A stretch of DNA of 64,000 nucleotides from assembly GCA_020628165.1 (NCBI GenBank), contig JAHDFM010000004.1:87943-151942 (forward strand), read 5' to 3'. Below are positions 1 to 64,000 of this stretch, one piece after another. The position numbers and the translations under genes were made by a program. The stretch's first letter is position 1. Each line of letters opens with the position of its first letter. The stretch comes from Bdellovibrionales bacterium (GTDB taxonomy: Bacteria > Bdellovibrionota > Bdellovibrionia > Bdellovibrionales > UBA1609). Below the pieces are notes generated by a model that saw nothing but the letters and a program-made list of their open reading frames with translations, did not search any database and was not told where the DNA came from.

Positions 1-165
1 ATATTTCTTCACTTGAAGAGTAATATATACAGTGTATTACAGCTTATTGCTTGTAAATCTTATCTAATCTTTTTTTAAAGTATTGAGTGTGCGTTATATC
101 CTTCGGCTTTGCCTCAGAGTGACAGTACTAGCTTAGGATGATGGGTTTTGCATATTCCGGGTGTT

Positions 166-1572
166 TTAGTCTGTTTTTTTGTCGTTGGTTTGCATACTAC
201 AATAAATATCTTTGTATTCGTCTTCAGATTTAAATCTTACTTTTTCAATATCGCAGTCTTTGTCTAAATAAAAACGATACACACCTTTTTTTATGACACC
301 AGGGGCATTCGTGATGTACTTTCCCAAAAGTTCATTCGTACCTTTGTAAACATGAAACCCTTTGAGTTTTTTATTTTTAAACCGGTAACTAGTGCCATCC
401 GTGATGTTATAAATCTTTTTTTCATTGGGATTAAGAAAAAAAGACGGAATCTTATACTCATAAAAAGGATTGTGATAAATCCTAACCTCATACTGCCCCA
501 TAGGCATAATAATGTTTTTATTACTTGGAGCTGATTTCACCACCTTGCCGTGAACATCAATAACATCAACGGTGAGGAGTTCATCATAATACTTAGCTTT
601 AATAAGCCCCTTACCATTCACTTTCAATATAGTTCGTCTGTTTTTTTTAATTTTAAAAGACTTAAACACAAACTTTGGATCTAAATTAACCTCAGCTGAA
701 TACACACCTGGCTCTAACCTAATCTTTTCGTTAGCTGGAAAAGTTCTTATAAGAACTTTTTTACCTTCTTGCATTTGATAAACTCTGACTTTAGAGGTTT
801 CTCCAGGGCTGATCACTTGTAGATTTTTAAACTCCGAAAAAATATCTTGATCCACCCTCTCAAGACCTTCTTTTAACTCCTCTTCGTTATCAGCACTTAA
901 AACAGGACCTAAACAGTTCATGCTCTTAAGGTTGAAATTTCCACCCGCAAACCCTATTCCAATGGTATAAAACTTTAAGTTCATTTCAGGGTGCTGCTTT
1001 AAAAATTCTGCTGTTTTACAGGGATCTCCTCCACAGGTGTCCTCCCCATCTGTCAAAATAACCACCCGCTTTGGCCCCCCATAGCCTTTCAAATCTTCTA
1101 CGGCTTTTTTGATCGATTTATGCAAAGGAGTCATCCCTAGTGGCCCTAAATTTTTAATTTTATTTTCTATTTTATAAATGCTTTTTTCCTGGAAATTGAT
1201 CATGAGCTTGGTGTCGTTGCAGTCTTTTTTGCGTTGTGATCCGTACACCCTCAATCCAACCAAAGCTTTTTCTTGCCATTGTTCTTTCAGGTAATTTTTT
1301 AAAATCTCTTTAGAAACGTACATTTTTGATTTTTTATCAGAGAGCATTTGCCCCATTGAACCAGAGCCATCAAAAATGATTTCTACTTTAGGTGGCAACC
1401 CCAAGTTATCTTGCTTCTGATAGAAAACTTTGCTCTTTTTATCTTTGAGCTTCTCAATGACTTTTTTATCTTTTTCATTGCTCTGTGTTTCTGGTAAAAA
1501 GTTTTCAAGCTCTGTTGCTTGAACAATTAAGGGTAAAAATACGATGCAATAAATGAGTTTTACTAATTTCAT
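166..1572 (-). CDS. Secreted von Willebrand factor A (VWA) domain protein
   Basis: The 468-residue protein has a Sec signal peptide (about residues 1-20) followed by a VWA domain. The MIDAS metal site is visible as DGSGS at 68-72, a Thr in GMTPL near 148, and TDGED at 174-178, so divalent metal-dependent ligand binding is likely intact. The C-terminal half (about 250-468) has no motif I recognise and looks like repeated beta-sandwich segments. The start has a good AAGGTG ribosome site that overlaps the stop of the preceding barrel gene, one base away, so the two are probably translated together. The product is probably periplasmic or exported. The specific ligand cannot be told from sequence. 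Confidence 0.85.
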   Translation of the reverse strand: MKLVKLIYCIVFLPLIVQATELENFLPETQSNEKDKKVIEKLKDKKSKVFYQKQDNLGLPPKVEIIFDGSGSMGQMLSDKKSKMYVSKEILKNYLKEQWQEKALVGLRVYGSQRKKDCNDTKLMINFQEKSIYKIENKIKNLGPLGMTPLHKSIKKAVEDLKGYGGPKRVVILTDGEDTCGGDPCKTAEFLKQHPEMNLKFYTIGIGFAGGNFNLKSMNCLGPVLSADNEEELKEGLERVDQDIFSEFKNLQVISPGETSKVRVYQMQEGKKVLIRTFPANEKIRLEPGVYSAEVNLDPKFVFKSFKIKKNRRTILKVNGKGLIKAKYYDELLTVDVIDVHGKVVKSAPSNKNIIMPMGQYEVRIYHNPFYEYKIPSFFLNPNEKKIYNITDGTSYRFKNKKLKGFHVYKGTNELLGKYITNAPGVIKKGVYRFYLDKDCDIEKVRFKSEDEYKDIYCSMQTNDKKTD

Positions 1573-1573
1573 A

Positions 1574-2752
1574 TCACCTTGGCTTGAAAAACTGTCCTAT
1601 GTAATCTTGTATTCTAAATCCGAACATAATCTTAAAAGTATCTTGTTGCTCAGTTGTTTCTGTACCTATAGGCATTGGGTAAAATCCATCAGGAGCGCTG
1701 CGGACATCACCAGAAAACTTAACATCGTAGACCGTTGTTTGATACTCAAGACTCAAAAACCATTGTTTGATGTATGGTATCTTATCCCAGTAAATCGAAG
1801 CCTCTAAGCCAGCAAAATACGAATATGAGAACTGAGATTCTGAGGAGGTTCCACGCGACGTTTCTAAATCTGTCACATCAACGATAGGAAAATATATAAA
1901 CCCCAAATAAGCTTTGTTCAATAACAGATGAAAACCAGTGCGCTCAATTAAATCCGGCGTCCATTCGTAGTTTAGCTTTAATCCTGCACCAAGAAGGTCA
2001 TAGGTAGAGCTCAATAAATGCTCATCATCATTTTCTGTGCTAAACTCATCCGTAATCATATTGAAAATAAATATATTTCTAAAATTCGTATTGTCCCATT
2101 TTTTTAATTTATAATAGAGTTTGATATCAGTGATTGATCTTTCACTGTCAAACTCATTTCTAAAGTAAGTTGCTGTTGGAACCTTATCTGACGAATAGTT
2201 ATATTCAAAACCTAGGCGCCAAAAGAACTCTAAATACCATTTAAAATTAAAGTGAAAATAATTGTACTTAACTATTTTGGCATCATTGGCTTGTGATGAG
2301 GACTCTGTTAAGTACTCTCCTGCATTAAAACTATATCCCAGCTGAATATACCCTGGTTCTTCATCTTCAACATCCTCTTTTGCCAATAGGTTGTCATCTT
2401 GTGTTCCTTCCTTGTCATCGAGGTCTATTCCTGAACCAATAGGTATGGCGTAATCTCCTTTTAAAGGAGTTTTATACATTTGCTCCCCCAATAACTCTAA
2501 ATAAGCCACTCTTCCCTGATTACCAACGACTTTAGCTTGAGCCAAAAGATCAAAACGTGTTTTTGAAACAACTCGAACAATTATAAAGTCTCTACCGACG
2601 ACTAACTTCCTAGTTTTTAAACCAACAAAGTAAAGATCGTTTTCAACGTTTTCTATTTTTAATCCTGTCTTTAATATGCGTTGCACAGTGAGTTCGTCTG
2701 CGAACAGATCACAAGCACAAGTCAACAGTACAATTAGTAAAAACTTAAGCAT
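1574..2752 (-). CDS. Putative outer-membrane beta-barrel protein
   Basis: The 392-residue protein has a signal peptide (about 1-18, cleavage near LFA-DE). From about residue 130 to the end it shows alternating aromatic/polar strands, for example YIQLGYSFNAGEYL, FHFNFKWYLEFFWRLGFEY and IMFGFRIQDYIGQFF, as expected for an outer-membrane barrel. Residues 20-110 look like a small periplasmic domain. It forms an operon with the VWA gene one base downstream. A TATAAT sits exactly six bases before the ATG and no spaced Shine-Dalgarno site is seen, which suggests a leaderless message. I do not recognise the family; function unknown. Confidence 0.75.
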   Translation of the reverse strand: MLKFLLIVLLTCACDLFADELTVQRILKTGLKIENVENDLYFVGLKTRKLVVGRDFIIVRVVSKTRFDLLAQAKVVGNQGRVAYLELLGEQMYKTPLKGDYAIPIGSGIDLDDKEGTQDDNLLAKEDVEDEEPGYIQLGYSFNAGEYLTESSSQANDAKIVKYNYFHFNFKWYLEFFWRLGFEYNYSSDKVPTATYFRNEFDSERSITDIKLYYKLKKWDNTNFRNIFIFNMITDEFSTENDDEHLLSSTYDLLGAGLKLNYEWTPDLIERTGFHLLLNKAYLGFIYFPIVDVTDLETSRGTSSESQFSYSYFAGLEASIYWDKIPYIKQWFLSLEYQTTVYDVKFSGDVRSAPDGFYPMPIGTETTEQQDTFKIMFGFRIQDYIGQFFKPR

Positions 2753-2758
2753 CCTTAT

Positions 2759-2764
2759 ATTATA
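2759..2764 (-). promoter_or_regulatory. -10 box placed for a leaderless transcript
   Basis: A perfect TATAAT on the minus strand is followed by six bases (ATAAGG) and then the ATG at 2752. That spacing puts the transcription start on the A of the start codon. No good -35 is seen. The AAGG directly against the ATG is too close to act as a ribosome site. Confidence 0.45.
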
Positions 2765-3006
2765 TGATGAATTTTAGAAAAATATCAGCGAACTGAATGT
2801 GGTCCCTACTTAAGTACATAACACCACTTTTGTCGGGTCCTAAATTGTAAAATAATTCATATTCCTTTATATTCTTAGCAGAACAAAATAAACAATATTT
2901 ATAACAAATACAGTAATAGCATGTGAAAAATTTAGCCTCAGCTAACGTCCAGATGTCTCTCATTCTGTTAAGTTTTTCTCAAAATAGGTCGAAATATTAA
3001 TTAACC

Positions 3007-3708
3007 ATGAAAAAACTTTTTAACAGTGTTTATATTTTAATTATTTTTCTTGCTGGTGGCTCTATAAGCTTTGCTTTTGAACCTCATGATGACAATTTAA
3101 AAATAAAAAAAATATTTAACTATGTTGAAATGCACAAAGACTACTTTAATAAAAACAAGATAAACCCCACTTTTGAGCTTTATAATAACAATCGACGAGT
3201 CGACCTTGATAAGTACAAAAAATGTGACATCAAATGCAAACATAACTTCAAATTTGATAGAATTGTTTTTTACTCACAAAACGCTATCAATGCGACAGCG
3301 CTTGAAAATGTATTAGCCAGCTATTTTAACAAAAACACTGAAGTCAAAGCGAAATCGAAGCCGTTTTTTTCATGGGTGTTGTTAGCATTATTAATAACTG
3401 CAACTGTCCTTGTTTGTTTCCCAATCTTATTAAGAAAAAGAAAAAAGAACAAAATCAAAGAGACAAACTTACACGATCTAGAGGTTACAAACCTTATTCA
3501 AGATAATTTAGCTTTGGAAGAGCAAATAGATGGCATGCTTCACCTGCTGAAGCACAGCCAAGATGAGTACAACACCTTAAGAAAACGTCATAAGCTCACC
3601 CAAAGGCTTCCAGACAGTCTCAAAAATAGACTCCTCGATTATGAGTTGAAAAAACTCAATAAAAAGTCACGATCAAGAGTTAATAAATCATCTATAAACT
3701 TAAGATGA
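3007..3708 (+). CDS. Membrane-anchored protein with periplasmic domain and cytoplasmic coiled coil
   Basis: The 233-residue protein has a cleavable-looking signal sequence (1-23), a short periplasmic region with a Cys pair near 73 and 77, one strong transmembrane segment at about 121-142 followed by a basic RKRKK stop-transfer, and a charged helical/coiled-coil tail to the end. No known family is recognised. It is divergent from the barrel gene at 1574-2752. It has no Shine-Dalgarno site, and a TATTAA lies six bases before the ATG, so it too may be leaderless. Function unknown; the topology suggests an envelope protein with a cytoplasmic tail. Confidence 0.7.
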   Translation: MKKLFNSVYILIIFLAGGSISFAFEPHDDNLKIKKIFNYVEMHKDYFNKNKINPTFELYNNNRRVDLDKYKKCDIKCKHNFKFDRIVFYSQNAINATALENVLASYFNKNTEVKAKSKPFFSWVLLALLITATVLVCFPILLRKRKKNKIKETNLHDLEVTNLIQDNLALEEQIDGMLHLLKHSQDEYNTLRKRHKLTQRLPDSLKNRLLDYELKKLNKKSRSRVNKSSINLR

Positions 3709-3958
3709 AGCGGACTAAAACCTTACTAATTTGCATCAACAACTATTAAATCAATAGAGCTCTAAATTGTAAATTTTAAATTCGGTCCATGAGTGTTAAT
3801 ATTACTGCAACAGCCATCCAAATACACCCTTTACAAATATTCTCGTCAAATTGTCCAGGATGCCCAGTAAGAAACTGATGATTATCCTAACCGTGCTAAT
3901 TTTTTAGTTTTATGTTTCGGACACAATCGAATTAAGAACTATTAATTAAATTATTAAT

Positions 3959-4387
3959 TTATTCAATTGGCTCAGCTTCAGGTATGTCAACTTGAAGGGT
4001 ATCACTTATAAACTCTTCAAAGGCACTGATAGTGAGTGGCCACCCACTACTACGAAGGGAAAAACACTCCATAATAGAAATTGGTGAGTCTTCAAAGTGG
4101 TAAAAGGTTATAGAATTAGTGAACACGTCGACTGACTTTAAAGTGAGTTCATAACTTTCAGGAACAAACTTATCCGTGTCATAAGGTGTCTTCAAGTGTA
4201 TATTACACATTGTTCTTTTTTCTTTATCAGAGGCAATATTAGCTATCGATGTGTTCGCCGGAAAGTCAATTTTTTTTAGAAAAGTAAATTTAGTTCCTGC
4301 AGAAAGGTGATTCGCACTTACTGATCGATTATCTGCTATCGTAAAAGCTGAGAAAAAAAATATAACTAATATTAAGAAATACTTCAT
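3959..4387 (-). CDS. Small secreted protein of unknown function
   Basis: The 142-residue protein has a signal peptide (about 1-18, AFTIA-DN) and a mature part rich in beta-type sequence with two Cys residues, which could form a disulfide. No recognised domain. It is monocistronic: the 250 bases on either side hold no other gene that I can support. Convergent with the membrane protein at 3007-3708. Confidence 0.65.
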   Translation of the reverse strand: MKYFLILVIFFFSAFTIADNRSVSANHLSAGTKFTFLKKIDFPANTSIANIASDKEKRTMCNIHLKTPYDTDKFVPESYELTLKSVDVFTNSITFYHFEDSPISIMECFSLRSSGWPLTISAFEEFISDTLQVDIPEAEPIE

Positions 4388-4637
4388 TTGACCCCCGTGG
4401 TAGATTTAATAAGGACAAATTACATCAAAGCCAGTTTGACTTGGCAAGGTTTAATGCGAAGGTGAATTCAGATTTATGCGTTATTTCTCAAAATCAAAGG
4501 ATACCAAACAATCTTCTAATCGCCTGGGAAGTAATGCTCTCATACAATCAAGTTGTAAGTGCCATTATCCCCAAAGACTCTTGGTACTGTATTTTAAACG
4601 GTCCATACAAGTTTTTTTAAAATGAGAATCTTTGAGC

Positions 4638-6080
4638 TTAATAAAACTTTTTTCTTTTTGACGACGGTAAGATCTTTAGCACATCACGGTACTTAGCAAC
4701 CGTTCGGCGAGCGATTTTGATGCCATCTTTTTTAAGGGCATCGACAATCTTTTGGTCTGATAGTGGTTTTTTTGGGTCTTCTGCCTCAACCAAGGCTTTG
4801 ATTTTTAACTTCACCGTTTCACTGGCAACGGAGTCACCGTCTGTTTTGTTGATTCCAGAGTTGAAGAAGTATTTTAATTCAAAGATACCTTGAGGAGTAT
4901 GCACATACTTACTTGTCGTCACACGGCTCACTGTCGACTCGTGCATACCAATGTCATTAGCAATGTCTTTCAAAATCATTGGCTTAATGAAGCCAGGGCC
5001 CTTGTCAAAGAAGTCTTGCTGGTGCTTGACGATACTTTCAGTCACTTTATAAATGGTGCGCTGTCTTTGATGTATGGACTTAATTAACCACACAGCAGAG
5101 CGCAATTTGTCCTGAATGTAATCTTGAGCTTTTTTGTCTTGGTTATCTTCCTTGGTTTTTAATAGATTTTTATAAAGATTAGACACTTTTAAACGTGGAA
5201 GGCCATCTTCATTGAGTGACACCACATACTCATCACCCACTTTGTAAACATAGACATCGGGACTGATGTAATGAGTGTCATGAGACGTATAAATGCGACC
5301 TGGCTTTGGATCCATATTGAAAATGATTTGACAAATATCGATGATATAATCCAAATCCATATTCATTTCTTTAGCTATATGAGAAAAGTTTTTTCTCTGC
5401 AATGCCTCTAAATGCTCTTCAATGATTCTAACAAGGTCTTTTGTGTCTTCCTGCAAGTGCTTAGCCTGAATCAATAAACACTCTTTTAAGTTTCTAGCAC
5501 CAACTCCAGCAGGGTCGAACTCTTGTATGAACGGTAGAATTTCTTCTAGATCTGTTTCTGAAATGTCTTCATCTGCCGCAATTTCACTGATTGGCGTTTT
5601 TAAATAACCATCATCATCAATGTATTCAACAATAATGCGGGCATGTGTCTCTTCTTCTTCATTAAATCCGGCCATTCCCACTTGCCATACTAAATGATCT
5701 GTTAACGTTGTTGAGGTCGAAAGAATATTTTCATAATTAATGATTTCGTCAGAACCGCCGCCTTGAATTTGTGGTGGCTTATACTGATTCTCCATGTAAC
5801 TTTCCCAATCAAATTCATCTTGTTTGGTTGGGTCTTGAGAGTCGGCAGATTTAGCATCAGCGCTTTGCACATCATCTTTAGTTTGGTTGTTATTTAAGGC
5901 AGGGTCATCATTAATACCATCTTGAACTTCTTCTAGCACCGGATTTTCGATGAGTTCTTTTCTGACAGCTGTTTCTAATTCCATTCGAGACATTTGCAAA
6001 AGCTTGATCGCTTGTTGCAGCTGTGGAGTCATGCGAAGCTGTTGTGATAACTTCAAAGACATCTTTAAACCCATTGCCAT
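4638..6080 (-). CDS. rpoN: RNA polymerase sigma-54 factor
   Basis: The 480-residue protein has all RpoN regions: the Gln/Leu-rich activator-interaction region I at the N terminus (LSQQLRMTPQLQQAIKLLQM), an acidic region II (about 55-105), the core-binding domain, the HTH (MHESTVSRVTTSKYV) and the RpoN box ARRTVAKYR at 457-465, which reads the -24 promoter element. GGAGG lies seven bases before the ATG. It follows lptB by about 150 bases on the same strand, the classic lptC-lptA-lptB-rpoN order of proteobacteria. The usual downstream hpf/ptsN genes are missing. A cognate-type activator lies at 25988-27274. Confidence 0.97.
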   Translation of the reverse strand: MAMGLKMSLKLSQQLRMTPQLQQAIKLLQMSRMELETAVRKELIENPVLEEVQDGINDDPALNNNQTKDDVQSADAKSADSQDPTKQDEFDWESYMENQYKPPQIQGGGSDEIINYENILSTSTTLTDHLVWQVGMAGFNEEEETHARIIVEYIDDDGYLKTPISEIAADEDISETDLEEILPFIQEFDPAGVGARNLKECLLIQAKHLQEDTKDLVRIIEEHLEALQRKNFSHIAKEMNMDLDYIIDICQIIFNMDPKPGRIYTSHDTHYISPDVYVYKVGDEYVVSLNEDGLPRLKVSNLYKNLLKTKEDNQDKKAQDYIQDKLRSAVWLIKSIHQRQRTIYKVTESIVKHQQDFFDKGPGFIKPMILKDIANDIGMHESTVSRVTTSKYVHTPQGIFELKYFFNSGINKTDGDSVASETVKLKIKALVEAEDPKKPLSDQKIVDALKKDGIKIARRTVAKYRDVLKILPSSKRKKFY

Positions 6081-6230
6081 TTTAGAACCTCCAGTTCTTA
6101 AACACTAAAACAACCTTGCCAAAATAAATCCATTGATTCGCTCAATTGTTTTTTCATAAGTTGCAATCAAAACATGGCTGCTTCAATTGCTTAAATTTTT
6201 TAAATATCAACTCACTTATCGTAGAGTTGA

Positions 6231-6959
6231 TTACATTTTAAAGTTTTCACCCAAGTAAAACTCTCTTGCCTTCTTAGACTTCAAAATTTCTTCTTTACTT
6301 CCTTCCACTTCTACTTTGCCACTTTTTAAAATGTAAGCCTTGTCACAAATGCCGAGAGTCTCTCTCACGTTGTGGTCTGTGATTAAAATTCCAAGACCAG
6401 ACTCTTTCAATTGCATAATAAGCTTTTGTATTTCACTCACTGCAATTGGGTCAATCCCGGCGAAAGGCTCATCCAAGAGTAAAAACTTGGGAAACCCCGT
6501 TAACGAGCGAGCTATTTCTACTCGTCGCCTTTCTCCTCCTGATAAAGAGTAGCCATAACTCTTTAATATATGACCAATGCCAAAATCAGAAACTAACTTT
6601 TCAAGTCTCTGCTTTTTTTTAGAGAACTTGAAGTTCCTAGCCTCTAAAGCCACTTCTAAATTTTCCTTCACGGTCATCTTTCTAAAAATACTTGGCTCTT
6701 GTGGTAAGTAACTTAAGCCAAGCCTTGATCGTTGATAAACTTTAAGACCACTAATATCCTGATCATTCAATTCTATTTTACCACTATCTGGCTTGAGTAA
6801 ACCAACGACCATGTAAAAACTGGTTGTTTTTCCTGCTCCATTGGGGCCCAACAAACCGACAACTTCGCCCTCATTCACTTGACAGCTCATTCCCTGAACC
6901 ACCAACTTCTGACCAAACTGCTTTTTTATATCACTGACTTTTAATTGGCTTTTTTTCAT
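6231..6959 (-). CDS. lptB: LPS export ABC transporter ATP-binding protein LptB
   Basis: This is a 242-residue ABC ATPase that powers LPS extraction from the inner membrane by LptBFG. Counting from the chosen ATG at 6959, Walker A GPNGAGKTT is at 38-46, the signature LSGGE at 139-143, Walker B LLLDEP at 160-165 and the switch His near 196. The arrangement LLDEPFAGIDPIAV is typical of LptB. A start 15 bases further upstream is possible, but MKKSQLKV matches the family N terminus better. The gene overlaps the end of lptCA by 29 bases, implying translational coupling. lptF and lptG are not in the window. Confidence 0.95.
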   Translation of the reverse strand: MKKSQLKVSDIKKQFGQKLVVQGMSCQVNEGEVVGLLGPNGAGKTTSFYMVVGLLKPDSGKIELNDQDISGLKVYQRSRLGLSYLPQEPSIFRKMTVKENLEVALEARNFKFSKKKQRLEKLVSDFGIGHILKSYGYSLSGGERRRVEIARSLTGFPKFLLLDEPFAGIDPIAVSEIQKLIMQLKESGLGILITDHNVRETLGICDKAYILKSGKVEVEGSKEEILKSKKAREFYLGENFKM

Positions 6960-7935
6960 AGCTCTCCAACTCAAGCTTATCGACTTTAGCCCGTGGGCTC
7001 TTTACCGACACTGATTTTGTTTTTACGTAAAATACTATTTTTTCCCCCAGAAGTACATCTTGATTCTGAGTCAGCTTAGGACTTTGGGTGAGGGTTAATA
7101 TTTCAGTGCCAACATCAAGATGAGCTTTTCCAGCTTCGATTTGTCGATTATCACTGATCACTTTCACATTACCAAGCGCCACAACTGTTTTTAAGGCCTT
7201 TTGCCGGCGGGCAATTTTCAAGTCCAAAGCATAACTTGTTAAGTTCATATTAAGGCCTTTTAACCGTACGTTTTTTTGATATCTCACTTTATAATTATTT
7301 CCATACAAACGAGCTTCACGACTTGAGATATCAATTTTTCTTTTATCTTGCGTCGTACGAGAAGAAATGACCTCCTCAATGTCTATTATTGACGAGTTCA
7401 AATCTACCTTTAGATTACTGGACTTAAAGTAGATGGGCTCTTTCACTTTATTTTTATCTGCAGTGATCTCAACTGTTTCGTCAGATTGAATTGTTTTTTC
7501 GTCAAAGTTGTAACGAATGCTTTTTGTCTTCATCATGTAACCGTTGGGTGAGGTCACAACAACACCGTTATCAAAATACATTTGTTTTTTTTTAATATTA
7601 ACTAAAGCAGCACTGGCTTTAACATTATATACTTGGCGCTCTTTAGTATAAAACTTGACGGCAAGATCATTAAATCGCCAATCAGAGGTCTCAGTGTTGC
7701 TCAAGGCATTTTCAGCCCATAACTCCCAATTGGTATTGTTTTTTTGAGTATCAACAAGATAAACGCCTTTTATACTCTGCTCAACAATCATTTTTGATTT
7801 TTTAGCTACTGGTTTTTTATCAGTAGCTGCACTAGCTGTCTTATCAAGTTCACGTGTCTGGTTTTGCCATAACAAAAACAAAGTGACGGAAATAAAAAAA
7901 CAAATGAGTGCAATTCCGTAAATTTTTCTTAACAA
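6931..7935 (-). CDS. LptC-LptA fusion: LPS transport bridge protein
   Basis: This protein of about 334 residues starts with a single membrane anchor (IYGIALICFFISVTLFLLW), continues with an LptC-like beta-jellyroll (about 50-190) and ends with an OstA/LptA-like repeat region (about 190-320; ISSREARLYGNNYKVRYQKNV, then ALGNVKVISDNRQIEAGKAHLDVG). LptC and LptA are normally separate proteins that form the periplasmic bridge carrying LPS to LptD. I chose a TTG start at 7935 because GAGGG lies five bases upstream; a TTG at 7947 is the alternative. It is first in the lptCA-lptB-rpoN operon and divergent from the PilZ gene. The fusion reading is my inference from length and domain order. Confidence 0.8.
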   Translation of the reverse strand: MLRKIYGIALICFFISVTLFLLWQNQTRELDKTASAATDKKPVAKKSKMIVEQSIKGVYLVDTQKNNTNWELWAENALSNTETSDWRFNDLAVKFYTKERQVYNVKASAALVNIKKKQMYFDNGVVVTSPNGYMMKTKSIRYNFDEKTIQSDETVEITADKNKVKEPIYFKSSNLKVDLNSSIIDIEEVISSRTTQDKRKIDISSREARLYGNNYKVRYQKNVRLKGLNMNLTSYALDLKIARRQKALKTVVALGNVKVISDNRQIEAGKAHLDVGTEILTLTQSPKLTQNQDVLLGEKIVFYVKTKSVSVKSPRAKVDKLELESYEKKPIKSQ

Positions 7936-8084
7936 ACTAACCCTCAATAACTGCTGAATTCAATAGCTCAAAACTTATGTGAAATTAGTATTGAACTCAA
8001 TAAATGACACCGACCTAAGCCTATAAATCACTAAAATAACGCGCATATCTAAATTATTTCATAATATCTCCCGAAAAACTACAC

Positions 8085-8804
8085 ATGGGATGGTTCGTAA
8101 TAAAAAATGAAGTTGTGACAGGGCCCTTCTCGACAGAGGAGCTGTTAGAGCTTAAATCTCTCAACGAAATTGACTCTGAGAACTCTTACGTTTGGGGCAA
8201 GCAGATCAATCAATGGCTCACCTTTAAGACCTGGGAAAGCTCCTACGAATCAATACTAAGCAATAGCAATAAAAGGGCGCAGGCTAAAATTCAAACTTGG
8301 TACTACGCTAAAGATAGCAAATCAAAACCAGTGGGCCCCTTTGCTAAAGAAGTTTTAATTGAAAAAGTGAAAGAGCTCGAGGCCAAAGACAAAGTCTTAG
8401 TTTGGACAAAGGGAATGACCGCTTGGGCCAGCTTATTTGAGTTTAACGACATTTTAAATGAACTAAATATTAGTCGTCGCAAACACCCTCGCGCACCTAT
8501 TGATGGTCAAATCACACTCAAAAGCGAAGATGGCCAAGCTTTCATTGGTCGCATCAATGTCATCTCTCCTGGTGGCTGTGGCATCAGTCAAGTGGATGGC
8601 CTTATCCCTGGTGACCTTTATCAAATAGAAATTAAAAGTGATGCTTTTTACAACCCTCTTTCTGCTGTGGGTTTGGTGCTTAGAGAAATTGGCAAGAACA
8701 AGTATGGAATTCGCTTTGAAAAAATTCATATTGAATCAGAGTCGACGATCATATCTTATCTGAAAGACAACGGATACATCAAACAGAACAAAGAAGCCGC
8801 TTAA
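8085..8804 (+). CDS. GYF-GYF-PilZ protein, putative c-di-GMP receptor
   Basis: The 239-residue soluble protein has two GYF_2 (DUF4339-type) domains at about 1-55 (WFVIKNEVVTGPFSTEEL...W) and 71-122 (TWYYAKDSKSKPVGPF...W), each with the typical GPF and Trp pattern. A C-terminal PilZ domain follows (about 130-230). The c-di-GMP motif is present as RRKHPR at 131-136 and NVISPGGCG at 158-166, so nucleotide binding is plausible. GYF domains usually bind proline-rich peptides. It is divergent from lptCA and convergent with the Glt/Agl cluster, whose FHA/TonB protein has a Pro-rich linker; an interaction is only a speculation. There is no clear ribosome site. Confidence 0.85.
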   Translation: MGWFVIKNEVVTGPFSTEELLELKSLNEIDSENSYVWGKQINQWLTFKTWESSYESILSNSNKRAQAKIQTWYYAKDSKSKPVGPFAKEVLIEKVKELEAKDKVLVWTKGMTAWASLFEFNDILNELNISRRKHPRAPIDGQITLKSEDGQAFIGRINVISPGGCGISQVDGLIPGDLYQIEIKSDAFYNPLSAVGLVLREIGKNKYGIRFEKIHIESESTIISYLKDNGYIKQNKEAA

Positions 8805-8912
8805 TTTAGTAATAACAATTTAAATAATAAAAACTATCACTTTAGGGAACGATCATCCCACTGAACAAATATTTGAACTGAATTATAGAGCATTGCTCAC
8901 TATGAAAATGGT

Positions 8913-9506
8913 TTACTCTTCGAACTCTTGTTCACCGCCAAGTGGGCCTTCTTTTTTGAGGACGGCAAAATTTATTTCATAGATGCCTGCAGCTGTCACT
9001 GTGTACATGACTTTTTTCACCGCAGCAAAATTCACTTCTTCATCGGCTTGAATCGTCATTTTACGGAAAGAATCTATTTCATCCGCTAAAGACTCGGCTT
9101 GCTGATTAACTGCTTGCTTGATCTGATTGGTGATCGATTTTTTTTCTTCTTCACCGTCTTCAATGGATTTTTTGATCATCTCATCAAGGCCTGCTATGTT
9201 CCAATCTTCTTGCTCTTTCACAGCCTTATAATCAGCAACAACCTCATTGTTGAGTTTAATTTGATCTTTAGAGATCACCACTACGTTAGAAGGCATTAAC
9301 TCTTTAACTGCCTCTGCTTGCGGAAGTGTTACTTCATCATTCAATTGAATCACTTGCCCTGTAGTGTTGTAATTCTGTAGCAAGAAAACTGCCAAAACGG
9401 TGAATAAATCAACCATCGCTGTCACTTGTAAGACGGCAACAGCACTTCGTTTGTTTTGACCTACACGACCTCTGCGGTCTCGGTATCCTGGAACTTTAAT
9501 TGGCAT
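8913..9506 (-). CDS. ExbD/TolR-type motor protein of the Glt/Agl complex (AglS/AglQ-like)
   Basis: The 197-residue inner-membrane protein has one N-terminal transmembrane helix (about 28-47) holding the Asp of TAMVDLFTVLAVFL, the residue that conducts protons in ExbD/TolR/AglQ/AglS. The periplasmic part is longer than usual for ExbD and contains a charged helical stretch (about 95-150). It is last in the ten-gene cluster and its ATG overlaps the previous stop by one base (TAATG). In Myxococcus, AglQ and AglS flank an AglR channel. Which of the two this gene corresponds to cannot be decided here. Confidence 0.85.
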   Translation of the reverse strand: MPIKVPGYRDRRGRVGQNKRSAVAVLQVTAMVDLFTVLAVFLLQNYNTTGQVIQLNDEVTLPQAEAVKELMPSNVVVISKDQIKLNNEVVADYKAVKEQEDWNIAGLDEMIKKSIEDGEEEKKSITNQIKQAVNQQAESLADEIDSFRKMTIQADEEVNFAAVKKVMYTVTAAGIYEINFAVLKKEGPLGGEQEFEE

Positions 9507-9976
9507 TACTTCGCTCCTCCCGTGGCAATAGACACTTCTGGAAACTCAGCTAGCAACAACATATCCATGGCATCAATCAAATGTTTGTAGGCCAATTCAT
9601 CCGCCATAGTGACAATGGCATCGACCTTTTCTGGGTACAGCTCTTTGATCTTCTTTAACTCAGTTAAGAGGGTGTCGTTGTCAAAATCCTGGTTCACTCT
9701 TGGCACTGGGATAAAATCTTTTCCTAATAAAATGCGGTAACCGTTTTCACGAACGTCAAGACGAAAAGGGATATCTGCTTTTGGAGGAGGTTTTGGCTTC
9801 TCATCTGAAGTCTTTTGACCATATACAGAACTCCCTATTTGAATCATCGACACTTGTGTCCAAACGGCTGAAATAAGTAAGAATATGATAAGTACACTCA
9901 TTAAGTCGATAAATGGAACGATATTCACATCAACATTCGTCGACTTTTTTCCACCACCGTCATCTACATGAGCCAT
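9506..9976 (-). CDS. ExbD/TolR-type motor protein of the Glt/Agl complex (AglQ/AglS-like)
   Basis: The 156-residue protein has a classic ExbD layout: a short cytoplasmic N terminus, a transmembrane helix (about 20-42) with the conserved Asp in NIVPFIDLMSVLIIFLL, and a periplasmic domain ending in MDMLLLAEFPEVSIATGG, the typical ExbD fold end. It lies between the MotA/TolQ gene (27 bases upstream) and the second ExbD (1-base overlap). Together the three form a proton-driven motor as in AglRQS. Only the pairing with AglQ rather than AglS is open. Confidence 0.9.
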   Translation of the reverse strand: MAHVDDGGGKKSTNVDVNIVPFIDLMSVLIIFLLISAVWTQVSMIQIGSSVYGQKTSDEKPKPPPKADIPFRLDVRENGYRILLGKDFIPVPRVNQDFDNDTLLTELKKIKELYPEKVDAIVTMADELAYKHLIDAMDMLLLAEFPEVSIATGGAK

Positions 9977-10003
9977 ATTTTACTTCTCCTTTAAAACTAA
10001 AAA

Positions 10004-10681
10004 CTAGTACTTAATTTTATCTCTGTTAGCGACAACTAAGTTGATCAAGTTCATGCTACTTTCCATCATGTCGTTTGTCGCACGACCAATTCTGATTTGT
10101 AAGAAACCAAAAGCAACGATGGCAATGATCGCAACTGCTAGTCCTAAAAACGTACAGTTCAGTGCGTGGGAAATACCCAAAGACAAAGTTGCAGCTTTCG
10201 TCGCTTGGTCAGCATCAGAGATACCACCGAAGGCTGTGATCAGACCACCAATCGTTCCAACGAGACCCACGAGAACAACAACGTTACCAAAGATGGCCAA
10301 GAATGATGTCCACCCTTCCAGTCTAGGTGTTTCTCTTAATACAGAAGCGTCCATAGCAACTTGCACCTCTTCATCTGGTCGCTTGTTTAAGACCTGAACT
10401 AAACCTTCTTTTAAAGTATTTGTTAACGGAGCTGGCCTGCTATCACAAAAAGCAATGGCTTGCTTGATCTCACCTCTTAAAATTAAACTAAACAAATTCT
10501 CATTTAAACTTCTTTTATCAACAGTGAGCCTATTGAGCGCAATGATTCTTTCAATAATCAAGAATATCACCAACAATCCAATGAATGCGATGACGTACAT
10601 GACAAAGCCACCTTCACAAAAAGACTTGGCAATGAAATTTCCCGCCTGTTTACACTGTTGCATTTTCTCTAATGCAGTCAT
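10004..10681 (-). CDS. MotA/TolQ/ExbB proton channel protein of the Glt/Agl complex (AglR-like)
   Basis: The 225-residue protein has three transmembrane helices, at about 25-45, 120-145 and 165-190, the last two with the MotA/TolQ/ExbB pattern (FGNVVVLVGLVGTIGGLITAF and GISHALNCTFLGLAVAIIAI). It should form the ring-shaped channel around the two ExbD subunits encoded just downstream. It follows the FHA/TonB gene by about 30 bases, matching the Myxococcus gltG-aglRQS association. Confidence 0.9.
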   Translation of the reverse strand: MTALEKMQQCKQAGNFIAKSFCEGGFVMYVIAFIGLLVIFLIIERIIALNRLTVDKRSLNENLFSLILRGEIKQAIAFCDSRPAPLTNTLKEGLVQVLNKRPDEEVQVAMDASVLRETPRLEGWTSFLAIFGNVVVLVGLVGTIGGLITAFGGISDADQATKAATLSLGISHALNCTFLGLAVAIIAIVAFGFLQIRIGRATNDMMESSMNLINLVVANRDKIKY

Positions 10682-10714
10682 TTTAAAACCTCCTATAAAT
10701 TTTTAAAATCTAAA

Positions 10715-12865
10715 TCACTGTGAAGAAAACACGAACGGGAATGTGACAACAGCCTCAGTATTGGCTGGCGGCTCAGGAAATCTCCACGTTACGAGTTTTC
10801 TTTTTATACAATTTGCAACTTCTCTATCATTCAAAGTATTACTAACAACGGAAGCTTTGATCGCTTTACCTTTCTCAATAATACTCCATTTTAAAACTAA
10901 CTTTCCATATAGATTTTTGTTTCTGTTAAGAGCAAGTTCATAACAGGCCTTGATAGCTCTTCTGTTTCTTCGAATCACTCGGCGGATAGCTTCTTTGTCG
11001 ATGCTTCCGATGAACTCTTCTTCAGCACCACCCACTTCAAGCTGAGCACGACCTTTCTCACCGAGACCTCCGCCACTGCCCGTGCCCGACAAGCCAGTGC
11101 CCGTTCCAGAACCAGTTTTAATACCACCGATACCAACGGTGCTGTTGCCACTGCCGCTTCCAGCTTTGAGCTTGCCACCTAAAGAGTCGCCGTCTCTGTC
11201 GTCAGTCAAACCACCTTGGCCAGTCGCTCTATCTGCCGCACCGATCAAGCCGTTATCAACACCCGCAGAGCCTTTGTTTAACTGCTTATTCAAGCCACCC
11301 TTACCAAAGACGTTGAGGAGTCCAACTTTGTTGGCGTCCACTTCCTTGGCCTGCATATTAGCATTTTTCTTACCGGAAGTTTTGACCGAGCCGCCTTTTT
11401 GCACAGAACTTGCTTTTTTATTGGTCTTTTTCAAGTTCGGGTTTTTCTTAAGTGCCTTGGCACTACCAGATTTTCTTTTGTCAGCCGTTGGAGACTTCGC
11501 GATTTTCTTTTTTTGTGAGTTCACTTTATCAGTGACCTTCACTACTTTACGCTTTTCTTCTTTTTTAGGCTCAGGTGGCTTTTCTACTTTCTCTTTCACG
11601 ACCACTTTTTTACGAGGTGGGATTTGAAAGGTCACCTTTGCCTTTCTAACTAACTCTTCTTCGATAAGGTTTTCATCAGATAGATCCACCGGTGTATAAA
11701 TCATCATATATAGACTAAAAATAGACGCTACGACTGTCGCCAAAATGATGGCCGTCGATTCTGCCGTCGTAAAGTCAAAGATCGGTGCACCAGCTGTTTT
11801 AGGAGACTGCGGCACGTAGCGAATGTATAACTTTAACAGCCCACCTTCGAGCTCAAGCACAACCATTTCACCGACTGGTAAATCTAAAACATTGCCTTTA
11901 GGGCCAGAAATAATTTTGCCCGATGAAAAAAGATCTCTAAGCGGTGTGACACTTTTATTTTCATCAACATGGTGACCTGTCATTTGTTGTGTGACATTCA
12001 CCTTGGTGCTTGGACCTACTTTTAATAGCTCATACTTAGCAGAATTGACACCCAAAAGTGGCACATTGATATCACAAGACTCATCAGAGCCAATCGTCAC
12101 TACTTTTCTGTTATTAAAGTGATGACTAGAAATTATTCTCTCTTTCCAAGCGACAGCCACTTCAAGAACAGTTCCTTTTTCAGGCTCTAAAATTGGCAAC
12201 CAGTTTTCCACCTGGCTTGGTGGAGCAAACGTTTGGATTTCTCGCCCAACAGAAGCCACTTGTGTTGCTGCAGCAACAGCTGCAGGGGTGAGAGGTGGTC
12301 TTTTCTCTTCTTTTTTTAACTCAGGAACTTCAATTTTCTTGGTGTCTTCTTCAACAGGTTCTTCAACGACTTTGGTGTCATCTTTTTTGGGCTCACTAGC
12401 TTTCACTGGCTCGGCAGGAGATTCTTCAGGTTCTGGTGTCTCTGGAAGTTCAGGAAGAGGTGGTTGAGTTTTTTCTTCTGCTTTTGCCTCTTCTTGAACT
12501 GGTTCACTTGTCGTTGTCTGAATGTGGTCGTTGTCAATTTCAGGCGCCGCAGGAGCAGTAGACTCTGGAACTCCAACAAAAAATTCAATTTTGTAGGACC
12601 CAATCGAAATTTTATCTCCAGGCTCAATTTTATGGTCTAATACTTTTTGATTATTAACAAAAACACCGTGTTCAGACCCCAAGTCTGAAATGTAATGGCC
12701 ATTGTCGCGCTCTTCGATAACTGCGTGAAGAGGAGCAATGTAGTTTCCCGTCAATTGCAATTGCAAACCGTTATTTTTACCAATAACAATTTGCGATTCT
12801 GTGTATTGTTTGACAGCCTCTAACTGGCCATCCAAATAGAGTCTAAGTACAATTGGTTGTTTCAA
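10715..12865 (-). CDS. gltG: GltG/PglI-like FHA and AgmX/PglI C-terminal (TonB-like) envelope protein
   Basis: The 716-residue single-pass protein starts with a cytoplasmic FHA domain (about 20-95: VIGKNNGLQLQLTGNYIAPL, SDLGSEHGVFVNN). A Pro/Glu-rich linker follows (about 110-190), then a second FHA-like domain (about 230-355) and one transmembrane helix (about 373-395). The periplasmic part has a Lys/Pro-rich arm, a Gly-rich stretch (about 545-620) and a TonB-like AgmX/PglI C-terminal domain (RRVIRRNRRAIKACYEL...WRFPEP). This is the GltG architecture, which links the AglRQS motor to the outer-membrane barrels. The start is TTG, overlapping the upstream stop by four bases, with GGGGAG just upstream. 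Confidence 0.9.
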   Translation of the reverse strand: MKQPIVLRLYLDGQLEAVKQYTESQIVIGKNNGLQLQLTGNYIAPLHAVIEERDNGHYISDLGSEHGVFVNNQKVLDHKIEPGDKISIGSYKIEFFVGVPESTAPAAPEIDNDHIQTTTSEPVQEEAKAEEKTQPPLPELPETPEPEESPAEPVKASEPKKDDTKVVEEPVEEDTKKIEVPELKKEEKRPPLTPAAVAAATQVASVGREIQTFAPPSQVENWLPILEPEKGTVLEVAVAWKERIISSHHFNNRKVVTIGSDESCDINVPLLGVNSAKYELLKVGPSTKVNVTQQMTGHHVDENKSVTPLRDLFSSGKIISGPKGNVLDLPVGEMVVLELEGGLLKLYIRYVPQSPKTAGAPIFDFTTAESTAIILATVVASIFSLYMMIYTPVDLSDENLIEEELVRKAKVTFQIPPRKKVVVKEKVEKPPEPKKEEKRKVVKVTDKVNSQKKKIAKSPTADKRKSGSAKALKKNPNLKKTNKKASSVQKGGSVKTSGKKNANMQAKEVDANKVGLLNVFGKGGLNKQLNKGSAGVDNGLIGAADRATGQGGLTDDRDGDSLGGKLKAGSGSGNSTVGIGGIKTGSGTGTGLSGTGSGGGLGEKGRAQLEVGGAEEEFIGSIDKEAIRRVIRRNRRAIKACYELALNRNKNLYGKLVLKWSIIEKGKAIKASVVSNTLNDREVANCIKRKLVTWRFPEPPANTEAVVTFPFVFSSQ

Positions 12866-13155
12866 TTATCTCCCCTACTTTGTCGTAAATTCTCAGTTGT
12901 CTTTCTCATTTCAGGCAAAAAATTCTTTCTAAATTTAATTAATCTTTTGTAATTAGCTTGTCTTTGCTTTAACAAATAAAGCAATTCCGGCTTATTGATA
13001 TCACCTGTGATCAGCTCATCTTCAAAGTCGACCGTCTCTGTGCGCTTGCCCTTTGACTTTTTTTTAACTTTTTTAACTTGCCTCACCTCAGTGTCTTGTG
13101 CAGTCACAGACACTGATGTTATTGCAAATATAAAAATAACCAAAAAACTTTTCAT
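12862..13155 (-). CDS. Small periplasmic protein of the Glt cluster (possibly GltF-like)
   Basis: This protein of about 97 residues has a signal peptide (1-19, SVSVTA-QD), a very basic stretch (VKKVKKKSKGKR) and a conserved-looking end (DFEDELITGDINKPELLYLL...FLPEM). Short proteins with an E-x-I-x-G-D/E-x-x-K/R-P-E motif are common between TPR and AgmX/PglI genes in myxobacterial-type clusters; GltF occupies this slot in Myxococcus. Equating the two is inference. I chose the ATG at 13155, with AAGGA nine bases upstream. It overlaps gltG by four bases. Confidence 0.7.
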   Translation of the reverse strand: MKSFLVIFIFAITSVSVTAQDTEVRQVKKVKKKSKGKRTETVDFEDELITGDINKPELLYLLKQRQANYKRLIKFRKNFLPEMRKTTENLRQSRGDN

Positions 13156-13169
13156 TATCACAGATCCTT

Positions 13170-13925
13170 CTATTTTTTATTGTCCAATGTTTTTTCTAAT
13201 TTATCAACTTTTCGTAAGAGATTTCGATCATCAGACAAGAACTTAAGTCGACTAATCATTTTGTAAGCTTCTTCTTTATCTTTGCCTTGCTCGACTAAAA
13301 ATGTGGCATAGTTAAAAAGCAGGTTTGTATCTCTAATTCCAGCAACAGTTGCCTCTTTAAAGACTTTTTCCGCTTTGTCTTTATCACCAGTTCCTAACAA
13401 TGCAACAGCATAATTATTGGCAAGAGCTGTGGCCGCTCGACTTTTCGTTGCTAATTTTGATCTAATCTTTGGATAAATATTAGACAAAGGGCCTAAGGCT
13501 TTTTGGTAATCTCTGTGCTCAACATAGATGCTAGACAGGTTCAAGTTGGCTTCACCTTCAGAATCAGAATTTTGTGCAGCTTCTTTTAAATTCTGTAAGC
13601 CTAACTTCTTATTGTCTAACTGAAAGTGAACCAAAGCTAAATTATTCTTAAGCTCAGCCCTGTTAGGATGTGCTTTCAAAGCTCTTTCTAAAATGAGCTT
13701 GGCCATATTGTACTTTTTAGCTTCGTAATAAAAAATCGCCAAAGTGTTGAGTGCTAAAAAGTCGTTCTCATCGATCGCTAATATTTTAGAAGCAGCTGTC
13801 ACTATGTCCTTTTCAGATTTTGTCTTTTGTGTTTTCTTTAAGCTCTCATAAAGTTCTGGCTCAATGGTGGCCGCCTGAACTTGTAATGATAGCGATAAAC
13901 TTAAGACTATCAATAGACCTTTCAT
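13170..13925 (-). CDS. gltE: GltE/AglT-like periplasmic TPR protein
   Basis: The 251-residue protein has a signal peptide (1-18) and about five tetratricopeptide repeats, for example NTLAIFYYEAKKYNMAKLIL, NNLALVHFQLDNKKLGLQNL and NNYAVALLGTGDKDKAEKVF. TPR domains are protein-protein scaffolds. Position between the large TPR protein and the FHA/TonB gene matches gltE (aglT) in the Glt complex. The ATG at 13925 overlaps the stop of the upstream gene by one base (TGATG). No lipobox is seen, so soluble periplasmic is the best guess. Confidence 0.8.
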   Translation of the reverse strand: MKGLLIVLSLSLSLQVQAATIEPELYESLKKTQKTKSEKDIVTAASKILAIDENDFLALNTLAIFYYEAKKYNMAKLILERALKAHPNRAELKNNLALVHFQLDNKKLGLQNLKEAAQNSDSEGEANLNLSSIYVEHRDYQKALGPLSNIYPKIRSKLATKSRAATALANNYAVALLGTGDKDKAEKVFKEATVAGIRDTNLLFNYATFLVEQGKDKEEAYKMISRLKFLSDDRNLLRKVDKLEKTLDNKK

Positions 13926-16900
13926 CACATACCTGCCTTACTTAACCATAAGCTTTTCAAAACACGCATTTCATTCATCATGCCACTGTTTCCTTGAATT
14001 TTATCTAGTGAGGTCAGTGCTCTTTTTACATTCTCATCGTAAACCTGAAGCTCATACGCCTTGTTCACTGCGGCCTGTAAGGTTTCAATGGCCTCTTTCT
14101 TATAAGGGCCTGCTATGTTTTCAATACCAGCCTTGTACTGCTTGATCTGATCGCCTTTTAGCTGTTTTGGAATAGGTACGGCATAAATCGACTTGGCCAT
14201 TGAATCCAAAGCTTCTCCTTGTAGGGTCAATGCAGCTACGATTTGATAGGCATCATCGTAAGCAACTACTTTTTTAAGCTTTTCTTTGAGCTTATTTAAT
14301 AAGGCCAATTTGGTTTTCACCGACCCTGCCATTTTTGCAGGGTTCGTCGAAATACGATACTTTTTAAAGTTTTTAAATTCATTGCGCTCAACCAATTTGA
14401 TCATAGACTCTGCGGCATAACTGGCACCTGCCCCCAGCTTTCTTTGGCGATAGATCACTTTTTTATACCACTCTTCAGAACGAGATCTGCGCTTTAAAGA
14501 TTCATGAATTTTAGCAACTCGGTAAGCAGATTTAATCTTGGCAGCATTGTTCGTGGACGGACCTTTCATAAAGCGATCGTAGTAAACAAGTGCCTTTGAT
14601 GGGAAACGCTTCCTTCGATCCCAAATATTGGCAATGGCATAGTTGACGTCATTCCGCTCAGAACCACGACTTTTTTTCTGAAAAAGTTCATAATTTCTAA
14701 TGGATGACGTGTAAAAATCAAGAGCGTCATATATCACAGCAGCATTGTAGCGGTAGTTTTTTGAGTCTTGATCTTTGGGGTATTTTTTAGCAAAGCCCTC
14801 AAAGGCACCGGCTGCGTTTGCATACTGCCCCGTTTGCTCATATAAAAAAGCAAGTGAACGTCTAGCTTGTTTTTTTACTTCTTTGTCTTTTGCCGTTTTT
14901 GCTGGGAAGTTCATCACTTCTGAATAGAGCTTAATCGCATCACTCATTCTTCCCGCTTTCTTAAAATTAACTGCTGCATTGAATTTAGAAACTGCCAAGA
15001 GATCACTTTTTGGATTCTTTTTAATAAAATCCATAAATGAATTGGCTGCCTTTAGAGGATCTTTTCCCGTTGCTGCTTGCTCAGCTAACTTAAATCCAGC
15101 TTGCCCTTTAACACCTCTGATTTTTTTTCGAACAGTTGAGCTCAAACCAGAAACAGCAAGTAGCTTGTCAGACACCTTTGCAAGACCCGCATAGTCTTTC
15201 TTTTGATTGTAGATATCTAAAACTAGATTTGCAGAGTACTCGGCATGCTTATCTTTTGGATGATTGTTCACTATGTCCATTAGCTGAGGCAATGCTTTGT
15301 CGTGTTGATTGAAAGAATAATGCAATGAACTCACACGGTACTTGATCGCCACAGAGTTTTCTTCTTTTGGAAACTCTTTGAGATAGCGATTCGCTGAGCT
15401 CGTAAATGATTTTAAGTTTTGTGGAAATTCAACTGGCTCTTTGCTATCTCCGACCAATGCCTTAATCTCTTTAACATTCGGCAATTTTTTTTCTAAAGCA
15501 AGGACTGAGTTCAAGATAGCTTGTTTGTAATACTTGCCTGACTTATTGCCATTAGCAACAACACGGTTATAACTTTTGGCAGCACCAACATAGTCTTGCA
15601 TGTCATAAAGCAATTCACCATTGAAAAAATTCATTTGATCAAGGTTTTTGCCATCTTTTATGTACCTAAAGTACATCTTATAGCCATCTTGAGCCTGCTG
15701 CTGAGAAAATTTGGCTCGAGAGTTTTGAGCCGTTTGATGGAGTTGTAAAATGTAGTTTCTCAATGTCGATTCAATCAGTGTGTCTGAATCAGCAATGAGC
15801 TTTGTTTTTGATTTGTTTTCACGGCGCCAAAGACTACCAGCCCCGTAGTTTTCGATCCATTCAAAAAGTTCTTTTTTAAAGATCTTCTGGTTTCCAGCAG
15901 CCTGATACATCTTAACTATCTCGTGCTGATACTCATAAGCTCTGACCGAGAAAGGATCATCTTTAATCAGATTTTTAAAGATATATTTTGCCGATGACCT
16001 GTCACCCTTTTCTACATAGAAAAAAGCAAGTTTATCTAACATTTTCTTAGTGGAGTTTTCACCCAAGACTTTATTAAAATACCCTCTAGCATTTTTTGCT
16101 TTGTAGACTTCAGGAAAAAACACCACGATGTCTTTGGCCGCCTCTGAAGCAAGACGAATGCGACTGACTTTGCCGTCTCCTGAGCGTCCTTTGGCTTTAC
16201 GACCTTCATAAATCACTTTTTCTAAATCGCGCAAACCACTCTTCACTTCACCAGTCTTGTATTTACACCATGCTCTTTTATATAATGAAAAAGAGTATAA
16301 ACGAGACCTTTTATTCTTAGAAATTTTATTGTAGTGAACTCTCGCATCTTTCCATTTTTCTCGTTCAAAATAGTACTCACCTAGAGCAAAATTGGACTCA
16401 TCAACATAAGGACTGCGAGGAAAACGCTTTACAAGTTCTGTGTACTTTTTCTTTCCAGATTGAGTTTTCCCAAGTTCGAAGTAGTTGTAGCCTAAAAAGA
16501 AAAGAGCCTGATCAAGCTTTGGATCTTTTGGAAAATCTCTCACAAACCACTCATAAAGTTGGATAGATTTCTTGTTATACCTGGTGGCTTCTTTTAAATT
16601 GAGTTTTGGTCTGCGCTTTAATTTTTTCTCAGAGTAAAGCTTGAGCTTTTTATCATAATCATCCTGTAGCCTTAGCTCTATGAGCTTTGCTTTATCAACA
16701 TAAAGCTCAGCTAGACGAATCCAAAGCTCTCCACGGCGAGAGCTCTTACCAAATTTTTGAGTCATGCCATATAGGTGATCAATTTGTTTGTCAGTGATTT
16801 TCTCTAGTTCTCGCTCACTGGTTCCTTCAGAGTAGTAAAATCTATTAGACGCCGGTGGCTTCACACGCCTTAAATTCACCTTGCCTTTGGGCTTTTTATA

Positions 16901-17056
16901 CTTTTTTGACTCTGGTAAAAGATTCTTTTTTTTCTTAATTTTAGTGGCTTCAATTTTCTTTAAAATGTCACCCACCGTTCGTGTTTTAGAACGTTTACGT
17001 GCGTCGACATTCATTGTTAAAAACAATGCGGCAATGATTAATAAGGAAATTTTCAT
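13925..17056 (-). CDS. gltD: GltD/AgmU-like giant periplasmic TPR protein
   Basis: This protein of 1043 residues has a signal peptide (1-19) and then almost nothing but TPR-like helix pairs, for example LFFLGYNYFELGKTQSGKKK, YKQAILNSVLALEKK and RRSLAFLYEQTGQYANAAGA. The size and repeat-only design match GltD (AgmU), which spans the periplasm in the Myxococcus gliding complex. The start is the ATG at 17056, seven bases after the stop of the preceding gene, whose last codons supply a GGAAGG ribosome site. An in-frame GTG 18 bases upstream is less likely because the signal peptide fits better from the ATG. Confidence 0.85.
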   Translation of the reverse strand: MKISLLIIAALFLTMNVDARKRSKTRTVGDILKKIEATKIKKKKNLLPESKKYKKPKGKVNLRRVKPPASNRFYYSEGTSERELEKITDKQIDHLYGMTQKFGKSSRRGELWIRLAELYVDKAKLIELRLQDDYDKKLKLYSEKKLKRRPKLNLKEATRYNKKSIQLYEWFVRDFPKDPKLDQALFFLGYNYFELGKTQSGKKKYTELVKRFPRSPYVDESNFALGEYYFEREKWKDARVHYNKISKNKRSRLYSFSLYKRAWCKYKTGEVKSGLRDLEKVIYEGRKAKGRSGDGKVSRIRLASEAAKDIVVFFPEVYKAKNARGYFNKVLGENSTKKMLDKLAFFYVEKGDRSSAKYIFKNLIKDDPFSVRAYEYQHEIVKMYQAAGNQKIFKKELFEWIENYGAGSLWRRENKSKTKLIADSDTLIESTLRNYILQLHQTAQNSRAKFSQQQAQDGYKMYFRYIKDGKNLDQMNFFNGELLYDMQDYVGAAKSYNRVVANGNKSGKYYKQAILNSVLALEKKLPNVKEIKALVGDSKEPVEFPQNLKSFTSSANRYLKEFPKEENSVAIKYRVSSLHYSFNQHDKALPQLMDIVNNHPKDKHAEYSANLVLDIYNQKKDYAGLAKVSDKLLAVSGLSSTVRKKIRGVKGQAGFKLAEQAATGKDPLKAANSFMDFIKKNPKSDLLAVSKFNAAVNFKKAGRMSDAIKLYSEVMNFPAKTAKDKEVKKQARRSLAFLYEQTGQYANAAGAFEGFAKKYPKDQDSKNYRYNAAVIYDALDFYTSSIRNYELFQKKSRGSERNDVNYAIANIWDRRKRFPSKALVYYDRFMKGPSTNNAAKIKSAYRVAKIHESLKRRSRSEEWYKKVIYRQRKLGAGASYAAESMIKLVERNEFKNFKKYRISTNPAKMAGSVKTKLALLNKLKEKLKKVVAYDDAYQIVAALTLQGEALDSMAKSIYAVPIPKQLKGDQIKQYKAGIENIAGPYKKEAIETLQAAVNKAYELQVYDENVKRALTSLDKIQGNSGMMNEMRVLKSLWLSKAGM

Positions 17057-17063
17057 ATTAAAT

Positions 17064-18659
17064 TTACCTTCCACAATTGTGAGTTCCTACATAGTGATAG
17101 TTGCCTAATTCATCTAACCAATACTCACCCTGAAACGGCCAGTATTCATATCCATTTTTTATATAAAAATTTCTATTGCGTTTTTGATCTTTGCTACGAC
17201 TGATTTCTTTACCAGCCACTTTCTTTTTGATTAACTCTTTCTTACTATTGATCATTTCATAGCGAACAAAACTTTCTTGTTCAAATAAGTCAAAAAGTTC
17301 TGCTTTGATGTTCTGCATATGAACCTTTGCTATACGACCTGCTTTTTTTCTAACTTTAATCAATCGACCGGCAACCACTTTCTTTGAGTATTTACCGATG
17401 CCTGATTTTTTCCATTTTGTGCTTAACTTATCGTAGCGCTTTTTTTCTATGATCAATTTTTGAATGTACTTATAAGTTCGGTTAAAATCACCCTCTTTAC
17501 CAATCTTTCTCGCTACAGACAAAGGCATCACTGACTTTTTAAACTTGGTTGAATTTGGGTTTTTATTATACTCTTTGATCACATCAATGAGGTCATTGTA
17601 ATAAATATTGAATGACTTGCCGTTGTCTAAGTATGTTTTTATTTTCTTGTAAACAGGTTGATATATTTTATTAAATAGATCTAAGACCTTCTCCATCTCG
17701 TTGTAACGACAAATGTATAAATAAATAATTGAGCGTAAAATCAAAGACTCTGGCATGTAGTAACTTTCATAATAAGGCGAATGTAAACTTTGAAAGTTAC
17801 TCAGCGCAGACCTGAATTTTTCTGCCCGCAACATGGCCCAACTCGATTCAAATAAAGTTTCGTGCCAAGCTTCTGTGTCGCGCGGTATATCTTTATAATA
17901 CTCAATCGCTTTTTCCCACTTCTGCGCTTGATAGTAAACGCGTGCTTTCCCCATAATTGCAGACACACGGTCTACATCTGTCACACGCTTGTCCGAACGA
18001 CTTTCAATTAATTCATTGAATGCTCTGACGGCCTTCTTCTCTCTTTTCAACTCGGCATAAGACAAGGCCTGAAGATACTTTGACTTACTATAAAAAGGGC
18101 TGTTCGGCTTCACTCGAGATAGAGTCTTTATAGCTTGAGAAAATTGTTTACTGCGCACTTGAAACTCTCCAATGCGATTGTAAAGCATATCTCTTTGTTT
18201 CTTCGGAAATTTTTTGATGTTGATTTTACTGATGGCATAATTCAGCATGGCCTCGTCACCAAGATAATCTGAGGCAATGGCCAACTTTTCTAAAGCTTTA
18301 TTGACATATTTGCGATCACCACTTTTTACCACTCGAATGAATTGAAATGCAGAGGTTTGATACATCTTCATTTTAAAAAGAGCCAAGCCTAAAAGGTAAG
18401 TGACTTTCCCACGGTGCTTTCTATATTTTGAACTCACGCTCATTTTGTAAAGAGTGAGAGATGCTTCTTCATATTTTCCGGAACGAATCATGTCAGCCAC
18501 TCGTCCCCAGGTGCCCCCAACTGAAGCCGCTCTTCGTTTAGATTTGCCGCTTGAATTTTGAGCCAAAATGATGGGATCGGATAATGAATCGACAACACTG
18601 TCAGCAAAAGTTGTGCAAGAGACTGTGAGTGCTAAAATTATAGTTAAGATTTTTTTCAT
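17064..18659 (-). CDS. gltC: GltC-like periplasmic TPR protein
   Basis: The 531-residue protein has a signal peptide (1-19) and TPR-type repeats over about 50-300 (TYLLGLALFKMKMYQTSAFQ, YLQALSYAELKREKKAVRAF). The C-terminal helical region ends in an aromatic segment (FQGEYWLDELGNYHYVG) typical of this family. Its start overlaps the stop of the upstream barrel gene by four bases. In Myxococcus, GltC is grouped with the barrels GltA and GltB, exactly the neighbours seen here. Probably periplasmic, binding the barrels. Confidence 0.82.
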   Translation of the reverse strand: MKKILTIILALTVSCTTFADSVVDSLSDPIILAQNSSGKSKRRAASVGGTWGRVADMIRSGKYEEASLTLYKMSVSSKYRKHRGKVTYLLGLALFKMKMYQTSAFQFIRVVKSGDRKYVNKALEKLAIASDYLGDEAMLNYAISKINIKKFPKKQRDMLYNRIGEFQVRSKQFSQAIKTLSRVKPNSPFYSKSKYLQALSYAELKREKKAVRAFNELIESRSDKRVTDVDRVSAIMGKARVYYQAQKWEKAIEYYKDIPRDTEAWHETLFESSWAMLRAEKFRSALSNFQSLHSPYYESYYMPESLILRSIIYLYICRYNEMEKVLDLFNKIYQPVYKKIKTYLDNGKSFNIYYNDLIDVIKEYNKNPNSTKFKKSVMPLSVARKIGKEGDFNRTYKYIQKLIIEKKRYDKLSTKWKKSGIGKYSKKVVAGRLIKVRKKAGRIAKVHMQNIKAELFDLFEQESFVRYEMINSKKELIKKKVAGKEISRSKDQKRNRNFYIKNGYEYWPFQGEYWLDELGNYHYVGTHNCGR

Positions 18660-19450
18660 CTTTCATCGACCCCCGGAAAGAAGAAGCTTAAGCCAATCGC
18701 CAAAAACAAATCATTGTGAAGCTCTTCATCTTCAATAAAGCTTCCAGATGGCTGGTTCTTTCGCAAAATGGTTGCGTTGTAGGCATGCCAGTTAATGTCC
18801 CAACGAAACGCCATATTTTTACTAAGAGCTAAATATTGACCTAACCCTAAATGCAAGGTTGGCTCTTTCTCTAATTGTGTTTCTGTCACCCCACCACCCA
18901 AGGTAATGAACCAATCAAAAGACACAATGCGATCTTCAAATAAAGCCATTTTCCCATAAAAAGGGGCCCACTTGAGAGCGCCTCCCATATAATTGAGAGG
19001 CAAAACGAAACTTCGAGTTTCTATTTGTCGTTCGTCAGCTAAGTTTTTAGTGATCTCTCTCTCTGAATCAATCAGATGATAGTAAGACAACTCTATTCCC
19101 CAGGACTCATTTAAATACCAATCAAGGTGTGCCGAAACCCCTAAGTTGTTAAAAAAGGCATTGTTCAAACCAACCATGCCTTGCAAAGAAAGCTCAAACC
19201 TTTTTGTTTTTGGCATGTACTTTTTGTTAATCACCGCTATGTCAGAAAATGGAGCTAACTCTGAAAGATCTGAAATCTTTTTAAATTTTTTGACCTCATC
19301 TTTATAATTGGTTCTTTTTTTAACTTGAGTGGTGCCCACTTTTTTGTCTAGATCTCTTTCCAAAGAATCATAAAGAGAGTCTTCCTCGTTGGCATAAACA
19401 AAGCACAGTGGAAAAACTAAGAAAAGCAGAACTAATTTTTTAAAATCCAT
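18656..19450 (-). CDS. GltA/GltB-like outer-membrane beta-barrel protein
   Basis: The 264-residue protein has a signal peptide (1-20), a charged linker (about 25-75) and an eight-strand-type barrel (about 80-264). It ends in FLAIGLSFFFPG, compatible with an outer-membrane insertion signal. It resembles its upstream neighbour in length, layout and phrases (QGMVGLNNAFFNNLGVSAHL against QGGMGFNLTEALYNNKSFHL), so the two are paralogues. GltA and GltB of Myxococcus are also a tandem pair of related barrels of this size. GAGAG lies before the ATG. Confidence 0.8.
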   Translation of the reverse strand: MDFKKLVLLFLVFPLCFVYANEEDSLYDSLERDLDKKVGTTQVKKRTNYKDEVKKFKKISDLSELAPFSDIAVINKKYMPKTKRFELSLQGMVGLNNAFFNNLGVSAHLDWYLNESWGIELSYYHLIDSEREITKNLADERQIETRSFVLPLNYMGGALKWAPFYGKMALFEDRIVSFDWFITLGGGVTETQLEKEPTLHLGLGQYLALSKNMAFRWDINWHAYNATILRKNQPSGSFIEDEELHNDLFLAIGLSFFFPGVDER

Positions 19451-19462
19451 TTTAACTCTCTC

Positions 19463-20200
19463 TTAAAAAATAAACATCAAACCAACTTGTAAAATCGTTG
19501 GTACATATAAAATACTGTCTAAATCATCGCTGGAAACAGGCTGTGAGCCAGTTTCTAGAGCTTGATCACTGCTGGCTGGATTAGGTCCTTGGTAAAAGTG
19601 AAACCTAAAATCTGTTTTTAATGCTAAATTCCTTGTCAGATAAAACTTCTGTCCAAAACCAACGTTGAGTGCAACGGTGCTAGAATCTGTGAAGCCGACA
19701 TAACTGGCTCCCAAAAGGCCGTAAAGTGACATATGCCAAATGGTATTTTTAGTGATACTGATCTTTCCGTACCAGGCTGTGAATTGGTAATCCAAAAGCA
19801 CCATTTGTTCAACATGAGGGGCTAGTTCAGCATCTAATGATCCAAAGATACCCTCACCTCGCTTTAAGGCTTCACCATTTTCAGAGAGACCTTCCATCAT
19901 GAACATTCCAACAAGTTGAACGGCATGAGTCTCTGTAAAGTTGTAACCAAGTCCCAGGTGAAAACTTTTATTATTATAAAGAGCTTCGGTGAGGTTAAAC
20001 CCCATGCCCCCTTGAATTTCAAATCTTTCTTTTGTATTCACGTACCTGTTTTTCACCATAGTTTGATTATCAAACTTTGGTAACACCGTGTCTGTTGCCA
20101 GCTCTTCTTCTGGAAACTCAATTGAGCTTGCATGTCCCTCAAAAGAAATGGCAGAGATCAAGATAAATAGGAACAGATATAATACTTTAAATTTTTGCAT
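19463..20200 (-). CDS. GltA/GltB-like outer-membrane beta-barrel protein, first gene of the cluster
   Basis: The 245-residue protein has a signal peptide (1-24) and a barrel ending with LYVPTILQVGLMFIF, whose C-terminal Phe is the usual outer-membrane insertion signal. It is a paralogue of the next gene, 12 bases downstream, and heads the ten-gene Glt/Agl operon. In the Glt model these barrels contact the outside surface and are coupled by GltG to the motor. A minus-strand TATAAT lies about 55 bases before the start. Confidence 0.8.
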   Translation of the reverse strand: MQKFKVLYLFLFILISAISFEGHASSIEFPEEELATDTVLPKFDNQTMVKNRYVNTKERFEIQGGMGFNLTEALYNNKSFHLGLGYNFTETHAVQLVGMFMMEGLSENGEALKRGEGIFGSLDAELAPHVEQMVLLDYQFTAWYGKISITKNTIWHMSLYGLLGASYVGFTDSSTVALNVGFGQKFYLTRNLALKTDFRFHFYQGPNPASSDQALETGSQPVSSDDLDSILYVPTILQVGLMFIF

Positions 20201-20255
20201 AATTAGCTCTGCTTCTCATTTCGTGATGGTTAAAAAAAATCAATATAATCGCACT

Positions 20256-20261
20256 ATTATA
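20256..20261 (-). promoter_or_regulatory. Possible -10 box for the Glt/Agl operon
   Basis: A perfect TATAAT on the minus strand lies about 55 bases upstream of the first barrel gene at 20200. No convincing -35 is placed 16-18 bases before it, so this is a weak call. Confidence 0.35.
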
Positions 20262-20609
20262 GTAAATTCAGTTGAGAAACTTTGGCTATACATTATAAAA
20301 ATATACCAGACCTACAGCTGTAAAAACTCCGGCGTTCTAGACCTTGGCCTTGGTTAAACCAAAAATTATGTTTCATTGAGATTTTAAACACTTAGGTGAA
20401 GCTTTTTTCTTTCCCTCTTTTTTTGGGGTTATGGTGGTTGGACCCAAAGACGTGGAGCCTTTTTTGGGTGCTATTAGTGGTTTTGTTGTTTTTGCGATGT
20501 CGGTGGTTGTGGTGTGCGTGTTTTGTTTTTGTAGCTTAATGATTAAATGAATTGATTTCATTTTCTTTGCGATTTTAATTTATTTATCAAATTAAATTTA
20601 TTTTGTATG

Positions 20610-20643
20610 GCGCTCTTGAAAATTTTCAAGAGCGCTTTTTTTT
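20610..20643 (+). terminator. Rho-independent terminator, plus strand
   Basis: A perfect 26-base inverted repeat (13-base arms, GCGCTCTTGAAAA and its complement) at 20610-20635 is followed by eight Ts at 20636-20643. The T run lies only on the plus-strand side. On the minus strand no U tract follows, so it does not look like a normal terminator for the gene ending at 20653. It implies a plus-strand transcript from the preceding intergenic stretch. Confidence 0.8.
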
Positions 20644-20652
20644 ATTTTTAAA

Positions 20653-21006
20653 TTATTTTTTGACGTCTGGAATATCACCGTCGCCAAGGTCTCCGTCAGT
20701 TGGAGCTCCTCTGTAATCGAGACAACCGTAACCGACTCGGCAGTTGGTGCCATCATTTGTTTCCCAATAGGTTTGAAACCACATGCCGCGATCTTCATTG
20801 GGAAAATCTCCTGGGCATGCGTCAGCTGCGTGAGCGTAGACATTTCTGGAATCTAAACCTTCCATATAAACCACTCCATGCACATTGACGATCTCTTGTA
20901 AGTCCGTACAGCTGTAATCAGATGCTGCTATAACAATATCAGACTGTTCAGCTTGTGCTGTAGCTACAAAAAAAATGGCCATCATTAGCGCGAATAAACT
21001 TTTCAT
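20653..21006 (-). CDS. Small secreted cysteine-containing protein of unknown function
   Basis: The 117-residue protein has a clear signal peptide (1-19, ATAQA-EQ). The mature part has four Cys residues (YSCTD, DACPG, TNCRV, YGCLD), enough for two disulfides, and an acidic Gly/Asp tail (GDLGDGDIPDVKK). The start has an excellent AAGGAAGG site and a TATAAT 15 bases upstream of the ATG. No known domain recognised. It is monocistronic, between the kdsD gene and the Glt cluster. Confidence 0.7.
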   Translation of the reverse strand: MKSLFALMMAIFFVATAQAEQSDIVIAASDYSCTDLQEIVNVHGVVYMEGLDSRNVYAHAADACPGDFPNEDRGMWFQTYWETNDGTNCRVGYGCLDYRGAPTDGDLGDGDIPDVKK

Positions 21007-21021
21007 AATCCTTCCTTAGTT

Positions 21022-21027
21022 ATTATA
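21022..21027 (-). promoter_or_regulatory. -10 box for the small secreted protein
   Basis: TATAAT on the minus strand, 15 bases before the ATG at 21006, with AAGGAAGG between them. The untranslated leader would be about nine bases. No good -35 is seen. Confidence 0.45.
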
Positions 21028-21221
21028 TTTTTTTGTAGATTCTATTAAAGCCTCAATAATCTCACAAGAGAATTTAGAGAGAAAAACACTCATTATGATC
21101 AAAAAAACTTAAACGAAAACTTGGAATTGTCTTAATAGTTAGCAACCTTAGTTACTATTCAAGAGTGATGCTTTTGAAAACTTATACAGTTCAGCTGAGC
21201 CTCACATAAAACAATATTTAT

Positions 21222-22199
21222 TTAGAATAATTTAAGAATTTCTATAAAACGCACAAAGCCAATTGGCTGTGTTGGGTTTGCTGATGTTTTATCGACGACA
21301 AACAAACACTGAATCTTAAAGTTTTGCATTATAAAATGTGCCTTTGCAGCCATCTCTGAAACATCTATGGTTTTTGGACTTGTGGTCATTATGGTACTTA
21401 CTGTTTTTGTAAGTATCGACTGATCTTTGATAAGACTTCTGCGAATATCACCATCTGTGACAATACCTATAAGACTTGATTTTTTATCGATAACCCCAAC
21501 AACTCCCCGAACCTCATTGCCTGTCATAAGTGTCATCACTTCGAGCAGCGATTTTTCTTCAGTCACCAAAGGTAAAGCGTCTTGCCCATGCATGACATCT
21601 TTCACGCGCGTTAAAAGTTTTTTACCTAGTGAGCCTCCTGGGTGAAACTCGGCAAAGTCTTCTTTTTGAAACCCCTTCTCTTTAAGCAAACACATCGCAA
21701 GAGCATCTCCAAAAGCCAAAGTGGCAATGGTTGATGATGTTGGCGCTAGTCCCAAAGGACAAGCTTCTTTAGCAGGAGCTAAGACTAAAGCAACCTGTGC
21801 CGCTTGAGCCAACGTGCTTTCTTTTTTCGAAGTAATCGCAATGAGGTTAATTCCTTTGCGCTGCACATGATTAAGTAAAGGACTCATCTCTTGTGACTCA
21901 CCACTGTTACTGATGGCGATAACCACGTCATCTTTTTGAATCACTCCAAGATCACCGTGAGCACTTTCAGAAGGGTGTAAAAAAAGAGATGGGGTGCCCG
22001 TCGAACTCAAAGTGCTACTGATTTTACGCCCAATGAGACCAGATTTACCCATACCAGTAATGATGACCTTTGACTTACATGCCATCAACATTTGTACGGC
22101 CTTCACAAAATCGTCGTTGAGAATTTCAATTTGATTTCTCAAAGCTGTGATTTCTAGATCAAAAACTCGTTTTGCTTCATTGATTATTTCTAAACTCAT
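21222..22199 (-). CDS. kdsD: Arabinose-5-phosphate isomerase
   Basis: It interconverts ribulose 5-phosphate and arabinose 5-phosphate, the first step of Kdo synthesis. The 325-residue protein has an N-terminal SIS sugar-isomerase domain (about 40-170; ITGMGKSGLIGRKI, SSTGTPSLFLHPSESAHGDL, ISNSGES) and two CBS domains (about 200-325). I chose the ATG at 22199 to match the family N terminus; an ATG at 22223 overlapping pyrG is possible. It is cotranscribed with kdsB and pyrG. With kdsA, kdsC and kdsB also in this window, all CMP-Kdo enzymes are present. Confidence 0.93.
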   Translation of the reverse strand: MSLEIINEAKRVFDLEITALRNQIEILNDDFVKAVQMLMACKSKVIITGMGKSGLIGRKISSTLSSTGTPSLFLHPSESAHGDLGVIQKDDVVIAISNSGESQEMSPLLNHVQRKGINLIAITSKKESTLAQAAQVALVLAPAKEACPLGLAPTSSTIATLAFGDALAMCLLKEKGFQKEDFAEFHPGGSLGKKLLTRVKDVMHGQDALPLVTEEKSLLEVMTLMTGNEVRGVVGVIDKKSSLIGIVTDGDIRRSLIKDQSILTKTVSTIMTTSPKTIDVSEMAAKAHFIMQNFKIQCLFVVDKTSANPTQPIGFVRFIEILKLF

Positions 22200-22209
22200 C
22201 CCACCACTC

Positions 22210-23949
<1,740 letters not shown>

Positions 23950-23976
23950 TCACCTTTTATTGATGTCATCACTTTA

Positions 23977-24711
23977 TTAATTCATTCCTCGTTCATTCAA
24001 TATTTTTTCAACTCGAGCTATGTCATCCGGGTGATCGACACCAACGGCCTCGGCAAACACCTCAGACACTTTGATATTAGCTCCCATATACAATGCTCTT
24101 AATTGCTCTAAACTTTCACCTAACTCTATATTCACTTGCTGATGCCTACAAAACTCATCTAAAAAAGATTTGCGGTAGCCATATAAGCCAATGTGTTTGT
24201 AAACCTGTTCAAGGTCATTGACCTTTCTAGAGAATGGAATGGCAAAACGACTAAAGTAAATGGCATAACTGTTATTATCTAAAATCACTTTAACGGTGTT
24301 TTTATCATTAAGTTCAGGTTCAGTTATTTTTTTTGCCAACGTCGACATCTGCACTGAACTGTCATTAAAGCTGTCTATCAATAAATCGAGCCATGATATA
24401 TCTAATAAGGGCTCATCACCTTGGATATTTATGATAATATTCGTGTTCATTTCAGCGACAGCTTCCCACACACGATCACTTCCTGTTTGATGATCAGAAG
24501 AAGTCATCACCACATTTCCACCAAATGCTTTAACGTGTTCAAATATTTCTTGATGATCCGTTGCTACTATAATGTCGGTGAGCTTTTTATTTTTAGAGGC
24601 AGCTGTGTAAACTCTTTCGATAAGAGTACGATCATTTATTAAAGCCAAAGGCTTCCCTGGAAAACGAGTGGAACCAAATCGTGCCGGTATCACTCCTACA
24701 GCTGTTTGCAT
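23977..24711 (-). CDS. kdsB: 3-deoxy-manno-octulosonate (Kdo) cytidylyltransferase
   Basis: It activates Kdo as CMP-Kdo for lipid A/LPS core assembly. The 244-residue protein has the family N terminus (VIPARFGSTRFPGKPLALI), IIINIQGDEPLL for metal and nucleotide binding, and KHIGLYGYRKSFL. Length is normal. It is first in the kdsB-pyrG-kdsD operon, with 30 bases to pyrG. Upstream at about 24819-24832 is an imperfect 14-base palindrome, TTGAGAATTATCAA on the plus strand, of unknown meaning. Confidence 0.95.
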   Translation of the reverse strand: MQTAVGVIPARFGSTRFPGKPLALINDRTLIERVYTAASKNKKLTDIIVATDHQEIFEHVKAFGGNVVMTSSDHQTGSDRVWEAVAEMNTNIIINIQGDEPLLDISWLDLLIDSFNDSSVQMSTLAKKITEPELNDKNTVKVILDNNSYAIYFSRFAIPFSRKVNDLEQVYKHIGLYGYRKSFLDEFCRHQQVNIELGESLEQLRALYMGANIKVSEVFAEAVGVDHPDDIARVEKILNERGMN

Positions 24712-25120
24712 TCTGTGCCTTGCATCCTTCTAAGTCACAGATAACACTCGGAGAACATCAAAAAAAATCTTTTGTGGGAGATCTTTCTGACTATTATTCT
24801 TGAGAATTATCAACTCAGTTAACGTAACTACAAGGGGATAAAATTACAAAAACAGACTTATTGCGTCAAGTATAAACGGGAGTTTTCCCAAAGCAAATGA
24901 ATGGGGTCGAGCTCATCTGCCATAAACCAAGTTCTTAATTATTACCCAAAGAAATTAAAGACTTACTTTCCGTACTCAAACAGCCACAGGCAGAGCCGCT
25001 CGCTTTCAGCGAGCAGCACACCCATGGAACTGCGTGCGGAATGTAAGTCTTTAACTTCTTTTAGCATTAGTTAAATTTATGTGAATATGAGAGATGGGAA
25101 GCTCTCTATGATGCTTATAA
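24712..25120. other. Intergenic region between engB and kdsB holding a long structured repeat
   Basis: This stretch of about 400 bases has no open frame I can support. Its only strong structure is the imperfect long hairpin at 24948-25061, listed separately. The rest is AT-rich and should contain the kdsB promoter. Confidence 0.6.
24948..25061. repeat. Long imperfect inverted repeat with nested hairpin (possible ncRNA or MITE-like element)
   Basis: Arms at 24948-24975 and 25034-25061 pair over 28 bases with three mismatches, all G-U compatible or isolated. The 58-base interior is more G+C-rich than its surroundings. It contains a perfect seven-base hairpin with a three-base loop at 24998-25014 (GCTCGCT, TTC, AGCGAGC). 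On the minus strand the inner loop reads CUGAAAG, which closes a stable hairpin. No ORF, no flanking direct repeat and no T run are visible. It could be a structural RNA, an RNase-processed leader or a miniature transposable element. Confidence 0.7.
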
Positions 25121-25720
25121 CTAACTCTTCGACGTTATGGGGTTCATTAGGGACCAGGTTTTGTAGATGAATTGCAAGAGCTCGGCGATTCCTGTTTTTT
25201 TGGAGTTGGAAACGGAGCGGACATGCCAACCCGGGCAACTGGCTTCTAAGGATTTGATCGCTTGCTTTGTTTTGGTTTTGTTGAGCTTGTCAGCTTTTGT
25301 CAAGACAAGCACACCTGGAATGTTGCGCTCGAGAGATAAGGAATACAACATTTCTTCGTCTGGTGTCCATTTTCTACGAATGTCCATCACTAAAATCATA
25401 CCCACCAAATTGTCTCTATTTAATAAATAGTCTTCTATGAACTGAGACCATTTTTCTAACTCACCGGGCTCTCGTTTTGCAAAGCCATATCCTGGCAAGT
25501 CGACAAAGCGATATTGATTGGCCACCAAAAAGAAATTCATCAAACGAGTTTTCCCTGGAGTGCCACTGACTTTTGCTAAAGCCTTTCTATTGAGAAGTGC
25601 ATTAATCAACGACGATTTACCTGCATTGGATCTCCCCAAAAATACAACCTCTTTAAGATTGTCATTCGGGCAGCCAGCTAGATCTATTGCACTTTTTACA
25701 AATTTTGATTCCACTTTCAC
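25121..25720 (-). CDS. engB: Ribosome biogenesis GTP-binding protein EngB/YsxC/YihA
   Basis: The 199-residue TRAFAC-class GTPase helps assemble the large ribosomal subunit. G1 is GRSNAGKSS at 29-37, the switch I Thr lies in SGTPGKTR, G3 is DLPG at 74-77 and G4 is TKAD. Length is typical. The start codon is GTG (GTGAAAGTG) with AGG upstream. It stands alone, divergent from the sigma-54 activator. Confidence 0.95.
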   Translation of the reverse strand: MKVESKFVKSAIDLAGCPNDNLKEVVFLGRSNAGKSSLINALLNRKALAKVSGTPGKTRLMNFFLVANQYRFVDLPGYGFAKREPGELEKWSQFIEDYLLNRDNLVGMILVMDIRRKWTPDEEMLYSLSLERNIPGVLVLTKADKLNKTKTKQAIKSLEASCPGWHVRSVSNSKKTGIAELLQFIYKTWSLMNPITSKS

Positions 25721-25987
25721 ACACTAACCTAAAAGTGTTTTGAAGGGCAAAAGGTTTCAGTTGTGCAAACTCAAAAAATCCTAATTAAAAGAGAACTTAT
25801 CTTAATTTGCGGACAGACCACCTAAATACGTTCAAAAAAGTGGTTTTTATTTGGCATTTATATTGAAACACAATTGCTCATTTCAACAAGACACGTGCAT
25901 CAACACACCTTTCAAAGAGAGATGTGACTTAGTAATTATCAAACTTAACTAATAAGCCACTTTTAAATTCAGTGGTGAGGGAGACCT

Positions 25988-27274
25988 ATGCAAACACTAA
26001 AAATGGAGCCAGCAATAGAGCCTAAGCTCCTGGACAAAGCCTTTCTTTTACACAACGAAATTGTGTATCAACTCAAGGACATCAATACTCTTGGCAAAGA
26101 CCACAGTTGTAGTCTTCGCTTCATTCAAAAATATGTCGATGAACGCCACTGCCGAATCTACTTAGAGGATCACAAAATTATTTTGCGAGACCTCAAGTCT
26201 GAGCAAGGCACATACTTAAATGATGTTAAAATTATTGAAGCTGAACTTTCTCACGGTGATATCATTCGAATGGGTCATCTTGAACTGATATTCAGTCATT
26301 CCCCATTAAGACCTCAAAGCAAAAAGTTAAAACTCATAAGTAAAAATGAAATTTGGAGTGAGCAATTAAAAAAAATTTATCAATTTGCTCAATCAGAATA
26401 CCCAGTTCTCATCGCTGGTGAATCTGGCACGGGCAAAGATCTCATTGCTCAACAGTTGCACGAATACTCTCAACGATCGCACGAGAAGCTCGTCTGTATC
26501 AATTGCAGTGCACTCAGTCCGCAGCTTATAGAAAGCGAACTCTTTGGACATCAAAAAGGAAGTTTCACAGGTGCCGAAAAGGATCGAAAAGGAGCTTTTG
26601 TCGAAGCTAAGTTCGGAACCCTTTTTTTAGATGAGATTGGAGACCTTCCCCTGAATTTACAACCCAAGCTTCTTCGCGCTCTTGAAAACAATGAGATCAA
26701 ACCCGTTGGCTCAGACCAAACGATCAAAACAAATGTACGAATTATCACGGCCACACATAAAAACTTAGATAAAATGGTCGAGAAAGGGCTCTTTCGCCAA
26801 GATCTCTTTTTTAGAATTAATGTTTTACAACTCAATCCACCTTCTCTAAAAGAGCGTTTTGAAGATTTCAATGATCTCTTCTATCATTTTGCCAAACTCT
26901 ATCGCATCCGTTTTGACTTCAATTCCATTGAATATTTAAAAAAATATGATTGGCCAGGCAATATCAGAGAGCTCAAGAACTTTGTGATTAAAGCCTCAGT
27001 GCACTATAAGGGTGAGCTCGTTAACATTGAAAAAGTGAAATACCTACTAGATTTACAAAACATGACAGTAACAGATAAGTCAAAAGCACCTATAGAAAAA
27101 AAATTTTCAGTTCTTAAGCAGCAAGAAATCGAGACTATTTGCGAAGCCCTTGCCCTTTACAATGGCAATCAGAGAAAAGCTGCAAAAAGCTTAGGTATGG
27201 CTCCAAGCACAATGTGTGACCGAGTCAAAAAATACGGCATTAATATCAAAGCGATGAAAAAGCATGTCTTTTAA
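25988..27274 (+). CDS. Sigma-54-dependent transcriptional activator with FHA sensor domain
   Basis: The 428-residue protein has an N-terminal FHA domain (about 20-105; LGKDHSCSLRF, DLKSEQGTYLN), so it is likely controlled by phospho-Thr binding from a Ser/Thr kinase rather than by a receiver domain. The AAA+ domain has Walker A GESGTGKD at 144-151, the sigma-54 loop as GSFTGA at 191-196 (usual form GAFTGA), Walker B TLFLDE at 211-216 and an R-finger region. A Fis-type HTH (NQRKAAKSLGMAPSTMCDRV) ends it. GGGAG precedes the ATG. Its targets are not shown by the sequence; rpoN is at 4638-6080. Confidence 0.93.
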   Translation: MQTLKMEPAIEPKLLDKAFLLHNEIVYQLKDINTLGKDHSCSLRFIQKYVDERHCRIYLEDHKIILRDLKSEQGTYLNDVKIIEAELSHGDIIRMGHLELIFSHSPLRPQSKKLKLISKNEIWSEQLKKIYQFAQSEYPVLIAGESGTGKDLIAQQLHEYSQRSHEKLVCINCSALSPQLIESELFGHQKGSFTGAEKDRKGAFVEAKFGTLFLDEIGDLPLNLQPKLLRALENNEIKPVGSDQTIKTNVRIITATHKNLDKMVEKGLFRQDLFFRINVLQLNPPSLKERFEDFNDLFYHFAKLYRIRFDFNSIEYLKKYDWPGNIRELKNFVIKASVHYKGELVNIEKVKYLLDLQNMTVTDKSKAPIEKKFSVLKQQEIETICEALALYNGNQRKAAKSLGMAPSTMCDRVKKYGINIKAMKKHVF

Positions 27275-27297
27275 TTCGATGAACAGTTTTTTAAAAT

Positions 27298-28317
27298 TCA
27301 TTTGATAGTTCGTATTTTTTTTGAAATTTCTAAGTAGGCGGCACTGTCTTCATCAACTTTTAAACCATAACGTTCTTTATAATAAGACTCTAAAATTTGC
27401 CTTTCATCAGCACTCGACTTCTCTTGTAAGAGGCCTGCCATTAGTCGAAAAGAGGTCTCTGGTGAGTTCACACTTTGGTTCAAAAGTTGAGCAACAATAT
27501 TTTCTTCATCAATCAGTGATGAATTAGTAAAGTAATTTGAAATTGGTAAAATGATATTGTTCTTCGTTACTGACTGCACCACCTCTCGATCAAAAAAAGT
27601 AAAGTTAAATGACTTACTCAAATAATTTTGTACTAGGTGCTCATCAGAAAGTTGACGAATCAATTGGTCTTGCTGGACATAACTCATCGCTGCCCAATCA
27701 GTGTTAATGGCAAAATCTAAAACACCATCACTTTGATGATTGTCTGTGTTTGCTCTCACCGACTTAATTTGTCGAAAATTTTTGATAAAGCCTAACTGCT
27801 CACTTTCAAATCCCATTGCCTTTAAGACGGAAATAGACTTAACGTCAGCATAAGTTTCATGATGCAACCAGTAGCCGGCCGCTCTAGGAACTTCTAGATC
27901 ATCAGCATTTTCAAAAAAAGTAAACTTCACCCAATCAGAGAAAATCAAATTGGCCAATTCACTAATATCTGGAAACACAACGTAATCATATGGGTTAGTA
28001 AATAAATGACAATGGGCTAACTCATGAAAAAGTATATACAGAAACCTCTTTTCTGATTGAACGTCTCTAGCTCTAACACCCTCTTCATCAATGTAGACAT
28101 CACAAACCTGTTGCTTACTATCATATTCGACATAAGCCACACTGCCCACCATATCTTCATCTGTGTTTTTGTGAAAATTGACCTGAGTGTGAAAGTGACT
28201 TTGTACAAAATCTGAATGAAATCTTTTAGCGCTATATGAAATGTAATCATCAGTAAAACCAAACGCTACACTGTTAAAAAAAGAGTTCAACAATAATATA
28301 AAAAGAACAGTGCGCAT
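27298..28317 (-). CDS. Putative secreted zinc metallopeptidase (HExxH)
   Basis: The 339-residue protein has a signal peptide (1-20) and a zinc-peptidase motif, FHELAHCH, with His98-Glu99-His102. A second motif, HHETYADVK (about 152-160), could supply the third ligand as Glu154 in a gluzincin-type ExxxD pattern. Beyond the motifs I see no named family, so activity is inferred from the motif pair only. It is convergent with the sigma-54 activator, 24 bases apart, and monocistronic. In a predatory-type bacterium a secreted peptidase would be plausible, but nothing here proves the role. Confidence 0.65.
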   Translation of the reverse strand: MRTVLFILLLNSFFNSVAFGFTDDYISYSAKRFHSDFVQSHFHTQVNFHKNTDEDMVGSVAYVEYDSKQQVCDVYIDEEGVRARDVQSEKRFLYILFHELAHCHLFTNPYDYVVFPDISELANLIFSDWVKFTFFENADDLEVPRAAGYWLHHETYADVKSISVLKAMGFESEQLGFIKNFRQIKSVRANTDNHQSDGVLDFAINTDWAAMSYVQQDQLIRQLSDEHLVQNYLSKSFNFTFFDREVVQSVTKNNIILPISNYFTNSSLIDEENIVAQLLNQSVNSPETSFRLMAGLLQEKSSADERQILESYYKERYGLKVDEDSAAYLEISKKIRTIK

Positions 28318-28451
28318 CTCCCCACCCAGTTTTAATTATTAAGTTATGAGTTGATTATAAAGTCTATTGCTTGAATAAAACATTTGAGTCTAATAATAAA
28401 TAAACTTTACAACTGTATAGAAAAATAACTTATACCTGAAAAATGGACTTT

Positions 28452-29144
28452 TTAGCGAAAGCTCCACACCTTAAAGAACGCTTCGAAGATGATTTTCTTA
28501 GACATCTTTGACTCACCAACTCTTCGATCTACAAATACGATCGGGTGCTCTTTGATCTTAAACGACTGTTTGGCGGCCTTGGCCTTCATTTCTATTTGAA
28601 AACTATAACCATTTGATTTAACTTCTGAAAAATCAATCAACTTAAGACAATTGGTGCGCCAAAGATTAAAACCTCCAGTCCAGTCTTTGATCGGGTAATT
28701 GATAATGGTCGAAGCGTACAAGCTTCCACCACGGCTGATGAACTTACGACCCCAGCCCCAATTTTTAACTGCACCATTTTTTACCCAACGAGACCCTATG
28801 ATCAAGTCATAGTTCGATGATTGATCTAACAACCGTCGTAAATCACTTGGGCTATGGGAAAAGTCAGCATCCATTTGAACAACAAAATCATACTTATGGT
28901 CGAGAGCCCACTGCATTCCTGCAAGGTAGGCTCTGCCAAGACCGTCTTTTTTCTTCCTTTGTAAAAGAAATACTTTCTCTGAACCTAAAAAATGCTCTTT
29001 GATATACGCAGCCGTGCCGTCAGGAGAGCTGTCATCAACAACAAGAATGTTAACTTCGGGACAAAGTTCAAAAATTCGAGGAATGATTTCAGGAATATTC
29101 TCGATTTCATTGTAAGTTGGTATGATGATGAGATACCGGCTCAT
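28452..29144 (-). CDS. GT2 glycosyltransferase, dolichyl/polyprenyl-phosphate mannose synthase-like
   Basis: It probably transfers a sugar, likely mannose, from a nucleotide sugar to polyprenyl phosphate. The 230-residue protein is a stand-alone GT-A domain: IIPTYNEIENI at the N terminus, VVDDSSPDGT, the metal-binding VQMDADFSHSP, and IIGSRWVKNG. The C-terminal membrane domain of some DPM synthases is absent, as in the DPM1 type. It is last in an operon after the AP2 protein (5 bases). GDP-mannose could come from manC at 34413-35768. Confidence 0.88.
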   Translation of the reverse strand: MSRYLIIIPTYNEIENIPEIIPRIFELCPEVNILVVDDSSPDGTAAYIKEHFLGSEKVFLLQRKKKDGLGRAYLAGMQWALDHKYDFVVQMDADFSHSPSDLRRLLDQSSNYDLIIGSRWVKNGAVKNWGWGRKFISRGGSLYASTIINYPIKDWTGGFNLWRTNCLKLIDFSEVKSNGYSFQIEMKAKAAKQSFKIKEHPIVFVDRRVGESKMSKKIIFEAFFKVWSFR

Positions 29145-29149
29145 TACTA

Positions 29150-29689
29150 TTACCGGCCGCGCTCAATCATTTTTCTGTTCACGGGATTAATATAGGCAAT
29201 GTCTCCATAATATTTTTTAGCAGCGCGATTGTAGGCAAGAGCGGCTTTGTTTTCTCTATCAAAATCGCCAATGTAAATTTGCTTGCCCTTGTATTCAATG
29301 CGAGCACGCCATGTGTTTTTAGACTTAATGAATGAGACACCTTTATAAATAGACGTGGCATTTTTAGACTTACGTTTTGGCAACATGATTTGGCGTTCTT
29401 TCATTGTGCAAAGAATGAGGTTTGACTTTCTATAGTCAAGACTGGCCTGATATCTCCTTGGGAAGACTTGTTTGCCAGAGCGAGGCTTTAATAAAAATTG
29501 ACCAAGAGTCATCGTACGATAAGCACCCTCTTTGTTTTTAATACTGGTTACCACTCTGGGTTTCCCACCTTTAACACTGCTCTGAACACGCCAAGAGTGC
29601 TTTTCAATCCTTTTAAGGTCTTCCTTATCCACCTTCACTTTAATTCCATCTTTCACTTGAATGTAACACCAGGGTTTTGCTTTACTCAT
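29150..29689 (-). CDS. AP2-domain protein derived from an HNH homing endonuclease
   Basis: This protein of about 179 residues has a C-terminal AP2/ERF DNA-binding domain (IYKGVSFIKSKNTWRARIEY, then GDFDRENKAALAYNRAA). The N-terminal half aligns by pattern with HNH-AP2 homing endonucleases (VKVDKEDLKRIEKHSWRV; SLDYRKSNLILCT in place of the usual LDNRRSNLR). The catalytic His residues are missing: where the family has DHINGNGLDNR this protein has PRRYQASLDYR. It is therefore probably a DNA-binding protein without nuclease activity. I chose the ATG at 29689, with AAAGGA six bases upstream. It sits in an operon with a lipoprotein and a glycosyltransferase. Confidence 0.82.
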   Translation of the reverse strand: MSKAKPWCYIQVKDGIKVKVDKEDLKRIEKHSWRVQSSVKGGKPRVVTSIKNKEGAYRTMTLGQFLLKPRSGKQVFPRRYQASLDYRKSNLILCTMKERQIMLPKRKSKNATSIYKGVSFIKSKNTWRARIEYKGKQIYIGDFDRENKAALAYNRAAKKYYGDIAYINPVNRKMIERGR

Positions 29690-29699
29690 GTTGATTCCT

Positions 29700-30299
29700 T
29701 TACTTTTTGGTTTCCCAACCAGCGACATGGCCAGCCTCAAAGTAGACATGGCGGTACTCAGTGACATAACCATTTGAAGTGGGTTTTAACTTTTTATAAA
29801 TCCATAATTCATTGCCGCGAATGGAACTACCAGCTGGCATGCGGTCTACAGGATGCCCCCAACTCTCTTCGACGGCTTGTTGACTCATGCCAATAGATAT
29901 ATCACGCTTGGCTATCATATCTAATTCTTGTGGAGTGAAATCTCTTTTTTCCATCGGAAACAAAATAGATTTTGCATATCGGTTTCGAGCATCAATACTA
30001 TCACGATTTAAAAACTCTATTCTTTGTGTATCATTCTTTAAAAGTGGTTTATAATAGTAGTATTGTTTGATTTCTTGTTCGTGCTGCAATTGTGTTTCTA
30101 ATCGGCTGAGTTCATCAGAGTCAGACACGCTGACCGGGTCACCTTGAAAGTTGGCAAATAGACCTGAAGTTCTTGGAGAGTCACTGGCCACTGCCATTTT
30201 TTGCAGTTGCGATCCAGCATACCCACTGCGAGGATGTCTTTTCATTGCACAAGAGGTAAGAACAAAACCTAACAAAATAGTCATTAAAACTTTAGTCAT
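29700..30299 (-). CDS. Putative lipoprotein of unknown function
   Basis: The 199-residue protein has a type II signal with lipobox LTSC, acylated Cys17. The mature part has a helical Gln/Glu-rich stretch (about 65-85) and a C-terminal domain (about 130-199; IGMSQQAVEESWGHPVDRM, LWIYKKL, VYFEAGHVAGWE) that resembles the BamE/SmpA or outer-membrane-assembly type fold by its MSQQxVxxxWGxP pattern. That comparison is by pattern only. It is first of three genes with the AP2 protein (10 bases) and a polyprenyl-phosphate glycosyltransferase. Confidence 0.75.
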   Translation of the reverse strand: MTKVLMTILLGFVLTSCAMKRHPRSGYAGSQLQKMAVASDSPRTSGLFANFQGDPVSVSDSDELSRLETQLQHEQEIKQYYYYKPLLKNDTQRIEFLNRDSIDARNRYAKSILFPMEKRDFTPQELDMIAKRDISIGMSQQAVEESWGHPVDRMPAGSSIRGNELWIYKKLKPTSNGYVTEYRHVYFEAGHVAGWETKK

Positions 30300-30470
30300 A
30301 GTCCTCCTTAACTAGCTACAAATAACAACCTAAAAATATTATATTTTGTTTTGTGCAAAAGACAACAAAGGAGTGAAAGGAACTCAACTAACAGATGTCT
30401 CTGGACGCGATCACAGCTTCCATTTATACTAATTAAGTACGTAACATCTTAATAACAAGGCCTAAGTCAT

Positions 30471-31031
30471 ATGTTTAAAGACAAAATTCGTTTTTATATC
30501 AGTCAAACGAAGTCCATCAGCAACCAATATATTGATAAGTTCATGGCGTTGCATAAGTTTAAAAAAATAGCTATTTTTGCAAGTCCTATTCTTGTGGTTG
30601 TTGGTGTCGTTTTGTTTGCAACCCGCCTAAAGCCGCTCAACGTCCTAGAGATAGCTGGCCAACAGTACACTTTTGATTCTAAAGATGGCTTAAAACCCTT
30701 CGCCCATTTTTTTCCGACCGTGGGTGAAGATCTTTTACTTGAAAAAATGGTGGTCAACTTAAAACAAACTGAAAACCATAAATATGCAATGGGTATGTTT
30801 GAAGTTTTTCTCAATTTAGAAAACAACGATTTGGTCAAAAAAATCAAAGACAATGAGTATCTCATTCAGGATGTTCTACAAAGAGAACTTGAAAGTTTCT
30901 CCTATGAAAAGTTATCAACTCCCCAAGGAAAAAAAGTAGCTAAAATACTCTTGAGAAACAGAGCTAATAAAGCCATGGGTGAGAAAATAATAAAGCGACT
31001 TTATTTTAAAACCTTTGTCATTCAACCGTAG
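30471..31031 (+). CDS. FliL-like single-pass membrane protein
   Basis: The 186-residue protein has a cytoplasmic N terminus, one transmembrane helix (about 33-51) and a periplasmic domain whose end matches the FliL pattern: MVVNLKQTENHKYAMGMFEV, then LESFSYEKLSTPQGKKVAKI and IKRLYFKTFVIQP. FliL forms rings around MotA/B stators. Here no flagellar gene is nearby, so it may be a paralogue acting with another proton-driven motor, such as the Glt/Agl motor 20 kb away, or a flagellar FliL encoded apart. Divergent from the lipoprotein operon. AAGG precedes the ATG. Confidence 0.75.
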   Translation: MFKDKIRFYISQTKSISNQYIDKFMALHKFKKIAIFASPILVVVGVVLFATRLKPLNVLEIAGQQYTFDSKDGLKPFAHFFPTVGEDLLLEKMVVNLKQTENHKYAMGMFEVFLNLENNDLVKKIKDNEYLIQDVLQRELESFSYEKLSTPQGKKVAKILLRNRANKAMGEKIIKRLYFKTFVIQP

Positions 31032-31040
31032 TGAACAAAT

Positions 31041-32534
31041 TCAACCTTCCATTTCTGTGATAGAACGGGTGATGTCGCCAAGGTTTCCTTTGTAGCCAAT
31101 CGCTCTCATTGCGGTAAGAATAGCTTCACTAGCATGCCTTGGGGTTGCCATACGAATGTGCTCACCTTGCTTTAACTCCTTTAAACCTGTGATGTACATT
31201 TGAGTCATGTTATCGCATGAATGTGGTCCGTTAAAAGTGCCATTGCCGCTTGAAAAAGACATTGGCCCCCATCCACCTTCACTAGGCATGAATAAAACGG
31301 TGTTATCAAGCAAAGAGTTTGCTCCTTCTTTTTCTTTAGATAATTTATCTGCCAGACGCAACATCACATCTATGTGCCACCTATAAACAGCAGACAGTTC
31401 TAACCAAATATCATGATTTAAGTCCTTAGCAACATTCGTGTTATGAGTGTTGCCGTGGTAATCTTTCTCACGAGAGTTGGCAGAGGTGTTCACGCCATAT
31501 AGCTTTTTGATCTTATCGTGATTGATCATATTTTGAGTTGGAGTAATAACTAATGTCCCATACCTCGAAAGGTCACACTTAATCGCCATGGCCATCAAAT
31601 CAACAAAAATCAAAGAGCGTTCATACTCATTTGAATAGTCATTCACATTATCAACGCGTGAGTAGTCCTTAGGTTTACCAATCTTTTCACAGGCCTGAGC
31701 CTGTCCTTTTTCCATATCGCTCACAATAGACTTTTCGATATCTCTCATGTGGTCTAAGTGATCAGAAATTTTTTGTTTTGCATTAGAGCTCACTAAATTA
31801 TTAAGGTAAGCAAGCTTTCTTTTTTCAATAAAATCTAAAACACTTTTTTTGTCTTTCAATGCTTTGATTCTAGCTTGTTCAACTTTTGGATCTGCCCCTT
31901 TAATTTTTTGAGTGAGTTTATTGTAGTAGTTAAGAATATTGTATTCACCTCGCTCTCTACCACCGTTGTCATTAAATTGATGAGCAGCACGGCTATCAAG
32001 ACCATTATTATTACCATAAGCACTCAGACACACACATGCACTAAAGTGTTCATGACTTGCACTGGTTTTAAAATATTTTCTTAACAAATAATCAGCACTG
32101 GCACTACGAGCGTTGTGAGCTGACCTCGCCGTGCGCCCTGTAAGCTGAACAACCATTGACTCATGATGAAATGCATTTCTATCTGGTCCCAAGCCAGGTC
32201 CATATTTAACTTTGGTTGCCTTTCGATAATTCATGCCTAAATTGGACACAACACTGAACTTATTACGTAAGTGTGGGTAGTTTTCTAAAACTTTGAGCGC
32301 ATGAGGAAGGTCATAGTCTTTTCCTACTTTTTTTGGGTTCACCTTATCGTTCATTAGGGCATTGCCATTTGTCATCATGAAGAATCGTTTTGGGATAGCT
32401 ACATTCTGTGCAAAGGCGGTTCCACTTGAGTTCAACATAAAGTCAAGAACCGGTAAGCCTACGAGCGTGTTTAAACTTCCAGTTAAAAAAGTTCTGCGAT
32501 CAATCTTTGCTAACTTATCTTTTAAATTCGACAT
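31041..32534 (-). CDS. DUF1552 protein (secreted, Tat-like signal)
   Basis: The 497-residue protein has the family N terminus DRRTFLTGSLNTLVGLPVLD, a Tat-type signal in which the twin Arg is preceded by Asp, and typical DUF1552 phrases (NAFHHESMVVQLTGRTARSA, ASADYLLRKYF, LFMPSEGGWG, HSCDNMTQMYITG). The family is related to DUF1501-type alkaline-phosphatase-fold proteins; no activity is established. It lies eight bases after the DUF1592-type gene, its usual partner in Planctomycetes and deltaproteobacterial-type genomes. Confidence 0.88.
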   Translation of the reverse strand: MSNLKDKLAKIDRRTFLTGSLNTLVGLPVLDFMLNSSGTAFAQNVAIPKRFFMMTNGNALMNDKVNPKKVGKDYDLPHALKVLENYPHLRNKFSVVSNLGMNYRKATKVKYGPGLGPDRNAFHHESMVVQLTGRTARSAHNARSASADYLLRKYFKTSASHEHFSACVCLSAYGNNNGLDSRAAHQFNDNGGRERGEYNILNYYNKLTQKIKGADPKVEQARIKALKDKKSVLDFIEKRKLAYLNNLVSSNAKQKISDHLDHMRDIEKSIVSDMEKGQAQACEKIGKPKDYSRVDNVNDYSNEYERSLIFVDLMAMAIKCDLSRYGTLVITPTQNMINHDKIKKLYGVNTSANSREKDYHGNTHNTNVAKDLNHDIWLELSAVYRWHIDVMLRLADKLSKEKEGANSLLDNTVLFMPSEGGWGPMSFSSGNGTFNGPHSCDNMTQMYITGLKELKQGEHIRMATPRHASEAILTAMRAIGYKGNLGDITRSITEMEG

Positions 32535-32542
32535 ACTTATCC

Positions 32543-34198
32543 TTATTTTCGAAGCCTATACTCAGGGAGAAGAACATAATAACGGACCAAGTCCTTTAAA
32601 GACTCTGTCTTATCAAAGTAATTACTTAATTTTTGGATCAATGGGTTGTTTTTAGCGATGGTCATCCCTGTGTCAAACTCAATGAGCCTTTGTGATAAAC
32701 AGCTGCCAATGGCTCCTGTTGTTACCAGCACTTCACTTAAAGAAGCTGGAGAACTAAAATCACCAAGGTTAATGATCTTACCTGTTTCATCTTGTGTGTT
32801 TGCTTGCCCTTGTCCATCGATATCACACTCTGGCTTGTCTTTTTCAGCCGCAATAAAACGCCCACGATAATCGTAGTTCTCCAAACCAAACCCCAATGAG
32901 TCCATAAAACGATGGCATACAAAACAACCAGGATTATCAACCGTATTTGCAACCACACGGTCAATTTTACAATCACGTCCATTTTTCACTGGTGGTGGTT
33001 TCATATCAACATCAATGTCTTTTGGTGGTGGAGCAACCTTGCCACAAAATAATGTTTTTTGCAGATGGTAGCCGCGTTTAGTTGGATTAGTCTCTTGACC
33101 GTCAATTCCAATTGACAAGAAACTTGCATGACTTAATAAACCTGATCGCCCGCGAGCTCCATAGTCTTGCCAACGCCAAACATCTTTGCTTTGTTCGGGT
33201 AAGCCATAATTGCGAGCTAAGTTGTTATTAATGTAAGTTGATTTCGAGGTTAAAATATTAAACCAACTTGAATTATCTTTAAAGATCACCTTTTCCAACA
33301 ATTGTTGACTTTCTTTAAATGCATCTTTACTAAAGGTGTCACCGCCTTTATGAAAGTAAAACCCTAGCCAATCGGCATGAAAACGAATCATATTATTATT
33401 GAACTTATTACTCGCGAGTAACTCATTGACGTAGTTTTCTACGTTTTGAGAATTATTGAAAAAACCACCTTTTACTTTTGTAACGATATCGCTACTAGGC
33501 CCTGCTCCGGTTATAAAAAAACTTAATTTATTTAAGTATTCTATGTCAGAAAGCTTATACTCTTTGTTTGCCTGAACACGACCTTCTTCTGTGCGATACA
33601 AAAACTTTGGATCTAAGAGTAAGGTAGTTAACAACTGCTTAGCAGCAAATTCAAAAGAATTACTCACAGCTTGTTCATTTAAAAACGCTTGATACTGGCT
33701 TAGGTCGTTGTTTGTACCCATACCCCTAAAAAAGATTGTCATAAGACGGCTTAACTGATCATTCACGCATTTAATGTTTTTAGTAGCGCAAGGAAACAGT
33801 TGGTTGGTCGCTTGTGGGTTAGATAATATGGCTTGCGCTAACTGATCTGCTGTTAAGAAAGCACGCTCAACTCTTTGCTTGTCATAAATGTTGAGTTCAC
33901 TGTTGTTATCAAAAGGCTTACGATTGTTTGTGTCCCATTGATTGCTATTGATTGTGTCTTGATTCAACACTTCGTTTAATGAGGTTTCTAATTCAACTTT
34001 CGTAAGAGGTCGAACACCTTGATAAGTGATGGCTATGGGCTCACCAGGCTTAGGAACAACTCGAGAACCACCATCACCTAAATCTGACAAAGCTTCATTA
34101 GCTTCAAAATTTGACTCAAAACCAGGAGCGCAATTTTGATATGGAATTATGACAGCAATTAGGACTAAAAATATCCAAAACAAACTTTTTTTCCGCAT
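32543..34198 (-). CDS. DUF1592/DUF1588/DUF1585-type secreted protein with CxxCH heme motif
   Basis: The 551-residue protein has a lipoprotein-like signal (LIAVIIPYQNC, Cys23), then DUF1592 (about 215-330; FLYRTEEG, FHADWLGFYFHKGG), DUF1588 (about 350-440; RSGLLSHASFLSIGIDGQETNPTKRG) and DUF1585 (about 475-550). GCFVCH in the DUF1588 part is a c-type heme site, so it may be a cytochrome acting at the outer surface or in the periplasm. The N-terminal DUF1587-like region is degenerate. It is paired with the DUF1552 gene. The substrate of these systems is unknown. Confidence 0.85.
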   Translation of the reverse strand: MRKKSLFWIFLVLIAVIIPYQNCAPGFESNFEANEALSDLGDGGSRVVPKPGEPIAITYQGVRPLTKVELETSLNEVLNQDTINSNQWDTNNRKPFDNNSELNIYDKQRVERAFLTADQLAQAILSNPQATNQLFPCATKNIKCVNDQLSRLMTIFFRGMGTNNDLSQYQAFLNEQAVSNSFEFAAKQLLTTLLLDPKFLYRTEEGRVQANKEYKLSDIEYLNKLSFFITGAGPSSDIVTKVKGGFFNNSQNVENYVNELLASNKFNNNMIRFHADWLGFYFHKGGDTFSKDAFKESQQLLEKVIFKDNSSWFNILTSKSTYINNNLARNYGLPEQSKDVWRWQDYGARGRSGLLSHASFLSIGIDGQETNPTKRGYHLQKTLFCGKVAPPPKDIDVDMKPPPVKNGRDCKIDRVVANTVDNPGCFVCHRFMDSLGFGLENYDYRGRFIAAEKDKPECDIDGQGQANTQDETGKIINLGDFSSPASLSEVLVTTGAIGSCLSQRLIEFDTGMTIAKNNPLIQKLSNYFDKTESLKDLVRYYVLLPEYRLRK

Positions 34199-34412
34199 AC
34201 TTTATAATAGCTTAGCTAAAGCTAAAAAAAACATTCAGTCTCAAAATAGGACATGAAAATTGCATTATTTAAGTCATCATTTGACCAAATACAATTATGA
34301 AATAACTAAACATAAAAAGTGTTTAACTTATAGTGACCAAAAAAAAGACAAACACTCTGTGTTATAAAAATGCACTCTTTACTTCTGCACACTGATCCTG
34401 ACAAAATTAAGT

Positions 34413-35768
34413 ATGATACCAGTGATACTCTCCGGCGGTTCTGGACAAAGACTATGGCCTATATCCAGAAAAGCTACACCTAAACAATTTTGTCAGTTCT
34501 TAAATGAACCTTTACTTGAACTCACTCTAAAACGCCTCGAAAACTTTGATGCCCCACTTCTTATCTCAAATATCAATTTAAAAATCCCAACAGAAAATAT
34601 TTTAAATCAATTGAATTTTCCAGTTGATGTGCTTTATGAACCTATGGCAAAAAACACAGCCCCCGCTATTGCTCTTGCTGCAAAGTACTTACTAGAAAAA
34701 AAACATGATGATCATTGGGTTTGTGTTTTTCCAGCAGACCACATCATTGAAAATACGGCTGAGCTGGTAAAAAACCTCAACTACATATCCACTCAAAAAG
34801 AAGATGCTATTTACTTGCTAGGCATTCAACCAACAGAAGCTAAGACGGGTTATGGCTACATTGAGGTCGACACCCTTCAATTTGATAAAGCCTGTGACGT
34901 CCGTCGCTTCCATGAAAAGCCAGATCAAAGCACAGCCCTCACATATCTCAAGAAAGATAATTTTTTATGGAACTCTGGGATTTTTATTTTTAAACCCAAA
35001 ACACTGATTCACTACTTTGAAGAAACACATTCAAAAATTTGGCAACACATTAAAAATATTGATCACTTCCACAACATCACTGAGGTCTATAATAAAATCC
35101 CTTCCAACAGCTTTGACTACGAAGTGCTCGAAAACTTTCACAACATTAAATGTGTTCCTTCTCGTCTAAAATGGAGCGATGTTGGCACCTGGGATGAGTT
35201 TGCCAAAGTAATACCACAACATGAGTCCTATAAAAATGAGCTGATTTCAATCAACTCTAAAAATAATTACTTTCTAGCTTCAGATAAAAAAGCCATTGCC
35301 ACAATTGGAGTCAAAGACTTACTAGTTATTGATAACCCAGACAGTTTACTGATTTGTAAAAAAGGAAACTCTGAAGCTGTAAAGAGTGTTGTGCAAAACA
35401 TTAAAAATGAAGCTGTCACAACACTCAACAATTTTGAACTCAAACCGTGGGGTTATTTCAAAGTTTTATTAGAAGAGGATTTTCATAAAGTTAAAAAAAT
35501 CTGTGTTTACCCGAATCAACAACTCAGTTACCAGTCCCACCAAAATCGCAATGAGTGTTGGGTGATTACTAAAGGCTCCGCCGAGGTCACCCTAGAAAAC
35601 GAAAAAATGAAACTCAGCAAAGGGCAAAGTATTTATATCAATAAAAACCAAAAACATCGCATTGCTAACATTGGCGATGAGCATTTGGTTTTTATCGAGG
35701 TGCAAACAGGTAGTTATTTCGGTGAGGATGACATCACTCGCTTTGAAGATGATTACGGACGCATTTAA
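34413..35768 (+). CDS. manC: Mannose-1-phosphate guanylyltransferase / mannose-6-phosphate isomerase
   Basis: The 451-residue bifunctional enzyme makes GDP-mannose. The N-terminal nucleotidyltransferase has ILSGGSGQRLWPISRKATPKQF and VFPADHI. The central part has FLWNSGIFIFKPKTL. The C-terminal type II phosphomannose isomerase cupin has PWGYFKVLLEE, PNQQLSYQSHQNRNECWVI, and HRIANIGDEHLVFIEVQTG. Length is slightly below the usual 470-480. It opens the surface-polysaccharide region. There is no strong ribosome site. Confidence 0.93.
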   Translation: MIPVILSGGSGQRLWPISRKATPKQFCQFLNEPLLELTLKRLENFDAPLLISNINLKIPTENILNQLNFPVDVLYEPMAKNTAPAIALAAKYLLEKKHDDHWVCVFPADHIIENTAELVKNLNYISTQKEDAIYLLGIQPTEAKTGYGYIEVDTLQFDKACDVRRFHEKPDQSTALTYLKKDNFLWNSGIFIFKPKTLIHYFEETHSKIWQHIKNIDHFHNITEVYNKIPSNSFDYEVLENFHNIKCVPSRLKWSDVGTWDEFAKVIPQHESYKNELISINSKNNYFLASDKKAIATIGVKDLLVIDNPDSLLICKKGNSEAVKSVVQNIKNEAVTTLNNFELKPWGYFKVLLEEDFHKVKKICVYPNQQLSYQSHQNRNECWVITKGSAEVTLENEKMKLSKGQSIYINKNQKHRIANIGDEHLVFIEVQTGSYFGEDDITRFEDDYGRI

Positions 35769-35968
35769 TTTCATAAAATAAAACCCATGCAAGATGAGTG
35801 AGTTATAGATACCTTAAAACAGGACCATCTCGCTTGCTTTGCCACCTAAAGCTCTCAAAAAATCAAATGGCACACATAGTGCTTATCTTTAATTTTAAAT
35901 AAATAAACACTTTAAATAGCATTCTGGCTGTCTATTTAGTTGTCAGTGATTGTATTTTTTTTATTGTG

Positions 35969-36071
35969 GCTCATGCCCTCTAAATTGGCGCTCTTTAGCT
36001 TGTTCTGAAAAGTTTCATCTAAAGCAAACTTTTGCAAATATAGAGGCCATTTAGAAGGTATGAGCTTTTTT
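35969..36071 (+). terminator. Large imperfect hairpin ending in six Ts (terminator-like)
   Basis: Arms at 35969-35989 and 36046-36065 form 19 pairs with one mismatch and one bulged base. Six Ts at 36066-36071 follow. The 56-base loop holds weaker pairing (GCTCTTTAG with CTAAAGC; GCAAA-CT-TTTGC). The loop is much longer than in ordinary terminators, so it may be a structured RNA that ends in its own terminator. It lies 200 bases after manC and 20 bases before the pepM -35. Confidence 0.55.
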
Positions 36072-36090
36072 CCACCACTAGTTAAAGCTC

Positions 36091-36120
36091 TTTACAATGT
36101 TTATTGAAGTTCCCTATATT
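36091..36120 (+). promoter_or_regulatory. Sigma-70-type promoter for pepM
   Basis: TTTACA at 36091-36096 and TATATT at 36115-36120 are separated by 18 bases. Each is close to consensus. The start of transcription would fall about 24 bases before the ATG at 36151. Confidence 0.6.
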
Positions 36121-36150
36121 ATGAAACTTAACCTCTAAAACGGCAGAAAT

Positions 36151-37458
36151 ATGAGTAATAAAAAATCAGTTTACATAGCAATGAGTGCTGACTTAATTCA
36201 TCCTGGGCATCTCAACATCATCAAAGAAGCTAAAAAACTTGGAGATGTCACTGTCGGAGTTCTCACAGACCAAGCAATCGCTTCATACAAGCGAGTTCCA
36301 TATATGAAGTACGAATTGCGAGCTGAAATCGTTAGTCAACTCAAAGGAGTCAGTAAAGTCGTACCTCAAGAAACACTTTCCTATGCTAAAAACTTGCGAT
36401 CTTTACAGCCAAACTTTGTTTTGCACGGAGATGACTGGAAAGAGGGTGCACAAAAGCAAACACGCAATGAAGTCATAGAAGTCCTCAAAGAATGGAATGG
36501 TGAACTTGTTGAAGTCCCATACACCCAAGGCATTTCATCTTCAGAACTAGATAAAACTGTTCGAGCATTTGGTACGTCTCCAGATGTCCGCCGCGGTTAT
36601 TTGCGGCGTCTCCTCTTAGCCAAGCCAACCCTCAGGTTTTTACAAGCACATAATGGTATCACTGGCCTCATTGTTGAGAATGCAAAAGCCAAGCGAGGAG
36701 AACACACCGTCGAATTTGATGGCATGTGGGCCAGTAGCCTCACCGACTCGACTTCACGTGGCAAGCCCGACATTGAAGCTGTTCAATTAGAAACTCGTCT
36801 TGAAAGCTTAAATGACATTCTTGAGTGCACTACAAAACCAATCATCTACGACGCCGACACTGGTGGGCGCCCAGAGCATTTTTTTTACACAGTCAGAACC
36901 CTAGAGCGACATGGGATTTCAGCCTGTATTATTGAAGATAAAGTTGGCTTGAAAAAAAATTCTTTATTTGGAACCAACGTTCAGCAAAAGCAAGATACGA
37001 TTGACGGATTTTGTAAAAAAATACAAGTTGGTAAAAAAGCACAACAGTCAGATGATTTTTTAGTAATTGCTCGCATAGAAAGTTTAATTCTTGAAAAAGG
37101 ACATGAAGATGCTGTTGAGCGCGCCAAATCCTATCTACAAGCAGGTGCTGATGGCATCATGATACACAGTCGCAATAAATCTCCTAAAGAAATTTTAAAA
37201 TTTTGCGAGGCCTACAATCAGTTTAAAAATCGAATGCCTCTTGTTGTTGTTCCGACAAGTTATAACGAAGTGCTCGACTCGGAGCTCTCAACAGCGGGTG
37301 CAAATATTATCATATATGCAAATCACCTTTTGCGCGCAGCCTATCCTGCCATGATGGATGTGGCCCAAGGAATTTTACAACACGGACGTTCCTTAGAGAT
37401 AGAAAATCACTGTATGCCAATCAATGAGATTCTCGAACTCATACCGGGAACTAAGTAA
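36151..37458 (+). CDS. pepM: Cytidylyltransferase-phosphoenolpyruvate mutase fusion
   Basis: The 435-residue protein has an N-terminal nucleotidyltransferase (about 5-135; HPGH motif [16 protein letters not shown] and ISSS in [10 protein letters not shown]), like the PntC cytidylyltransferases that make CMP-activated phosphonates. A C-terminal PEP mutase follows (about 145-430), which forms the C-P bond of phosphonopyruvate. Mutase motifs are intact: [20 protein letters not shown] and [12 protein letters not shown], the EDKxGxKxNS signature that separates PepM from isocitrate-lyase relatives. It is the first gene of a three-gene phosphonate operon with its own promoter. Confidence 0.92.
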
Positions 37459-37460
37459 AT

Positions 37461-38603
37461 ATGATTGATTGTCAGGTATTATTTGAACATCTAAAAAAAT
37501 CAAATGTGCAATTTTTTTGTGGAGTGCCCGACTCATTACTCAAACACCCATGTGCTTACATGGCTGATAATTTTACTCCGGAAGAGCATATTATAACTGC
37601 CAATGAAGGAAACGCCGTAGCTATGGCCACGGGTTACCATTTATCTACTGGAAACCTATCACTTGTTTATTTACAAAACTCTGGATTAGGAAATACGATC
37701 AACCCTTTGCTTTCATTAGCTGATCCGAGTGTTTATTCCATTCCCATGGTCCTTTTGATGGGTTGGAGAGGTGAACCAGGAGCTAAAGATGAACCACAAC
37801 ATCAAAAACAAGGCATTGTCTGTGAACAGTCTCTAGCCAATCTTGAAATTCCCTATAAAATCATTTCTGCTGACAGTCCTACCTTTGAAAAAGACATCGT
37901 GGAAATTTGCCAAATGGCCAAAGAGCAATCACGCCCCACTTGTTTGTTAGTCAGGAAAAACACATTTAACTCCTACCCATTGAAGGCAAAAAAAAAGACA
38001 AATGAATGTCAAATGTCACGGGAAAGTGCCATTGAAAAAATTGTCGAATCTCTTCCGAGCAAAGCTGTTGTCGTGTCGACAACTGGAAAAAGCTCACGCG
38101 AGCTCTATGAAATTAGAAAAAAGAAAAAACAAAGTCACCAACAAGACTTTCTCACTGTTGGTTCAATGGGGCATGCAAGCTCCATAGCTCTTGCCATAGC
38201 TATTCACCAAAAAGAACGACCTGTTTTTTGTTTAGACGGAGATGGCGCATTACTGATGCACATGGGTAACCTTGGCCTTATTGGTCAATTTCGCCCAGCT
38301 CATTTCTATCACATCGTTGTCAATAATTCAGCTCACGAGTCAGTTGGTGGGCAACCAACCTGCGCCCCTTATCTCAATTTTAAATCCCTAGCTGATGGGT
38401 TTGGTTATAACACTTACCATAAAATCAAAGACCTCAAATCTATCGAGAAAACTCTCAATCTTTTGAGACATAAACCGGGCCCTCATTTTATCGAAGTTGT
38501 TGTTCAACTTGGTTCTCGCAAAGACTTAGGGCGCCCTACCAACACTCCCTTAGAAAATAAAAAACTCTTTATGGACTTCTTACAAAATGAAATCACTGAC
38601 TGA
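37461..38603 (+). CDS. Phosphonopyruvate decarboxylase
   Basis: The 380-residue ThDP-dependent enzyme converts phosphonopyruvate to phosphonoacetaldehyde, the irreversible step that drives phosphonate synthesis. The pyrimidine-binding Glu lies in ITANEGNAVAMATGYHL; QNSGLGNTINPLLSL and GWRGEPGAKDEPQH are typical of the Ppd/AepY/Fom2 family. The ThDP motif is DGDGALLMHMGNLG...NN. Two bases after pepM, so translation is coupled. The last 17 bases overlap the next gene. Confidence 0.95.
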   Translation: MIDCQVLFEHLKKSNVQFFCGVPDSLLKHPCAYMADNFTPEEHIITANEGNAVAMATGYHLSTGNLSLVYLQNSGLGNTINPLLSLADPSVYSIPMVLLMGWRGEPGAKDEPQHQKQGIVCEQSLANLEIPYKIISADSPTFEKDIVEICQMAKEQSRPTCLLVRKNTFNSYPLKAKKKTNECQMSRESAIEKIVESLPSKAVVVSTTGKSSRELYEIRKKKKQSHQQDFLTVGSMGHASSIALAIAIHQKERPVFCLDGDGALLMHMGNLGLIGQFRPAHFYHIVVNNSAHESVGGQPTCAPYLNFKSLADGFGYNTYHKIKDLKSIEKTLNLLRHKPGPHFIEVVVQLGSRKDLGRPTNTPLENKKLFMDFLQNEITD

Positions 38604-39663
38604 AAACATAGCCGACTCATTATTAAAACTCGATATAAGTAAACCACTTCTTGTGACAACAAAGACATCTTTTGACGCTCACTTTAAAAAGTTAATTAGT
38701 GATATTCCTTATGTGCGTTTTTCCGATTATCAATCAAACCCTCTCCTTGAAGACGTTCTTCGCGGACAGGAAGTCTTTATTCAAAACAAGTGCGATGGAC
38801 TCATTTCATTGGGTGGGGGCAGCGCTATGGATATGGCTAAAATGATTGCTCTTAAAGCGTCTCAGTTCGACATTCAACTTAGAGATACGTTAGATACAAC
38901 AAAAAAACTGAAATTGTATTCACACTTAGCTGTACCAACAACAGCAGGTAGTGGCAGCGAGACAACCCAGTTTGCCGTTGTGTATATTGATGGTCAGAAA
39001 CACTCCGTCGACCATCCGAGCCTTCGTCCCAACAAATGCATACTAGAGCCACAGTTGCTTGAATATTTACCTCAGCATCAAGTCGCTTACTCTGGATTAG
39101 ATGCCCTTTGCCAAGCGATCGAATCACACTGGTCCAGGCGATCGAATGAACAATCACGAGCTAAAAGTTCAAAAGCGATCGAGTTTCTTTGGACGAGTTT
39201 ACTAGGTGCTTACCATAAAGAGTCTCCAGCCTTAAAAAAAGTGCAAGAGGGTTCCCACCTCGCCGGTCAAGCTATCAACATCACCAGAACAACTGCACCC
39301 CATGCCCTATCCTACCCCCTCACTAGTTATTTTGGCTTTCCTCATGGCCAAGCCGTGAGCCTCTCTTTGTTGTACTTTATGAATATCAATTTGCATTCAG
39401 ACAAGAAAGACTATTATGAATCTAAAGAACAAACAGTCACTTTAATCAATGACATTATCGCTCACACAGGCTGCCAAAGTTTCTCTGAGTTCTCTGATGA
39501 ATTTAAAAGACTGTGTGCCAACATGAAAACAACCATTGCTCAACTCAACTTATCAACTGAAAAAAAACAAGACATCCTCAAAAAAATCAACCTTGCCCGG
39601 CTCTCTAACAATCCAGTCAAAATCAATGAACAACACATCATGGATTTTCTAAATGTCATTTGA
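38587..39663 (+). CDS. Iron-containing alcohol dehydrogenase, putative phosphonoacetaldehyde reductase
   Basis: The 358-residue type III alcohol dehydrogenase has the NAD(P) loop (LISLGGGSAMDMAKMIAL), TTAGSGSETTQFAV and the metal ligands in GLDALCQAIESHWS and FPHGQAVSL (Asp and His residues). Family members encoded next to pepM and Ppd reduce phosphonoacetaldehyde to 2-hydroxyethylphosphonate. It overlaps the decarboxylase gene by 17 bases. No 2-aminoethylphosphonate transaminase is seen in the window, which favours hydroxyethylphosphonate as the product. Confidence 0.85.
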   Translation: MKSLTENIADSLLKLDISKPLLVTTKTSFDAHFKKLISDIPYVRFSDYQSNPLLEDVLRGQEVFIQNKCDGLISLGGGSAMDMAKMIALKASQFDIQLRDTLDTTKKLKLYSHLAVPTTAGSGSETTQFAVVYIDGQKHSVDHPSLRPNKCILEPQLLEYLPQHQVAYSGLDALCQAIESHWSRRSNEQSRAKSSKAIEFLWTSLLGAYHKESPALKKVQEGSHLAGQAINITRTTAPHALSYPLTSYFGFPHGQAVSLSLLYFMNINLHSDKKDYYESKEQTVTLINDIIAHTGCQSFSEFSDEFKRLCANMKTTIAQLNLSTEKKQDILKKINLARLSNNPVKINEQHIMDFLNVI

Positions 39664-39787
39664 CTTATAGATACTCATAAATTGATCAAAATATTTCAGG
39701 CAATTCTCTCCTCAGAACTCACTTGGCCAGCAATAGACCTAAGCAGCAAATACGCCACAGTTATGAATAACAGACCACTTTTTTTTG

Positions 39788-39815
39788 TTGCTTAATTGCT
39801 AATTTAGAATAGAAT
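39788..39815 (+). promoter_or_regulatory. Possible promoter for wbpA
   Basis: TTGCTT at 39788-39793 and TAGAAT at 39810-39815 are 16 bases apart. The leader to the ATG at 39854 would be about 32 bases and holds AGGCAA as a ribosome site. Confidence 0.4.
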
Positions 39816-39853
39816 TCATAGAGTTTAATCACCTCCTAACAGGCAACACTTAA

Positions 39854-41155
39854 ATGACTGAAACTATTGATAAAATAAGAAACAAGCAGGCCCGCATTGG
39901 CATTGTTGGCCTCGGTTATGTCGGCCTACCATTAGCCATTCGCTTCTTAGAAGAGGGCTTTCAGGTGGTCGGTTTTGACACTGACCCTAAGAAAGTGGAC
40001 CTCCTATTAGAGGGCAAAACTTACATCCAACACATACCCAGCACAACGATTGCAAAGTATGTCAAAAACCAACTTTCTGTGACAAGTGATTATGCTAAAA
40101 TTTCTAGTGTGGATGCCATTATCATATGTGTCCCAACACCACTCAATAAATACAAAGAGCCAGATTTATCTTTTGTTGAAGGGACCATCGATAACATTAC
40201 GCCCTACTTGAAAGCTGACCAAATCATTTCTCTAGAATCAACAACTTACCCTGGGACGACTGAAGATGTTGTCATGCCCCCTATAGAAGCCAAAGGCTTT
40301 ACTGTTGGTGAAAATATTTTCATCATTTACTCTCCTGAACGAGAAGATCCAGGCAACAAAAACTTCAACACCAAAACCATTCCTAAAATTGTTGGTGGTG
40401 CCACCAAAGCCTGTAAGGAAGTTGGTATTGCTCTCTACGAAAGCATCATAGAAACGGTCATACCTGTCAGCTCAACGAGAACGGCTGAAATGGTTAAACT
40501 ACTTGAAAACATTCACCGCTCTGTCAACATAGGCCTTGTCAATGAGATGAAAAAAATCACTGATAAGATGGACATTGATATTTATGAAGTTATACAAGCT
40601 GCCAAAAGTAAACCTTTTGGTTTTACGGCTTATTACCCTGGCCCTGGTGTTGGTGGACATTGCATCCCCATCGATCCTTTTTATTTGACATGGAAAGCGA
40701 AGGAGTACGGCTTAAATACTCGCTTCATTGAACTTGCAGGTGAAGTGAATAACTCCATGCCAGAATATGTTATTGATAAAATCAACCACGGTTTAAACCT
40801 GGCTAAAAAACCTCTCAATGAAAGTCGAATTTTAGTTTTAGGAATTGCTTATAAAAAAGATGTCGATGATGCGAGGGAGTCTCCATCAGTGCAAGTCATG
40901 GAACTCCTCAGGGACAAAGGCGCTCATGTGAATTACTCTGATCCCTATCTTCCAGTTTTTCCCAAAATGCGAGAGCATAAGTTTGATTTAACCAGCGTTG
41001 AAATCACAGCTGAGTCATTAGCAAGTTACGACTGCGTCGTTTTAACTACTGATCACAGCAGCTTTGATTACAACTTTATTCTTAAGCACTCACAGCTCAT
41101 TGTAGACACTCGAGGTCAATTTGAGAGCGATACTAAAAAAGTAATTAAGGCATAA
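39854..41155 (+). CDS. wbpA: UDP-N-acetylglucosamine 6-dehydrogenase (WbpA-like)
   Basis: The 433-residue nucleotide-sugar dehydrogenase makes a UDP-HexNAc uronic acid. It has the NAD motif ([16 protein letters not shown]), [29 protein letters not shown] and [15 protein letters not shown] with the catalytic Cys. The [10 protein letters not shown] and [13 protein letters not shown] phrases are closer to WbpA than to UDP-glucose dehydrogenases. Substrate choice (GlcNAc or ManNAc) is inferred. It is in an operon with galE, two bases downstream. Confidence 0.88.
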
Positions 41156-41157
41156 AC

Positions 41158-42135
41158 ATGGCAATACTATTCACTGGAGGAGCTGGTTATATTGGCTCAC
41201 ATTGCTTCTATGAATTCACTGACAATCAGCAGGATGTCGTTGTTGTTGACAACCTCAGTACCGGTCACCGAAAAGCTCTTCCAAAGGATATTAAATTCTA
41301 CCAAGGCAGTGTTGGCGACAAGAACTTGTTAATGAAAATTTTTAATGAGCATAACATAGATTGTGTTGTTCATTTTGCAGGTTCATTGCTTGTTGAGGAA
41401 TCAGTTAACAATCCAGAAAAGTACTATCACAATAATGTCGTTAACAGTCTTAATCTTTTGAACTGCATGCATAAGGCTGGAGTTCATCAAATTATTTTTT
41501 CTTCGACCGCCTCGGTCTACGGGTCACACCCAAAACAAATATTTGATGAACAAGACCCAACATCACCAGAAAGCCCCTATGCTCAATCAAAGCTAGTAGT
41601 AGAAAACATAATTAAAGACTTTGCGAAAGCACATGACTTTAAGTTTATAATCTTGAGATATTTCAATGTCGCTGGTGTTGATCACGATCTGAGAACTGGC
41701 ATTTATAATGAAAACTCAACTCACTTGGTGAAGGTGGCCTGTGAAGTCGCTACTGGAAAAAGAGAGCAACTTGCTATATTCGGTACAGATTACGAAACTA
41801 GAGATGGCACCTGCATTCGTGACTATATCCATGTTTCTGATTTAGCCAATGCTCATTATCTGGCTTATAAAAATATATCTTCTGGCTCAAAAAATAACCA
41901 AATCTACAATTGCGGATATGGAACAGGCCATAGCGTGAAGGAAATTGTGAACGCTATTGAAAAGTGCACACAAAAAAAATTAAACTGCGTGGAAAGTGAC
42001 CGACGCCCAGGAGACCCAGTCGCAGTGATTGCATCTTCTCAAAAGATCAAAGACCAGCTTAATTGGTCACCACAACTCGAAAATATTGAAACTATTATCA
42101 ACTCTGTTCTCAGCTGGGAAAGCTTTAATCAATGA
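41158..42135 (+). CDS. galE: UDP-glucose 4-epimerase
   Basis: The 325-residue extended SDR has ILFTGGAGYIGSHCFYEF, DNLSTGHRKAL, SSTASVYG, the YAQSK catalytic motif and RYFNVAGVDHDLRTG. It converts UDP-Glc to UDP-Gal or the GlcNAc pair. Length is normal. Its product can feed the UDP-galactopyranose mutase at 54032-55132. Two bases after wbpA. Confidence 0.92.
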   Translation: MAILFTGGAGYIGSHCFYEFTDNQQDVVVVDNLSTGHRKALPKDIKFYQGSVGDKNLLMKIFNEHNIDCVVHFAGSLLVEESVNNPEKYYHNNVVNSLNLLNCMHKAGVHQIIFSSTASVYGSHPKQIFDEQDPTSPESPYAQSKLVVENIIKDFAKAHDFKFIILRYFNVAGVDHDLRTGIYNENSTHLVKVACEVATGKREQLAIFGTDYETRDGTCIRDYIHVSDLANAHYLAYKNISSGSKNNQIYNCGYGTGHSVKEIVNAIEKCTQKKLNCVESDRRPGDPVAVIASSQKIKDQLNWSPQLENIETIINSVLSWESFNQ

Positions 42136-42221
42136 CTTCGCCAAAGCCCCTGCTACCTTTACATTTAAATCTGTTTTACTTAGAATTTTTAGGTGAATTG
42201 TCAATTTAAGGAGCTTCAATA

Positions 42222-42929
42222 ATGTCTAAATCAGAAAATTTCTTTACTGAATATTGGAAAAAAAAAGAATCTCCTCTTGTCCAGCTTTCTAGTGAAAGCC
42301 TAAATCTTTCAAATATATATGCCAATGAAATAAATTGCTTATTAGCTTTACATGATTATGATGGCGGACCCGTTTTTGAAACAGGATGTGGTGACGGAAG
42401 TGTTTTCGAACACTTAAATATTAACAAAGATGACTACACTGGAATCGATATTTCACAGCCAATGCTTGATACTTTTTTACAAAAATTCCCGAATGCAAAT
42501 ATTCAACACGTCGACGGCATCAATTACCAATATGATAAAAATAAAAAATACTCGCTTATTTTCAGCACTGGCGTCGTTCAATACTTTAACCCTACTGAGT
42601 TAACTCAATATATTGAGAATTCATTAAAGCACCTCAATGATAACGGCACTCTGTTAATTGTTAATTCTCTCAACAAAAAAGATCGCTTTCATTTTTTCTC
42701 TAAATATTATAGCAACCATAAGTACAGTGTTAAATCTCTGTTTAAGTATAAGGTTCTTGCTCTCCTTAGCCCACTTAAACTTGATCCAGACTCTAAATCC
42801 ATGGGCTATTGGTACTCCGCAAATTTCTTTAGACGATTAGCAAAAAAAAATAATTGCGAATTAAAAGTCTACGGATCTATTCTTCAACCTTTTCGAATTT
42901 CTGTGGGTTTTAAGAAAAAAAATGATTAA
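42222..42929 (+). CDS. Class I SAM-dependent methyltransferase
   Basis: The 235-residue protein has the SAM-binding motif I as VFETGCGDGSVFEHL, then TGIDISQPML and YSLIFSTGVVQYF. The acceptor cannot be predicted, but the gene leads a three-gene operon with a GNAT-type transferase (8-base overlap) and a polysaccharide-deacetylase-like protein, inside a sugar locus. A sugar or glycolipid is therefore the likely target. AAGGAG lies eight bases before the ATG. Confidence 0.85.
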   Translation: MSKSENFFTEYWKKKESPLVQLSSESLNLSNIYANEINCLLALHDYDGGPVFETGCGDGSVFEHLNINKDDYTGIDISQPMLDTFLQKFPNANIQHVDGINYQYDKNKKYSLIFSTGVVQYFNPTELTQYIENSLKHLNDNGTLLIVNSLNKKDRFHFFSKYYSNHKYSVKSLFKYKVLALLSPLKLDPDSKSMGYWYSANFFRRLAKKNNCELKVYGSILQPFRISVGFKKKND

Positions 42930-43887
42930 GTCTGATCTCAAAACATATCGTCAAATTTGCACTGACAACCCTGATATTCCTATTTTTTGTAAAGATTGGT
43001 ACCTAGATGCTGTATGTGGTCCTAATAATTGGACTTGCTATTACTATGAAGAGCAGGGGCGAACTCTTTCTGCGTGGCCTGTTTATCTCAAGAAAATGAA
43101 TAATTTTTTTATGACATCACAGATGCCCCATCTCACACAATTTCTAAGCCCATGGATAGATTTTTCCGACTGTAACAGCCCTAGTAAAAAAATTGATCGA
43201 ATCAATAAGGTCCAAGAACACTTTGCCAAACACACTCACAACATAAGTTATATAAGCACCAAGCTGAGCCCAAAAATGCAAAACTTACTTGGCTTACACT
43301 GGAATGGATTCCAATCAAAAGTGAACTACACCTATAAACTGTTTGATATAAAACAACATTCTGAATTGCTGAACAGTTTTTCAAATACAAATAAAAGATA
43401 TATCAAAAAGTATAAAAATAGAGCCACTATCAAGGAAATCAATGACCCTGAGCTACTTTATAAAAAACATGAGCAGTGGCTACAACAACAAGGTAAATCT
43501 ATTTCTTATGATAAGGAATTCATTTGTCAATTATTCAGCGAGTGCAACAAAAGAGACGCCAGTAAAATACTGTGGGCTGACGTCGATGGTGAGTTGTTAG
43601 CAGCCATTCTTCTCATTTGGGACGCCTCTTGTGCTTATCATTTAATAACGACAGTTTCTCCAAACACAGAACACAGAGGCATCAATTCATTTTTGGTTTT
43701 TGAAGCGATCAAAGAAATGAGTTCTTTTGTGGACTGCTATGATTTTGAAGGGAGCATGCTAAGAGGGGTTGAATATTACTACAGATCCTTTGGCAGCACT
43801 CAAACGGCTTACTACACAATTTCAAAATCAAATTCAATCGCTTACAATTTTAAGCTTGCTATAAAAACCTTGATGGGAAAAATGTGA
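42922..43887 (+). CDS. GNAT/FemAB-like acyl- or aminoacyl-transferase
   Basis: The 321-residue protein follows the pattern of GNAT family 6 (CelD/BcsL, BioF2-like) proteins. Its N-terminal half has TSQMPHLTQFLSPWI. The C-terminal GNAT core has SKILWADVDGELLAAILLIW, RGINSFLVFEAI and CYDFEGSMLRGVEYYYRSFG. Such proteins often modify surface sugars or peptidoglycan with acyl or amino-acid groups. The donor is unknown. It overlaps both neighbours (8 and 4 bases), so all three are one functional unit. Confidence 0.78.
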   Translation: MIKSDLKTYRQICTDNPDIPIFCKDWYLDAVCGPNNWTCYYYEEQGRTLSAWPVYLKKMNNFFMTSQMPHLTQFLSPWIDFSDCNSPSKKIDRINKVQEHFAKHTHNISYISTKLSPKMQNLLGLHWNGFQSKVNYTYKLFDIKQHSELLNSFSNTNKRYIKKYKNRATIKEINDPELLYKKHEQWLQQQGKSISYDKEFICQLFSECNKRDASKILWADVDGELLAAILLIWDASCAYHLITTVSPNTEHRGINSFLVFEAIKEMSSFVDCYDFEGSMLRGVEYYYRSFGSTQTAYYTISKSNSIAYNFKLAIKTLMGKM

Positions 43888-45236
43888 TTAAAGTAAACAT
43901 TCCTAAAGGCCAAGCCAAAGAGCGAAGATACATTATCAATGTTTTACTCAGTGAGTTTCTTGGCATTGATTATGAAATATCTGAATCAAACAAATCAGAA
44001 GACATTACTTTTCAACTAGAAAATAATAAAAAAATAATTTTTAAAGACTATTTCTTTTCTAAACTATCTACCAAAAACTACAGCGTAGATCTTATTCCCC
44101 AAAAAATTGAACACTTAGAAAGTAATAAGTACTGCTCGATAAAAAATATACCCATTGTCTATGGCAAAAATATGATTGAAGACGACAACCCGAATACGAT
44201 CATTTGCCATGTCGATATTTTCTCGTCAGCATTTTTTATGTTAACACGCTGGGAAGAATCTGTTTTAAAAAACAAGGACATCCATGCAAGAGTGCTCGCA
44301 AAAGATCACCTTTCTGTTAAGTTCAATTTTTTTCATAGACCTATCGTCAATGAATATCTTGAGCTCTTATGGGGACTTTTAAAGGCTCAACAAATCAATC
44401 AAGAAAAAAAAGAGAGAGACTATCAATTATACTTAACTCATGACGTGGATTACCCGTTAAAGTGGGTTCACTTAGGGCGCTCAATCAAAACCCTCTTAGC
44501 TGATTTATTAAAAAGAAGAGACCTTTCTCTATTCTATAAAAATTTTAAATGCTATTTATCATCTAAGTTGAACGTTAAAAATGACCCATATAACAACTTT
44601 AAACAACTCATTGATGCTGCTAATTCTGCAGGCGTTAAAAGTTACTTCTTTTTTCTTAACGGCGGCCAGTCTCAGTATGACAGCAGACATAGCATGAACA
44701 CTTCGTTTATGAAGTCTCTGTATGACCTCATACATAGCAACAATCATTACATTGGGATTCATCCAAGTTATATGACTCAAGATAACTATGACTTGCTCAA
44801 AAAAGAAGTTGTTGGCCTCAAAAAACTAACACCTTCCTTTCACCCTTTTGGTCGCCAGCACTTTCTTAGATTCAAAGTGCCAACAACTTGGCAAAACTGG
44901 CATGACTGCCAACTGTCATGGTCAAGCACAATGGGTTTTTCTGACAGAATTGGGTTCCGCAGTGGTGTCTGCTATGCGCACTCTACATTTAATATACAAA
45001 CTCGTAAAATGTTGTCGGTAAAAGAGCGTCCCTTGATTGCAATGGATGTTTCAATGGGTGTTTGGCAAAATTTTAATAATCTTGATACTGTGCTCAATGA
45101 ATATTCTCAGCTAGTTACAACCGTTAAGAAATACAAGGGGGACTTTGTATTTTTATGGCATAATAGTTACCAAGATCAAAACGTTTGTACAGACTCAACA
45201 GCTGTTTTTAAGCGATTTCTAAATGTATCTCTGTAG
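43884..45236 (+). CDS. Polysaccharide deacetylase-like protein (WbmS/DUF7033 type)
   Basis: The 450-residue protein has an N-terminal domain of unknown fold and a C-terminal carbohydrate-esterase-4-like barrel starting at YLTHDVDYPLKW. The barrel continues with SYFFFLNGG, HIGIHPSYM-type sequence (IGIHPSYMTQDNY) and FHPFGRQHFLRF. The DVD and HPS motifs are those of the deacetylase metal site, though arranged as in the WbmS-like group. It probably removes an N- or O-acetyl group from a sugar before the GNAT adds another group. Four-base overlap with the GNAT gene. Confidence 0.8.
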   Translation: MIKVNIPKGQAKERRYIINVLLSEFLGIDYEISESNKSEDITFQLENNKKIIFKDYFFSKLSTKNYSVDLIPQKIEHLESNKYCSIKNIPIVYGKNMIEDDNPNTIICHVDIFSSAFFMLTRWEESVLKNKDIHARVLAKDHLSVKFNFFHRPIVNEYLELLWGLLKAQQINQEKKERDYQLYLTHDVDYPLKWVHLGRSIKTLLADLLKRRDLSLFYKNFKCYLSSKLNVKNDPYNNFKQLIDAANSAGVKSYFFFLNGGQSQYDSRHSMNTSFMKSLYDLIHSNNHYIGIHPSYMTQDNYDLLKKEVVGLKKLTPSFHPFGRQHFLRFKVPTTWQNWHDCQLSWSSTMGFSDRIGFRSGVCYAHSTFNIQTRKMLSVKERPLIAMDVSMGVWQNFNNLDTVLNEYSQLVTTVKKYKGDFVFLWHNSYQDQNVCTDSTAVFKRFLNVSL

Positions 45237-45287
45237 AAACTGATATTTAAGGTCGACTTACCTGCCTGCACTCAAACAATACATCAT

Positions 45288-46643
45288 TCAGGTGCCAATA
45301 AAAAAATTCACCACTTGCTCCAAATTGACCAAGCTAAATATTAAAAATGTTAGCGTAAACAAAATCAAACTAGTTATTAGAGAATAAAGTGTTAATTTTG
45401 CTTTTATAAAAACAAAAATAATCCAGACTAAATTATATATAAATATAATTGAAGTGTAGATCATACAAAGCAAGGCATTACTAAAACTATTCGTGCCCGC
45501 ATAATAGAGGCCGAGAACCATGGCAATAGTAAAAATGAATTGAAAGAAAAAAATACTTTTTTGAATGCCAAGAATATCAGGTAAGCGAGTCAACCCAGAA
45601 GTTATAAATAAGATGGACTGCCCAATAAGCAATATACCCAATAACTGCCCGGCCTCAGCCCACTTTTTATCAAAAATTAAGGTGATAATAAATTCTCCAT
45701 TTGAATAAAAAATCCCAGAGACAGCGGCTGCACACAAACTGACTATAAGTAAGTACCTAAAGATAACTGGTTTGATCGCTTCAATACTTTTGACAGCTCC
45801 GTGATGAAAAAAGACATTGCTAAGAGCATTGAACAATGTTGTTGCTGGTCCAAGCAGTCGTTGGGCAAGGTTAAATTGTCCAAGAAAATGAGCCGTGGTG
45901 AAGTGTTCCAAAACAAAGTAAACCGCTCGTGAGTAAATATTTTCACAAATAGTTATCAGTGTTCGCCAAAGAGAATAATTTTTATTTAATTTAATATCAT
46001 TTGTAAAAGTTATCAACGAGTACTCTTTGTTTGAAATTAGAAGACTACTTTTAGTTTGAGAAAAATAGAGCACATTGATAGCTAGCAAAGTAAAAAGTAG
46101 GGAATAATAAAGGCCCTCTTCATTCTTTGTACCCAGTGTATTTATTAATACCTGCATAGCTCCCAACAACAAAGGATACAATGAGGTTAGTATTGCAATT
46201 GTCTTAAATTTACCTTGCCTAATTAAAATATTAATATTGAGAGTTTTTAGGGACAATAGTGGAAAAACTAACAAGCTAGACAAGTACAAAAGCTGACTTT
46301 TAACTCCCCAATTTTGATTAAAGAAAAGCTTTTTATAAAACTCCGGAGTGATTAAATAAAATGCAATGAACAAAAATGAAAAAATGCTAATGAGATAAAA
46401 ACAAGTCATCAATGTTGTTTGAAACTGCTTGTTTAATTTATTAACTGTGAACGACAGATCCAATCTCAAAGTAAATACACTTGCAAGCAAAGAGACCTTA
46501 GCAAAGTAAGTTGCGTATTTTCCAAATGATTCTGGGCTATAAATTTTGGTTGTCCACAAAATAAATAATAAAGAAAGAACTTGAGCCAGTAGACTCCCCG
46601 TTGAATTGAATAAAAAATCTTTATATATTTTTTTCTGAATCAA
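45288..46643 (-). CDS. Polysaccharide flippase (Wzx/MATE-like)
   Basis: The 451-residue protein has about 12 hydrophobic segments and the MOP-superfamily start FLFNSTGSLLAQVLSLLFIL followed by YSPESFGKYATYFAKVSL. It should move undecaprenyl-linked glycan repeats to the periplasm. The start is TTG, overlapping the stop of the upstream oxidoreductase by three bases, with AAAGGTG upstream. Convergent with the deacetylase operon. Confidence 0.85.
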   Translation of the reverse strand: MIQKKIYKDFLFNSTGSLLAQVLSLLFILWTTKIYSPESFGKYATYFAKVSLLASVFTLRLDLSFTVNKLNKQFQTTLMTCFYLISIFSFLFIAFYLITPEFYKKLFFNQNWGVKSQLLYLSSLLVFPLLSLKTLNINILIRQGKFKTIAILTSLYPLLLGAMQVLINTLGTKNEEGLYYSLLFTLLAINVLYFSQTKSSLLISNKEYSLITFTNDIKLNKNYSLWRTLITICENIYSRAVYFVLEHFTTAHFLGQFNLAQRLLGPATTLFNALSNVFFHHGAVKSIEAIKPVIFRYLLIVSLCAAAVSGIFYSNGEFIITLIFDKKWAEAGQLLGILLIGQSILFITSGLTRLPDILGIQKSIFFFQFIFTIAMVLGLYYAGTNSFSNALLCMIYTSIIFIYNLVWIIFVFIKAKLTLYSLITSLILFTLTFLIFSLVNLEQVVNFFIGT

Positions 46644-47806
46644 CTCTGAGCACCTTTAATATTATAAATACGCTTAAAAGCCCTAGTAAGGTCGCCACGT
46701 GTAGATAGTAAACAAAATTTATCTCGATCGACTTTCAACAGCTTAAGATTTTCTAATTCTGAATGACTCACCGTTTTGTAGTCATAATCGATCATATCCC
46801 AAGAAATGACTTTGATATCACTTAAATTTTTTATTAATTTATATTTTTTAATCTCATTGAAAATTTCCATCGCATTATCAGGCCGAAAACTTTTTCTAAG
46901 CTCAAATAGAAGAAGGCGATAATGAGAGATTTCTCCTTGGCAGTACTCAGTTATGTCAGTCACTCTATGGACTTTCTTATCATTGACAAAGTGTAAATAT
47001 GAGATTTTTTTACTCTCAAGCCCATCTACAAGAACATAGCAATGACTTATACTTTTAGCTTGATTGGGCAAATTGACTTTACGCCCATTTAGAATCAAAG
47101 AATTGATATTTAGGCCTTCTGAAACAATCACTTTCTTACAATAAAATTGATTTCTCTTAGTTTTTATTTCTACTAAGTCTACTGAGCTCGAGATGATGAC
47201 CTCATCCACTTGTTGGTTAAGATTCACTTCTATGTTTTTTGCCTTAACAGACTTGAGCAAGGACTCAATAAGATGACCTGACCCTTTGCTAAAATATTGG
47301 ATCCTCTTATCTTTTAATTCGATCTTTCCTTTAATATTTAAAATTATTTTTTTAATCGACCTACTAGAATTATGTAACTTGTCTTTATAAGCACTGATGT
47401 TTTCTTTTTTAAAAAGAATCACTGAAATTAAAAGTAGTAAACTCTGTTTTAAAATTGCCAGCAGAGTTTTTGTCATAGCTATGAAATCATTCAGTAAAGA
47501 GCTGTACTTGATTTGTAACCATGGAGAGTGCAGTTTAAGTGGTGGGGGTTCTTGCGCTTCTAATTCGATACCGTTTTTTTGTAAAAAATTGTAAACACCT
47601 TTGTAGTTTTCGAGGAGGTGACATGCAGCCTCAACATTTTGCAATTTAAACAAAGATATATTATGCCAAGCTCCACCAACTTGAGGCGCTTGTTCTAAGA
47701 TCATTTTTTTTTTACCAGATGACTGTAATGCTTCAAAGAGAAGACATGGACTGCTTCCAATATAAATTTGATCATAGATATCTTTTTCAGAAGATTTTTT
47801 TTCCAT
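46640..47806 (-). CDS. FAD/NAD(P)-dependent oxidoreductase-like protein
   Basis: The 388-residue protein has a Rossmann-type N terminus where the usual GxGxxG is replaced by IYIGSSPCLLFEAL, followed by the FAD-phosphate/ribose motif EQAPQVGGAWHN. A later GSGHLIESLLKSV segment resembles the substrate/cap part of flavin amine oxidases and phytoene desaturase relatives. The substrate is unknown. It is in a two-gene operon with the flippase and probably modifies the same glycan or lipid. Confidence 0.65.
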   Translation of the reverse strand: MEKKSSEKDIYDQIYIGSSPCLLFEALQSSGKKKMILEQAPQVGGAWHNISLFKLQNVEAACHLLENYKGVYNFLQKNGIELEAQEPPPLKLHSPWLQIKYSSLLNDFIAMTKTLLAILKQSLLLLISVILFKKENISAYKDKLHNSSRSIKKIILNIKGKIELKDKRIQYFSKGSGHLIESLLKSVKAKNIEVNLNQQVDEVIISSSVDLVEIKTKRNQFYCKKVIVSEGLNINSLILNGRKVNLPNQAKSISHCYVLVDGLESKKISYLHFVNDKKVHRVTDITEYCQGEISHYRLLLFELRKSFRPDNAMEIFNEIKKYKLIKNLSDIKVISWDMIDYDYKTVSHSELENLKLLKVDRDKFCLLSTRGDLTRAFKRIYNIKGAQS

Positions 47807-47908
47807 TGCAATAAGGGCTTTATGAAATTGAGTCGATCGGGTTTATTTAAATACCTGTTTTAGCATAGGCTCCCTACATAAAACCTCGTTACTCCCTTTT
47901 TAAGGTCT

Positions 47909-48406
47909 TTAGTTGTTACCTAGCCTAAAATGATCGATCACTTCACGAACTGCACCTTCACCGCCAGGCTTTGCTGTCACGTAGTCAACATGTTGCTTAA
48001 CTTCATCGGTGGCTCCAGGAACTGTGGCTGAAAACCCGACTCGCTTTAGAACTGGAATATCAAAAAGCTCATCTCCCATATAAAGGGTTTCAGAGTCAGT
48101 GACTCCTGCCGCTTGCAAACATTCTTCATAAGCTCCAATTTTATTGATATGTCCTAAATGTAAGTAATCAACACCCAAGGTTTCAAAGCGACTGCGAACG
48201 TTGTTTGATTTTCCACCAGAAATGATGCCAACTTTATATCCAGAGTCTAAAAGGAGTCGTATTGCGTAGCCATCACGGATATGAAAGAAACGTAAGAAGT
48301 CTTTTTCGTTTGAGTCCCACAACAACTTACCATCAGTTAAAATTCCATCAACATCAAATAAGAACAGCTTCACTTTCTTCAATTGATTCATTAAATCGGA
48401 TTTCAT
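47909..48406 (-). CDS. kdsC: 3-deoxy-manno-octulosonate-8-phosphate phosphatase
   Basis: The 165-residue HAD phosphatase removes phosphate from Kdo-8-P. The catalytic Asp pair lies in FLFDVDGILTDGKL, HAD motif II in GIISGGKS and the metal Asp in MGDELFDIPVL. Short length without a cap is typical of tetrameric KdsC. It overlaps kdsA by four bases. Confidence 0.94.
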   Translation of the reverse strand: MKSDLMNQLKKVKLFLFDVDGILTDGKLLWDSNEKDFLRFFHIRDGYAIRLLLDSGYKVGIISGGKSNNVRSRFETLGVDYLHLGHINKIGAYEECLQAAGVTDSETLYMGDELFDIPVLKRVGFSATVPGATDEVKQHVDYVTAKPGGEGAVREVIDHFRLGNN

Positions 48407-49200
48407 AATGCATCCACCAATTTATGAATGGCAAAAAGGTCTTTAACTATTTTGGGAACTTTCTCAAGTTCAAGGGCTGTAGTTTTATCCGACAAAGCTT
48501 CTGGTGGGTTTGGATGAGTTTCCATAAACACTCCATCAGCGCCTGCAGCAATGGCGGCTCGGGCTAAAGGAACAATGCTATCTCTGTCTCCACCAGTGAA
48601 TGTGCCCATAGCACCCGGGCGCTGAACACAGTGAGTGGCATCATGCACAGTTTTAACACCAAAAGACTTCATAATGTTAAAAGAGGACATGTCTACTATG
48701 AGACGGTTGTAACCAAAGGAAGTGCCTCTTTCAGTGAGCATGATTCTGTCTTTAGGTAAGTGTTCAGAGGCTTTTTCGACAATATTTTTCGTTTCATGTG
48801 GTGATAAAAACTGACCCTTTTTAACTTTTAAGCTCCCACCATGTTTGGCCAACGCCTTACTGGCTGCTAAAATCATATCTGTTTGTCGGCATAAAAAAGC
48901 TGGTATTTGCAAAACATCGACAACCGATGCCACTTCGTCGGCCTGATCTGGAGAATGGAAGTCTGTGAGCACAGGTAAACCGTACTTTTCTTTGACATCT
49001 GCAAGCACTTGCAAACCTTTTTCAGCCCCTAAACCACGAAAAGATTTTATACTGGAACGATTGGCTTTGTCGTAACTCGCTTTAAATGTGAGGTCATACT
49101 CATCAGATTTGACATTGTTAACTAAATATTCAGCCACTTGAAAACAAAGTTCACGACTTTCTATAACACAAGGACCAATAAAAAATTGAAAACGACTCAT
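48403..49200 (-). CDS. kdsA: 2-dehydro-3-deoxyphosphooctonate aldolase (Kdo-8-P synthase)
   Basis: It condenses PEP and arabinose 5-phosphate. The 265-residue protein has FIGPCVIES at the N terminus, FKASYDKANRSS, VLQIPAFLCRQTDM, TERGTSFGYN, DATHCVQRPG and GVFMETHPNPPEALSD. Cys11 in GPCVIES, the metal ligand of class II enzymes, is visible at about residue 11. GAGGAAG precedes the ATG. Confidence 0.97.
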   Translation of the reverse strand: MSRFQFFIGPCVIESRELCFQVAEYLVNNVKSDEYDLTFKASYDKANRSSIKSFRGLGAEKGLQVLADVKEKYGLPVLTDFHSPDQADEVASVVDVLQIPAFLCRQTDMILAASKALAKHGGSLKVKKGQFLSPHETKNIVEKASEHLPKDRIMLTERGTSFGYNRLIVDMSSFNIMKSFGVKTVHDATHCVQRPGAMGTFTGGDRDSIVPLARAAIAAGADGVFMETHPNPPEALSDKTTALELEKVPKIVKDLFAIHKLVDAL

Positions 49201-49281
49201 TCTTCCTCTCTTGTAAGACGCTTGGTAGTATAGGGCCTTTTGACCTTTTATTCAGCAATGCACCCTTAGATATTTATATAT

Positions 49282-52200
49282 TTAATTGATCTTTATGCCA
49301 ATGGATTCCATCTTTTTTTGTGTGAGGCCAGTTCTTTCACTGTAAAATTCTGCCTGATCTTTTCCGATCGGCCCTAGATTGAAGTACTTGGCATTTGGGT
49401 TTGAAAAAATATAGCCACAAACAGAACTGTTGGGCATCATTGCAAAATTTTCAGTCAACTCAATACCCAGTGTAGCTTTAACATCGAGAAGCTCCCAAAT
49501 TTTTAACTTCTCGGTATGATCCGGACATGATGGATACCCCGGAGCAGGACGAATCCCTTGGTAGTCTTCTTTAATTAAGGCTTCGTTACTTTTTTTGCTT
49601 TGCTCAATGCCCATATTCATACGCGCTTGTTCATGCAAGTACTCAGCAAAACTCTCTGCAATTCGGTCCCCTAAAGCCTGAACCATGATCGCCGAATAAT
49701 CGTCTCCTTTTTCTTTGTAGGAGCTGGCGAGGTCATTGATTTTTGCACCTGCAGTCACTGCGAAGACACCAAGACAATCAAGGTCTTGATCCCTAGGCGA
49801 GATAAAGTCTGCTAAGCTAAAATAAGTCTCAGACTTTTTTTCTTGTTGCTGTCTTAAAAACTCAAAAGTAACTAACTGATTGTTTTTTTCTTTATCCGAG
49901 TAAATATAAACAGAGTCTCCTGATGACTGAGCCGGCAAAAGTCGATAGCTTCCTTTGATGTCCAAGTTCATAGTTTTGAGATCATTTAACATTTTGATGG
50001 CGTCATTGTAGAGCTTCTTAGCTTCACCGCCATACTTTTCATGCTCTAAAATTTTTGGGTACACACCTTTAAGCCCCCAAGTGTGAAAAAAAGGAGTCCA
50101 GTCAAAGTAATTTGCAAGCTCATCGAGCGAAGGGTTTAAGTTTACTTTGTCCCCAACCACTTGTGGACTTACCGCCTTATGGTCACCCCAGTTGATCACC
50201 ATTTTTTTACTGGTAGCAGCTTTATAGCTGATCAGAGAGCTTTCTTTCCCTAGAAATTGTTCTCGCAAACGAGTGAACCTCTCGTTTTGCTCTTTGATAT
50301 ATTCTTCTTTTTTTTCTGGAGTTGACATCTTTTGACATTCGTTCACAACGAGAGAGGCATCTTTCACGTGAGCGAGTGCTCCTTTATAGTGTGGTGCTAT
50401 TTTTACAGCTGTGTGTAGCAATGAAGTGGTAGCACCACCGATGAACACAGGAATATCGATGCCTTTTTCTGAGAATGTTTTCACATTATAAATCATTTCG
50501 TCCAAAGAAGGAGTTATAAGACCACTCAAACCAATGAAGTCAGCCTTGTGCTCTAGTGCTGCCTCCATTATGCGATCGCAATTAACCATTACTCCTAAAT
50601 CAATCACTTTGTAACCATTGCAAGTAAGTATCACTGACACTATGTTCTTACCAATGTCGTGAACGTCCCCTTTCACAGTGGCGATCACAAAAGTCCCTTG
50701 TGAAGCAGCTTCATCACTTTTACTTTCAAGGATATAAGGCTCTAAGTAAGCAACTGCCCTCTTCATTACCCGTGCAGATTTAACGACCTGAGGGAGAAAC
50801 ATTTTGCCGTCACCAAAAAGCTCACCAACCACTTTCATCCCGTCCATCAACGGGCCTTCAATGACATTGATTGGGTTACCAAGTTTTTCGAACACCTCTT
50901 TGGTGTCTTCAACGATAAACTTATCAATACCATGAACTAATGAATGAGAGATTCTTTTTTCGACAATCTCTTCGCGCCACTCTAGTTTGTTAGACGTTTT
51001 CTTTTTTGCGCCGATTTCCATGTTTTTAGAAAACTCAATTAAGTTTTCAGTGGCAGACGAACTTCTGTTAAGAATCACATCTTCAACGAGATCTCTTAGA
51101 TCTAACGGAATATCATCATAAATCGTTAACATTCCGGCATTGACGATGGCCATGTCAAAACCAGCTTTGAGGGCATGATACATAAACACCGAGTGCATAG
51201 CCTCTCTGATTTCATTGTTTCCGCGGAAAGCAAAAGACAAATTACTCACACCACCTACTGTCAAAGCGCCTGGGCAAGTTGATTTTATTTCTTTGATGGC
51301 TTCAATGAAGTCGATGGCATAACGATCATGCTCTTTAATGCCAGTTCCTACCGTCAAAATGTTTGGATCAAAAATGATATCATTTGGATTGAAGTTAAGT
51401 TTTTCTGTTAATAACTTATAAGCGCGCTGACAGATTTTAACCTTGTCCTTCTTAGTTGCAGCTTGACCATTTTCATCAAAAGCCATGACAACAACCGCAG
51501 CCCCAAAACTTTGAACTTTTTGTGCTTGCTCTAAAAAGATCTCTTCGCCTTCTTTTAAAGAGATCGAGTTAACGATGCACTTTCCTTGAACGCATTTGAG
51601 CCCGGCTTCAATGACATCCCATTTAGAGGAGTCAATCATAATAGGAACTTTGCAAATGTCGGGTTCGCTAGATATTAAATTTAAGAACTCAATCATTAAG
51701 GCTTTGCTGTCGACCAAACCTTCGTCAAAGTTGATATCAATGACATTCGCTCCATTATCAACTTGTTGACGAGCAATCTCTAAAGCCTTCTGAAGGTCAT
51801 TATTTTTAATACATTTAGCAAAACGAGGACTGCCTGTAATGTTCGTTCTTTCACCGATAATTACAAAACCCGACTGATCTTGACGTTGTGAATGTATTTT
51901 AAGGGGCTCTAAACCTGACAAGTTGGTTGTTGCCACAGGAGCTTTAAAAAGCTCTCTTGGCTGTATCACCTCGAGCTTAGAGACTATGGCTTCAATGTGC
52001 TTAGGAGTGGTGCCACAACAGCCGCCAACGAGATTTAATAAACCGTCGTTACCAAACTCCAACAGCTGTGAAGCAGTCATTTCTGGAGTTTCGTCATAAC
52101 CTGTTTTAGCTAAAGGGTTTGGCAAACCGGCATTGGGATAACAACTCACTAGATGTTCTGAAACCTGAGACAACTCCGTCAAAAATGGTTTCATTTCTTT

Positions 52201-52965
52201 AGAGCCCAACGCACAATTGATACCAACAGCTAAGGCATCAAAGTCTCTGATCGAGTTATAACAAGCCTCGACGGTTTGCCCTGAAAGAGTGCGACCAGAT
52301 TGATCAGTAATTGTAATTGAAATGATCGTAGGAATTTTTACTTTGAGTTCTGAACTCAGTTTGTGAATGGCATGAAGAGCTGCTTTTAAATTTAAAGTAT
52401 CAAAAACAGTCTCAGGCATCAGTATATCAACGCCACCATCTATCAAAGCTTTAGCTTGCTGATAGTAATCTTGAGCCAGTTCGTTAAAAGAGATTTCTCT
52501 AAAGCCCGGAGAATTTACATCTGGTGACAAAGACAATGTTTTATTGGTTGGCCCCAAACTCCCTGCAACAAAGCAACGCTTCCCAGGGTTTTGTTGCATG
52601 TGCTCGTCTCTGGCTTCCACGGCCAACTGAGCAGACTTTATATTGAGCTCTTCTACGATACCTTCAAGTTGATAGTCTTTTTGGGCCACGCGAGTGCCCG
52701 AAAATGTATTGGTCTCAATGATATCTGAGCCCGCATTTAAATATTGCAAGTGGATTTCTTTGATCACGTCTGGTCGAGTTAAACTGAGTATATCATTGTT
52801 ACCAAAAAGATCTGTGGGATGATCAGCAAACTGTGTTCCGCGGTAGTCCTTCTCTGACAGTTTATACTGTTGAATCATGGTCCCCATGGCACCATCTAAA
52901 AATATAATTCTTTGTTTTGCTAAGTTCTTTAAATAGGAAGTGACTTCATTGTACTTATTGTTCAA
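49282..52965 (-). CDS. metH: Cobalamin-dependent methionine synthase
   Basis: The 1227-residue protein has all four modules: homocysteine-binding barrel (about 1-340, zinc Cys in [14 protein letters not shown]), methyltetrahydrofolate barrel (about 370-630, [15 protein letters not shown]), cobalamin module (about 660-890, DVHDIGKN with the lower-ligand His) and reactivation domain ([15 protein letters not shown] at the C terminus). Full length, so no partner reactivation protein is needed beyond a reductase. It follows metF directly. I see no cobalamin or SAM riboswitch ahead of the pair. Confidence 0.97.
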
Positions 52966-53913
52966 TTACATAAACCTCTTAACAACTTTTGTGACGGTCG
53001 ATACGTCATTCATAATATAAAAATGCACGGTGGGCACTCCAAAGTTCAATAGCTCTTCAACTTGTCGGCAAGCCCAGTTAAAACCAATTTCTTTAACATG
53101 CTCAGGGTTAGCCATCACCTCTTCAACGAGCTCTTCTGGAAAATTAATATAAAAATTCTTTGGTAGCATTTGTAACTGTCTCACTGACTTAAGAATTTTT
53201 AGTCCAGGTATAATCGGGCATTCAATACCAACTGAGCGACAGTGTTTAACAAAATTAATGTAATGGGAAGTCTCAAAAAACATTTGTGTTGCTATATACT
53301 CGGCACCGAGCTCTACTTTTTGTTTTAAGAAACGAATGTCTTGTTTGAGGTTTGGAGCTTCAAAGTGCTTTTCTGGATAACCGGCAACACCGATACAAAA
53401 ATTCAAAGCATCTGCCCCCGTCACTTCCTCATTAACATATTGGCCCTTGTTTAAATTATCGACCTGGGTCACCAAGTTGCTCGCATAATTATTGATACGG
53501 CGACCGTTACTGATCTTTTTATTGTAATTAACCCCATCACCTCTAAGAGCTAAAACATTTTCAACCCCTAAATAGTTGAGCTCGATCAATGCATCTTCAG
53601 TTTCTTCTTGTGTGAAGCCGTTACACAAAATGTGTGCGACAGTGTCTATTTTAAATCGGTTCTGGATGATCCCGCAGATTCCAATTGTGCCTGGTCGCTT
53701 TTTATAAATTCGTCTTTCGATGGTGCCGTCTGGCTTCTCATGGTAAAAAGCCCCAGATGAATGTGACGTAACATCGATCCAAGGTGGCGAATAAGGCACT
53801 AGTTCCTTAACTATGTCTACAACATCTTTAACGGTGCGGCCTCTTGGTGGTGGTACAATTTCGTAGCTAAATAAAGGGTTCTTAGCCTTTTCAATGTGTT
53901 CGGTGACTTTCAT
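52966..53913 (-). CDS. metF: Methylenetetrahydrofolate reductase
   Basis: This protein of about 315 residues supplies 5-methyl-tetrahydrofolate for metH, encoded directly downstream with no gap. Family patterns include FSYEIVPPPRGRT, the folate and flavin site ALRGDG, YPEKH and YIATQMFFE. I chose the ATG at 53913, with TTGGGAAA upstream; a start 21 bases further upstream is possible. Confidence 0.93.
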   Translation of the reverse strand: MKVTEHIEKAKNPLFSYEIVPPPRGRTVKDVVDIVKELVPYSPPWIDVTSHSSGAFYHEKPDGTIERRIYKKRPGTIGICGIIQNRFKIDTVAHILCNGFTQEETEDALIELNYLGVENVLALRGDGVNYNKKISNGRRINNYASNLVTQVDNLNKGQYVNEEVTGADALNFCIGVAGYPEKHFEAPNLKQDIRFLKQKVELGAEYIATQMFFETSHYINFVKHCRSVGIECPIIPGLKILKSVRQLQMLPKNFYINFPEELVEEVMANPEHVKEIGFNWACRQVEELLNFGVPTVHFYIMNDVSTVTKVVKRFM

Positions 53914-54031
53914 ATGTTTCCCAATCGCGATCAATTAATAAAACAAAATAAAATGACTTAGACAAGCACTTAATCGTTGTTGAACAAATAGCTTTTGAAG
54001 ATCAAACAAACTACTATTTTATATTAGGGTC

Positions 54032-55132
54032 TCACTGCCAAACTTGTTTGTAAAGCGCAAGTGCAGCTTCAACAGCATCATCCATAGCGTAATAACGGTA
54101 TTCAGCCAAACGACCCAGAAAGTGAACGTTTGCAAGCTTTTTACAATCAGCCAAGTACATTTCCTTTATGTCCGAGTTCTTTTTATTGAGAATTGGATAA
54201 TAAGGATCACTGATTCCCTCTTGGTACTCTAGTGGATACTCGAAATGAACGGACGTTTTATGATGAACTTGTCCTGTCATTTTTTTATATTCAGACACCC
54301 GAGTGTAGTCGTGATCATTTGGGTAATTAATGACTGCTGCACCCTGATAAGAGGAGCAATCAAATGTTTTTTCCTCAAACTTAAGGCTGCGGTACTCTAG
54401 TCGACCATATTTATAATCAAAATAATAATCGAGAGGACCAGTATAAATCATGTTGTCATAATCTATGCTCGAAATAATATCTTTATAGTCCGTCTTGAGT
54501 ATGAGCTTAATTTTTTGATCTTTAATTAAGTTTTCGAAAAGCCGAGTATAACCATGCAAAGGCAAACCTTGATACTTAGCGAGCTGATAACGATCTTCCC
54601 TATCAAGCCTCACCGGGACTCGCTTAACCGTATCAGCATGTAAGTCTTTAGGAGAACGACCCCACTGTTTAATCGTGTAGTTCTTGAAAAAAAGTTCGTA
54701 CATTTTTTCGCCAACTTGATTAATAATCGCTTCTTCTGCATTTTGTGGATCATCTGTAAATTTGTACGTTTTTAATTGCTCTTGAAATTGCGGCACACTC
54801 AGATCAGTGTCATGAATCATGTTATAGGTGTCTAAGTTAATTGGAAAAGGTACGAGTTTGTCTTCTACAGAGGTTTTGACTTTGTGCTCATACATGTGCC
54901 AATCAGTAAAGGCTCCTAAATAACCCCATATTTCTTCTTTGTCTGTGCGAAAAAAATGAGGTCCATATTTGTGAATTAAAACGCCAGCATCGTTGTAATA
55001 GTCGTACATATTTCCGGCAATATGATCTCTTTTCTCAATGATCAACACGTTTTGATCTTTTTGTGTGGCTAGCCTTTCAGCCATCACACAGCCAGAAATT
55101 CCTGCTCCTATGATAACAGTATCAAATCTCAT
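54032..55132 (-). CDS. glf: UDP-galactopyranose mutase
   Basis: The 366-residue flavoenzyme converts UDP-Galp to UDP-Galf. It has the FAD motif TVIIGAGISGCVMAERLA, then GPHFFRTDKEEIW, YTIKQWG and MIYTGPLDYYFDYKYGRLEYRSL, all diagnostic. It lies directly next to the WecA/TagO-type gene. Galactofuranose in the surface glycan is predicted. Confidence 0.96.
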   Translation of the reverse strand: MRFDTVIIGAGISGCVMAERLATQKDQNVLIIEKRDHIAGNMYDYYNDAGVLIHKYGPHFFRTDKEEIWGYLGAFTDWHMYEHKVKTSVEDKLVPFPINLDTYNMIHDTDLSVPQFQEQLKTYKFTDDPQNAEEAIINQVGEKMYELFFKNYTIKQWGRSPKDLHADTVKRVPVRLDREDRYQLAKYQGLPLHGYTRLFENLIKDQKIKLILKTDYKDIISSIDYDNMIYTGPLDYYFDYKYGRLEYRSLKFEEKTFDCSSYQGAAVINYPNDHDYTRVSEYKKMTGQVHHKTSVHFEYPLEYQEGISDPYYPILNKKNSDIKEMYLADCKKLANVHFLGRLAEYRYYAMDDAVEAALALYKQVWQ

Positions 55133-56164
55133 CTAATCCACATTCACCTTAGAAAGTTGAAAACCAAACAAAAAGTAAAAGAGCAGTAAAAATAGAGCTG
55201 AGAACAGACTAAAACTGCTATTTACGACCAAAGAAAGAACTGAAATCAATCCAACAAAACAACATATCAAGTAAACAATAAGAACTGTTCGGCGCACAGA
55301 GCATCCCATCATTTTTATTCTAATAGGAAAGTGATCTTTACTTCCCATCATAGGGTTCAAACCTTTGAGAACTCGAACTATTGAAACAAATGTCAGTTCA
55401 AATAAAGGCAATGAAATCGCTGCGACAGAGGCTATCTCACCACTGAGGCTTGGGCTATTTCGAAAAACATGAATGAACACCACTGCAATTAAAAAACCTA
55501 GGGCTGTGCTCCCCGCATCTCCCATAAAAATTGAAGCCGGGTTAAAGTTAAAAACTAAAAAAGATAAAAGCCCGATCACCGTCGTACCAATGAGATAAAG
55601 GTAAAAAATATTACCACCATTAAAATATATCAGAATCCCTAGAGTCGAAAGAACAATCACAGCAATGCCAGCAGCAAGGCCATCCATAATGTCTAAAATA
55701 TTAAAGGCATTGATCATTGCTATGATACCTACAAAACTAACAAAGTAATCGACAAAGGTGATCCCTGTTGGACGAATGAGGTGACCAAAAGCCACTGCCG
55801 TTGCCGCTACAAAAATATGAACAAAAATTCGAGTCTTTATTGAAAGCATGTACTTGTCATCCAATAAACCCGTCACAAACAAAGCAAGCATACAAGCCAA
55901 CAAGACAAACACTTTGATACTTGGAATTTCAACTTGATACAGAAACAAGCCAGCTATCACTGTTCCTACAACTCCTGCACCACCGAGGTAAGGTGTCACG
56001 TTTTTGTGTTTTTTAAGGTGACTGTTGGGCGCATCTATATAACCAAGTTTTGGAGCAATAAATTGCATGACTTTGACTAGAAAAATACCAAAAACGAACA
56101 AGAACAAGAGGCGATAAATAACTCTGGCAATATCTACGGGAATTCCCAATACGTCGATAATCAA
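55133..56164 (-). CDS. WecA/TagO-family undecaprenyl-phosphate sugar-1-phosphate transferase
   Basis: The 343-residue multi-pass GT4-family protein starts glycan assembly on undecaprenyl phosphate, most likely with GlcNAc-1-P. It has PYLGGAGVVG, GLLDDKYMLSIKTRIF, ILDIMDGLAAG (catalytic Asp), FNPASIFMGDAGSTALGFL and the cytoplasmic SKDHFPIRI near the C terminus. The start is TTG with AAAGGGG upstream. It is cotranscribed with glf with no gap. Confidence 0.9.
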   Translation of the reverse strand: MIIDVLGIPVDIARVIYRLLFLFVFGIFLVKVMQFIAPKLGYIDAPNSHLKKHKNVTPYLGGAGVVGTVIAGLFLYQVEIPSIKVFVLLACMLALFVTGLLDDKYMLSIKTRIFVHIFVAATAVAFGHLIRPTGITFVDYFVSFVGIIAMINAFNILDIMDGLAAGIAVIVLSTLGILIYFNGGNIFYLYLIGTTVIGLLSFLVFNFNPASIFMGDAGSTALGFLIAVVFIHVFRNSPSLSGEIASVAAISLPLFELTFVSIVRVLKGLNPMMGSKDHFPIRIKMMGCSVRRTVLIVYLICCFVGLISVLSLVVNSSFSLFSALFLLLFYFLFGFQLSKVNVD

Positions 56165-56397
56165 AATGGCCCCTTTGTATGGACGATGGCTTTTGAAAAA
56201 ATATTTATAATAGGCTCAATGCTCTATATAATGCCCTTAAGATTTATCAGATTTATAATGGAAAGCAACCTCTCATAATGACTTTGAATTCTGATAGCGC
56301 AGGGTCAAACACGGAAGTAGCACTGCGAGGCGTTAATGGTGCTTATTTTTTGTAATATTGATTTATAAAAACATTCAAATCAACTAATAAATTGAGC

Positions 56398-57339
56398 ATG
56401 CACACGTACTTAATTGCAGGTGGTGCCGGTTTTATTGGCTCCCATCTATGTAAAAGACTAATAAATCAACATAAGATCATTTGTGTTGATAACTTTGCCA
56501 CAGGCTCCAGAGGCAATCTCAGTGAACTCATCGACAACGATCGCTTTGAACTCATTGACGCTGACATTTGTCATTTAGATAAGATTCACCAGCTAAAAAC
56601 AACACCAATAACACATATACTCAACCTTGCCTGCCCAGCTTCACCTGACCAGTACATGCAAGCCCCAATTGCTACCTTGATGACTTCAGTGCAAGGTAGC
56701 CACTCACTTCTTAATTTAGCAAAGCATCACAAAAGCAAATATATTTTCTTCTCAACCAGCGAAGTTTATGGAGATGCAGACAGCCTTCCAACTACTGAAA
56801 AATACTTGGGACAAACAGACACTTTGTCAGACAGAGCGTGTTACATTGAAGGGAAGCGAAGCGCTGAAACCTTAACCCATTTATTTCGTCATAAATTTCA
56901 AATTCCGACCACTGTCCTTCGAGTTTTTAATACTTACGGCCCTAACATGCAGACCACAGACGGACGTGTGGTTAGTAACTTTATAATGGCAGCTTTGCAG
57001 GAGTCTCCACTACGCATAGATGGCGATGGCCACCAAACAAGGTCTTTTTGCTATATCGATGATCTCATTGACGCCATTGAATTAATTTTAGATAAGCCTG
57101 ACTTTGGCCCCTTTAATGTTGGGGCTTCCCGGCAAACTACAATCAATGAACTTGCCACAAAGATCAAAACCCTCTGTTTAAGTTCGTCACCACTAATAAA
57201 TCAACCAACACGAGCTCATGATCCAAAAAAACGACAGCCTTGCACAGAAAGCTTCAAAGCTGCTACTGGGTGGTCTCCTACCATTGATTTAGATGAAGGC
57301 CTCAATAAAACCATTCAATACTTTAAAGGGTTGTCATAA
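56398..57339 (+). CDS. uxs: UDP-glucuronate decarboxylase (UDP-xylose synthase)
   Basis: The 313-residue extended SDR has YLIAGGAGFIGSHLCKRL and the UXS signature LACPASPDQYMQAPIATL. The catalytic YxxxK appears as CYIEGKRSAE where UXS enzymes have Y-D-E-G-K-R, and RVFNTYGPNM follows. It should make UDP-xylose from UDP-GlcA, the product of the ugd gene just downstream. The true start is the ATG at 56398; a TTG six bases earlier is in frame. No clear ribosome site. Confidence 0.88.
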   Translation: MHTYLIAGGAGFIGSHLCKRLINQHKIICVDNFATGSRGNLSELIDNDRFELIDADICHLDKIHQLKTTPITHILNLACPASPDQYMQAPIATLMTSVQGSHSLLNLAKHHKSKYIFFSTSEVYGDADSLPTTEKYLGQTDTLSDRACYIEGKRSAETLTHLFRHKFQIPTTVLRVFNTYGPNMQTTDGRVVSNFIMAALQESPLRIDGDGHQTRSFCYIDDLIDAIELILDKPDFGPFNVGASRQTTINELATKIKTLCLSSSPLINQPTRAHDPKKRQPCTESFKAATGWSPTIDLDEGLNKTIQYFKGLS

Positions 57340-57340
57340 T

Positions 57341-58672
57341 TTGGAAAACCATAACGTCGCAGTCATTGGGTCTGGTTACGTGGGCCTCGTCACAGGAATC
57401 TGTCTAGCCAAATTCGGTAACAACATCACTTGTGCCGATATCAACAAAAACAAAATAGATTCACTCTCTGGCGGACGCATCCCCTTTTATGAACCTCACC
57501 TAGAAAAAATCCTTCATCAACACAGTGACAACATACAGTTTTCAACAGATCTAGAAAAAACAATACAAAAAAATGATTACATTTTTATTGCTGTTGATAC
57601 GCCAGAAAATGAAAATGGATCAGCAAATTTACAGTCTATTTTTGATGTGGCAAAAAAAATTGGCCAGCACCTCAATCAGCACAAAGTAGTTGTTATAAAA
57701 TCTACGGTCCCTGCCGGAACACATGAAACCGTCAAAAATATTATCTCAAAATATTTAAGCAAAGATCTGACTTTTGATATTGTTTCTAATCCAGAGTTTC
57801 TTAGAGAAGGACACGCCGTCGGTGATTTTTTATATCCTGACAAAATCATCATCGGATCCAACAATCCTAAAGCCATTGAAAAAATGTTGGACCTCTACCA
57901 GCCTCTCGACTGTAAAAACCCACTTTTGATGGATAACGTATCTGCTGAGATTGCGAAATACGCCTGTAATAGTATGCTTGCAAATAGAATTTCTTTTATC
58001 AACGAGATCACTCACATCACAGAAAAACTGGGTGGCAAAATCAAAAATGTGCAAAAAGCTTTAGCTAGCGATCATCGCATCGGCCCACACTTTCTCAATC
58101 CAGGAATAGGTTACGGTGGCTCTTGTTTTCCCAAAGATGTCAAAGCACTGATTCACACCGCTGAAGCTTATAACTGTGGTAGCTCTCTTCTAAAAGCCAT
58201 AGATAAAACAAACCAGTTACAACCCCAACTCTTTCTTAAAAAAGTTTTATCTTACTTTAATTCTAACTTAAAAAATAAAAAGATTGCAATTTGGGGGGCA
58301 TCTTACAAACCAGAGACTTCAGACATTCGAAATGCACCGGCACTTAAAATCATTGAAGCTCTTTTATCTTATGGTGCCCAAATTCATGTCTACGACCCAA
58401 AGGCTTTGCAAGCTTTAAGAAATTTGTTTCAACAACAAATTCATTACGCTGACAACAAGCTTTCACCACTTAACAATGCCGATGCTCTTATGATCCTCAC
58501 TGAATGGAAAGAGTTTCAAACCGTGCAAGACCTCCCTGAAAACATCTACCCGAAAGTGATTTTTGACGGACGCTATTGCCTACCTACAGGAACTCGAAAC
58601 TTATACAGCAACCGTAAACAACTGCAGATAGACACCCCAAAAAGCTACAATGCACTCAATGTTCATAAATAA
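57341..58672 (+). CDS. ugd: UDP-glucose 6-dehydrogenase
   Basis: This enzyme of about 443 residues makes UDP-glucuronate. It has VAVIGSGYVGLVTGICLAKF, VDTPENENGSANL, STVPAGTHETV, SNPEFLREGHAVGDF, ACNSMLANRISFINEI and the catalytic Cys in GYGGSCFPKDV. I prefer a TTG start at 57341, directly after the uxs stop with AAAGGG about ten bases upstream; an ATG at 57293 would add a poor 16-residue leader read from inside uxs. Confidence 0.94.
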   Translation: MENHNVAVIGSGYVGLVTGICLAKFGNNITCADINKNKIDSLSGGRIPFYEPHLEKILHQHSDNIQFSTDLEKTIQKNDYIFIAVDTPENENGSANLQSIFDVAKKIGQHLNQHKVVVIKSTVPAGTHETVKNIISKYLSKDLTFDIVSNPEFLREGHAVGDFLYPDKIIIGSNNPKAIEKMLDLYQPLDCKNPLLMDNVSAEIAKYACNSMLANRISFINEITHITEKLGGKIKNVQKALASDHRIGPHFLNPGIGYGGSCFPKDVKALIHTAEAYNCGSSLLKAIDKTNQLQPQLFLKKVLSYFNSNLKNKKIAIWGASYKPETSDIRNAPALKIIEALLSYGAQIHVYDPKALQALRNLFQQQIHYADNKLSPLNNADALMILTEWKEFQTVQDLPENIYPKVIFDGRYCLPTGTRNLYSNRKQLQIDTPKSYNALNVHK

Positions 58673-58785
58673 ATCGAATTAAAAAAATTTAAGCACCAAA
58701 ATAGATATTAAGATAATAACAGAGACCATCTCTAAGACAGAGTTACATTCAATTAGATGAGTGGGTATTAAAAGCTCACTATTTA

Positions 58786-60036
58786 TTAAAGCATTGTGTT
58801 TGTCGGAACTTTTTTATTTTCATTAATAACAGTTACAACAACTAACGCCCATAACAAGCTCATTATATGAATTGTTTCTGAATCAATAATTAACACTTCG
58901 GTCAAACCACCTATGTACAAAAATAGCAATGAAGACAGCAGACCAAGCCTAAGCAACCCTAATTCAGAGTTGACTGACGTAGACCTCCTCAAAAGTATGA
59001 AAATAAAGTAAAGATAAAAAACCATAAAAGGAATAAAGCCTAATATCCCTTGTGACGAAAGCATATGAATAAAAGTGTTGTGAGCATGAGCGACCAATCG
59101 ACTTTTAATACCATTTTGATCAAAATAGGACTTCACACTTTTTTTGTAATTACTGATCCCATTTCCTAAAAGAATATTATCTGAAAAGATACTGAAGTGA
59201 GCGCGCCAAACATAGATACGACCTTTATTTTCACCTTTTGAGCGCAAATCCAAAGTTGACTTAATACGGTCTTGCAACCTATCAGGCGAGACACTGTAAA
59301 TAACAGGGGCTGCTAATATGGCAATCAATAAAAACACACGCAATCTTTTAATGTAAAACAGTGCTAAAAACATAAAAACCAAAAAAATAGCAATCCAAGA
59401 AATACGAGTCTGTGTTGCTATCACTGTTAGCAACATTAGAACCATTGCCAGCGTAACAAACTTTTTGTTTTTAAAACACTCGCCTTGCCAGTATACAATT
59501 GGAAACAACAAAAAAAACAAAGCACCCATAAGGTAAGAAAAAGTAATGGGCATGCCAAAAAAACCGATACTTCTATGAGGAAAACTTCCTCCCATGACTT
59601 CTTTGTGCGTGCCAATAGGGTCCAGTCCTGTGAAGAACTGAACAAAAGAATAAATGGCAACAATACTTACAACGATATAAAAACTATTGAGATGATACAG
59701 CCACTTGAGTTTAAATCGATTCAACAAGAAGTAACTGTAAAAAAAGAAAACACATATCCATTTGTACTCTCGAAAGCTCTTCAACATTATGGCCTGATCA
59801 CTGATCTTAACAAAGTTTGTGATGGTCGCAAAAACGAAAAAAAGTAGAAGACTCACAAGAACTGTTTTTGGGATCTTATCAAATAACGATATGCTCTTTT
59901 TATCTTTAAAAAATATGTAAGTGCATCTTAAAACAATTAAAATAGTTGCACAATTTATCAACAAATTATTGGTCGCAAAAGCAATGATCAAAAATACAAA
60001 TAAGAATTGATCCAAATTGAAAGAGACATTTTTCAC
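58786..60036 (-). CDS. O-antigen ligase/polymerase family protein (WaaL/Wzy-like)
   Basis: The 416-residue protein has about 10-12 transmembrane segments and a large periplasmic loop with the Wzy_C/WaaL motif VAHAHNTFIHMLSSQGILGF, whose His is catalytic in ligases. Arg residues before it (RIKSTLDLRSKGENKGRIYVWRA region) are also typical. Ligase and polymerase cannot be separated by sequence alone. GTG start. Convergent with ugd. Confidence 0.88.
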   Translation of the reverse strand: MKNVSFNLDQFLFVFLIIAFATNNLLINCATILIVLRCTYIFFKDKKSISLFDKIPKTVLVSLLLFFVFATITNFVKISDQAIMLKSFREYKWICVFFFYSYFLLNRFKLKWLYHLNSFYIVVSIVAIYSFVQFFTGLDPIGTHKEVMGGSFPHRSIGFFGMPITFSYLMGALFFLLFPIVYWQGECFKNKKFVTLAMVLMLLTVIATQTRISWIAIFLVFMFLALFYIKRLRVFLLIAILAAPVIYSVSPDRLQDRIKSTLDLRSKGENKGRIYVWRAHFSIFSDNILLGNGISNYKKSVKSYFDQNGIKSRLVAHAHNTFIHMLSSQGILGFIPFMVFYLYFIFILLRRSTSVNSELGLLRLGLLSSLLFLYIGGLTEVLIIDSETIHIMSLLWALVVVTVINENKKVPTNTML

Positions 60037-60169
60037 ACTGTTGTTTCCATAATTGCTTTTTAATAGGGACTCGCAATATTTGAAGTCAATATCCCTTAAA
60101 AAAACATATTATAAAATCAGCGAGCTGTCACAATTTTTATGCTGAAGCCAGTCTCACCTGAAGCAACAA

Positions 60170-61339
60170 TCACAAGTGATGTATGAGCTTTGAGCTACTC
60201 GGTAGATTAATAATCTCTTTTGATAACTTTTCAGTCATGCTGAGATCATCTCGTGGACATTCTAGATAAGGCTTTAACTGATGAATAGGAGTCCACACTG
60301 GTCTGACTCCTACGTTGTGTTGGTTGAGATCTTTGAGTATCGTTAACAGGGTTTCTTTAGAGCAATTTTTTAAGCGAGCTGTGATGAGCCAATGATTGCT
60401 TTCAGTCCAAGGCTCATCCCCAAGAAGTTCAACATGATCTAAGCCAGCCAGCATTTCCTTATACTTTTGCCAAATGTTTTTTTTTGCGTTTAAAAACTCA
60501 CTCAATTTCTCTAATTGTGCCAGGCCAACCGCAGCATTGATATTGGGCATTCTGTAATTGTAACCGATGTCATCATGGTCGTACAAATACGGGTGAGGTG
60601 TTTTCGCAGTGGTCGATAAGTGCCTTGCTTTTTGAGCGATCTCTTCATGGTTAGTCACAACCATGCCTCCACCACCTGAGGTGATGATCTTGTTACCATT
60701 AAAACTAAAAACTCCTCCAGCTCCGTAATGCCCCACATGTTGATTTTTGTACTTTGTACCAAGAGCTTCGGCAGCATCTTCAATCAGCTTTATATTGAAC
60801 TCATCGCATAGGTCTTTAAGTTCTTGTAACCGCGCTGACTTGCCGAAGGTGTGCATCACCACCAAGGCTCGAATTCTTCGGCCCGTATGTTGGTTAAAAC
60901 ATTGCCCTTGCTGAATGGTTGCTATTTTTTGTAGGTAGTTTTTGAGTTTATCGACATCAATAGTGAGAGTGTGATCACTTCTGACATCAACAAAGTGTGG
61001 AATGGCCTGACTATGAGCAATGGCACTGACGGTAGCCACAAAGGTTAAACTTTGAGTTAAGACTTCATCTCCGTTTGCAATGCCACTTGCGAGATACAAG
61101 GTGTGCAAAGCAGAGGTCCCTGTGTTTGTAGCCACTGCGAATTTTGCACCTGTTAAATTTTTAATCTGTTCCTCGAAGTCAGTAACATACTTCCCTGCCG
61201 TCGACACCCAACCAGTTTGTATGCAATTTTCTAGGTACTTCATTTCGTTGCCAAGAAATTCAGGCTCACAAAGACCAACTCTTTGAGGAAATTTTTGCAG
61301 TAACAGTTCTACGAAATCTTTGAAATTATGAATCGACAT
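60170..61339 (-). CDS. legC: LegC-type PLP-dependent sugar aminotransferase (DegT/DnrJ/EryC1)
   Basis: This protein of about 389 residues should aminate a UDP-4-keto-6-deoxy-GlcNAc at C4. Patterns are TNTGTSALHTLYLASGI, the LegC-like GRRIRALVVMHTFG, IEDAAEALGTKY, the PLP Lys in FSFNGNKIITSGGGG and YNYRMPNINAAVGLAQLE. The ATG at 61339 is preferred: TATAAT lies nine bases upstream and no ribosome site is present at either candidate start. It is divergent from legB, which makes its probable substrate. Confidence 0.87.
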   Translation of the reverse strand: MSIHNFKDFVELLLQKFPQRVGLCEPEFLGNEMKYLENCIQTGWVSTAGKYVTDFEEQIKNLTGAKFAVATNTGTSALHTLYLASGIANGDEVLTQSLTFVATVSAIAHSQAIPHFVDVRSDHTLTIDVDKLKNYLQKIATIQQGQCFNQHTGRRIRALVVMHTFGKSARLQELKDLCDEFNIKLIEDAAEALGTKYKNQHVGHYGAGGVFSFNGNKIITSGGGGMVVTNHEEIAQKARHLSTTAKTPHPYLYDHDDIGYNYRMPNINAAVGLAQLEKLSEFLNAKKNIWQKYKEMLAGLDHVELLGDEPWTESNHWLITARLKNCSKETLLTILKDLNQHNVGVRPVWTPIHQLKPYLECPRDDLSMTEKLSKEIINLPSSSKLIHHL

Positions 61340-61348
61340 CTTATATAG

Positions 61349-61354
61349 ATTATA
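61349..61354 (-). promoter_or_regulatory. -10 box for legC, near-leaderless spacing
   Basis: TATAAT on the minus strand ends nine bases before the ATG at 61339, predicting a leader of about three bases. It would fall inside the gene if the alternative ATG at 61366 were used, which argues for the shorter protein. Confidence 0.45.
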
Positions 61355-61418
61355 AAGCACACCCATTTGATAATGCTATTTTTGTATTAAGAACTCTCGG
61401 TTAGTCCAAATGCTTTTT

Positions 61419-61446
61419 TTGACTTTTAACAAAGGGTTTGTATAAT
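61419..61446 (+). promoter_or_regulatory. Sigma-70 promoter for legB
   Basis: TTGACT at 61419-61424 and a perfect TATAAT at 61441-61446 are 16 bases apart. The leader of about 24 bases contains AAGGA eight bases before the ATG at 61477. Confidence 0.75.
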
Positions 61447-61476
61447 TAAAGCTTCGATGCATGAAGGACTCTAATT

Positions 61477-62457
61477 ATGAAAACTGCTCTTGTCACAGGC
61501 GCTGATGGTTTTATTGGCTCGCACCTCACAGAATATTTACTGAAACTCGGTTACAAAGTCAGAGCCCTCTCTCTCTACAACTCTTTCAACTATTGGGGTT
61601 GGCTTGAAAGCATTCCTCACAATGACCGCTTAGAGGTTGTCAGTGGTAACATCATTGATCCACACTTTTGTCACGAAATCACCAAAGACATTGATGAGGT
61701 TTATCACCTAGCTGCATTGATTGCGATTCCTTTTTCATATGTGGCTCCTAGTACTTATGTCGATGTCAATGTGAAAGGAACAACCAACATTTGTCATTCT
61801 GCTTTACAAAACAAATGTCAAAAAATCATTCACACCTCGACCAGTGAAGTTTACGGCACCGCTCAATATGTTCCCATTGATGAAAAGCACCCTTTGCAAC
61901 CACAGTCGCCATACAGTGCTAGTAAGATAGGTGCCGATGCCATCGCTAAAAGCTTTCAAAACTCGTTTGATCTTCCCTTAGTGATTGCAAGGCCTTTTAA
62001 CACTTATGGACCAAGGCAGTCTGCCCGCGCTGTGATCCCTTCAATAATTATACAAATACTCTCCGGAAAAAAAGAAATCATGCTTGGCGACCTATCACCG
62101 ACAAGGGACTTTAACTATGTGCTCGACACTGTGAGAGGGTTTCATCAACTGGCCGAATGTTCAGAAGCCATCGGCGAAGTGGTGAACATTGGTTCTAATT
62201 TTGAAATTTCTATTAAAGACACACTTAATTTGATCAAAGAGATTTTAAATTCGGATGTTCAGTTCACTCAAGATCCACAAAGGATGCGACCACAAAACTC
62301 AGAGGTTTTTAGGCTTTGGTGTGACAACTCTAAAATCAAAAAACTCACCGGATTTGAGCCTGAGTACGACATAAAAAACGGCCTGTCTCACACCATCGAC
62401 TGGTTTAAAAACGAAGAGAACCTTAAAAAATACAAAGCAGGCATCTACAACATTTAG
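61477..62457 (+). CDS. legB: LegB-type nucleotide-sugar 4,6-dehydratase
   Basis: The 326-residue extended SDR has ALVTGADGFIGSHLTEYLL, SLYNSFNYWGWLESI, HLAALIAIPFSYVAPSTYVD, STSEVYGTAQYVPI, SPYSASKIGAD (catalytic Tyr-x-x-x-Lys) and ARPFNTYGPRQSARAVIP, all characteristic of the LegB/UDP-GlcNAc 4,6-dehydratase group. With legC it gives a 4-amino-4,6-dideoxy-HexNAc nucleotide sugar. The later legionaminic acid genes (N-acetyltransferase, hydrolase, synthase, CMP-transferase) are not in the window. Confidence 0.9.
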   Translation: MKTALVTGADGFIGSHLTEYLLKLGYKVRALSLYNSFNYWGWLESIPHNDRLEVVSGNIIDPHFCHEITKDIDEVYHLAALIAIPFSYVAPSTYVDVNVKGTTNICHSALQNKCQKIIHTSTSEVYGTAQYVPIDEKHPLQPQSPYSASKIGADAIAKSFQNSFDLPLVIARPFNTYGPRQSARAVIPSIIIQILSGKKEIMLGDLSPTRDFNYVLDTVRGFHQLAECSEAIGEVVNIGSNFEISIKDTLNLIKEILNSDVQFTQDPQRMRPQNSEVFRLWCDNSKIKKLTGFEPEYDIKNGLSHTIDWFKNEENLKKYKAGIYNI

Positions 62458-62673
62458 AGATTTTTTCTTAAAGACGCAAACAAATCTAGTTCACTCCCTA
62501 GCCATCAAGCTCAATAAAATCAGTACATTAGTCACATAAGTGGCGATGATGCTGATGTGTAGGTTTTACAAATAACTATTATTTTTTCACTTTGAAAACT
62601 TTCAGTACCTCTTTAAGTCGAGCTGAGCTTATTATGCCACGTGTTAAATACTTAAGTAAGGAGAGCATTAACA

Positions 62674-63765
62674 ATGTTTAGACTAACAAATAAGTGCATT
62701 TTTCAAGCACTCACAATTTTTTCGTTTTTTATTGTTTCCAGTCAAATGATGGCCTTAGAATTTCAAAGTTCAGGTGACAGTGGTCTGTTACAAGAAACAT
62801 TTTACGCTGTGGATAGCAAAGGAATTAAAATGACTCCAACTGCAGTTCCACGTCTGTCTCAATTTGGTGATGATATTTATAAAAGATGTGGCAATGGAAC
62901 TTCAGACTCTCAGTTACATACTATCATCTTATTTTGGGACGTAAACCCAAGTAAAATAAACGAAGAAAAAGAAAACATTATTAAAAATATGATTAGCAAC
63001 TACAGACTCTATGATTTACAGGGGAAGACTGTTGCTCCTGTCACAATCGAATTTTTCTATGTGCACATAGGAACTGACAAAGTTATGTTAGCTGAGAAAT
63101 CAAGATATAACGAAAACATTTTTGAAATGAGAGTTTCTGGCAGTTGCAACAACATGAACACTTTATTGACGTCGTTGCTTGATGAAAATGCAGATGAAAA
63201 TATTTTTATAACAGCAGAATCAAAAACTCAAAGCTTTGACCTTGCCTATCCAGCAAAAGAAATCAGCTTTGGTGCTGCTGGGAACCTAAATGCTTTCAGC
63301 CCAAATGTCTTTGGAACAACATTTGACAATCACGGCATGGCTTGTCGTTTAGACCTCGAAAGCTTGATGGTTGAGTACACCTCAGACACTTACGAAGATG
63401 TGAGGAAGAATTCAAGTCGTTTAGAAGTTTGTGAAGTAAGTTATGACATCGAGTTTTTGCCAGATGATGGGCATGTATTTACCAGCAAAGTCCCAGGCGG
63501 TGTAGCTCCACAGAGAAAAGGTCTCACTGAAATCATAAACACAAAATCTAGTGAAAATAAAAGTTATGGTCGACAACAGAAATTCTTTTCACAAAGTGAT
63601 AACGTTGGGCCACTCAGCGAATCTCAAATTCGTTTCGTCGAATCCTTCAGGGCCTTTGGTCATTACACAAATAAACCCACTGGAAAACAAGAAGAATGTG
63701 GCTACAAAAACTTATATTTTAAAGGTCATCAATTCCCTGCAAGTTGTCTTGATTATTTAGACTAG
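62674..63765 (+). CDS. Secreted protein of unknown function
   Basis: The 363-residue protein has a signal peptide (about 1-27, MMALE region) and a mature part with several Cys residues (KRCGNG, GSCNN, MACRL, LEVCEV, EECGYK, ASCLD), enough for disulfides. No domain recognised; the pattern is beta-rich. AAGGAGA lies nine bases before the ATG. It is monocistronic with a strong terminator 27 bases after the stop. An extracellular or periplasmic location is likely. Confidence 0.7.
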   Translation: MFRLTNKCIFQALTIFSFFIVSSQMMALEFQSSGDSGLLQETFYAVDSKGIKMTPTAVPRLSQFGDDIYKRCGNGTSDSQLHTIILFWDVNPSKINEEKENIIKNMISNYRLYDLQGKTVAPVTIEFFYVHIGTDKVMLAEKSRYNENIFEMRVSGSCNNMNTLLTSLLDENADENIFITAESKTQSFDLAYPAKEISFGAAGNLNAFSPNVFGTTFDNHGMACRLDLESLMVEYTSDTYEDVRKNSSRLEVCEVSYDIEFLPDDGHVFTSKVPGGVAPQRKGLTEIINTKSSENKSYGRQQKFFSQSDNVGPLSESQIRFVESFRAFGHYTNKPTGKQEECGYKNLYFKGHQFPASCLDYLD

Positions 63766-63792
63766 TACAAATTAATTTTGATAACAAAAAAC

Positions 63793-63825
63793 AAAGAGGC
63801 CATTTTGATAGTGGCCTCTTTTTTT
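63793..63825 (+). terminator. Rho-independent terminator after the secreted protein gene
   Basis: A perfect ten-base stem (AAAGAGGCCA at 63793-63802 and its complement at 63812-63821) with a nine-base loop runs into seven Ts (63819-63825). The A-rich left flank would let it work in the other direction too. Confidence 0.88.
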
Positions 63826-64000
63826 ATTTCGAACTTTAACTCTAAAAAAGTTAACACTCCAATCACACAATCAGGCTCTGATGGGCTTTCGCCAAACCTA
63901 AAACTTCTACTCAATTAAAAAGTTTTATGACTTACTTTAGGCCTTTACCTCTTCGCCTTTAGGCCATTTCTACTAAAATTAATAGCTCATAATAAACTAA

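Follow-up and report, generated by a model that had tools for sequence, protein, structure and literature searches.

A ten-gene Agl-Glt/Nfs-family operon in a Bdellovibrionales bacterium, with a GYF-PilZ neighbour that hints at c-di-GMP control

Introduction

What would a bacterium of the order Bdellovibrionales do with ten closely packed genes resembling the gliding machinery of Myxococcus, and is this set peculiar to it? The genes lie within the window, which here means the whole 64,000-nucleotide stretch of DNA that we analysed. Our answer is that the operon is “set 1” of the Bdellovibrionales, the counterpart of Bd0828-0838 of Bdellovibrio, and is not new. With a probability of roughly 0.72, we read it as a force-transducing envelope machine of the Agl-Glt/Nfs family that most likely lets the cell glide and attach firmly to prey; this figure covers the machine and its use and excludes any role of the GYF-PilZ gene next to it. 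Bd0828-0838 was named in 2011 as the best candidate for the gliding apparatus of Bdellovibrio, and a 2026 review still terms that machinery unidentified.

Results

An open-reading-frame check in the window confirmed all ten minus-strand genes at 8913-20200. From A to S, the spacing between neighbours is +12, -4, -11, -4, +8, -4, +33, +27 and -1 bases (plus for a gap, minus for an overlap); the widest gap is thus 33 bases, in line with the original prediction of a one-strand operon with gaps of about 30 bases at most. Promoter and terminator scans gave counts not above those of shuffles. The features, with cellular locations as predicted, are as follows.

19463..20200, minus strand: gltA-position gene, outer-membrane beta-barrel; 245 aa; TIGR04565 OMP_myx_plus 93.2 bits (cut-off 60)
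18656..19450, minus strand: gltB-position gene, outer-membrane beta-barrel; 264 aa; TIGR04565 113.8 bits
17064..18659, minus strand: gltC, periplasmic TPR protein; 531 aa; NF033756 GltC 212.5 bits
13925..17074, minus strand: gltD, large periplasmic TPR protein; 1049 aa; TPR_6 74 bits
13170..13928, minus strand: gltE, periplasmic TPR protein; 252 aa; TPR repeats; weak GltE model match, 37.6 bits, the weakest of GltC, GltD, GltE and GltF against NCBIfam
12862..13161, minus strand: gltF/cglF, small exported protein; 99 aa; NF033764 CglF 47.1 bits, E 1.8e-12
10715..12865, minus strand: gltG, FHA and TonB-like C-terminal domain; 716 aa; NF033760 237.9 bits over 1-715
10004..10681, minus strand: aglR, MotA/TolQ/ExbB-family motor subunit; 225 aa; PF01618 87.7 bits
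9506..9976, minus strand: aglQ, ExbD/TolR-family motor subunit with transmembrane aspartate; 156 aa; PF02472 53.4 bits
8913..9506, minus strand: aglS, second ExbD/TolR-family motor subunit with transmembrane aspartate; 197 aa; PF02472 44.6 bits
8085..8804, plus strand: GYF-GYF-PilZ protein, convergent with aglS; 239 aa; GYF_2 61.7 bits (two stretches), PilZ 43.5 bits

The last of these, a conserved gene, falls outside the interval given in the original prediction.

Family membership is carried by profile matches. Both barrels exceed the TIGR04565 cut-off of NCBIfam, and a profile comparison relates the two to each other with 99.8% probability over 189 columns, bearing out their description as paralogues; which is called GltA and which GltB follows from position alone, and the gltA-position protein has a signal-like stretch at its N-terminus. 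The Pfam cut-offs are exceeded for the two ExbD proteins, MotA/ExbB, FHA (52.6 bits in GltG) and the TPR repeats, and with NCBIfam these matches support the predicted set of three TPR proteins, a small linker protein, an FHA/TonB protein of the GltG type and a MotA with two ExbD proteins. GltG also scores 111.7 bits, over the cut-off, with the AgmX/PglI tail domain NF033768, and is predicted to have a proline-rich cytoplasmic linker, one transmembrane segment near residue 370 and then a periplasmic tail. The equivalog cut-offs of NCBIfam are 650 for GltG, 450 for GltC and 90 for CglF, and the three operon proteins score lower, as is expected since they are distant relatives. Conversely, profiles built from set 1 retrieve counterparts of all ten genes in named myxobacteria, with 381-462 bits for GltD, 153-199 for GltC, about 85-112 for GltE and a weak 42-55 for the barrels, which supports a place in the Agl-Glt/Nfs family. 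A sequence search of the PDB led from GltG to FHA proteins only, from AglR to TolQ/ExbB only and from GltC to nothing useful; the GltJ GYF domain was the one Agl or Glt structure available there for comparison. We also considered the GltG linker as a ligand for GYF domains and set the idea aside: most set-1 linkers are proline-rich, yet they share no common motif, and such linkers also occur where the GYF-PilZ gene is not adjacent.

The motor belongs with that of the myxobacteria. In an AglR tree of 78 proteins, set 1 forms a clade (support 99) that unites with the myxobacterial AglR of the M1 cluster (SH-aLRT 91), and the TolQ/ExbB-like sequences separate at 98. In alignments with Myxococcus, the proton-channel aspartates, that of the PFIDLM motif in AglQ and that of the MVD motif in AglS, are common to the operon and the myxobacterial proteins. 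The outcome named beforehand as contrary to the family assignment, structural proteins with no similarity to GltA-E and a motor grouping with TolQR/ExbBD, is therefore not what we see. The same data make it very improbable that the operon encodes an ordinary TolQR/ExbBD-type energiser with a TonB-like partner, serving nutrient uptake or outer-membrane stability. The motor subunits are indeed distantly homologous to TolQ and TolR, and some authors have termed the Bdellovibrio operons TonB-like; however, besides the separation of AglR, profile searches of the ten proteins brought up neither TolA, TolB or Pal nor a TonB-dependent receptor, and the dedicated partners GltC, GltD, CglF and OMP_myx are present.

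The operon is ordinary for its bacterial order. The gene order A-B-C-D-E-F-G-R-Q-S is repeated in 20 relatives from several families, with gltA on the opposite strand in one of them, and since it recurs in this way the arrangement is not due to chance. In 9 of these 20 relatives gltD and gltE are fused, which takes at least four changes on the GltC tree; such repeated fusion argues that the GltD and GltE products touch. Near-orthologous set-1 motors occur in 118 of the 127 genomes of the order, and two genomes of 1.2-1.3 Mb retain the entire set. The surroundings (lptC, lptB and rpoN; kdsD and pyrG) are conserved among relatives as well. Elsewhere in the window's genome there is an MglA that scores 288.8 bits to M. 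xanthus MglA. No CglB-like adhesin is encoded among the ten operon genes; a VWA protein at 166-1572 was considered as the operon's adhesin and rejected, no similar protein being present in any fetched set.

According to the literature, Bd0828-0838 has the same content as the operon here (AglR, Q and S; GltD, E, F, G, C, A and B) and likewise lacks GltH, I, J and K. A genome that we equate with B. bacteriovorus by inference from its layout (G048, 3,988,594 bp) carries four sets at 0.42, 0.81, 1.56 and 2.44 Mb, a spacing that fits the four Bdellovibrio operons. The window's match is the 0.81-Mb set (L241), which runs A, B, C, D, E, F, G, R, Q, S and then lptC-lptB-rpoN, with order and flank as in the window. 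The three sister types (Bd0412-0420, Bd1473-1483 and Bd2368-2377) have their own motor and GltD-, GltG-, GltC- and barrel-like genes, but they are very divergent and differently ordered, and in most the GltG proteins are shorter and without an FHA match. In most sister sets, moreover, the last gene encodes a lipoprotein that carries a VWA-like DxSxSM motif (the motif only, with no Pfam match at 1e-3), whereas set 1 has none. A transposon mutant in Bd0838, annotated aglS, is defective in prey attachment, killing and prey rounding. Given this phenotype of the counterpart, the retention in 118 of 127 genomes and the survival in the two of 1.2-1.3 Mb, set 1 is the first candidate for deletion.

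Discussion

Based on these similarities, we propose a path by which force could cross the envelope. AglR, AglQ and AglS would form a proton-driven motor in the inner membrane. GltG, with its FHA domain and proline-rich linker in the cytoplasm and a single helix through the membrane, would transmit the force along a long periplasmic tail terminating in a TonB-like domain. From there the force may pass to GltF and the TPR proteins GltE, GltD and GltC, and on to the two outer-membrane barrels, which would move or hold surface material. In the source organism, this would probably serve gliding or contact with prey.

How close this machine comes to that of Myxococcus depends on the parts compared. 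The operon shares with the Myxococcus Agl-Glt clusters (G1, G2 and M1) homologues of GltA-G and of AglR, Q and S, but the genes lie in three clusters there and in one operon here, and GltE and GltC are longer there (471 and 673 aa vs 252 and 531). GltH, I, J and K are four proteins essential for Myxococcus gliding. Calling the operon a complete Glt/Agl machine therefore overclaims, as GltH, GltI and GltK are absent from its ten proteins and a genome-wide model search found no full-length GltJ in the window's genome. The predicted lack of GltI, GltJ and GltK thus stands, for GltJ across the genome and for GltI and GltK within the operon. The full GltJ model was matched in Myxococcus sp. CA023, split across two contigs; G000 and G002 gave tail-domain and GYF-only matches, and G048 short partial ones. 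The compact form without these genes is real but not peculiar to this bacterium, having been described in 2011 for Bd0828-0838 and being nearly universal in the order. Its proposed ancestral status is plausible from the literature, where linked genes are inferred to have come first and to have been split later in the Myxococcales.

The name Glt, as against Nfs, finds no support. In the GltD tree, set 1 (100) lies outside a clade (97) in which gliding sets (G1) mix with Nfs-like ones and with further sets from myxobacteria, and it is no nearer to the gliding than to the Nfs-like sets; gliding and surface transport can therefore not be told apart by sequence. By this tree, the structural genes count as co-orthologues of gliding (Glt) and spore-coat (Nfs-like) sets alike. 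On a rival reading, the same motor and trans-envelope proteins would transport or rotate a polymer or lipoprotein at the surface to assemble a coat or capsule, instead of moving the cell. Besides the GltD tree, this idea draws on the nfs cluster that M. xanthus requires for sporulation: GltI, J and K aside, the G1 and G2 genes have close homologues there; set 1 is also without GltJ. The clusters of Myxococcus sp. CA023 (L206) and Hyalangium (L201), termed Nfs-like by their make-up and not by name, likewise hold homologues of GltD, E, F, G and C and of the barrels in one place, but no motor gene was found there, whereas the window's operon includes one. We nevertheless consider coat or capsule transport unlikely: the Bd0838 mutant is defective in attachment, Bdellovibrio, with four such sets, glides, and the operon has no polymer-export gene. 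Gliding and firm prey attachment remain our preferred reading.

What is new here is the GYF-PilZ gene, which hints at an unreported c-di-GMP control of the machine. Of the 59 genomes that lie outside the Bdellovibrio family, 38 have it in convergent position at the operon end. In its PilZ domain the RxxxR arginines are invariant, and the second motif, (D/N)xSxxG, keeps S and GG while D/N is replaced by V, T, S or other residues; the fold resembles c-di-GMP-bound PilZ domains. Because the region around the operon is itself conserved, the position alone could reflect passive synteny, with an unrelated gene kept through that of the whole lptC-lptB-rpoN block. This explanation, which falls somewhat short of an even bet, accords with the conserved housekeeping flanks and with the Bdellovibrio family (f8), in which set 1 lacks an adjoining GYF-PilZ gene in 59 of 59 genomes and the gene lies elsewhere in 57. 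Against it, GYF-PilZ proteins also adjoin aglR of a second, paralogous set, where the genomic surroundings differ. The GYF_2 domain is uncommon, with no occurrence in 14 control genomes, and the one solved structure that the protein matches, marginally, is the GYF domain from GltJ of Myxococcus. The protein may be a c-di-GMP-responsive regulator that replaces the cytoplasmic GYF module within Myxococcus GltJ. That such a dedicated protein does so in most families outside the Bdellovibrio family, linking a gliding-type motor to c-di-GMP much as the PilZ proteins YcgR and MotI act on flagellar stators, is an idea that we hold as rather doubtful; if true, it would give c-di-GMP a direct route to a gliding-type motor. 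For Bd1482, a PilZ protein beside another of the sets, an earlier paper suggested a role between c-di-GMP and the motor, and the gene at the matching place in G048 also has the GYF-PilZ architecture.

Operon content and known counterpart

The operon was predicted to encode a complete Glt/Agl machine, and its ten minus-strand genes (8913-20200) are all present at the predicted places, the largest gap being 33 bases. In a family search, GltG was matched over its full length (237.9 bits) and by the AgmX/PglI tail domain (111.7 bits), the GltC and CglF families matched at 212.5 and 47.1 bits, and the two barrels matched OMP_myx_plus (113.8 and 93.2 bits); FHA, TPR, MotA/ExbB and two ExbD domains were also found. 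The GltG, GltC and CglF scores fall short of the curated equivalog thresholds, so they establish relatedness but not a shared function. In length, the proteins follow their M. xanthus counterparts, save for shorter GltE and GltC.

Because such sets were described earlier in Bdellovibrio, the operon is another example of a known machine and no new kind. In B. bacteriovorus, Luciano and colleagues (2011; PMC3169522) reported four expanded sets, of which they put forward Bd0828-0838, a set without GltH, I, J and K, as the gliding apparatus; the four operons are also listed in expression work (PMC2797640). The comparison genome G048 has four sets at agreeing positions, which we infer from layout and size to be these operons; the one at 0.81 Mb corresponds to ours. 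From the Myxococcus literature model, proton flow through AglR-Q-S would drive GltG, whose periplasmic tail would pass force via GltF, E, D and C to the barrels. We favor a role in gliding or prey contact, since a Bd0838 (AglS) mutant is impaired in prey attachment, killing and rounding (Tn-seq study, PMC6561027). Two other sets were tied to the early bdelloplast phase and the exit phase (2025 proteome, PMC12546842).

Relation to myxobacterial machines

Profiles of our set matched genes in Myxococcus sp. CA023, Hyalangium versicolor and Corallococcus: GltD at 381-462 bits, GltG at about 260-274, AglR at about 200, AglS at about 112, GltE at about 100 and AglQ at about 86. The barrels matched weakly (42-55 bits), in Nfs-like and one other set. 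As predicted, the motor stands apart from TolQ/ExbB-like proteins (98, starred) and from other motor sets, grouping with myxobacterial AglR (SH-aLRT 91, good though not starred); its channel aspartates are conserved. In a quick, midpoint-rooted GltD tree, our set sits beside a clade mixing gliding, Nfs-like and other myxobacterial sets (97, starred), so that the operon is best read as co-orthologous to Glt and Nfs both. Its role may instead be an Nfs-like transport. The GltG tree gave the same placement with weak support; the GltC tree, sampled without G2-cluster GltC, gave no resolution at this level.

Spread in the order

The same gene order was found in 20 relatives, where the operon mostly lies between pyrG-kdsD and lptC-lptB-rpoN. 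In nine of them (L047, L048, L049, L054, L057, L058, L060, L062, L064), gltD and gltE form a single gene, with at least four changes between the fused and split states when mapped on a GltC tree; this repeated fusion suggests that the two products touch directly. Of 127 genomes of the order, 118 have the set's AglR as detected by a motor profile. A broader sample of the phylum included 31 members of the order, each with a score typical of this set (at least 354 bits); the nine positives from outside the order reached just 205-233 bits. Two genomes of 1.2-1.3 Mb (G020 and G033; L261 and L262) keep the full set with gltD-gltE fused, their GltG (498-500 aa) is missing the FHA region, and a search of them for the GYF-PilZ protein described below found none. 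Cytoplasmic inputs can thus disappear with the trans-envelope machine still in place.

The GYF-PilZ neighbor

The machine being known, this neighbor is the part deserving tests.

8085-8804 (+), 239-aa protein, GYF_2 (two stretches) plus PilZ domain, convergent with aglS

A sequence search of the PDB gave one noteworthy match, 7z3c (the GYF domain from Myxococcus AgmX/GltJ), of marginal significance (E 0.025). Its predicted structure (mean pLDDT 85.7, pTM 0.45), reliable for the domains and not for their arrangement, resembles c-di-GMP-bound PilZ domains as well as YcgR and MotI, two regulators of motility. RxxxR is invariant; the other c-di-GMP motif has a degenerate first position. The gene lies downstream of aglR, convergent, in 38 of 59 genomes outside the Bdellovibrio family (7 of 9 families), and in that family it is located elsewhere (beside the set in 0 of 59). 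Synteny extends over the whole region, which makes this adjacency the weaker ground for linking the two in function. GYF-PilZ proteins also adjoin the motor of a paralogous set, and this second occurrence is the strongest argument that protein and machine may be linked. An earlier paper (PMC3271064) suggested that Bd1482, beside Bd1473-1483, could act as a receptor of c-di-GMP in gliding.

Further sets and other genes of the window

The same genome carries a second, strongly divergent Agl-Glt-like set (contig C33, L041:4580-14839):

aglR-Q-S, then a 968-aa TPR protein and an 82-aa protein
GltG-like protein, 403 aa, no FHA match
lipoprotein, OMP_myx_plus barrel and weakly GltC-like protein
a further lipoprotein, of 488 aa, with a VWA-like DPSSSM motif

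Further such sets of the order encode lipoproteins whose DxSxSM sequence resembles the MIDAS motif of VWA domains:

after the gltC-like gene: L242, L245, L246, L248, L249, L252
upstream of aglR: L258

Those tested had no Pfam match, the likeness being at motif level; a parallel to the CglB adhesin is possible. The window itself encodes a secreted VWA protein at 166-1572 (-) (DGSGSM motif; Pfam VWA, 5.6e-7), with no similar protein among the sets compared. A sigma-54 activator fused to an FHA domain lies at 25988-27274 (+); the window also contains rpoN (4638-6080). A fusion of cytidylyltransferase-like and PEP mutase domains at 36151-37458 (+) hints that a surface polymer is decorated with phosphonate.
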